NCBI GenBank assembly: GCA_027576995.1
Contig: JANBQC010000233.1
Location: 1-40,481 of the forward strand
From: Dimargaris cristalligena
Lineage: Eukaryota > Kickxellomycota > Dimargaritomycetes > Dimargaritales > Dimargaritaceae
Direction: 5' to 3'
Length of the DNA: 40,481 bases
Shown here: positions 1-40,481 of the stretch, piece by piece
How positions within the stretch are numbered: the first letter of the stretch is position 1
How the letters are laid out: every line of letters begins with the position of its first letter
Made by a program: the position numbers and the translations under genes
Notes under the pieces: model-generated
What the model was told of the DNA's origin: nothing
What the model saw: the letters and a program-made list of their open reading frames with translations, nothing else
Databases searched by the model: none

Positions 1-585
1 CTTATAACTGGGTGGGAAAAGATGAAGACTGATATTTGGTGATGTTCTTCATCTTTTCTAAACTAAAAATAGTTTGGTCGGGATATGCTATTAGGGATTA
101 AGTAGGCCCGGCCACAACAACGGTGTAGTGTGTGTATGGTGGAAGGTCGTGTGATATTCAGTTGACGTTATCGAAACACTAAGGCTTCCGCTGATGGAAG
201 GATATTCATAAACAAAGCATCGAGATTCGGCAGAAAATGCCAAGCAAGGGTAGGCATGGACCAGATATTATGTGTACAGCTATACATACCGATCTATAAC
301 AAACATTAATGACTTGGACTGTGAAAAGGAAGACGGGGGGGGTCTTTAGCCCTGGACCGTGCCTAGCATTTCGTTTTCAGTTATGCGGTATCTATCGTTT
401 CAGATTTATATTTTTAACCGACAACAAATATATAGTATAAAATGCCAAAAAAAAAACCGTAAAAATACGCCAACCCATTATTCTACTAAATATAGCGACT
501 TTCCATAAGGTTTTAATTATGTTTATTTTTTCGGTGTTTATTATTAGAGAATTTTAACAAAGCAATTATATAAACACAAGCAATA
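1..585. other. Unassigned AT-rich sequence
   Basis: I see no coding sequence, RNA gene or mobile element here. It lies at the window edge, downstream of the first RING gene. The stretch from about 400 to 580 is AT-rich and may be the 3' flank of that gene. Confidence 0.5.
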
Positions 586-609
586 CCCACTGGCTGTATA
601 CCCAGTGGG
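586..609. repeat. Inverted repeat just downstream of RING gene 1
   Basis: Arms CCCACTGG (586-593) and CCAGTGGG (602-609) are perfect inverted repeats around an 8-nt loop. They lie about 30 nt past the stop codon of the minus-strand RING gene that ends at 640, so they probably fall in its 3' UTR. A role in 3' end formation or mRNA stability is only a guess. Confidence 0.5.
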
Positions 610-639
610 CCAATTGGCATATCGTTTTTTGGACGGCGA

Positions 640-1437
640 CTAGAAAATATAAATGGACCGCGCCTCATCAGGCTTCTTATCCGTTTTGCGGGGCTTGCGG
701 TAGTTGGACCCCGCTTTCTTTCGGCAATACTCGCGAATATCTAATTTACACATGGGACAAGTGGCGGATTTTTGTAACAACCACTCGTCAATACACTCAG
801 TGTGAAAAATATGGAGACACGGCAGTTGGCGGAGGTCCTTTTGAATCTTCATGCCATCGATGCAAATCGGACAAGTCTCATCAGTTGGCATAGAGGTCTC
901 TTCGCTATCCTTGCCGCTAGGTTGGATCGGGACGTTGGCGGTGGCGGCGACGGCTGTAAGTTTAGTAATAGTCGCCGTGGATTCGGGTTGAATGATGTCC
1001 GCCGCAGCGGCCCGCCCGACGGTGGCATTGGACGATGCCAGGGACTTGTCGCTGAGGGACGGTTGGATTTGAATCGCATTTTTCCCCAATTCACTATTGC
1101 CCCGCACGCGGCCTTCCTTCCGGATGACGCGCTGGAATGTCCCCAGCGGGCCTCGCTTGGCTGGGGTCTCCCGGAGGTACTTGAGTAACTGCGGGTCCAG
1201 CGGTGGGGCCTTGGTCTTGTCTAACGTCGATGTGAACGTCTCGATTCCCCGTTGGCGGCGTACGGCCCAGGCCCGATTAAAACGCCGGCGCCGAATGGTA
1301 AAGCACGTGCAAAATCCTATTAACACTAAGATGATGAATCCCACCGAACCAACCACGGCCCCGGTGACAATTGCAGCCTGGTGGTTTAGTTCGGCATCGC
1401 CGGGCACGTTATTGGACACTGGATCATAGGTGGCCAT
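640..1437 (-). CDS. Membrane-anchored RING-H2 protein, probable E3 ubiquitin ligase (copy 1)
   Basis: A single-exon 265-residue protein. A short N-terminal segment of about 22 residues precedes one strongly hydrophobic helix (about 23-48, rich in I, V, G and L) followed by basic RRRR residues, which predicts a single-pass membrane protein with its bulk in the cytosol. The RING-H2 finger spans about 189-230: CPIC, 14 residues, CLH, IFH, TEC, 11 residues, CPMC. All eight zinc ligands are present in C3H2C3 order, and a Trp (EWLL) sits where E2-binding RINGs carry one. The linker between helix and RING is S/T/A-rich and disordered-looking. The protein ends in the hydrophobic tail IYIF. A paralog lies at 3056-3814 in the same orientation. 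Membrane RING-H2 proteins are usually ubiquitin ligases; substrate and membrane cannot be told from sequence. The ATG at 1437 is chosen because it leaves the helix near the N terminus, as in the paralog. Confidence 0.85.
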   Translation of the reverse strand: MATYDPVSNNVPGDAELNHQAAIVTGAVVGSVGFIILVLIGFCTCFTIRRRRFNRAWAVRRQRGIETFTSTLDKTKAPPLDPQLLKYLRETPAKRGPLGTFQRVIRKEGRVRGNSELGKNAIQIQPSLSDKSLASSNATVGRAAAADIIQPESTATITKLTAVAATANVPIQPSGKDSEETSMPTDETCPICIDGMKIQKDLRQLPCLHIFHTECIDEWLLQKSATCPMCKLDIREYCRKKAGSNYRKPRKTDKKPDEARSIYIF

Positions 1438-3012
1438 AGTGGCTATATTGAAAGTTCAACGGTGCCGTGTGTGTGGGTACAGGTGTGGGTGAAAGGGGGG
1501 GGAGGGGTATGATAATATAGGGACTGGGGCTTCACTTTACAAATATTGGGTAGTAGCACACCCTTAACCCCAGTCTCCTAGGAAATGTCGATAAGAACCG
1601 AATAGTGTAAACGCGCGGAAATATCAGACGCAATTTGAAGGGACGAATCTTCTTAGAGAAATTAGTACTGAGACAATGGGGTAGGGCCTAGTACGTAATA
1701 CGAAAAAATAAACCAAGGCTAGTTAAATATTAGTTGCAGTCAATTCAAATTAAATATTACAATAAAAATGATAGAGTAAACGGAAAGTGGGGCTCCTGAC
1801 CCCCGTATTATATATAATATTAGTAGACACTTTTATACCTCTGGTGGATGAGGGGGATATGTTAGGATCGCCCCTAGTCTAACCACTCATCACTCCCCGC
1901 TAAAAGACCTATAAGCCCTGAATCAGAAACACTATGGGGCTGTATAGCTTGTATACAGCATTCCTACCAATGTCGATCATTATGGTGTCGATCCTGCCGC
2001 CTTTGGAGTAAATAAGGGGAAGGGAAATAGGCCCCCCAACTAGGTCAAGATGTAGGTCAATAATGGCTGGCATAAAACGTTTACTTTTGTGGTAGTATTG
2101 GGGGCTGAGATCTTTCATCTCCATAAGTACAGTAGGGCTAAAAAGCCTTGGAGGTCGGACGACTATGTTTTACCCAGGTGCCACTGTCAACTTGGAAGAA
2201 ATTTTCAGCGGAAACAAAGTGCAAGTGGGGAGAGGCGGGGGCTATAGGAGAGAAAGGGCGCGGAAAATGATCAATAAAATGGATGATCTAGGACCTAAGG
2301 GCCACCCATAGGTTAGTGTGTGGGCAGTAGAAAATGGAGTAGGAGCTGAAACATCTAATGTGTCTGTAATAGTGGTTAGTGCACATTATTGAGGCTCCCC
2401 ATATCGACCTGCAATAGGACTGGGTCGAATGGGTAATTGAAGTCGCACATTGTCGGATCGTCATCTTTACATGTGCCAGCATGGGGGCCAAACCTACTAA
2501 AATATATGGGTGTCCCACGGTTAACCCCATAGGTTGACAGCGCTTAGTGGCCAAGCGGAAATACCAATGATTTGGCGTGCTCATTGCCATAGGCGCTAAT
2601 CCCAATCTCCATCTGCCACCCCTGGTAGAATTAGTGCTTTATTATGGCGCACTAGTGCCTTTCTTAAGTCCCGATTTATTCTAATATAATGGGGTGTATT
2701 AGGAGGCTCTACTATCAATAGATTCTTGTCACAATGGATATCATAAAGGCCATTGAAGTCAAGCACCAGTTTGAATAATGGTAACGGTTTTTATTATTTT
2801 TTTATAAATGCCGCAGTTCGGGGCCCTACCTTAGCCCTTAAGTCCCTCTTATTTATGTTGTGTGGTGACAACAGTATAAGCCTTTGTTATAAATTAATGA
2901 ATATGCCATAATAGTGCTAAAGCTGCTGGGCAAATAATTGACCACCAGTGTTAAAATAAACCGCCCGCTATATATAGTAATTAAGCCAAGTCTAGTAACG
3001 TAAGGCTTTGAG
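1438..3012. other. Intergenic region between the two RING genes
   Basis: No convincing gene. The ORFs present (for example 1909-2124 and 2288-2605, both minus) have no recognisable domain and no clear third-position GC bias. A G-rich tract lies at about 1494-1506 just upstream of RING copy 1. The region should contain the promoter of copy 1 and the 3' flank of copy 2, but I cannot pick out specific sites. Confidence 0.45.
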
Positions 3013-3030
3013 TTATATCCACGGATATAA
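3013..3030. repeat. Palindrome just downstream of RING gene 2
   Basis: TTATATCC (3013-3020) and GGATATAA (3023-3030) form a perfect 8-bp inverted repeat with a 2-nt centre, about 25 nt past the stop of the minus-strand gene ending at 3056. A palindrome sits at the matching place after the first RING gene but has a different sequence. Confidence 0.5.
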
Positions 3031-3055
3031 ATAAAGAACACGCCAATAAGTCAAA

Positions 3056-3814
3056 CTAAAATACATAAACAATCGGTTCCTTTTCGAAGGAGTTTTTCTC
3101 GGTCGAGCCAGGCGAGTGGCTATGGTCTTTGGCCTTTTCCAGACAATATTGGCGCACGTCGAAACCACAGGTTGGACACGTAGCGGACTCCACCAACAGC
3201 CATTGGTCACTACATTCAACGTGATAGATATGGAGACACGGCAACTGCCGGACCTTGCGATATTTTGCTAATGCACTCCGACAGATGGTACACGACAAAT
3301 CGGCGGGGGCCGGGGTCGATTCCGGATCGCCCTGCTTGTGCTGCCCATTGAGAGAAGAGGTAGTTGGCAAGAAGTGTTGGGTCGCCTCAACGGCCTCGCC
3401 TACCGGGATAGGATCGCCCATCGGAAGGGCAACGTGTCCAATTTCACCGGAAACTAGCGGCAATTTCGCGTCTCCCGACGAAACCTCGCCACGGGGGGTT
3501 TCCGGGGCGCGCTCCAAGGTTGCTAGGGGTTCCCGCTTGATATCGACGACCCGCAGATACTGAATCAGTGATCGGTCTAGTGGCTCGATGGGTTGGGCTA
3601 ATTGCAATTGGAGGGATTCGATACCCCGTTGGCGACGGCTGGTCCAGTCGCGACGCAATCGCCGCTGGCGTACGGTGACATACACGCAAAAACCAACGAG
3701 AAGCAAAATGATGAAACCCAGCACCCCGCCAATGATCCCGCCGATTAGGGCCCCCTGGCGGGTCGTTTCGGGATTGTAGTCGGTCTGGGGGTTTAGGTCG
3801 CCTATTCCGGGCAT
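3056..3814 (-). CDS. Membrane-anchored RING-H2 protein, probable E3 ubiquitin ligase (copy 2)
   Basis: A 252-residue paralog of the protein at 640-1437 with the same architecture. An N-terminal segment of about 21 residues leads into one transmembrane helix (about 22-48, rich in G, I and L), then basic residues and a conserved RRQRGIE motif, a variable linker, and a RING-H2 finger at about 175-216 (CTIC, 14 residues, CLH, IYH, VEC, 11 residues, CPTC). All zinc ligands are intact and the spacing matches copy 1 exactly. The C terminus ends VYVF against IYIF in copy 1, so a short hydrophobic C-terminal tail is conserved while the linkers differ. The head-to-tail arrangement points to tandem duplication. 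Role inferred from the family: E2-dependent ubiquitin ligase on an internal or plasma membrane. Confidence 0.85.
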   Translation of the reverse strand: MPGIGDLNPQTDYNPETTRQGALIGGIIGGVLGFIILLLVGFCVYVTVRQRRLRRDWTSRRQRGIESLQLQLAQPIEPLDRSLIQYLRVVDIKREPLATLERAPETPRGEVSSGDAKLPLVSGEIGHVALPMGDPIPVGEAVEATQHFLPTTSSLNGQHKQGDPESTPAPADLSCTICRSALAKYRKVRQLPCLHIYHVECSDQWLLVESATCPTCGFDVRQYCLEKAKDHSHSPGSTEKNSFEKEPIVYVF

Positions 3815-5521
3815 TTTATAAGGTGTATGGGGAGCGTCTGGCTACCACAAGGGTTATCGGGAAACGTGATGGATGCCGTTCGGATATAGGGTTGTAAAGG
3901 TATGCCAAGAAAGATAATTTGTTTACAGTGTACCCCGCAGGTTTAATTTGGTTTGGCAAAAATACTAGTGTGAATACTGATGAATTATAACGCTGCGACA
4001 ATGTGATGGTTACGTAAATAAGGGAAAAATCCAAAATACAATACCTAGTCAAAGAGTTGGGAGAAGAACAGTGGTATATATACTGCTATATGATTGCCCG
4101 GGTATAATGTTGAAATGATGTGTATCTGAGGAGTACCAAGACTCCGATTCAAATATATTGGGGATGACTTATCGTCGGATGACCTTGGGCTTATAAAAAT
4201 AAAACTAGCATGCACCTAGGTAAGTCGCCGACTATCCTTGGGTATGCCTGGTCGGATCGACGAGGTTGATCTACTTGGGTGGCTTTGAATGCCTGAGAAT
4301 ATAAGCGACCTGGTCTTAACCTTTTGGAACCACCCTTAGTGTACAGTGAGCACTAAAAATGCCGTCAAAGTGAGGCAGTGGGTTCAGTAAAGCTAAGAAA
4401 AAGAAAGGATAGTGCCCTAAATGGGGCTCCCGACACTCTTCCCCCAGCTAGATAAATAGAACTAGGAGTTTGAGGGGGAGGGTCCCCGCTCACATTCAGT
4501 TGTGAAATACAGAGAAAAAAATATACTTTTGCATAGTTAATAACTGCCGCAAATCCGAGATGTACATGGTTGAAATGGACCACTCTACAGTTTGGGTAAT
4601 GTCCCAATTCTTTGCTTTGGATCGAATATATGATATGGTTCGCTTTTACATGTGGATACGGGTCTCCGCCAATTTGACTGGACCAAAAATTGGCGATTTT
4701 AAAAATGGTCCATTTTGGGGAGGTTTGCAAGCGTCGGTAAGATGCTGGGGGGGACCTGTTATATCGCCTATTGTAGTTATGCGTGAACTGTCCACGAGAT
4801 GACCAATGCAATGTGGTTTGTTCCGCCGACAATATTGATAAGCAGCTGGACAACCACCTTGGCATTGTTCCCCCGCCAGCCGATGCTGCCCGGCAAATCC
4901 GCCCCTTGATAGACAAGGGGAGGTAGAGAATAAAGCCCGCGTGGTCAGTAGGCTTAGGTGGGCTATTTTATTGTCACTGAGTCTGGGTTCAAAAATTCAA
5001 AATGCAATGGAATAAGGCAGGAAATTGGGGAAGAAATAAAGAAACGCTAGTTCCAGTTATTGTTGGCTAAATCCCGACCATAAGGAAATGAGGCCAAATA
5101 TGGGAGTCCACCACCACCCTCCAGTGCGATTGCCAACTCCAATTCAGGTGATACATGGGCAAATCTGTCGCAAATCCAAGATGGCTGTGTTCCCAAGAGG
5201 CATATGGGAGTTTCATTTCATTTTAAACTAGCGAAGCACATGTTATATCACTGTGCCCAAGTGCCCTTATGGAAACCCACGCCAGATAAAGAAATTATTG
5301 GTGGGTGGTTTAAAATCCCGGCTCTAACATTGTGGGGGATCCGGAGGCAGCTCAAAGTTACATTAACCTACTCTCGGGTTAGTCAGGTATAATCATAACT
5401 GAATTAACTGCCATCCTAATTGTTAGAACACATCTGGCGAGACTAAACGATTGGTCTGAAGTTGCCCCCAGGAGAGTATTTATTATCGGTTTAATCCCCC
5501 AGTGACTACTAATCGACCCAT
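3815..5521. other. Intergenic region between RING copy 2 and TSR3
   Basis: No gene I can support. The longest ORF (4365-4916, minus, 183 residues) has no domain, odd composition and no coding-like third-position bias, and an 80-residue ORF overlaps it on the plus strand (4560-4802). The left part should hold the promoter of RING copy 2. Confidence 0.45.
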
Positions 5522-7327
5522 TTATTTATCGGTCAAGGTAGCCTTGGCTAGGGCTTCGACAAGGGGATGCTCATTACTTTCGGCAGCGGATGAGTCAAGC
5601 TTCTTTTGAGTTCCTTGCGCAGGTGGTGGTTGAGCGGTTTGTCCGTCATGAGATACCGCATTACTCGCCTCCTCGCTTTCATCATCGTCTTCACCTTCAT
5701 CATCGGTGGCATCTTCTTCGCTGGTCTCCTCCTCACTATCATATTTGGAATCGGTTTCTTCGCTATCGTCCTCGTCTGAATCATCGTGGTCGTGGTTGGG
5801 GTTTCTAAACAACGAATCGTCGGAATCTTCATCGGAGTCATCGCCGAAGTCCTCGTTATCTGACCCGATACATAGAGAAAGGAGATTATTATATTACCAA
5901 ACAAAAAAATAATGGTTAGGATACACAGGTTAAAGGCCCAGCGGTTAAACACGGATCCTCCATTTGAAAAGTATAACCTGTATTTACCTTTGACTTGACG
6001 ACGGCTTGATTGGCGCCGCTCTTGGTTGGACTCCTCAGATTTGGCCAAAAATGCAGTTTGAACCTCGACGATCCCAGTGGAATCGGTGCATTGGGCATAC
6101 TGAGGGAAAATGGACCTTGGTGGTTCAATCAAAGAACATGTTAAAAAAATGTATAGATAAATTACAATTAGAGAACCTAATGATTTTGGACCATTTGTGG
6201 GTTGGTAAGTCGTCGGTTGTCATAGTCAAACGACTCAAAATTTAAAGAAATCGGCTGCTTCTGATGACTTACTTGTTAACACGGTAGAACGAAGGGCCCC
6301 AAGTAAACCTATCCATTAGAAGGTCGCCCTCCGCCTTCATATTTAGAATATAAAAACAAGCAGCCAGGGCTTCGGCGCAATTTAGACGTAGTGGCCGACC
6401 GTAATTGACCGGATTTGCCGCCACGAGGAATGGCACTGGAGTACGATGGCATGATTTAAGTAAGAGGGGCGTAAGTTATATTGGAATTAGTTTTTGTAGG
6501 GATAGGGTGAGGTGGCTGAAGTAGTAAGACGACCGTGGGTGGACCATATGATCGAGCTATTGGGCCATAACTAAGTTCCAGAAAATAGTATTTCTACCCG
6601 TGGATTACTTACAGAGACGATGGTTCTTGATTTTCATTTTGTTGAATGGTACTTCATCAACGCGGGCCCATGAACAGTCGACGACAGCCATGCCGTGTTT
6701 TTTCACAATTTCGAGGTCAGCTGGTGACACCGCCTGGGTTCCGATTGGGCTAAGGTGGAAGGGATACCCCAAGGTTAGAATATTTTTTTAAGACCGTAGA
6801 AGGCGAATACATGGTTAGTAGAGAGGGATATAAATAGTATGGTAATCGGGATTCGGAATAGAGCCCCCCGTGTTCATGAAAACTTAACCCTTCCTGCCCG
6901 TAAACCCAGCCGGGAGATGTATATAATACGGCGCGGCCTTACCTAAGGACAATGCCCCGGAAGGGTTGGGTAACCTTAAGTTCTTTGACGATGCCGAGCC
7001 GCGCAAGTCGTCGCCCGGAACATCTTTTGGGGTCGCAGTGGTCAAAGTCCTGTTTTTATTAGCGTGGGCCAGCCATATGGGACATAGTTACCGTGGAGGT
7101 GTAGGGTTAGTTAGTTAATGGGGGTATTACTATCGGTAAGATAACTCTCAGCAGTCTCGAAAGCCTCGTTCCATTAGGTGGATGTGGTATAGTATACTAG
7201 AGATGTTGTAAATCGGCACCTAATGAGGCCAAGTGAAGGCAGTCCTGTCTCTTTCGGCTCTTCATTTCCACATGGGGCCACTTACCCACATGCCCAGGAA
7301 TATGGACGACTTCTGATCGTTACTCAT
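5522..7327 (-). CDS. TSR3: TSR3, 18S rRNA aminocarboxypropyltransferase (six exons)
   Basis: Tsr3 transfers the 3-amino-3-carboxypropyl group of S-adenosylmethionine to an N1-methylpseudouridine of 18S rRNA, a late step of small-subunit maturation in the cytoplasm. I rebuilt exons 7327-7286, 7049-6943, 6749-6613, 6435-6273, 6115-5988 and 5859-5522; every phase agrees and the product is 304 residues, close to the usual fungal length. Family signatures in order are [17 protein letters not shown] (13-29, spanning exon 1/2), [12 protein letters not shown] (50-61), the catalytic-domain motif DCSWAR (74-79), [13 protein letters not shown] (96-108) and YAQC with a following VQTAFLAK helix in exon 5. 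Exon 6 encodes a long acidic D/E/S tail (from residue 193), common in Tsr3 C termini. Donors are GTAAGT-like; the exon 5 acceptor (AAG before 6115) is weaker but keeps the frame and restores family sequence. The start ATG at 7327 is the only one in the short first exon before MW. Fimbrin diverges from it about 1.8 kb away. Confidence 0.92.
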
Positions 7328-9095
7328 CGTTTGTTAGTTCGGAGGAGGGGGTGGAATGGAAGAGATCGGGAAGGGAGAAAAATTAGGGTGGATTCTAAGG
7401 ATAGCGCTACCACCAGGTGTGAATAGTAAAACCGCAGAAAATATGGGCCAACTATATACAGCCCAAGACCACACAAATAGGCGACAGGGCGGGGATAGTT
7501 AGCCGGTTCATGGGTAAATGAGCTTACCGTCCTCCATTTAGCACGCCTACATATTAGGAGGAGGGGGGGGCACTTGGCTCAGGGCCTCAGGCCAACTAAA
7601 TACGTGTAGGTGAAATTCCATAAACCTCTCTAAATAGAGGGTAATGGTTGTTATTCTTAAAATTGTATATAGCGCATAATCGATTTAATGCGACCAGTTT
7701 AATTGGCCACTGGACCTCTTCTCCTTGGGTACTATTACTACTATCTGGCTGGCTCGCATGGAATACAGCGGGGTATTAGTTTACTGAGGCATTCCTTGGG
7801 TTAATAGCTGACCTGTATTATATATTTCCTTGACCACTCGTAGTTTTTATACCTTTAGCCAGCAACTTAACTTACTTAAACTGTGCCAAGTCCCATTCCA
7901 TTCCATACCCTCTCTTCCCATGCCCCACGCCAAGACGCAGCGGATATTTTGCTTGGCAGTTGAACCTTTCAGCGTTGGGGAGAGGGTTGGCACTAACTAT
8001 CTCCCCACTAATACAGGCTGTAAGAATGGAATCTTCGATAGGCCAAGCAAACAGCAGGCCCAGGTGACCCTAGTGCCATTTTCATCGCCCTACCTGACCA
8101 GTTTTTCCCTATTGGCTCTGCGATTCTTCTTCAGCCGCAGGCTATTTTGCCTGACCTGTGCATATACCAAACCTCTCTTATCCACTGACAGCTGATCCAG
8201 TAGGCTGGTTGTGCTGGCTGACGTAGGTGGGGTTGAGGTGTAAGGGACGGCCGGCATACCCATTGTACCAGCATATATCTTTCATAGATTGTCCTAGAAC
8301 TTCAGGCCACCCATTATTCCATTCCATTACTTATTACTACTGCTTACTTATAAAACTATATTACACTACTTATTGGCCAACCCCCCCCCTCTTCCTGCTG
8401 TATCCTATTGTTCGCATATATCCACACCTTTCTACTATAAAACGTCGCCTATCTTTCTTTAACTTTTCCCTGTTTCTCATTTGTTTTGTTCAGTTCATTT
8501 GTGCCCCAATAGTGGTCTTTAAAAAACTGCAGTCTCTGCCCTTAAACTATTGCCGTAGGTCAGCTTTATACCAGATATTTCTCCTATCGCTCCGCCACCA
8601 GTGCCCACAGTTCATAGTTAGTGCTTCCCTAAAAGCACTGCCGGAACTCTTTGCGTTAATGCAAAGAAAAAGAGTCCTGAAGGGAATTTCCGCCCATTCT
8701 GAAACCCCCAGCCCCACCAGGGCTGTGTTGCTCAGTTCTGGCCGCCTGGTGTCCGGTCCGGGTTTCAACCCCACTCCTGAAAGAGGTGGTGACCCTACAC
8801 CTACTACCCAACTGCCTTAGTAGCAACTGGCCTGGAACCCATTACGCAACGCATTCGTGAGAAAGCCTAATTCCCTCCCTCTGCCTTCTCCCTATAACAC
8901 TACTAACCCCCTCTTGTTATTCATCTGGCTCAACCTTCCTCCGTCCCTCCAACAACGACCTGATTTATATTTCATTATTAATCACCCACCTGCCCGTTTC
9001 TTTGTATCACAGTCCTTTCCATTCACACCCTCGTCCAAGTCGACGTCCTTTGCGCTCCGTGTCCGCCCTGTAATTTACCGTCTCCATTTCTCGCC
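7328..9095. promoter_or_regulatory. Divergent TSR3/fimbrin intergenic region with pyrimidine-rich fimbrin leader
   Basis: This 1.8 kb stretch separates the divergent start codons of TSR3 (7327) and fimbrin (9096). The last several hundred bases before the fimbrin ATG are strongly C/T-rich, as in leaders of highly expressed fungal genes. ORFs at 7830-8195 and 8227-8820 are products of this pyrimidine bias, not genes. I cannot place individual promoter elements. Confidence 0.5.
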
Positions 9096-11234
9096 ATGAG
9101 TTCCCAAGCCGATATCCAGCGCATCTCCCGCAAGTACCCCAAGTTGAAGCCTTGGGACATTGAAGCTCTTGTCCAGGAGTTCAACTCCTTCCACCTGGAC
9201 CAGAACGGTGCCTTGGACCAGCGCGACCTGGTCAAGGCCTGTCAGAAGGTGGAAAAGGACAAGGACTACGATCAGATTCGTACCGCCATCCGGGACATTA
9301 ATCTTAATTCCGCCCGTGGGGTCGAGGTTGAGGAGTTTGTTGAGGTAAGTAACCAACCCTTTCATGGAGTCGTACCCTGAATATGGTGTAGCGCTCCCGT
9401 ATCATTTCGTATCAACTGGTGGTAGTAGCCACTACTCGCTTGTTTAGTCCTTTAGAATCAGTTATTGCGGATAATTCTGTCCTCTGACACTGCCATGGTG
9501 TGGATGTGTGTATTCATCACCGGTTATTATTCCCGTCCCGTTTTACCCACCGATCACCTTCTCTGCTTGCCGACCGTATAGATTGTCGCCAACCTGCGCT
9601 CCAATGTCGCCAAAGCCGAAAACACCTTTGCCGGCCTCCACAACAAGAAAACAATCACCGTGATGGGCTCCAACACCAACACCGCGCACTCTATGAACGA
9701 GGATGAAAAAGCCGAATTTGTCATCCATATCAACCAGACTCTGGCTGGCGATAAGGACATTGGGTCCCGCATGCCGATTGACGAAAACACCATGCAGGTC
9801 TTTGACGAGTGCCGGGATGGTTTACTGCTCTCCAAGTTGATTAACCACGCCGTCCCCGGGACCATCGACGAGCGGGTGCTGAATCGCGGCAAGAAACTCA
9901 GCCCCTTCCAAATCATTGAGAATAACAACCTGGTGGTCAACTCCGCCAAGGCCATCGGCTGCAGCGTCGTCAACATCGGGTCCCAGGATCTGATCGAAGG
10001 ACGGGAACACCTGATCCTGGGCCTCATTTGGCAGATTATCAAGATTGGGCTCCTGGCCAAGATTGACATCAAACTCCACCCAGAGCTATACCGCCTGTTG
10101 GAGGAGGACGAAACCCTGGAGCAGTTCCTCAAGCTTCCCGCCGATGCCATTCTGCTGCGCTGGTTCAACTACCATCTCAAGGCGGCCAACTGGAACCGTC
10201 GGGTCAGCAACTTCAGCACCGATGTCAAGGATGGTGAAAACTACACGGTACTGCTTAACCAGCTGGTGCCCTCCCAATGTTCACGGGCGCCCCTGCAGGA
10301 GTCTGACCTCTACCGCCGCGCTGAACAGGTCCTGCAAAACGCGGACAAGATCGGTTGCCGCCGCTACCTGTCTCCCAAGACCCTGGTGAACGGAAACCCT
10401 AAGCTCAACCTGGCCTTTGTGGCCCACCTGTTCAACACCCACCCCGGTCTAGAACCCCTGGCCGAAGGGGCCGAAAAGGCCGAGCTGGATGAGTTGCTCT
10501 TCAACAACACCCACGAGCGCGAGGCCCGGGCCTTCGCCCTGTGGCTCAACAGTTTGGGGGTAGACCCCTTCGTCAACAACCTGTTTGAGGACCTCAAGGA
10601 CGGGCTGCCCCTGCTGCAGGCCTTCGATAAGGTGCATCCGGGTACTGTTAACTGGCGCCGGGTCAACAAGAACGCGAGCACCAGTCGGTTTAAGCAGGTG
10701 GAGAACACCAACTACGTAGTTGATCTCGGCAAGGACCAGCGCTTCTCACTGGTGGGTATCCAGGGTGCCGATATTACCGATGGGGTGCCTACTTTGATTC
10801 TGGCCCTGGTCTGGCAGCTTATGCGGGCCCACGTGGTGCAGACCCTCAAGTCGCTTAGCAAAAACGGTCGCGAGGTTACGGACCAGGACATGGTGAAATG
10901 GGCCAACGAATGCGTGCGCCGTAACGCGGCCTCCAACCAGTCCTCCGGATCGATTACCAGCTTCAAAGACCCTTCGCTCCGCAGCGGCCTTTTCCTCGCC
11001 GACGTCCTCAATGGCCTCCAGCCCGGAGTGGTGGATTATAGCATGCTGACCCGCGGGGTAAGCGAAGAGGATGCCAAGTTGAATGCCAAGTACGCCATTT
11101 CCGTGGCCCGTAAGCTCGGCGCCACCATCTTCCTGTTGCCCGAGGATATTGTTGAAGTGAAGCCCAAGATGATTCTCACCTTCATTGGTAGTTTGATGGC
11201 TCTGGACAAATCCGGCCAGATTGCCCGTCGTTAG
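9096..11234 (+). CDS. SAC6: Fimbrin/plastin, actin-bundling protein (two exons)
   Basis: Fimbrin crosslinks actin filaments in cortical actin patches and supports endocytosis and polarity. Exon 1 is 9096-9344 and exon 2 is 9582-11234, joined in phase 0 across a 237-nt intron (GTAAGT...TATAG), giving 633 residues, close to yeast Sac6. The N-terminal headpiece (about 20-85) has two EF-hand-like helices with degenerate loops: His33 stands at loop position 1 of the first hand and the second has a misplaced Gly, so calcium binding is doubtful. Four calponin-homology domains follow at about 121-241, 267-371, 395-504 and 512-625, forming the two actin-binding domains. Typical CH motifs are visible, such as DGLLLSKLIN, KDGENYTVLLNQL, LKDGLPLLQAFDKV and the repeated LALVWQLMR or LGLIWQIIK helices. 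Codon third positions are strongly GC-rich, consistent with high expression. The ATG at 9096 follows a C-rich leader and matches family N termini. Confidence 0.95.
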
Positions 11235-12602
11235 ATCGATTCTTTACGGAATAGTATTGTAGGAGGAGGAAGGGTCTGCCTGATTCTCATTGGGGGGAAG
11301 ATTGAGGGTGCGAGTTATCGAAGATGCCAACAACCGTGGGACGCGACTGTCTTTCCTGGATTTATACCCCAGGGAAATGATTTTTACTAACATAGCGCCC
11401 TCCTGTCCACCCTCCCGCCCAACCTATATACATATATATATATATATTCCGCTTGCTTTAAATATCTCCACTATTTCTTAATCACTAAGTACCGAGTCAT
11501 TTTCATTTCATTTCATTTCTTTTGCTTGCAGTATGCGTTCCGTTTGTAGATATGGTATCTCTTTTGCCACGCTTCCATTTTTCCTACCATCTGTAATAGT
11601 CTGTGCCCTCGACTTGTCCTCATTTTATTTCTGCCCAAAACCATATTCGCAACCCTAATGCATAATATTCTCCCCTCCTCCACAACCCCCATATAACCTA
11701 CTGTTGGCTTGAAATACAACCATCGGCCCAACCTTAGGCTAAATAAAATAGCATTTAGGGCGCCGCTACATTACCGCCCACTAATTGAGCCTGTGGACAT
11801 ATTCAAACATTTAATTATTACGAACAACGGGGACAGTCTACCGTTCCGTCTAAGGATCTTTTGTTGTCTGGCTTATGATGCGTTTATAATTAAAAAAGCT
11901 ATATTACAAGTGAGGCCACCATTATTTTCAATACCCTCTGGCTTATCTTGGAAGATTTGAGATGAAAAAAATCTCCCATTTCGGTGGTTTTCCTCCCTCG
12001 ATGTTTGTTCTTCGCTGTTGGAGCTAGCTGCTGGCTTAGCTGCTCTGCCTCTCTTGTACAACTAATTCCCCGAAGTTGCCCGAAAGCTATTTTGGGTATA
12101 CTAATCCGCTACTAGGTGTGTGCCATTCATCGAACATGGACAAACCACCAAAGGTTTTTGGCCTATCCACCCATTGTTTGGGGCGCACCGATTGCCCTCA
12201 TTTTCAAAGTGAAATTATCGAATGCCATGTGGGGCTCTCTCTATGTTGAAGCAGCCTTCATAAGCACGCCCAATAGAAAATACCCTTCAAAACGATTTTG
12301 CCAGGGGCAACCTCTCCCTCTTATTTCTGGTCAAGCAACCCGCACTTAGTGGGTGGAGGAGGTTTTTATTTTTATTTTTATTTTATTGGTAAACGGTAAT
12401 TTATATCTGGCAAATGCCGCTCAACTATCTAATAGGCACATGCGTTAACCAAATAAATGAGTAAAAACTCAGACATTTAGCAAATTTAGTCGGTTAAACT
12501 TACAACCATAGTTTTTGATATATTTATAAATTTAAAAGAAAAATAAACACGCGCGCGCGCGCAGCGAACCTCCAGAGCCGCTGAACTTGATAATTATGCC
12601 TG
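11235..12602. other. Spacer between fimbrin and secreted gene 1
   Basis: Convergent 3' flanks of fimbrin (plus) and secreted gene 1 (minus). It contains an alternating TA tract at about 11420-11447, which may lie in the fimbrin 3' UTR, TTTTA repeats at about 12363-12385, and an alternating CG tract at 12548-12562, about 40 nt past the stop of the minus gene. No coding sequence is supported. Confidence 0.5.
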
Positions 12603-14318
12603 CTATTTCCAAGGTTCCAATCCCGAGTTGCAGTATCTGAATAGTTCGTACATTTTCTCATCCACCGGGTTATTGTACCTAAGTTTGAGCAGGGTGACAG
12701 CCCCGGCTTGGTCTCCCTTTTTAATGCCAAACAATTCTTCGGCGGCCGGGGTCTGTAGCCGGATGCGTCGCGCTTGGGGATCCTGTAAGAACTTCACATA
12801 TTTGTATTGATCCCAAGACAACACTATCGAAGCCCGCGTGAGGTTGGGGTGGTCTTCCCCGTTGACGAACGCCGCCATAATGGCTCGGGCCCGCTCCCTG
12901 ATCTTATCATCGCTGGGGTCCCAGGGTTTGAGATCACTTAGGGTATATTGGATACCCTTCCATTTCGTGAGCCCGGTATTCCACCAGGGGTTTTTCCTAG
13001 ACGTTTGGGTCGGATCCGCTGTCGTAGCAGGCAGGTACTGGTCCAGATTCATGATAATTTCGCAGATGCCCTTGGGCAACTGGTTGGGATCATAATTAAT
13101 TGAGTACCCCGAGTCACTCGCGGGAGTGATTTTCAATTGGGAAGGACCGGTGGCGGCGCTGGTGGCCGTTGTAGAACCAACAGTTGGTACATTCGGTTCC
13201 TGGGGGCGCGGTAAATACACTTGGTCTGATGTAATTTGGCCATTATTCTGCTGTCCCTGGTAGGCGTTTTTAGAAGGCATTTGATTAGCTGGGACGCTCG
13301 GTGCTTGATGGGGAAGAGGTTGGGGCTTAGGCGAATTATTTCCTTGATTTGGCGGATTTTGGGGATTTTGCTGCTGGACATGGTAGGCGGTTTTAGGAGG
13401 CATTTGATTAGCCGGGACACTCGGCATTTGAGAGGGAAAATATTGTGGCCCGAAGTTATTATGACCTTGGTTTGGCGGAATTTGAATATTTTGCTGCTGG
13501 GCATGGTAGGCAGTTTTAGGAGGCATTTGATTAGTTGGGACGCTCGGCATTTGAGAAGGAAAAGATTGTGGCCCAAAGTTATTATGGCCTTGGCTTGGCG
13601 GATTTTGGGGATTTTGCTGCTGGACCTGGTAGGCGCCGTTATAATCAACCCGTTGGTTATACTGGGCGCCCGATGCTTGAGGGGGAGCTTGAGGTGGTCT
13701 GAAGTTGGAATAATACCCTTGGTTGGATACAGTATGGCCGTAGTTTTGTTGTCCCTTGTAGGCGTTGCTGATATCAACCAGTTGGTTATACTGGGCACCC
13801 GACGCTTGAGGGGGAAGAGTTTGCGGACCAAGGTTATTTTGCCCTTGTAGAGGCATAGTCTGACCGTAGTTTTGCTGTTCCTGGTAGGCACCTTTATAAT
13901 TAGTCTGTTGATTATAATGGGTACTCTGTGTTTGAGGCGGAACTTGTGGTGGCCCGGAGTTATAAAAATGCCCTTGGTTTGGTGCAGTCTGGCCGTTGTG
14001 CTGCTTTCCCTGGTAGGCAGTGTTGTCATTAGCCTGTTGGTTATACTGGGCACTCAGTGGCCGGGGGGGAAGTTGTGGTGGTCCGGAGCTATAAGAGTTC
14101 CCATGGTAAGATGTAGTTTCACCGTTGTGCTGCTGTTCCTGGCTGGGGCGGTTGTATCCAATCGGTTGACTACTTTCGACACTGGATATTCGAGGAGGAA
14201 GAGGAGGTGGTCCGGAATTGTCAAACCAAAAAGGAGGTTGGCCTCGAATTTTTTCGCCAGTTCCATGGACGAAGGAAAGCCAACTTAAACTTAATACAAT
14301 TACCGCGCGCATGGTCAA
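12603..14318 (-). CDS. Secreted repeat protein 1 with conserved two-cysteine C-terminal domain
   Basis: A 571-residue protein in one exon; I do not recognise a known family. Residues 1-19 form a signal peptide (basic start, hydrophobic core, SFVHG before the likely cleavage). Residues about 36-365 are a Q/N/P/Y-rich tandem array: the dipeptide AY recurs at 101, 144, 186, 229, 270, 311 and 352, so the unit is 41-43 residues. A linker rich in T/S/A follows. The C-terminal domain (about 417-571) starts KGICEIIM and ends YCNSGLEPW; Cys419 and Cys563 are 144 residues apart and are shared with the three minus-strand proteins downstream, together with the QYKYV and LLKLRY motifs and MYELFRYCN. Function unknown; extracellular or wall-associated by inference. 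The ATG at 14318 is chosen because it places the signal peptide at the extreme N terminus. Confidence 0.8.
   Translation of the reverse strand: MTMRAVIVLSLSWLSFVHGTGEKIRGQPPFWFDNSGPPPLPPRISSVESSQPIGYNRPSQEQQHNGETTSYHGNSYSSGPPQLPPRPLSAQYNQQANDNTAYQGKQHNGQTAPNQGHFYNSGPPQVPPQTQSTHYNQQTNYKGAYQEQQNYGQTMPLQGQNNLGPQTLPPQASGAQYNQLVDISNAYKGQQNYGHTVSNQGYYSNFRPPQAPPQASGAQYNQRVDYNGAYQVQQQNPQNPPSQGHNNFGPQSFPSQMPSVPTNQMPPKTAYHAQQQNIQIPPNQGHNNFGPQYFPSQMPSVPANQMPPKTAYHVQQQNPQNPPNQGNNSPKPQPLPHQAPSVPANQMPSKNAYQGQQNNGQITSDQVYLPRPQEPNVPTVGSTTATSAATGPSQLKITPASDSGYSINYDPNQLPKGICEIIMNLDQYLPATTADPTQTSRKNPWWNTGLTKWKGIQYTLSDLKPWDPSDDKIRERARAIMAAFVNGEDHPNLTRASIVLSWDQYKYVKFLQDPQARRIRLQTPAAEELFGIKKGDQAGAVTLLKLRYNNPVDEKMYELFRYCNSGLEPWK
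13224..14213 (-). repeat. About eight coding tandem repeats of roughly 126 bp
   Basis: The DNA encoding residues about 36-365 of secreted protein 1 is built of degenerate repeats of 41-43 codons. Each carries an AYxxQQ block, an N/Q/G block, an N-x-GPQ-like block and a PP/PS-Q-x-S-x block. The last three full units (near residues 229-352) are the most alike, with unit lengths of exactly 41, which suggests recent expansion at that end. Confidence 0.8.
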
Positions 14319-15929
14319 GAAATATAAGCATGCACGGTTGTAGAGAAAACAGAGAAACGTTTACAAAGTTGAACAGGGTATGCAGCCAACAGGTTAAATC
14401 AATGAGTGGCGGGTTCTGGGGGATAGGCGATACGCCCGCGTTAAATAACTGGACCAATATAAGAGCGGTCTTAAAAAAAACGTCAAATAGTGAAGGAAAT
14501 GGTAAATTATACCTATTACGTTGGTTTTTATCATTGGGGTTAGGTATGGCCGTATATATATATATATATACATCTAATTCTAGAAGGTCAGCAACAATTT
14601 CGACTATGCTCTGTTCCCAAATCTGGGCTTTCTTCAATGGTGTACCGTCGCACCCGCCAGACGTACCGTATCAGGCAAACCTATTCGATTGATTTGAAAG
14701 GTAAATAAGTATAGGAAGCTGAAACGGGGGGGGGGGGTCTCGAAGAGGTTTTTTTCGTAAAGGGACAGAACTATGCCTGTCCGCTCATCACTTGGCCAAG
14801 TGCGATTATTCCCATAGCCACTGAAGCAAAGCTGTGGTCTCTAGGAGCCCCACTAAAATATGATCATTGGTGGTGCGATGGCTTTGAACCTTCGACAGCG
14901 TCGTACAGAACTCCCCCAGTGCTTCGAATATAAGCACAAAAGGAACGACCGGCCTCCATAGCGACGCTTCGGCTTTTGCAGTCTCAGCCAGTGGGCTAGC
15001 CTAGAGACGGGGAGGTCTACGAATAGCAGACAATCTGCCTGCCACCTTTTATTCACTGAATCTCCCGTTCGATACCGGCTGCAAAAGCTAGACCAACCAA
15101 AAAGGAGGAAGACGGGGCGTATAATTAGAATGGTCGGCCGGTATCACATTCTTCCCTTCCTATGGCTGTCTGGCGCTTCTTGTACTCCTTCAATGTGAAT
15201 GACACCCCCTTCCTTCCCCTTCCCCCTCCTCTTCCTCCCCTTCAACTGCTCCGTATCAGTCCCCTTCGCTCCCACAACCGTTGACGCCCCACCCACCCCC
15301 TCACGTTGGGGTTGCCTTTCGGCAAATATTATCGACCTCTATTTGAAGAGCATCAGTAGATTAAGTTTATTTTATTATAATAAAATAACGCAGCATACCT
15401 CTTATCGACGACCCATTCAACCCCCTATGGCTGTTATTCTTTTTTTAAAAAAACAAAATTGAATCCGTTTGGAAGAAATTCATCATTTCGGTCGATGGGC
15501 GTCAAAGAGGGAGTGAAGCTCAGATTGGCTACTATTAACTCATCCCCAGAGAGCATTTGTTCGTCGGAATGGGGTCTGACCCAGTACCATGTTAAGGGTG
15601 TTTCAAGTCCAATACCTGCAAAATTCTGTTGCAGTTTAAACTAAAGGGGTCAATGGGCCCGCTCATATTAGTGACTGCCAAGTGAACATGTACTTATATA
15701 GATAGATAATTGGTGAACATTGCAGCCTGGCAGTCCAGAAAAAAACAAAAACTCACACCTTTGGTAAATGCATCTAGGCAATTATTGTTAATAAAACTAC
15801 CCAACCGACACCCCCCCAACCTTTTCGCCACCTACAACCACACCAAGGATGTAGTAAGCTATAATAATATAATAAGATACAATTAGTAGACTCGTATTCA
15901 TTCCCCTAGATTTAGTGGTTTAGTTTTAG
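14319..15929. other. Spacer between secreted genes 1 and 2
   Basis: Probably the promoter of secreted gene 1 on its left. It holds an alternating TA tract at 14551-14571 and a G10 run at about 14727-14737. ORFs here lack domains and I see no gene. A tRNA-like T-arm at about 14875-14900 (minus) does not close into a cloverleaf. Confidence 0.45.
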
Positions 15930-16173
15930 GCAGTTTGGCCTGGTTTTATTAGAGTATATATTTTTTAAATAGTTACAGGGCTGCCAGTTTCTTCAACCTC
16001 CATGTCTAATGCCGTCCAAATATTAAAGCCCATAGCCAGATTTTGAGAGAGAGAAAAATATTAATAGGTTATTCAAGGGTTATACAAAAGTATGACTTTG
16101 CCACAAAAAAAAAGTCTTTAAGCTAGTACAACAAAAACGTCGAGGGAAATTTACTCCATGGTCGCTTGTTATC

Positions 16174-17172
16174 CTACCAGGGATCTAAATCGGGGTTGCA
16201 GGCCTTTAGGAGTCCGTACATGGCGCGGTCATGTGCGCTCCCATACCGAAATTTAAGCATAGACCTCGCCACATCACTAGTCGCTTTTTTGTTTACCCAC
16301 AAAAAGCTGCGTTTGGTGGTGGGTTTCAGGCTGATACGCCGCGTTTGTATATTGTGCACTATAATTACATACTTATATTTACGTAAATCCACCTTATGCA
16401 TTGACGGGGTGATACTGGGGTCAGGCCGGTGTTGCATGTAGGCCTCCATAATCTGGCGGACCCTCCGGTTGACCTCGCCAGGCTTGGTTCGATGGCGAAT
16501 CCGGGTGTATAAGTGGGTCGCATAGGCCGCCACCATGTGGACCGGTCCCGTTAGCGAATTGCGTAGTTTCGACCCCATGGACTTCCCCTTGGTCAAGGAC
16601 CTGTATTGATTACCCTCCATTATGTCTTCACAGACCCCTCGGAGCATCACGGACTCAGTGGACGCCGCATTAGCCAGGCCCGAACTATGGTACAAGTCAT
16701 TGGCGGCTTGAGTGTTGGGATTTGGGGGAGTAGCCGAATTGGATGACCCCAGACTAAACCTGGCATCCGGCACACTTGGTACCGTTGCAGCGCCCATTGC
16801 CAATGGGTAATATGTTCCCGATGCGGTGGTGGGTGTGTTGGGTTTATCATAGACCGACTCCAGGTCAGGTTGCCCATAAATAGACGGCGCGTTGGGCTTC
16901 TGATAAATATATGCCTCGTTAGGATTCTCATAACTATACGGCTCGTTAGGCTTTTCATAAATAGATGCCCCGTCGGGCTTCCCGTGAAGAGACGGTTCGC
17001 TGGGTTGATAAACATTGGACCGAGGAGGAAGGGGTTGTGGAAAATGCGTTGAAATAGGAAATGGGGGCCCTAGTGGCTCTACTGAGTACCTTTGGTTGTT
17101 GGGGAAAGGGTGCCCGTACATTCCAATGACGGAAGGTAATAATAACGAAACCAAAATAATGGCAATACACAT
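16174..17172 (-). CDS. Secreted repeat protein 2 with conserved two-cysteine C-terminal domain
   Basis: A 332-residue protein and close tandem paralog of the one at 18938-20056. A signal peptide (residues 1-17, hydrophobic core IAIILVSLLLP) is followed by a P-rich segment ending LPPR, then a decapeptide array at about 61-115 with the ideal unit IYEKPNEPxS, here quite degenerate. A linker leads to the C-terminal domain (about 179-332): GVCEDIM at its start, RQIMEAY, LRKYKYV, MLKFRYG and CNPDLDPW at its end. Cys181 and Cys325 are 144 residues apart, as in proteins 1 and 3. No known domain recognised. Single exon; the start at 17172 gives a complete signal peptide aligned with the paralog. Confidence 0.85.
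   Translation of the reverse strand: MCIAIILVSLLLPSVIGMYGHPFPNNQRYSVEPLGPPFPISTHFPQPLPPRSNVYQPSEPSLHGKPDGASIYEKPNEPYSYENPNEAYIYQKPNAPSIYGQPDLESVYDKPNTPTTASGTYYPLAMGAATVPSVPDARFSLGSSNSATPPNPNTQAANDLYHSSGLANAASTESVMLRGVCEDIMEGNQYRSLTKGKSMGSKLRNSLTGPVHMVAAYATHLYTRIRHRTKPGEVNRRVRQIMEAYMQHRPDPSITPSMHKVDLRKYKYVIIVHNIQTRRISLKPTTKRSFLWVNKKATSDVARSMLKFRYGSAHDRAMYGLLKACNPDLDPW
16828..16992 (-). repeat. Degenerate 30-bp coding repeats in secreted gene 2
   Basis: Five or so 10-codon units, related to the array in secreted gene 3 but more diverged (for example IYEKPNEPYS, then YENPNEAYIY, then QKPNAPSIYG). The first unit, SLHGKPD, is shared with gene 3. Confidence 0.75.
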
Positions 17173-17787
17173 AGTCGAATAATGTATTAACGTTAGTAAT
17201 CACTAAGATTAAAGAACGGCGTAGCTTAATTGAGCGAGTTCATGCGACCAGTACCAGGTGTGTATTCCATACGCTAAAATAACTAAATAGGACGGGCTAT
17301 AGAGAAAAAATAACCCGTTTATCAGTAATATCAGGTATGTAGAAAATAGAATGAACGTGTCACTTGAAGCTATATACGATGAATAATTGCCGTCGGAAAT
17401 TGGGAAGTCGGTGAAGAAAAGGGTCTCCCGATAAAGTCGATTGTAGGGCTTGGCAAAATACATACTTTCGGACTCCCCACACCCGCGCCTACATATATAT
17501 ATTCACATATATACCTAGCCGGCCAAAATTTACTCACTGCTTTAACCATAATTATCGGCCAAGCTGTCGGACATTTTGAAAGCTACGGCTATGGTAACTC
17601 AAAAGGTCTATCTACAATTGGACTGACGTTCCCAATACCTGATAAGCCCTTCATTATCACATTGTCCAAAACTAGCCAGCGATATTATTGGTCTAATTAG
17701 TGGTCAAATAGATCGAGCCCTTCGAGAAGGTGTAATACAAGGCTCAGCGCCTCAATAGTAAGTATGGGGATAGGGAGATATGGTAGG

Positions 17788-17811
17788 GTACCTTCGCTGT
17801 GAAGGAGGTAC
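17788..17811. promoter_or_regulatory. Conserved hairpin upstream of secreted gene 2
   Basis: GTACCTTC, loop GCTGT, then GAAGGAGGTAC. Two pairings compete: GTACCT with AGGTAC, or CCTTC with GAAGG. The block 17764-17825 is nearly identical to 20647-20709 upstream of the paralog, about 0.6 kb from each start codon. Confidence 0.5.
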
Positions 17812-18331
17812 TCTCGCAGTGGGGACTTCAATTAACCTGGTGGAAAGATGTGTAGGGCTAGATAACAGGGGTGTCTCTTTCTACCGACAACCCTTCGGAT
17901 ATTGGCAAGCCCCACCTGGCCGGGAAAAAAGATGGAAAGGATGAGTAGATTGAGTATTCAATGCTGCCCTAGCGTCCATGGGTCAAGAGTTGCGTTGCCC
18001 TGTACTGTACGGTCCACCTTGGTTGGCCCACTGGCTGTGTTCCCTCCCTTCAGCCTTATCACTCATACTATTGTATTACAGTCCAAACTAATAGGGCCCA
18101 CATTATTATTACGGATAGCTTGCCTTCGAGTAGGACGGAGTTTGCTAATTTTAAGGAACATATAATATTTAATACACTATTTAAACGATTAAACTAGTGC
18201 CAAATAGAAGATGGTCTCCTCCCAGTGTGTCCATATCGACACCAGGAAACTGTCGAAGAATGAGTTAGTCGATAGCTATGTTAAGCCTGATGAGAATGCG
18301 CGAAGCGTTGGTTAGGCTACCAGGCTTCCGC

Positions 18332-18366
18332 AGTGACTAGCATTGCTAAGTAGAGCAATTAGTCGC
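18332..18366. repeat. Conserved imperfect palindrome upstream of secreted gene 2
   Basis: Left arm AGTGACTAGCATTGCT (18332-18347) pairs imperfectly with right arm AGCAATTAGTCGC (18354-18366). The same structure recurs at about 21219-21254 with a different loop, so the arms are conserved better than the loop. Confidence 0.5.
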
Positions 18367-18937
18367 CAAACGCTCTAGCTATTTAGATGGTTAGGGGAGG
18401 CATTCGGCTTGAAAGGTCAATAGTCTTTGGATGGTTTTGGTAAATATAATGGTAGGGTCGATTGGGTGTCAATTATAAACGGGGGGGGCGTCCGCTATTA
18501 AATGTAGGTAAAATTAAGCGCGGCTGTATAGTTTTACCAAAATTATATAAATCTGCTTAGAGGTGTTATATCTATTTAAAGTCCGTAATACCTACCTAGT
18601 CAACTGTTTTGGCAATTAAACACTCTAATTGGTGGAACCCACCCGTATCAAGGTAGGTTTTTATCTATTGACCCCCTTCCCCAATGTTGTAAAACATGAT
18701 AATCACATGATTCACTCGTGGCTTTTGAGGGCCGTATTTTTATTAGAGTATACTTTTTTGTAAGAGATGCTGGGCTGTCCGTTTCTTCAGCCTCTATCTC
18801 CAATGTTGTTAAAAAATATAAATGCCCGTGTAAATTGCGAGAGAATCAAAATTGACAATAAGCCATTCAAGGGTTATACAAAAATTCGAATTAGCCGAAA
18901 TAAATAAAACAACATTTAGGTTGATACAACAAAAAGC

Positions 18938-20056
18938 CTAGGGCAGTTTTCCCAACGGCCATTTGGGATCCCGCATAGGGCCTAAATTAGGGTTGCAGGT
19001 CCTTAGGAATTTATACATGGTACGGTCATTCGCATTTCCATACCGAAACTTAAGCATAGGCTCATTCATACAATTATACATTGTGTCCTGGACCGGAAAA
19101 AAACTGTCTTTGGTGGTGGATTTCAAGACAATATCATTCGTACGCTTATCGAGCGATAGAATTACGTACTTATATTTATGCAGATCCACACTGTGCATCG
19201 ATGGGATGATGCTGGGGTCAGACCGGTGTTGTACGTAGGCCCCCATAATCTGGCGGGCCCGCGGGTAGACCTCGCCAAGCTCCTTACTTTGGCTAATCCG
19301 TGTGTGGAGGTGGGCCGCATAGGCCGCCAGCATGTGGGCCTGGCCCGTCAACGAATCGCGGAGTCTCGACCTTATGGACTCCTCATTAGTAAAGGTCAGG
19401 TATTGAATAGACCCCATCATGTCTTCGCAGACCCTCTGGAGCATCCCGGACTCGGGGGAAACTGGGCTATCCTGGTATGAACTGTGGCCGGAGCCGTCGC
19501 TGTTGTTGTCGATTTGGGTGTTTACATTTAGGGAAACGGCCGAATTGGATGCCCCCAGACTAAACCCGGTATTGGTCCTACTCGGTAATGCAGGCGCACC
19601 CATTGCCGAGGGGTTCAAGCTGTCCGATATGGAGGGCGTATTGGGTTTATCATAGATTGACTGCTGGTCAGGCAGCTCATAAATTGACGGCTCGTTGGGC
19701 TTCTCATATACAGACGGCTCGTTGGGCTGCTCATAAATTGACGGCTCGTTGGGCTTCTCATATACAGACGGCTCGTTGGGCTTCTCATATATAGACGGCT
19801 CGTTGGGCTTTCCATAAATAGACGACTGGTTAGTATTCTCGTAAATATATGACTTGTCGGGCTTCCCGTGAAGGGACAGTGTGCTGGGCTGATAATCATC
19901 GGGCCGAGGAGGAAGGGGTGGTGGAACGGGTGACGGAATTGGAAATGGAGGCCATGGTGTCTCTACTTGGTGCATTTGGGGGATGGGGAAAGGGTACCTG
20001 TTCATCCCAGTGGCGGAGGATAAGAATAGGGAAACCAAAACAATAGCACTATTCAT
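18938..20056 (-). CDS. Secreted repeat protein 3 with conserved two-cysteine C-terminal domain
   Basis: A 372-residue protein and tandem paralog of secreted protein 2. The signal peptide (1-17, hydrophobic core IVLVSLFLSSATG) is followed by a short P-rich segment ending LPPR at 48-51. A regular decapeptide array of about eight units occupies 61-143, with ideal unit IYEKPNEPS preceded by I or V. The C-terminal domain (about 208-372) carries RVCEDMM, RQIMGAY, LHKYKYV, MLKFRYG and FLRTCNPNLGP. Cys210 and Cys354 keep the 144-residue spacing. It has an extra cysteine at about 329 and a C-terminal extension beyond the end of proteins 1 and 2. Function unknown. Start at 20056 chosen by alignment of signal peptides. 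Confidence 0.85.
   Translation of the reverse strand: MNSAIVLVSLFLSSATGMNRYPFPIPQMHQVETPWPPFPIPSPVPPPLPPRPDDYQPSTLSLHGKPDKSYIYENTNQSSIYGKPNEPSIYEKPNEPSVYEKPNEPSIYEQPNEPSVYEKPNEPSIYELPDQQSIYDKPNTPSISDSLNPSAMGAPALPSRTNTGFSLGASNSAVSLNVNTQIDNNSDGSGHSSYQDSPVSPESGMLQRVCEDMMGSIQYLTFTNEESIRSRLRDSLTGQAHMLAAYAAHLHTRISQSKELGEVYPRARQIMGAYVQHRSDPSIIPSMHSVDLHKYKYVILSLDKRTNDIVLKSTTKDSFFPVQDTMYNCMNEPMLKFRYGNANDRTMYKFLRTCNPNLGPMRDPKWPLGKLP
19628..19876 (-). repeat. 30-bp coding minisatellite in secreted gene 3
   Basis: About eight tandem 10-codon units. Neighbouring units are nearly identical at the DNA level, with TCGTTGGGCTTCTCATA recurring on the plus strand, and differ mainly at I/V, G/E and K/Q positions. 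Because the unit is a multiple of three, copy-number change keeps the frame. Confidence 0.85.
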
Positions 20057-20670
20057 GGCCAGATAATATATAAAAATAAGGAATTACTAAGATACCGAGA
20101 GATGCGACGTAGTCAACGTGGGCGACTTTATGTGGCCAGCACCAACAGTCAATTACAGGTCAAAATAACTAAAATGGACGGTCTGTTGGGATAAGGTAAC
20201 CCGTTTATGAGCAATATTAGTGCTGTAGAAAGAATAGTGGGCGTGGCACTTGAAACTATATACGATGGATAATTGCCGCCGGAAATTGGGAAGTCGCTAA
20301 AGAAAAGGACTTCTCGAGGAAGATGATTATATGACCTGACAAAAACCGCATAATCGGACTCTCTATACTCACTTCTCTATATATACACATATATACCTAG
20401 TCAGCCTATTTCCAACCGCTGCTGTATTCCCAAACGTCGGCCCCACAGCTCGACCTTTTGAAAGGTACGGCTATAGTAACTCAAAAGGTCTGTCTACAAT
20501 AGGACTGACGTTCCCAAAACCTGATAGGTCCTTCATTATCTCATTGTCCGAAAAAAAATATGAGACGCTATAGGTTTAATTAGTGGCCAAATTATTCGAG
20601 CCTTTAGAAGCGGCGTAATACAAGGTGCACCACTCCAATAGTAAATAGGGGGAAAGGGAGATATGGTAGG

Positions 20671-20694
20671 GTACCTTCGCTGTGAAGGAGGTAC
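20671..20694. promoter_or_regulatory. Conserved hairpin upstream of secreted gene 3
   Basis: Second copy of the GTACCTTC-GCTGT-GAAGGAGGTAC hairpin found at 17788-17811, identical in arms and loop while flanking DNA has diverged. Confidence 0.5.
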
Positions 20695-21218
20695 GCTCGT
20701 AGCGGGGACTTCGCTTGAACAGACGTTAAGAATTGATAGGGGAAGAAAAAAAAAGGTGCTATTTTTATCTAGGGACCTTCGGTTATTGGTAAGTCCCACC
20801 TAGTCAACTAAAAGCGGCGAAATATGAATAATTTGACTGTTCCATGTTGCCCTTGCTTCCATGGGGCAAGGGTATTGTTGACCTATACTGTACGGTCACC
20901 TTGGTTGACCCATGGGCCGTGCCTTTCCACAGCCTTATCACTCATACTACTGCATTACAGTTCAAACTAATAGGGCCCGCCTTATAATTACGTAAGGGCT
21001 GTCTTCGAGTAAGGCGGGATTATATAATTTAAAGGAAAACGTAACACTTAAAACACTATTTACACGAATAAACTCGTAGCATCTAGAAGGCCGCCTCCTA
21101 ACCTCCTCCCTGCGCGCCCGTATCGACAACAGGAAATTGTCAAATAATGGGTTCGTAGATAGTCAGGGTAGATCTGATGGGGATACGCGAAGCATTCGTT
21201 AGGCTGCTAGACTTTCGC

Positions 21219-21254
21219 AGTGACTAGCATTGCCTAAACGAAGCAATTAGTCGC
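21219..21254. repeat. Conserved imperfect palindrome upstream of secreted gene 3
   Basis: AGTGACTAGCATTGC and AGCAATTAGTCGC arms match those at 18332-18366, with the intervening loop changed. Confidence 0.5.
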
Positions 21255-21397
21255 CAAGTGCTCTTGCTGTTTAGGAGGTTAGGGGGGCACTGTGCTCGAA
21301 AGGTCAATAGTCTTTGGAGGGTTTTGTTGAAAATATAATAGAAATGTTGATTGGGTGTCAAATATAAGCGGGGGGTGGGGGAGGGTGGAAGAGAGCC

Positions 21398-21407
21398 NNN
21401 NNNNNNN
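21398..21407. other. Assembly gap (10 N)
   Basis: Ten undetermined bases inside the second duplication unit, flanked by C/G-rich sequence and followed by the long G tract at 21452-21499. True gap length is unknown. ORFs reading through it are meaningless. Confidence 0.95.
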
Positions 21408-21451
21408 CCCCCCGTGTTTGTGGTGTCTTGAGCTAAAAAAACAACAAATCT

Positions 21452-21499
21452 GGGGGGGGGGGGGGGGCGGCCCGGGGGGGGGGGGGGGGGGGGGGGGGG
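21452..21499. repeat. Long G homopolymer tract
   Basis: Nearly continuous G over 48 bases, broken only by a few C. The matching site in unit 1 (about 18481) has only eight G. It could be a real expansion with G-quadruplex potential or an assembly artefact next to the gap. Confidence 0.8.
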
Positions 21500-22034
21500 C
21501 TCCTTCTATTATATGTAGGTGAGATTTAACGCGGCTGTATAGTATAATGAACAATATATAAATATAATAATAGGCGGCATATATATTTTTAATCTGTAAT
21601 ACCTGCCCAATCAACCCCATTTTCCACTAGACGGCCTGACTGGGCCTCACCCATATCAGTTCGAGCTTAGCTATTGACCTCTTCTCCCTACTTCATGTTA
21701 TTTTGTGCACATTTGGGCTGCTCCAATTGATCGTGTTCCGCCATTGTCTTTTCACCTAAGTTTTGAAAAAACCTATAGACCGTATTTTTAATTAGCTTGG
21801 CGATGGGTAAGCTTGGTGTAAACGCCGATAGCTTGCGCGAGGCCAGTTATTGCCGATGAGAATACTATGCGTGAAGACTCCAGTATTTATTGAAAATAAA
21901 ATGGGGACATATTTTATATACACTGTATTAAATAAAACGACTGCTAGTTTGTGCTAGTATTAATATTTTTGGATAGGAATTGTACGGGATTTCGAAGTTG
22001 CGATGTTATTTAAACAAATTGGCTATGAACCAGT

Positions 22035-23069
22035 CTAGATATCTGTATTGCAGGTTCTCAGAAACTCGTACATGGTTTTGTCCAAGGGGTCATCCAAAAA
22101 TTCAATCATTGAGTCTTCCAGGGCATTATAAGTTTTTCTGCCCACATGGACGTAGTCGTCGGGTTCGACCGGGATCAATTTAGCCGAATACCCGTTCTCG
22201 CCCCAGTCGAATTTTAAGTGCATAGATCCGCGAGTATCCATTTCTTTTTCCGGTCCGATGAGGTAGGGACTTGAGACATTTGCGCTATAGGCCTTGAAGA
22301 TATTTTTCAAGCGGGATTGGGCATTCACCACGGTGGCGTCCTTACCAAAAAGCAAACCGGCGTAGTTTATGGCGAACCGGGCCGACTTGACAACACCTTT
22401 TGGCGAAAACCATTTTCGGAATTTTGAGCTGGATTCGGAAGCGTCCCGCTTGGCCACGACCAATTCCATGGTCTCGTCACACCATTGGGCCGCCAAGGGC
22501 ATAGTTTCCCTCGAAATGGTAGCGGCGCCGTAAACGTAAGCCGCCGACGGGGAATTCGGGCGAGTTTGTTCGGCCAGATACTTGGGTGTTTGTCGAACGA
22601 CTTGAAGGGCCGAGCTAGGGTTATAGGCGGTCAGTGGCGGCGACGGTGGTTGGTTAAGCGGAGAAATGTGAGGATTGGTGGCTTTGAAGTTGTCCTCTTG
22701 TCCTGTATTTTTGTCTGTTTGGGCTATAGTGGAAGAGGGTTCGCTATTACGCCGTGATTCGGTACCAAGCGGTTTGGTCTTGGGGGGTTCACTGTAGGGC
22801 CACGTGGCAACGCTTGGGTTCGTTGAAGCTATAGTTTTCCCATAATTGGACTTGTTGGAATTGAATTCGCCATATTGTTCGTCGTCACTTGAATAATACT
22901 GACTATTGGCAGATGACCAGTCGCTGTACTTATCGACGTCATATTTGTCGCTAAATGGGTTGGGGCTAAGGAGTTGGTCTCCTATGGAATACTGTTGCTG
23001 GGAAGTCAGCGCCAAAGCACCGCAGGATGAAGCGGCAAGGGCCAAGAGAGCAATGTTACAGGCACGCAT
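22035..23069 (-). CDS. Secreted protein 4 with diverged two-cysteine C-terminal domain
   Basis: A 344-residue protein. Residues 1-21 form a signal peptide (basic start, ALLALAASSCGALA). The middle (about 22-190) is S/N/P/Y-rich and disordered-looking but lacks clear tandem repeats. The C-terminal domain (about 196-344) is the most diverged of the four: it opens QWCDETM, has the basic helix ending LKNIFKAY, and closes with KTMYEFLRTCNTDI. Cys197 and Cys340 are 143 residues apart, one less than in the others. The ending MYEFLRTCN nearly matches MYKFLRTCN of protein 3. Position and strand continue the cluster. A decayed copy of its start and upstream region lies at 26042-27660. Function unknown. 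Confidence 0.8.
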   Translation of the reverse strand: MRACNIALLALAASSCGALALTSQQQYSIGDQLLSPNPFSDKYDVDKYSDWSSANSQYYSSDDEQYGEFNSNKSNYGKTIASTNPSVATWPYSEPPKTKPLGTESRRNSEPSSTIAQTDKNTGQEDNFKATNPHISPLNQPPSPPLTAYNPSSALQVVRQTPKYLAEQTRPNSPSAAYVYGAATISRETMPLAAQWCDETMELVVAKRDASESSSKFRKWFSPKGVVKSARFAINYAGLLFGKDATVVNAQSRLKNIFKAYSANVSSPYLIGPEKEMDTRGSMHLKFDWGENGYSAKLIPVEPDDYVHVGRKTYNALEDSMIEFLDDPLDKTMYEFLRTCNTDI

Positions 23070-25450
23070 AACTTTGGGCGGGAAACAGCGAATTTGCCTT
23101 TAGGAGGTTGGTCTTTCGAGAATAGTACACTATCCAAAAAGACAGCAGACAAGGGGGCCAATTGGGTCAGCGAATTGAATAAGAGAGTTGGGGAAATTGC
23201 AAGCCCACAATAAAAGACAGTAATAAAAAAACATACTATATCTCTCAACAGTCTGGGAGAAAGATGGGCGTTTATATATACAGTGAGACGAACGAAGCAT
23301 AGCCCATTTGGCCGTTCAATTGCACCCCCCAAACGTAAGATATAAACCCTTGCTTTTTTCTTTAGGCGGGTTTTCGGACCTTATTATTGGATGTCCGGAT
23401 TAGTTCCACAACAGCTGATGACCGATAAAAGAGCTGGAAGTTACACAAAGAGAATGTTCGGGTTTTCTGGCGGTATGGCGGTGACAGTCCAAGGCATGTT
23501 TTAAATTGGTTTAGCGAGTAAGGGACTCTAGTATGGATATCGGCAAGTCCCCCAAGACAAGGGTGTGTCATTACCCTTTTTCAACGGTCTACGGTGCTAC
23601 ATGCGAATGCTGCCGATTGGTCGTTAACGTGGTCCATTGATTAGATGAAAAACCAAAGGGGTAATTGTCATAAGAGCACCTACGTAGTTACAGAAGCCAT
23701 ACGGCCTTCTTTTACTCTAATCACACCCATCGAGCTGGGCCGGGGGGTTCGACCTTGTAATATACATTTCAATAATATAAGCCCATTGCAGTATGTTAAT
23801 CTGGTGGGGAGAGCGGCATAAGTTTCCTCAGTGTACCTATCCCTCTGGTCCCTTGCAATCGATCCGCCGGTATATCCCGGAAGGCCCGGGTCACCCTTTG
23901 TGCTCAAGGAAAGCGCAGGCGAAGGGTTTTTTCTGTCCGGTGGCTTCCATTGGGAATTCTAATAGGCCCGTTATCCGGTGCCGAATAGCAAGCGGGTCCA
24001 TTATTGTGGAGTTTTACAGGGTAATTCTGTCGATTATTGGACTCATGTTTCATAAAAGGGGGCGAGGGTAAAATAAATATCTTCTCCGACGGCAGTTTCT
24101 TTTTTACGACCTACACCAATATTCTGTATGATTCAAGCCAGGTTGAGCTTCATTAATTGCTCAATTATATATCCGGATAACCGTTGACCCACTTTGGTCT
24201 GTGGTTATATGCGGAAAAGGACCCCAGCATGGATTTCTTTGGAAAAGTCTATGGTAGGGAACGCGGGCTTTTCTCATATTATACGTTTGTCTCGTCTTCG
24301 AAGCAGTGCTTGTAAATAGTAGTATTGCTCCCAGCTTGAGACTGTCGCCTGTTTATTGACTCGTAACAGGCGATGGGCCGCACTTAACCACCCTCTCGTA
24401 GGTTGTTAATTCTTGGGTTATCTTTATAACTCTTATTATACACATTTGTTGCCAAGCCGATTTCAATGGGTTATGGGGCTTTCAGGAAACATACATATGC
24501 TTAAAATTTGAAATGTCAGTTTAAGTTGCCCATTATTTCATTGAAAAACCGCTTGCAACTTGGTGGGGTATTTATGTGAAGACAATACTAGAAGAGCGTT
24601 CTATAGATAGTGAATATTGGCATCAGTTAGTGCCCATTGGTATCCGTAAGACTATGGGGGAGTCAGAGGAGACTCCGGGTCAACTGCGAAATATAGTGAC
24701 GGAATAATAATAGGTGGTGTTAAGGTTAAGTAGTAGGTTATTGAGGCGACAGGTGTATTCATAGAAAAGGGGTTCTGGTACAATAAGATCTAATATGGGG
24801 GAGTGGCAAGGATATACCCTAGTCCTATTGCTGCACTTAGGCTAAGGAGGGTAAGTGTTGCTAAGACTGTCGAGTAGGCAAATACAGATAGATCGTTATA
24901 AAAGAAATATATATTGACAAAAACCATATCCGAATTAGTATGTGTTATATTTATTTTTATCCCAGGTTCAGGGTGGTTTTAACTCACAGTTGCGCTATTA
25001 GGCCGGATTTTCTGGTGGGACAGGTAGATTGGCTATATACACTGATAGCCTGGGTTAAGCCATTAACAACTAGAGTCAATATTATGCAGCCAAGACAGAC
25101 CACTATCCATCATAGGCAAGAGGCCAATATCACTCCCCCACAGTACCCCTAGCCCAAGTGAAGGAGATTTGTTGGACAAAGGTGTTGGCCATCCCCTCCC
25201 CCTCCTGTTAGCAAAGGACAACCTCCTCCCAACAGCTCAATAATAGCCACTCACCTCAGAGGAAAAAACTATATGGCCCAAATGGCCAACTATTGTAATG
25301 AGGTTAAACAAAATATTATTTACATTATTACATTTTTGTGCTCAATATAATCACCTTTTTATCTGCCTGCCTAACTTGGGACTCTTAGTTGTTTCTTATA
25401 GTTATTTGTTCTCTACTCGGTCAGCTAGGTTACATTATGAGGTGGGTATA
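23070..25450. promoter_or_regulatory. Upstream region of secreted gene 4 and spacer
   Basis: The first 0.9 kb (23070-23950) aligns with 26230-27660, so it defines the promoter-side part of an old duplication. A perfect inverted repeat TCGCCTGTT/AACAGGCGA lies at 24345-24353 and 24365-24373. From about 25100 rightwards CpG becomes rare. No gene is supported. Confidence 0.45.
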
Positions 25451-26036
25451 TATCACCTGGGTTTACCACTCTTAGTCCATCAAGAGTCCCAAGGATAGGC
25501 TTCTAATGGTAGGCAGGGCTTATACTTGGCCAAGCAGGCTACTAGCATCAGGTATGGGGCATGGTACTAACTAATAAAGGCTTAGGCAATTGGTTATACA
25601 AGGGATGTGCAGTGGGCACACTTATGGGTCAGTATAAGGGGGTGTGTGTATATAGAGTATATTAGAGTAAACTAGGGGGGTAAGAATAAGCTAAGGAATT
25701 GAACCAGTCCTAAGGGGGCCTGGTTATATATATGTGGGGATAACTCTATAGGGAGGTCCCAAGGGAAGACTATGAGTAACTAAGGTATATAGTAAAAATA
25801 GGCCAACCAGATGGCTGCTAGTATCTGGAAGACTCTTATGGTAACTGGAAGAGTCTTCAGATCAGCATGCTGAGTAATTAGTATGAAGAGCTGGAGTCCG
25901 GAAGGGGAAGGGTTATATGATATATGGTGATCCCATAGTGCCGGGGGTGACCATGGGAAGGTTAATATGGTACTATAAGGCCTAATAAGGGTGGGTAGTA
26001 TGGTGTCTGGATTAAGGTGGATTAGAAGGGCTGACA
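25451..26036 (-). mobile_element. Solo LTR A (retrotransposon relic)
   Basis: A 586-bp segment that is the reverse complement of 26295-26873 along nearly its full length. Ends are decayed: TATCACC where the partner predicts TGTTGCC, and GGCTGACA where it predicts GGCCAACA. The flanks GTATA (25446-25450) and GTATG (26037-26041) look like a 5-bp target-site duplication with one change. No internal retroelement sequence remains. It is CpG-depleted and more diverged from a TG...CA consensus than LTR B. Confidence 0.8.
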
Positions 26037-26041
26037 GTATG

Positions 26042-27660
26042 CTATCACTTGTATAATCCTGACTATTGGTTGATGGCCAGTCATCAGATTTATCTACAGT
26101 ATACCTGTTGCTGAATGTGTTGGGGCTGGGGAGTTAGCCACCTGTGGAATACTGATACTTAGAAGTCAGTGGTAAAATACCAAAGGATGAAGCGGTAAGG
26201 ACCAAGAGGGCAATGTTACAGGCATGCATTACTATGGGTGGGAGATGGTGAACTTGCCTTTAGAAGGTTGGTCTTTTAATAATTGTATGATATCTGTTGG
26301 CCCTCCTAATCCAACTTAATCCAGACCTAATGATTACCATCCTATTTAGGCCTTATAGTACCATATTAACCCTCCCATAGTCACCCCCAGTACTATGGGG
26401 TCATCCTTTATTATGTAACCCCACTCATTCAACCCCAATGCTTTACACTCCAAACACTCAACTTACTGATCCAAGACTCTTCCAGTTCCCATGAGAGTCT
26501 TCCCGATATGAAGTCATCTGGTCAGCTTCTTTACTTCCATACCTTAGTCTTAGTAGTATTCCCTTAGGACCTTCCACTAGAGCTGCCCCTGTGTATATAT
26601 AACCAGGCCCCACTGGGACTGGTTCCATACCTTAGCTTATTCATATTCCCCTATTTACCTCAATAAACTCTATATATGCTCACCCCCCTGTACTGACTAG
26701 TAAGTGTGCCTACTGCATATCCCTTACATTTACCTACATTTGTCCTTTATTAGTTAGTACTACACTCCCATCCTAATACTAGTAGCCCACTTGGCTGAGC
26801 CTAAGCCCCACCTACCATTAGAAGCCTATCCTTGGTACTCTTGATGGACTAAGAGTGGTTAACCCAGGCAACAATATCCAAAAAGACAGTAGACAAGGTG
26901 GCCAATTGGGGGCAACAAATTGAGTAAAAGAATTGGGAAAATAGCAAGCCCATAATAAAAGGCAGTAATAAAAAATAATATGGAAACACTCAATAGCCAT
27001 GAAGTAAGAGGGACATTTATATATTCAATGTGAAAAACAATGTGCAGTCCATTTGGCTGTTCAATTGCACCCCCAACCTTAGGCTGTAGACCCTGTCCAT
27101 TTTCTTTAGGCAGGTTTGCAGACCTTGGTATTGTATGTATGGATTAATACCATGGTTGCTGGCTTTAAATCAAAAGCAACAAAGTCACGCCAAGGAAATA
27201 TTTGAGCTTTCCAGCAGCTGTGCAGGATAGCCCAAGACATGCTTGAAAATGGCAGTATGAGTATTGGACTCCATCATTGGTAGTGCATTGTCTGATGATG
27301 AGGGTGGATTATAATCAGGGTCCATCTTTCCATGGAACCATGTACGGTGGGCATTGCTTCATTGTAAAGGCAGTACATTGGCTAGATGGCAAACGAAAAG
27401 AGGGGATGATCATGGGGCACCTACATAGTACCATAGGTCACCTACCTATCTGTTACTCCACTTGCAACCATTGAACTGGGCCATTGACCTGGCTTTTTAA
27501 CATCCATCTCAAAGGCTGGGGCCCATTGAAATATGTTGAGCTGTAGGGTCCGGGTTTTTTCCCCTATGTGTACCTATTCTCTCTGCTATTTTCCGTCCAT
27601 CTGCTGGTATACCTCGGAGGGTTGGGAATGCCAGCTGAGTTTATAGAAAGCGCAAGTGAT
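26042..27660 (-). pseudogene. Decayed duplicate of secreted gene 4 (start and upstream region), split by an LTR
   Basis: 26042-26289 aligns with about 22887-23132 and 26879-27660 with about 23132-23950. The remnant start codon is at 26229 and the signal peptide is still readable (opening MHACNIALL against MRACNIALL). Codon 32 is a stop (26134-26136): CAA of the parent has become TAA. Most differences look like C-to-T or G-to-A, often at CpG. Solo LTR B lies inside it, and solo LTR A bounds it on the left, where the rest of the coding region is absent. It is an old, inactive duplicate. Confidence 0.8.
26295..26873 (+). mobile_element. Solo LTR B (retrotransposon relic)
   Basis: A 579-bp element with termini TGTTGG...GCAACA and a perfect 5-bp target-site duplication ATATC (26290-26294 and 26874-26878). 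A TATA-like box (TATATATAA, 26594-26602) is followed by AATAAA at 26662-26667, which sets the plus orientation of U3-R-U5. It interrupts the homology between the gene 4 upstream region and its duplicate. The absence of gag-pol and the clean duplication indicate a solo LTR left by recombination. The superfamily (Ty1 or Ty3 type) cannot be decided from an LTR. Confidence 0.88.
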
Positions 27661-30600
27661 GGAGTTTTTCTACCCGTCGGCTTTTACTGTGAATTCTTGT
27701 AAAGACATTCGCCAGTGGGGAATGGTAAGTGGGATAGTTGCTGCGGGCTTTTTTGGAACTTTTGTCTCCATTTTCTAATTTATAGACCTTGAGTGGAAAA
27801 AGGGTTGAAATGACTATATACTTGGATAGCCATTTTTTTAAGATAATGTGTTCTATTGAACTATCCTTCTTTTTTTGAATATTACACATGTTGTCCAACA
27901 GACATTCCATCAACACTGACCCCATTTTGGACTGCCAGCATATCAGGTCTAATTGCCACCCAGCTTGGGTGTGCCCCTCCAATAAGGATATGATCCCCAA
28001 TTATGAATTCACTCCGTCATCGACCCATGTATACGGGATTCTAACAATCCGGACTAGATAGTAATGTGGAGGATGTGGGGGGGCTAACTTCCTGTCTAAT
28101 GGACGGGTTGGCCTAGGCCCGCTTGATTGGCCATCGGGGCCCACCGTGCCATTAATAAATAACAATGTGATCGGCGAACTCCTGAGTTGGTCAGGTCACT
28201 CGGTCCTTATATCAGCCGATATCAATAACACGGTAAATACTGACAATATATTATAGTAGGCTCGTTTCTCGTGCTGTAGGGTTGGAGGAGAAAACAATCA
28301 AGGCCTGGTTTGGCCGGTTCCGATCAAACGTTACATGCGCCATATACACGCGGGTTTGTTTTTTCATAAAGAGTTCGTAAACTTTGACGATCATGATGGT
28401 GGAAGGGTGGTACTTATCAAACTCCGAGCCAATGTGGAAACATTTCCACCTACCTGACCATTGTATCTTCATGGGAACCGGAGTATGTAAACAAACCTGA
28501 TCGAGTCCATGGCCATGGGAAACACTGCCGGACACTGAATGTATCCCTGTGTCTCAGCTCCTTTACTCCACTCTGCCAGTAAATACGTTTCACGAATGCC
28601 TACGGAACTACCATGTGGCAGCGGTGTTTGTAGTCACCTACCCCACACCCCCATTAATTTTCAAAAGCCACGACGTGATAAAATGGACGTTGGTGGATAA
28701 TCAAAATTCCGTAAATATTAGTCCCCAAAAAGCCGAGCTGACTTCCTTGCGTTCCCCGAACTCCTTGATCAATATCCTTCAAGTAGTTACGGTGCCTCTA
28801 TTCTTACACTATTCACTTTAAACATTTATTGGGAAGAAACCCTTGGAGCAAAACTTTTCACGGCCCTCTATTAGTTATAGAACGCTGTGGCCAAATGGCA
28901 GTTTGGGTTTTGGTTTTGTGGATTTTTTTTTGGGGGGGGAGGGGCGGAGGGATTCCAAAGCCGCTGGCCTGAATCTGAGACTTAAATACAAGTCTCCGAC
29001 AAGTCAGTGGCGAATTCCCACTCCTGCATAATTGTTTGCTTAAAAGACTGAAAAGCATGAGGTAAGGAGGAGGGTTGCGAACTGGTCCTTAGTTAATCTC
29101 TATTAACACGACATCCCCCTCCCTTGAGGCAACTGAAGATAGGCTATATAGCCAGTGAATATTACTTCACGCCCCAATTTACCCGGCATACTAATACCGG
29201 ATTACAATACTTTGGCTAGAGTCCCAGCTCGTACATGCTGTGCTGGCTCGCACCCCAACCATTGCCATGATACCCATAAGTTTCTCATAAACGCGCATTT
29301 GGGCAAAACGGCCAATACCGCCGTTATATTCGTTTAAGCAACAGTCCCAGACAACCATGGTAATATTAGTCATATACCCACCCTCCACTAAGTCACCTCT
29401 TTTTTTCTCTCTCTTTCCCCGCTGGGAAGTTGCTCGTAATGGTTAGCTTTTCGAATTTCAAGGACTAGTTACACCCACCAAACCTGTCTGGAATGGACTC
29501 TGTTTGGTCAATTTCACGCTGCATATTATGTGGAGAGGAGTATCAACCGATCAGATATCTCGCTTTAATTAATGAGGCAATCAGTGCCCATTATCTCGCT
29601 AGACAGTCGATGATTCCTTTTGGCAATTGGGGACATTGGGCCGACTAGTTCCAGCGATGATCAATACCAATTGAGGTGATACGAAAATCCGGACTTGGAA
29701 GTCCAACACTTGCCGGCTTGAATAGATGCCTTGCATTAGTCACTTACACTATTCCCTGAAACCAAGGAAAGGAGAGGTGGTGGAGGAGAGGACTGGCGAA
29801 ACGCGGGAATAGGGTTTGAAATTCAAGGGGCGAGGGGTAGGCTGTGTTAAGGAGAGAGAGAGAGGGAAAATAGAGAAGCAGAGGATGCACGGATAAAGGT
29901 GGCGGGGGCAAGTTAAAGAAACACGACTTGAAAAAAGCAAGAAATGCTGGGGTTTACTGCTGCCCCCCTGGTAAATGAATGACTGAGTTTCTTGGGAACG
30001 GCTTTTGTGCTAGGAAGCAGATGAAAGGGCGAGGGGGAATGAACTCGATGGTTTAATTCCATTGACTTGCCCTAATCGGGGAATATAGGACGAGGGGGCT
30101 GGCTACTAGGTCGATTTTAATACACCCCCCCCATACATAACTTGAAAAAACAGGCTCTCTAGTGCCCAAAGCAGGAGCTCTGACTGCAGGAGATCAAAAT
30201 CCGACAATTGATTGAAGTAGTAGAGATGTGGTACACAGCTGGGTAGTTGCTGGAAGGAAACTGGAAACCCATACCCCTGTTTTTAGACCTCTTGCTCGTA
30301 TTGAACATAGGATGTTGTACTGTATAATTTAAGGTTGCGAAAAAAGTGAAATTATATAATCGACAGTGGATTACTTCCGGTTGATAATGGGCCGATTAGC
30401 TCTTTAAGGCTTCATTTCCCATTTTTGGTTTTATTAGAAGGAGAAATGGGGGGGAAGGGGGTAAAGGTGTGTGCCCTCCAGCTTGGTGTATTTACGACCG
30501 TGCGGTAGACTGTTTTTTTTTAGCTAAGCTACCCCCGTCTTGCCAGGTTAACTACTTTATACGCTAATGGCCCTACCAAAATAACCGCCGGACAGCATCG

Positions 30601-30900
30601 CCGACATCCCTATGAATCAAGGGAAATGGCGCTCACGGGTACTTGGTGATGATTGTAATACGGAGTGCACCCACCCCACTCTGTACCCATCATCGAAACA
30701 GATGTACGCGGGGTACTCGGCTGCCGGAGCTTCGTTTTAAACTAACCAACGGCAAAAAAAGAGGATGACGTGTGTGGTGGGGTCACCTTTTCGATGGTGA
30801 ATGGTTGCACATGTTAATATAAATATCTCTGATAGTCGATCGGGCGTTGTCATTTAGGCGGAAGCGGATATCTTGCCAAGCGCGATATTTTCTTTTTGAA
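27661..30900. other. Gene-poor region with weak ORFs
   Basis: I see no confident gene. A 119-residue minus ORF (27641-28000) partly overlaps duplicated noncoding DNA and is probably chance. The ORF at 28251-28535 is listed separately. The region 29750-29940 is purine-rich with GA repeats. A T-run/G-run junction lies at about 28922-28940. Confidence 0.4.
28251..28535 (-). CDS. Possible exon of an unknown protein
   Basis: A 94-codon open frame without a good start: it opens with GTG three codons or so after an in-frame TGA, and the first ATG is at about codon 22. The C-terminal half (from KCFHIGSEFDKYHPS) has protein-like composition with fair third-position GC. It could be the last exon of a spliced minus-strand gene or a relic. 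I recognise no domain. It may equally be noise. Confidence 0.2.
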   Translation of the reverse strand: MSGSVSHGHGLDQVCLHTPVPMKIQWSGRWKCFHIGSEFDKYHPSTIMIVKVYELFMKKQTRVYMAHVTFDRNRPNQALIVFSSNPTARETSLL

Positions 30901-31012
30901 TTCATGACTACCAACGGACATTTAACAGTCTGATTGCACGAGATAATACCAATCATGCAGCTGTGCTTGGATGGGTGACTTAGTCACTAGAATAATACCT
31001 GCTCTATTAAAT
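30901..31012 (+). ncRNA. 5S rRNA-like relic
   Basis: The segment GCTTGGATGGGTGAC (30965-30979), followed by GAATAATACCTGCT (30990-31003), resembles the 3' half of eukaryotic 5S rRNA (box C and loop E side), and GTCTGATTGCACGAGAT (30928-30944) resembles its middle. The 5' and 3' ends do not form a clean terminal stem, so a decayed copy or pseudogene is likelier than an active gene. Dispersed 5S copies are known in many fungi. Confidence 0.35.
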
Positions 31013-32339
31013 GAAGAAGGGGTAGATGTGTGAGATAAATAGAGGTCACCACTGCCGTTCCAGCTCCGCGCAAAAAGAACAGCTATCTGATAGTCATGTA
31101 CCATGCAAATGTGTTTTTTCCCTGGATTGATCCGCTAGAAGTGCCTCCAGCGTAGCCACTCAGCGTTTACCTGTAGTCTGCTTGGTATCCCAGTCATTGC
31201 CAGCCGACCAGTCGATTTGGTCATACAGCTGCGCGTGGATAACCCAACCCCGCAGTGATGATCAGACAAGGGCCAGAAAGTGCGGGGGTACTCCGAACAA
31301 CAGGGGTCTCGGACGAACAGCGAAGTGAACCGGCGGAGTTCTAAAATAGAAGACTCGAAAAGACGCCCAACTACCCGTGACCAGTAGACATAAGCTACCC
31401 TTGTTACTTCTATTACATAACTTATATAACTTGTTGGGCGAAGAGGATATGTCGCACACTTTATTTGCCTGCCTTTAGCCGTCCCTATTTCCTGTGAACG
31501 GTTGGACCGGGCTATATCGATTTACTTTAACTTGAGCCTCTGGTTAATGAATACATTTTAGAGTAAATAATATCGCCAGAGAGCGGGGTCGAGTCGGGTG
31601 AATTTTCTGGTATGTGTTAACTCAGAACTAAAGGGCCCGGGTGCTGAATTGCTAGATGAACTGTTCATTTAGTCGGGATAGGCCCCGGTGTATAAGCTAG
31701 TGAGTCTGTGTTGGTGGCGGTGTACATCTATGTAAATAATCCATTTCGTATACAGATGATGTCCGACGGTTCAATCAGTCCCAAGCTGGGGTGCCAAGGA
31801 AGGGGCAGGTCACCGGTGCATTTTTTTTTTCGAGAGACGGAGGAAATATACGGAATATCATGCAAAATACGAGGCCTAAATTTAAAATTAACCACTGGGC
31901 CGTATTGGCTCGACGGCCGGTTTAGCCCAGGAGCAGCGGAAATTGCAACAATGGAGGGTGGGCATGTCTTAAAATGGGAATGTAAACCACTCTAAATCAG
32001 CAATCCTCTTCCTATGCAACACGGCTTTTTGCGCGAACCCTTCCAAGCGAAGAGCCTCATTCACATTAATTACCTAAGGCTGGTTATTCGTTGCTATAGA
32101 GAGGGAAAAGTACTGATGGTTTAATCTTTTGCTATTTTACCCAGCATGACGAACACCTCCCAGCCATGGTTGGAAATGCAACGGAAATGGAGTGTACATC
32201 GTTAAGCCACGCCTGCTCACATTGGGCAATCGCACCATATTTATGTTCCAAAGTGATGACACTGTTAGTGTCTCTTCTGCCTACCCTATCGACCACGTTG
32301 GACTCCTATTATGATGCTGTGCACTCTCCAGTTGCATAA
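31013..32339. other. Unassigned region
   Basis: No gene supported. A plus-strand open frame at about 31708-31995 includes an ATG-ATG start at about 31756 and about 80 residues ending in WECKPL, with protein-like composition, but has no domain, partner exon or signal peptide that I can see. Confidence 0.35.
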
Positions 32340-32380
32340 ACCACCCCAGGTACACCATTTCATGGTGTACCCGGGGTGGT
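32340..32380. repeat. Strong 19-bp hairpin
   Basis: Left arm 32340-32358 and right arm 32362-32380 are inverted complements with 18 of 19 positions matching and a 3-nt loop. It lies about 45 nt past the stop of the minus-strand frame ending at 32425, so it could be in that transcript's 3' UTR. A miniature foldback element is the other option. Confidence 0.8.
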
Positions 32381-32424
32381 CTTGAAATTCAAAATAAAAC
32401 GGTGGCAAGCCCACCATCTATTAT

Positions 32425-32880
32425 TCAGTTGCCAACAGCAACAGGCACAACAATAGGTACCACCACCCCCAATGGAATTCGGCTATTGGTCTGCACCTCC
32501 TCTCCCATCCCACCCCTAATCCCTTGTTCACGCACTTGCCATGCGGAACTGGGGTTGGTCCAAAGATCCGCGCTAGCTGGGCACCACCACTGAACACTGT
32601 TTGTCCAAGGGATGGGACAAGAGGGATTGTCCGTAAATAATACCGAACAACGTGGCTGACTCGAAGTGGGAATCGTATCGTCTGTGGAATGTTTGGATGG
32701 AAGGCACCGAGCCACGCGGGGGAGGGAAGGAGGGATTGTTATAACCATAACAGTAGGATGCGGTGAAGAAGTGGGAAACCGGTCGAGCACATGAGGGAGA
32801 CTGCACCCATATTTACCAGAAGACGCCGGGGTCGCTCTGTCCCCTAAGTACTTTCCATTTTCGTTTATAGTGGCGGTCAC
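32425..32880 (-). CDS. Possible terminal exon of an unknown Cys/Trp/Pro-containing protein
   Basis: A 151-codon open frame on the minus strand. Its apparent start is not an ATG; instead CACTAAC then CTCCAG just upstream (about 32881-32900) looks like a branch point and 3' splice site, so this may be the last exon of a spliced gene. The product has a cluster CSVLFTDNPSC...QWWCP and ends with a hydrophobic run IPLGVVVPIVVPVAVG, as if entering a membrane segment. I could not assign upstream exons in 32900-34200. No domain recognised. Confidence 0.35.
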   Translation of the reverse strand: MTATINENGKYLGDRATPASSGKYGCSLPHVLDRFPTSSPHPTVMVITIPPSLPRVARCLPSKHSTDDTIPTSSQPRCSVLFTDNPSCPIPWTNSVQWWCPASADLWTNPSSAWQVREQGIRGGMGEEVQTNSRIPLGVVVPIVVPVAVGN

Positions 32881-32899
32881 TGGAGTCTGTTAGTGGTGG

Positions 32900-34560
32900 C
32901 CGAGCCAGGCTTTAATAAGAAAAATACACAGCAGTGACGTAAATAGCAAAACAGCCCCCAATTAAAAGGCCATTTCTAATTGGGCGACTTCCGATCGGAC
33001 ATTTACAAAACAACATTAGGTGGGGGGCTAAGTTCCATACCACCTCGCTGATTTTAGCCAGTGGGGCATGGCAAGATCTCTTTAATCCACCCGTTGCCCC
33101 CGAAATAACTTCCAAATACCAATCTACGCCCACATTAATTTTATAAAAATAACACACCCTTGGCGAGTGCCTAATGCGGAAGCCAGAATCCCCAAGTGAC
33201 CCAGGAACCCAGTCCGAATCAGCTTCGTGAACTTTAAAATATACGGTTTCTTTGGGAGATGAACCTTAAAAGCTTAAGCGGGGATTGGGCTCGTCCTAGC
33301 GATACCATTAATAATCCCTGCTACTAGCGCGGGATGGGGGGAAGACTTGGGTGAAACAAATAACCATACCTATTCCCATAAGAAGCCAGTTGGGCGGCTG
33401 GTGGAAGGAGTGGAATTGCGGGGCGCGGGAAGAGGCTACCCCCACTCTGAAAGGGAAGTGGTGCGGAAAATGATACTCGACATCCTTCTACTCCACTCTC
33501 CCTTCGCTGTGATTCAGTAGATAGGAGGCAACTACATCATAGGAACCCCACAGTAGACGGTTATCATTGGGTAAATAGCCTTTGGGATTTAACACCTAAC
33601 TAAGAGTTCCTGGACCTTCCGTCAGGGTGTGCACAGGGTGTGCCGGGGAAGGGGGAAGGGGAGGGGGGGAAGGAGGGACTGGGTGGGCAAGCCAAATACA
33701 TCCTAGCTACTGTGGGAAGGAAGGGGAGGCTATGGTAGGTTGCATGGCTACATCTCTCCCCTCCCTTTCTTTACCAGCTTCGCACATCGACTCACTCTCC
33801 TTTTCACCAAGTGTCAGCCATTATCACTACTGGACGAATCGGCTAATGGCGGGCTGCATGAAAGTATACCACTAAATACCGTTGTGCTGTTGCGCTCAAT
33901 GTAATCGAGGAGACAGCCATGAAAAGGATAATCGCGAAGTGGAATATGCAGCGATGTACTAGCAGTGGCCGTGTAATTAAAGGGAATCTAACGGGGGGAG
34001 GAGGGTGTAATGTGGTGGGGCGGGGGGACAAGTTGAAGAAGACCGGCCTGACCTTGGCGATCCTTCCCAAACTTATCGTATATGTGTGGGTGGGCGGATG
34101 AGTAATTTTAGTTTGACGACTGGCCTTATTTCCTGTGGCATGGCGGGTTAGCACAAAGTAAGGAACCGTTTAAACTGCAGCAGCCAGAAACCACCGTTTG
34201 GACCGAGGTTCGGCTCCTCCACTGTGGCTGGTCTGGCTCTCAGTCCTACTTTACCCCCCTCTCTCTCTCCTTCTCTTGCGCCTTTGTTCCTCACTCCCCG
34301 TGGTATCGCTAAACTAAGCGGGGGAGAGGGAACGGACTGTTAATTAGCCATTGGGCTGCAGGCGGTTCAGGTTGGTATAATGGGTACAGTGGGGTGTAAG
34401 GGTGGGAGGGCGGAGTAGGGTGGGAGGGGAGGGAAGCAATCCCAGTGTGCTTGGCGTGTTGCGAATCCGTGGATTACGGCGCAACTTGTGGACCAGTATA
34501 TAATCCCACCTCCCCGGCCGCCCACATGGTCAGTACTTCCTGATTATTCATTCCGTCTTA
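32900..34560. other. Unassigned region
   Basis: No supported gene. Purine-rich stretches (GGGGAAGGGG type) occur at about 33640-33690 and 34380-34440, and CT-rich stretches at about 34255-34290. Upstream exons of the frame at 32425-32880 may hide here. Confidence 0.4.
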
Positions 34561-36831
34561 CAGGTTTTCCTTAAATTTTTTCCGCCGTCCTTACGCGAGC
34601 CACATCGTTCTACTACCTTCTTATTTCCGTTCCGCGCTTCCCTTGTAGTTTGATTTTGGGTTTATACAATTCAGTCGAATATTTGGTGGGCCTTAGCTGA
34701 ATTGCTGCAACTGAGCCTCTTTGACAGCATCAGACTCTCCCCCTTCTCTTTGTTACAACCTACTTTACTTACCCACCTACTGCACTTGACCCGGTCCGCC
34801 CCATTCCCGCAATATCTGCGGTACCTTGGACTGTATTCACTCGCGAGCGTACTCCCTTTCACATATAGCCACATAAACGCACTTGAATAGCAACCGCGCA
34901 CATCTAACCCTCCGTACTCCACTCCTCTTACCCCCTCTTTCTGAGCGGATCGCGACATTGATTAACCGTGACTTGCGCCACCTTGTAGGTTGCGCTCCCC
35001 TTGATTTGGTCTTCCCTTCGCATCAACCCTACTGCCCCGTCCGTCGGTCGAAGGTACCGTTTTTATTCCGCTGCCGGGCCCTACGCCCCCCTCTTCTCAC
35101 CTACAATTTCTATTCTTTATAATGATCACTCCTTCCACTATTATTACAATATAGTCTTCGCTGTCTGATAGGATTTTTTATTATTATTATTATTTTCTAT
35201 TGCACTGCTTTCCCGGTTTGAATAGTTTTTGGGGCCTTGTATTCTAGCATTGGGTTTCATCACCGATCAAGCGGGGACTCCAAGTTGTGATTAATTGCCT
35301 ATACCATTGTCTTTGAAGCCTATCCGTAATCGTTTAAGCAGTCCTAGTTGTTCCCATTGTACTCTATTTAATCAGTCTTTAGCGTAGTGATATCCCCATA
35401 CTTCTGGCCATTTAGTATTCGTTTATCCCACCTGTTTGTCTAGTGGATCCGCCCAGTTGTTTATTATCTCGTTTCAGTGTTCTATTCGATACTTTTCTTT
35501 ATTGCCACTATTCGACCGCTACCGCTTCGTATTCATCTCTTGATATTCAGTGTAAAGGGATACTGTTCTGTTTTTGGAGGTTGGCTTAGTCACTGTCGTT
35601 GATATCTAGTTGTTTTACAAGTGAAAGTTCAAAAAAAATCTAACCACTTCCTGCTATCAATATTTTTGCACACCACTCACCCCCCGCTCACTTAGCCTAG
35701 ACCCACTGCGCTCTCCTCCAGACATTGTACATCGGCACTTTATCTTCTGGGTCTTCCCACTCTCCGACTTCGGCCTAATTCCAGTACTCGCGCCCTTCAC
35801 TATATACATTGCTCCGATCGACTCGTCCATGAGCCAATCGCAATTACTAGGTATGTCGCTTTCCCGCCTGGCTATAGTCTATTTTATATAGTACGCGTTC
35901 CATGGGTTTCATATGCTCGCCTGGATGATTTTTTTTGGGGGGGGCAATGCATGCACGACTTCTTTTCCGGCGTCGTTTGGGGACATGGTCTTCAAAAGCC
36001 GCCTCTAAGTATTGGCGATGAGTTCCCACTTAAAAATGGCTGTAGTGTCCCCCTTCCAAGGTTATAGGGGGATCATTGGGCAAATAGCAGCCCTGTGACG
36101 CGGTTGGATTTGCCCAGCAGATATAAGCCATTTTCCTTACGAAATTACAAGTATTTTACTATCATCTCCTTTTTATTTTTCATTTACGATGGCCCGGCAT
36201 TGTCTAAATCTATTAACTTCCTCTATTCTATCCCTGTGCTTTTTATGATATTTATAAATATACCGGATTGGTGACAGTAGCCTTCAGCCCAACTTCTCAG
36301 TCGACCTAGGGTCCAGCTGCCTGGAGAACCTGTCCATTCCCCGCTTCTATTTGAATTGCCTTGTTTATTGCATGTGCCGCAACATAGTTGCACACCTGTT
36401 TAAAGTACATAATCCGCATTTCCTTGCCATTGTTCCCGTAGCTTTGTGGATGTTCTATGTGAAGCACACTGCGCCCGGTAGTTAAATTCACACCCTACAC
36501 TACGCTCCCAGCTTCTGCTATAGTCATTTTTATTCTTACTGAAATCACGTAATCACACCCATACAGTCGATTTGGCTCCGTTTTTTCATACATCGGAAGT
36601 TTTGCCGCCAAACCGCTCTTTGGTGGCTCTTCTCCACTTGGTTGATAATAGTTTGCCAATCAGAACCTTAGTTTCTTTCCACGCCATCATTGGCACTTTT
36701 TACAACCTGCGCTTATTCTGATCCCGGGATACATAGAGTCCGCTTTCGTATACCCCTTTACAGAGCTCTTTGACTTCGCTCTACTTTGTAAGTTTTCTGG
36801 TGGATATTCTTTTTTTGGTTGGTTCCCCACT
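34561..36831. promoter_or_regulatory. Long pyrimidine-rich upstream region of the bZIP gene
   Basis: Over 2 kb without a supported gene, rich in C/T on the plus strand and poor in upstream coding potential. It probably contains the promoter and a long 5' leader. Short upstream ORFs exist, such as 34702-34890 and 36306-36491 (minus), without recognisable products. Transcript start cannot be placed. Confidence 0.45.
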
Positions 36832-38496
36832 ATGCAATCACCAATGTCGTATACTATGTCACAGGCATCTGGGCCGGGTAACGTCACCGGCACCATGGTG
36901 GCCTCCCAACTCACCCAGCACTCATCGTCAGCCGCCATGTCCGGCCAAATGTCCCCATATTTCCCTCACGGTGGCTCTGGTATACACGCTACCCGGGCCT
37001 CATCCAGTGGAACTGCGTCCGAGACCTCTCCTCTCGCCAACTCCACCATGATGGGCAATTTAAATACCGCTTCGCTGTCGCAGGGGGGAGTGGACCAGCG
37101 CACTTGGGCCCTGCTAAACGCCGTGGTGCAAGGGAGCAGTGGCTCCCCAGTCCCCTCCTTGCAATCTCCTCGTACCTGCTCGCCATTCGCCGGGACTCGA
37201 GGTGCCCCCCCAACCAACAACTCCGTTGTAGTTGGATTAGCCAACTTTAACAAGTCCGACTCGGACGGAGAGGCAGTGTCGGACTCATCACTGCCCCGAT
37301 CCGTACCATCGGCCCTCCTGGCAAATAGCATGCACCCACCTCAACTTTCGATTTACCAACGTCGTATGAGCACGAATGGGTCCAAGAAGATTGCCCCTTT
37401 GTGCACCCCAACTCTGATGACCGCGCAGGAACAACCGCAGGGCATCTACCCATCCCCTCACCCCCACATGCACCACAATCCCCATATGCTGGCCCTTTAT
37501 TCTCCCGCCATGGCCAGCCCTTTCTTGGGCTATTCGACTTTCGCCTCATCCTATTCGGCCCCGCCCACACCCTGCGATGGGGCACCGATGGACATGATGG
37601 TATCGGCCGGTAACAAACATTTTCATCCTTACCTAAACGGACCCGCCTCATTATCGCCTACGGATGACAGTTTTGGTTTCTCGGCGGGACTGATGCCCAC
37701 ATCCCTGGGTCACACCCCCTGCTCCGCTGCCGCGTCCGGCTCCCTGGCCCATATGAATGGGGGTAATCTAGGGGGACCCTCCGGGATGGTGAATGGCATT
37801 CCCCTCAGCGCCGGGGTCGATATGAACCTCCACGACAACCTGTCCTACTACGGTGAGGGAAATTCCGTGCCCCCGCCGGATCAGTACGAGAGCGTCTCTA
37901 ACCGTCGGCTCAGCCGGCGCCGGGAACGGAACCGATTGGCGGCCCGACGGAGTCGGGAAAAACGGTCGCAGTATATTACCGATCTCCAAAACCAGAACAC
38001 CATGCTGCACCGCCAACTACTCCAGATTCACCAGCAACTCAAGGCCTGCACGGAGGAACTGAATCAGTTCCGCCGCATGTACCCCTCGCCCATCAGCCCC
38101 GGGTTTTCCCTGAGCAACACGGCCGTCACGAGCAATAACCACGGCTGTAACAGCAGCAGCAGTGGGCATTCCACCCTAATGGGCGTGGGGGGAGCAGGCA
38201 GTGAAGGCACCGGCATGTCATCTGCTGCCACTCACCATGGTGGACATCCACCACCTCTCACAGCCAGCCTGATTACCGCCGGTATGAGCTCCGCACCACC
38301 GGTGTCACCGATGATTCCGACGGGCTTGGTCTCTCCGGCCATGTACGCCCCCTACTTTCCCCAATCCCCCGGATTCCCCTTCCTGGTGTCTCAAGCTACC
38401 GGTACTACCCCAACATCCGGCCCCCAGGAGGGTATGTCCCACTGTGTTTCGCAGTCACCCTCGGCTTCCCCCGACTCTTTCGGCCATCGATTGTAA
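36832..38496 (+). CDS. bZIP transcription factor
   Basis: A 554-residue single-exon nuclear DNA-binding protein. The N-terminal 340 residues are S/P/G/T-rich and disordered-looking, with an acidic serine patch SDSDGEAVSDSS that could be phosphorylated. The bZIP domain lies at about 356-415. The basic region RRRERNRLAARRSREKR matches N-x7-R (Asn367, Arg375), and the zipper starts exactly nine residues later: Leu385, Leu392, Ile399, Cys406, Phe413. The zipper is thus short and weak at its C-terminal end. The basic region is closest in style to GCN4/ATF-like factors (xxAARRSR) rather than to Yap/AP-1 fungal factors (AAQRAFR), but subfamily is uncertain. A histidine- and proline-rich stretch lies near 205-220 and the tail is S/P-rich. 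The ATG at 36832 is preceded by a C/T-rich leader; MSYTM a few codons on offers alternatives. Confidence 0.92.
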   Translation: MQSPMSYTMSQASGPGNVTGTMVASQLTQHSSSAAMSGQMSPYFPHGGSGIHATRASSSGTASETSPLANSTMMGNLNTASLSQGGVDQRTWALLNAVVQGSSGSPVPSLQSPRTCSPFAGTRGAPPTNNSVVVGLANFNKSDSDGEAVSDSSLPRSVPSALLANSMHPPQLSIYQRRMSTNGSKKIAPLCTPTLMTAQEQPQGIYPSPHPHMHHNPHMLALYSPAMASPFLGYSTFASSYSAPPTPCDGAPMDMMVSAGNKHFHPYLNGPASLSPTDDSFGFSAGLMPTSLGHTPCSAAASGSLAHMNGGNLGGPSGMVNGIPLSAGVDMNLHDNLSYYGEGNSVPPPDQYESVSNRRLSRRRERNRLAARRSREKRSQYITDLQNQNTMLHRQLLQIHQQLKACTEELNQFRRMYPSPISPGFSLSNTAVTSNNHGCNSSSSGHSTLMGVGGAGSEGTGMSSAATHHGGHPPPLTASLITAGMSSAPPVSPMIPTGLVSPAMYAPYFPQSPGFPFLVSQATGTTPTSGPQEGMSHCVSQSPSASPDSFGHRL

Positions 38497-38781
38497 GTAG
38501 GGACCGATGGGGTGGGGGGGGGTGCCAACCCCTTGGGTATATGATTGGCACTCGAAATGGCATACTTCGAAATTCCCTTTTTTTATTCATTTTTTTTTCT
38601 ACTCCGTGTATTGTCTTACTTATCCTGGGCAACCATCCCACTATTAGCCCTGTAAATTGCTTTAAATCACATCGATTTTCGACTGCTACACCATCCCATG
38701 AAGCCCGATTATACGATCCCTCTGCACCCTTTCTGCTATTTGTCTAAACTACGTATAACTTTCCTTTAGTCTCAAATTGTT

Positions 38782-38970
38782 TTACGACATCAGTATAGAG
38801 AGGTACATAGCAGTCAATCCTATAAGTACCAGAGTGCTCAATATTAACTGCAATCCATAAATACGTTGAAATACTCTTCGCACACATTGCTTGCATTTGT
38901 GACTTTCCGCTTCACCTTTGTATTGCGGTTGCTGAGTCCTTACATCTAACGTGACCCTGATTGATTGCAC
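38782..38970 (-). CDS. Possible small membrane protein or terminal exon
   Basis: A 62-codon frame with an ATG start. A basic, cysteine-containing N-terminal half (KCKQC) is followed by one hydrophobic helix (about 41-60, LQLILSTLVLIGLTAMYLSIL). Third positions are not GC-biased, unlike the firm genes of this window, so it may be chance. Confidence 0.2.
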   Translation of the reverse strand: MQSIRVTLDVRTQQPQYKGEAESHKCKQCVRRVFQRIYGLQLILSTLVLIGLTAMYLSILMS

Positions 38971-39538
38971 ACCCTATTTGCTATTGCGCCTTGAAATCGC
39001 GATTGAAGAAAATTCAACCCAGTTGCCCGGAACAATCTAACATCTCGGCTTGTTGAATTCACTTTGGATATGTTAGTGGGTTCCCCCTCCTGTATAATAA
39101 AGCATCCTGTTCCAATGCAATTAGGTATAGAATCTGATAAACCACACGGTGAATCTAGAAGATACATCAGGTAAGCCTTCAATAACCCAGGCTTCATCGA
39201 AAAAATATGTACAAACGGGAAGGATTGTTAAAGTTATAGAGCCGGATTTGATATATGGTGGAAATTGATTCTATGTACCAAAAATTGAATCAGCAAAACC
39301 CAGCAGTAAAACGTAGTAGTAATATATGGTCCCGGGTTGGGATGACGCAAGTTTCGACGGGGGGGGGGGGGGCACTGCAATTGTAGGGCCGTCGGGGGAT
39401 GGAGGGGAGGGGGATGCTCCGGCAACCGAGTTAGACGGTGCATGGAAAGTATAGGGCATAATCGTTTAAGCTGATATATCTAGTCAAAATAAAAAACGTG
39501 ACAATATTAATCAGAGAGTTGGTGCCCATCAGAGAAAA

Positions 39539-39772
39539 TCATTTTATAAAATTTATACCTAGTCTACGAGTGGCCCTCTGGGCGAGTTCAAATGAACAAG
39601 GTAACGAGGGGTTTACTCGCACAAACGAATGCGGGGTACTGGACTTTTGCAAAGTATAGGTTAATAGCTGGATCCGCTCCATATCGGCCGAACCCTTCGG
39701 GTTCGAAACCTTTGGAGAAGCGAATGGCTTGGTAGGGATGAAAAAGTCGCCCGTCTGGTCGTACTCGAACAT
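39539..39772 (-). CDS. Possible first exon of an unknown protein
   Basis: A 77-codon frame starting at ATG 39772, opening MFEYDQTGDFF. Codon third positions are mostly G or C, as in the firm genes here, up to a GTATAA splice-donor-like site after RATRRL (about 39558). An overlapping frame (39588-39842) is also open, so one may be the shadow of the other. I could not extend it into a following exon: the next candidate acceptors lead to stops. Confidence 0.3.
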   Translation of the reverse strand: MFEYDQTGDFFIPTKPFASPKVSNPKGSADMERIQLLTYTLQKSSTPHSFVRVNPSLPCSFELAQRATRRLGINFIK

Positions 39773-40023
39773 CCATCAATTTTGGTTGTAGCTCCCATTT
39801 GGTGGGCAAAAGATTCTTTCTGTAGGGTCGGGTTACGACCATAACAGCTAAATGTACACCAGAGAAGCAGTAAAATATACTATTTGACGTACAAAGAGAT
39901 TTGCCGGCTCCTTGAATAGTGAAAAATAAATTCAGCCAACATTTAGGTACTCAAGTTGCTTACGATTTTATAATTTTGTAAAGTACAAACCATTCCTTTT
40001 CGGTATTGTGATGAATAAGCCAA

Positions 40024-40056
40024 TATCCCCAACGGTAACATCCTGGGGATACCGTT
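40024..40056. repeat. Interleaved inverted repeats
   Basis: TATCCCCA (40024-40031) pairs with TGGGGATA (40044-40051), while AACGGTA (40031-40037) pairs with TACCGTT (40050-40056). The two pairings overlap in pseudoknot order. No gene adjoins it closely. Confidence 0.5.
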
Positions 40057-40326
40057 TTTACTATACACTAGTACCTCTGCTCCATCTAATGATTCCAGGA
40101 GGTTTCCTTTTCTCCTGCTCATAAATATTATTATCTATAAATTACCTCTTATCGCTATACACGTAACAATTTAAAGCAATTGTTTCGCGAAGTAACCACA
40201 CTATGCGCATAGCTACTGGCTATTACAGGACATTGAAATATTTGATGTGTAGGTTTCATCAAGAAAATAGTAAACAGTGTCAATATTGGAGGACTGATTT
40301 TGGAATTAAATGAAAAATAATACTAT

Positions 40327-40400
40327 CGCTCCTGGGTGGGCTTGAACCACCAACCTCCTGATTAACAGTCAGACGCGCTAGCCAATTGCGCCACAGAAGC
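40327..40400 (-). tRNA. tRNA-Asn (anticodon GTT)
   Basis: The minus strand folds into a full cloverleaf of 74 nt including the discriminator base. The acceptor stem is GCTTCTG with CAGGAGC (one G-T pair), the anticodon stem-loop is TCTGA-CTGTTAA-TCAGG with GTT at 34-36, and the T arm contains GGTTCAAGCC. There is no intron. It is probably active: boxes A (TGGCGCAATTGG) and B (GGTTCAAGCCC) are intact. Confidence 0.95.
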
Positions 40401-40481
40401 TATATTATGTGTTGTGCAATAGCAGGAGAATAGTGAAAAGGAAAGTTTAAACAGTAATAAACGTCTGGTAAAAATCGGCAA
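40401..40481. other. Window end, nothing recognised
   Basis: Short 5' flank of the tRNA (minus strand); no further feature seen. Confidence 0.5.

What the first reader, a model, noticed from the sequence alone, without database searches (positions are those of the whole stretch)
12603..23069. Cluster of four secreted proteins sharing an unrecognised C-terminal domain with two cysteines at fixed spacing
Four consecutive minus-strand genes (12603-14318, 16174-17172, 18938-20056, 22035-23069) encode signal peptide, variable low-complexity middle and a C-terminal domain of about 150 residues. The domain opens with C-E/D-x-x-M, has an (R)xIM/F-x-A-Y/F helix, KYKYV in three copies, L-K-x-R-Y in three, and closes MY-x-[FL]-x-x-CN. 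The two invariant Cys are 144, 144, 144 and 143 residues apart, which suggests a conserved disulfide. The middle regions are unrelated between subgroups, as if a fixed domain were joined to fast-changing displays. I know no family matching this.
Basis: partly seen in the sequence, partly recalled or inferred. Interest (0 to 1): 0.8.

Follow-up and report, generated by a model that had tools for sequence, protein, structure and literature searches.

The report
Orphan secreted protein family, mycoparasitic fungus
Four neighbouring genes of a fungus that feeds on other fungi encode secreted proteins that share a small, probably disulfide-closed domain with no known relative outside this species in our searches, which makes them candidate tools for the parasite's contact with its host.

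Summary
Four intact minus-strand ORFs encode a signal peptide, a repeat-rich middle and a C-terminal domain of about 155 residues with two invariant cysteines 143-144 apart. A fifth intact copy, found afterwards on another contig, has the same plan, cysteines 143 apart. The genome matches Dimargaris cristalligena, an obligate mycoparasite grown on Cokeromyces. No Pfam model matches; three protein searches found only the window's own protein and two unnamed D. cristalligena proteins. AlphaFold gives the same order (three helices, five strands, helix) for two subgroups, with a disordered middle in g4; no PDB match stands out. The locus evolves by tandem duplication, repeat-number change, decay and repeat-element insertion. 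'Fixed domain, fast displays' is only partly right: between the two closest paralogues the C-domain changes as fast as the middle, although all 8 differences between two near-identical copies of g1 lie in the repeats. Best reading: effector-like secreted interface proteins; function inferred, not shown.

The parts
12603..14312 (-). g1, 569 aa: signal peptide, P/Q/N-rich tandem-repeat middle (41- and 43-residue units), C-domain
   Evidence: ORF; repeats; hydropathy maximum at residue 1
12630..13064 (-). g1 C-domain core, C417 to C561
   Evidence: alignments
16174..17172 (-). g2, 332 aa: signal peptide, five 9-residue Y-x-x-P-N/D repeats, C-domain
   Evidence: ORF; repeats
16198..16632 (-). g2 C-domain core, C181 to C325; predicted order helix-helix-helix, five strands, helix
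   Evidence: model (pLDDT 77.7, pTM 0.70)
18938..20056 (-). g3, 372 aa: tandem paralogue of g2 with eight 9-residue repeats
   Evidence: ORF; 51% to g2; repeats
18995..19429 (-). g3 C-domain core, C210 to C354 (extra C329 inside)
22035..23069 (-). g4, 344 aa: in one subgroup with the contig C372 copy; middle predicted disordered
   Evidence: ORF; residues 1-189 pLDDT below 50; C372 relative
22050..22481 (-). g4 C-domain core, C197 to C340
15944..18604 (.). duplication unit A (g2 with flanks)
   Evidence: self-BLASTN; identity by part
18738..21615 (.). duplication unit B (g3 with flanks)
   Evidence: self-BLASTN; identity by part
26045..26287 (-). relic of a g4-like gene: 5' flank plus first codons only
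   Evidence: 77.8% to 22885-23127; tblastn of g4 residues 1-95 at 25942-26229
26871..27697 (-). upstream part of the same relic, cut off from it by a repeat element
   Evidence: matches 23127-23408 (77%) and 23632-23960 (64%)
26294..26868 (+). dispersed element in the relic's upstream DNA; by its flanks it runs 26295-26873, with TG...CA ends between two copies of ATATC (solo-LTR-like)
25456..26037 (-). second, inverted copy of the same element, next to the point where the relic's coding part breaks off
   Evidence: 77.8% inverted match; ends

Best explanation
These are effector-like secreted proteins of a mycoparasitic fungus. The signal peptide sends them out of the cell; the two invariant Cys, one in the first helix and one at the end of the last, form a disulfide that joins the two ends of a compact domain (three helices, five strands, one helix); the disordered P/Q/N/S/Y-rich middle is a spacer or display whose length changes by repeat number. 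They act outside the parasite cell or at its contact with the host fungus (Mucorales such as Cokeromyces), most likely by binding a host or wall component with the C-domain. Shown here: genes, homology, architecture, repeats, duplication and decay. Predicted: fold, disorder, signal peptide. Inferred: disulfide, site of action, binding role.
For: Five intact genes with an N-terminal hydrophobic maximum, no other strongly hydrophobic stretch and hydrophilic C-terminal tails, so no sign of a membrane or GPI anchor by hydropathy. Exactly two Cys after the presumed signal peptide in 4 of 5 genes. Same predicted order of elements in g2 and g4. Found only in D. cristalligena in three searches of 5.8 billion proteins; g2 gave no relative in prokaryote genomes or phages. 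Fast but constrained evolution: g2/g3 dN/dS 0.62, bootstrap 0.45-0.85. Birth and death: tandem duplication, 5 against 8 repeat units in g2 and g3, one truncated relic in the window, and two copies elsewhere (C52, C203) with stops in frame. The species is described as an obligate mycoparasite (PMC6784888; passages and sections 8 and 18 seen). In Blumeria, the RNase-like secreted family keeps its disulfide Cys pair under purifying selection while the members diverge (PMC9816061, passages seen).
Against: No expression, localisation or secretome data. No known effector fold was matched. The proteins are longer and more repeat-rich than typical small secreted effectors (recalled). Only five intact genes were found, a small family. 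dN/dS is below 1 and gives no sign of positive selection over whole genes. The protein search finds relatives only through shared 5-residue words, so lineage restriction may be overstated. A wall or coat role is nearly as good a fit.
Confidence: 0.48

Rival explanations
1. Structural proteins of the parasite's own wall, spore coat or adhesive matrix: the C-domain is a constant assembly or wall-binding module and the P/Q/N/Y-rich repeats are an extensible, cross-linkable spacer.
For: Tandem repeats of 9, 41 and 43 residues, rich in Pro, with Gln and Asn in g1 and Tyr in each g2/g3 unit; shared end domain; predicted disordered middle in g4; basic C-domains in g1-g3 (pI 9.0-10.5).
Against: No anchor signature by hydropathy, no KR or RR sites between the repeats of g1-g3, only two or three Cys, C-domains of g4 and C372 acidic (pI 5.7 and 5.3); the narrow distribution would be unusual for a general wall component.
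Confidence: 0.32
2. Secreted antifungal or killer-type proteins aimed at the host or competitors, with the C-domain as the active part.
For: Small predicted globular secreted domain with a probable disulfide; mycoparasitic life style.
Against: No match to a solved toxin by sequence (best E 0.35, a viral RNA polymerase subunit) or fold; a long disordered repeat region is not typical of killer toxins (recalled).
Confidence: 0.1
3. Genes with no present role: decaying copies or misread frames kept open by chance.
For: One truncated relic and two copies with stops in frame; g2/g3 coding DNA is no better conserved than the upstream DNA.
Against: Open frames of 332-569 codons in five genes, g2/g3 dN/dS below 1, Cys spacing kept at 143-144 despite identities of about 20% between subgroups.
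Confidence: 0.04

Closest known systems
RNase-like (RALPH-type) effectors of Blumeria
   Same: Lineage-specific secreted family of an obligate biotroph, fast sequence change around a conserved Cys pair (PMC9816061, passages)
   Different: No [YFW]xC motif in the first 45 residues (sequences); three helices, then five strands and a helix; long repeat region; host is a fungus
MAX effectors of Magnaporthe
   Same: Small disulfide-stabilised secreted fold shared by divergent sequences (PMC6414202, one passage)
   Different: Described there as a six-stranded beta-sandwich; here four helices and five strands are predicted
Repeat-rich fungal wall proteins and Kex2-processed repeat proteins (recalled)
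   Same: Signal peptide plus tandem repeats
   Different: No KR or RR sites between the repeats of g1-g3, no Pfam model at all, a dedicated C-terminal domain
D. cristalligena BJ085DRAFT_29949 and BJ085DRAFT_38249 (hypothetical proteins)
   Same: They are this family: 98% to g1 residues 153-569, and 99% to the C52 copy
   Different: The annotated start of the first lies inside the repeats, so it lacks the signal peptide; the second model joins exons across the repeat region; neither is named

Membership tests
Any Pfam-A family | Profile match | tested here: not met
   0 families at E<=1 for each of the four full-length window proteins; C372 was not scanned
RNase-like (RALPH-type) effectors | [YFW]xC motif within the first 45 residues of the full protein | tested here: not met
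   g1, g3 and C372 have no Cys there; g2 C2 and g4 C4, C16 have no Y/F/W two places before
RNase-like (RALPH-type) effectors | RNase-like fold | tested here: inconclusive
   No PDB match at E<=0.001 for either model; absence does not exclude it
MAX effectors | Six-stranded beta-sandwich with a disulfide | tested here: inconclusive
   Predicted order is three helices, five strands, helix in two models; no fold match stood out
Hydrophobins | Eight Cys in a fixed pattern (recalled) | tested here: not met
   Two, at most three, Cys after the presumed signal peptide
Kex2-processed repeat proteins | Dibasic sites between repeats (recalled) | tested here: not met
   KR/RR sites: none in the repeat regions of g1, g2, g3; one in the g4 middle, at 106, where no repeat array was found; KK and RK were not counted
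Cyclic-nucleotide-binding domains | cNMP-binding fold | tested here: inconclusive
Effector-like secreted protein family | Signal peptide and no other membrane segment | tested here: inconclusive
   Hydropathy only; no trained signal-peptide predictor was available
Effector-like secreted protein family | Lineage restriction and copy-number turnover | tested here: met
   within the word-based sensitivity of the search
Effector-like secreted protein family | Expression at the host interface and effect on the host | not testable with these tools
   No transcriptome or assay

The most novel reading that the evidence does not exclude
A new, fungus-on-fungus effector family with a fold not yet in the PDB: a disulfide-closed domain that binds a target in or on Mucorales hosts, joined to repeat-driven displays that vary between individuals of one species.
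Probability: 0.25. Interest if true: 0.7.

Novelty: new member of a known kind. Interest (0 to 1): 0.42.

Why it matters
Parasites that live on other fungi must act on a host much like themselves, and the paper on the D. cristalligena genome reports no orthologous gene that signals mycoparasitism across all its taxa (PMC6784888, passage). A small secreted family with a defined domain and a clean anatomy gives a concrete, testable candidate. Neither of the two database records of the family has a functional name; one lacks the signal peptide and the other skips the repeats, so secretome lists built on that annotation could miss it.

Full report
What is there. The window is contig C233 (40,481 bp) of an unnamed 27.09-Mb assembly in 779 contigs. 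Its protein g1 is 98% identical over residues 153-569 to BJ085DRAFT_29949 of Dimargaris cristalligena, on a 40,460-bp contig, and the copy on contig C52 is 99% identical to BJ085DRAFT_38249 of the same species. So the window is D. cristalligena or a very near relative, an early-diverging fungus of the Kickxellomycotina described as an obligate mycoparasite and grown with Cokeromyces recurvatus (PMC6784888, section 18).

The four genes are real open frames of 569, 332, 372 and 344 codons on the minus strand. Each starts with a hydrophobic N-terminus that holds the most hydrophobic 15-residue stretch of the protein, and none ends in a hydrophobic tail. Cys pairs lie 144, 144, 144 and 143 residues apart. 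The four C-domains share 13 invariant columns in a 182-column alignment, among them both Cys, M of C-x-x-x-M, R71, I75, A78, L116, D148, MY and CN (numbering of that alignment's first row). Homology is beyond chance for 9 of 10 domain pairs of five proteins against 1000 shuffles each; for g1-g4, 2 of 1000 shuffles reach the score.

More copies. Searching the own genome with the C-domains gave one further intact gene on contig C372 (L014:805-1806, 333 aa) with signal peptide, S/P/N-rich middle and Cys 143 apart. It aligns with g4 over 348 columns at 25% (E 9e-26), so the g4 and C372 middles are related, as are those of g2 and g3 (51% over the whole length). Two other copies, on C52 and C203, have stops in frame. 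The public gene model of C52 passes its stops by an intron of about 410 bp with GT and AG ends, so that copy may or may not be alive; no transcript was available. Inside the window a further, g4-like copy is only a relic: 26045-26287 matches 22885-23127 at 78% (5' flank and first codons) and 26871-27152 matches 23127-23408 at 77%; no match to the rest of the gene was found. Between and beside these two pieces lie two inverted copies of a dispersed element of about 580 bp. A genome search with one copy gave 45 matches, itself included, with 40 of 643 candidates scored, so the count is a lower bound. That copy shows TG...CA ends between two copies of ATATC, as a solo LTR would (read by eye).

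How the locus changes. g2 and g3 sit in two direct repeats, 15944-18604 and 18738-21615, 69-75% identical by part. Their repeat arrays hold 5 and 8 nine-residue units. g1 has units of 123 and 129 bp. Between the window's g1 and the public copy, 8 of 417 residues differ, all between g1 residues 250 and 304, in the repeats, none in the C-domain. This supports a variable display, but may be an assembly effect; the paper reports cell-to-cell polymorphism in this species (section 8). Against the idea of a fixed domain: between g2 and g3, dN/dS is 0.66 (0.41-1.19) in the C-domain and 0.58 (0.40-0.93) before it; the whole gene has 0.62 (0.45-0.85). The CDS is 73.8% identical and the upstream DNA 75.4%. 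So the whole protein changes fast under weak purifying selection, and what stays fixed across subgroups is the frame of the domain: the Cys pair, its spacing and about a dozen residues.

What it probably does. Inference: a secreted, duplicated, decaying, fast-changing, lineage-restricted family with a probably disulfide-closed domain, in an organism that must feed from a living fungal host, is best read as effector-like interface proteins (0.48). The main rival is a structural role in the parasite's own wall, coat or adhesive (0.32), which the repeats fit well. Present data do not separate them; timing and place of expression would.

Compared with the known. It works like, but is not shown to be, a member of the disulfide-stabilised effector families of plant-parasitic fungi: it lacks the [YFW]xC motif reported for the Blumeria RNase-like effectors, and its predicted order of elements differs from the six-stranded sandwich described for two MAX-type effectors. 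No Pfam family was found. I therefore call it a new family of a known kind. In the listings of my searches of the held papers I saw no work on it.

Noticed in passing
window 26294-26868 and 25456-26037: Dispersed element of about 580 bp, one copy with TG...CA ends and a 5-bp target duplication (solo-LTR-like), two inverted copies beside the broken g4-like relic; 45 matches in the genome with 40 of 643 candidates scored.
   Followed up: partly
window 640-1437 and 3056-3814, minus strand: Two neighbouring similar genes with what looks by eye like one membrane segment and with a RING-H2 finger (Pfam zf-RING_2, E 3e-13 and 4e-11), another tandem pair in the same window.
   Followed up: partly
window 8982-11234, plus strand: Fimbrin-like gene: CH domains in the main exon (Pfam CH, E 4e-84) and an upstream open frame that by eye resembles an EF-hand exon.
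   Followed up: partly
window 36832-38496, plus strand: Intact bZIP transcription factor gene (Pfam bZIP_2, E 3e-6) with long low-complexity flanks.
   Followed up: no
L002:559-1656 (contig C52): The public gene model skips about 410 bp that correspond to the coding repeats of g2/g3 and here hold stops; its ends are GT and AG, so a repeat region may have turned into an intron, or the model only avoids the stops.
   Followed up: partly
window 18328-18486: The best conserved 200-column block of the g2/g3 duplication (85% identity) is upstream DNA, more conserved than the coding region; a possible shared control element.
   Followed up: no
window 21452-21499: A 48-bp run of G (91% matches) between g3 and g4.
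   Followed up: no
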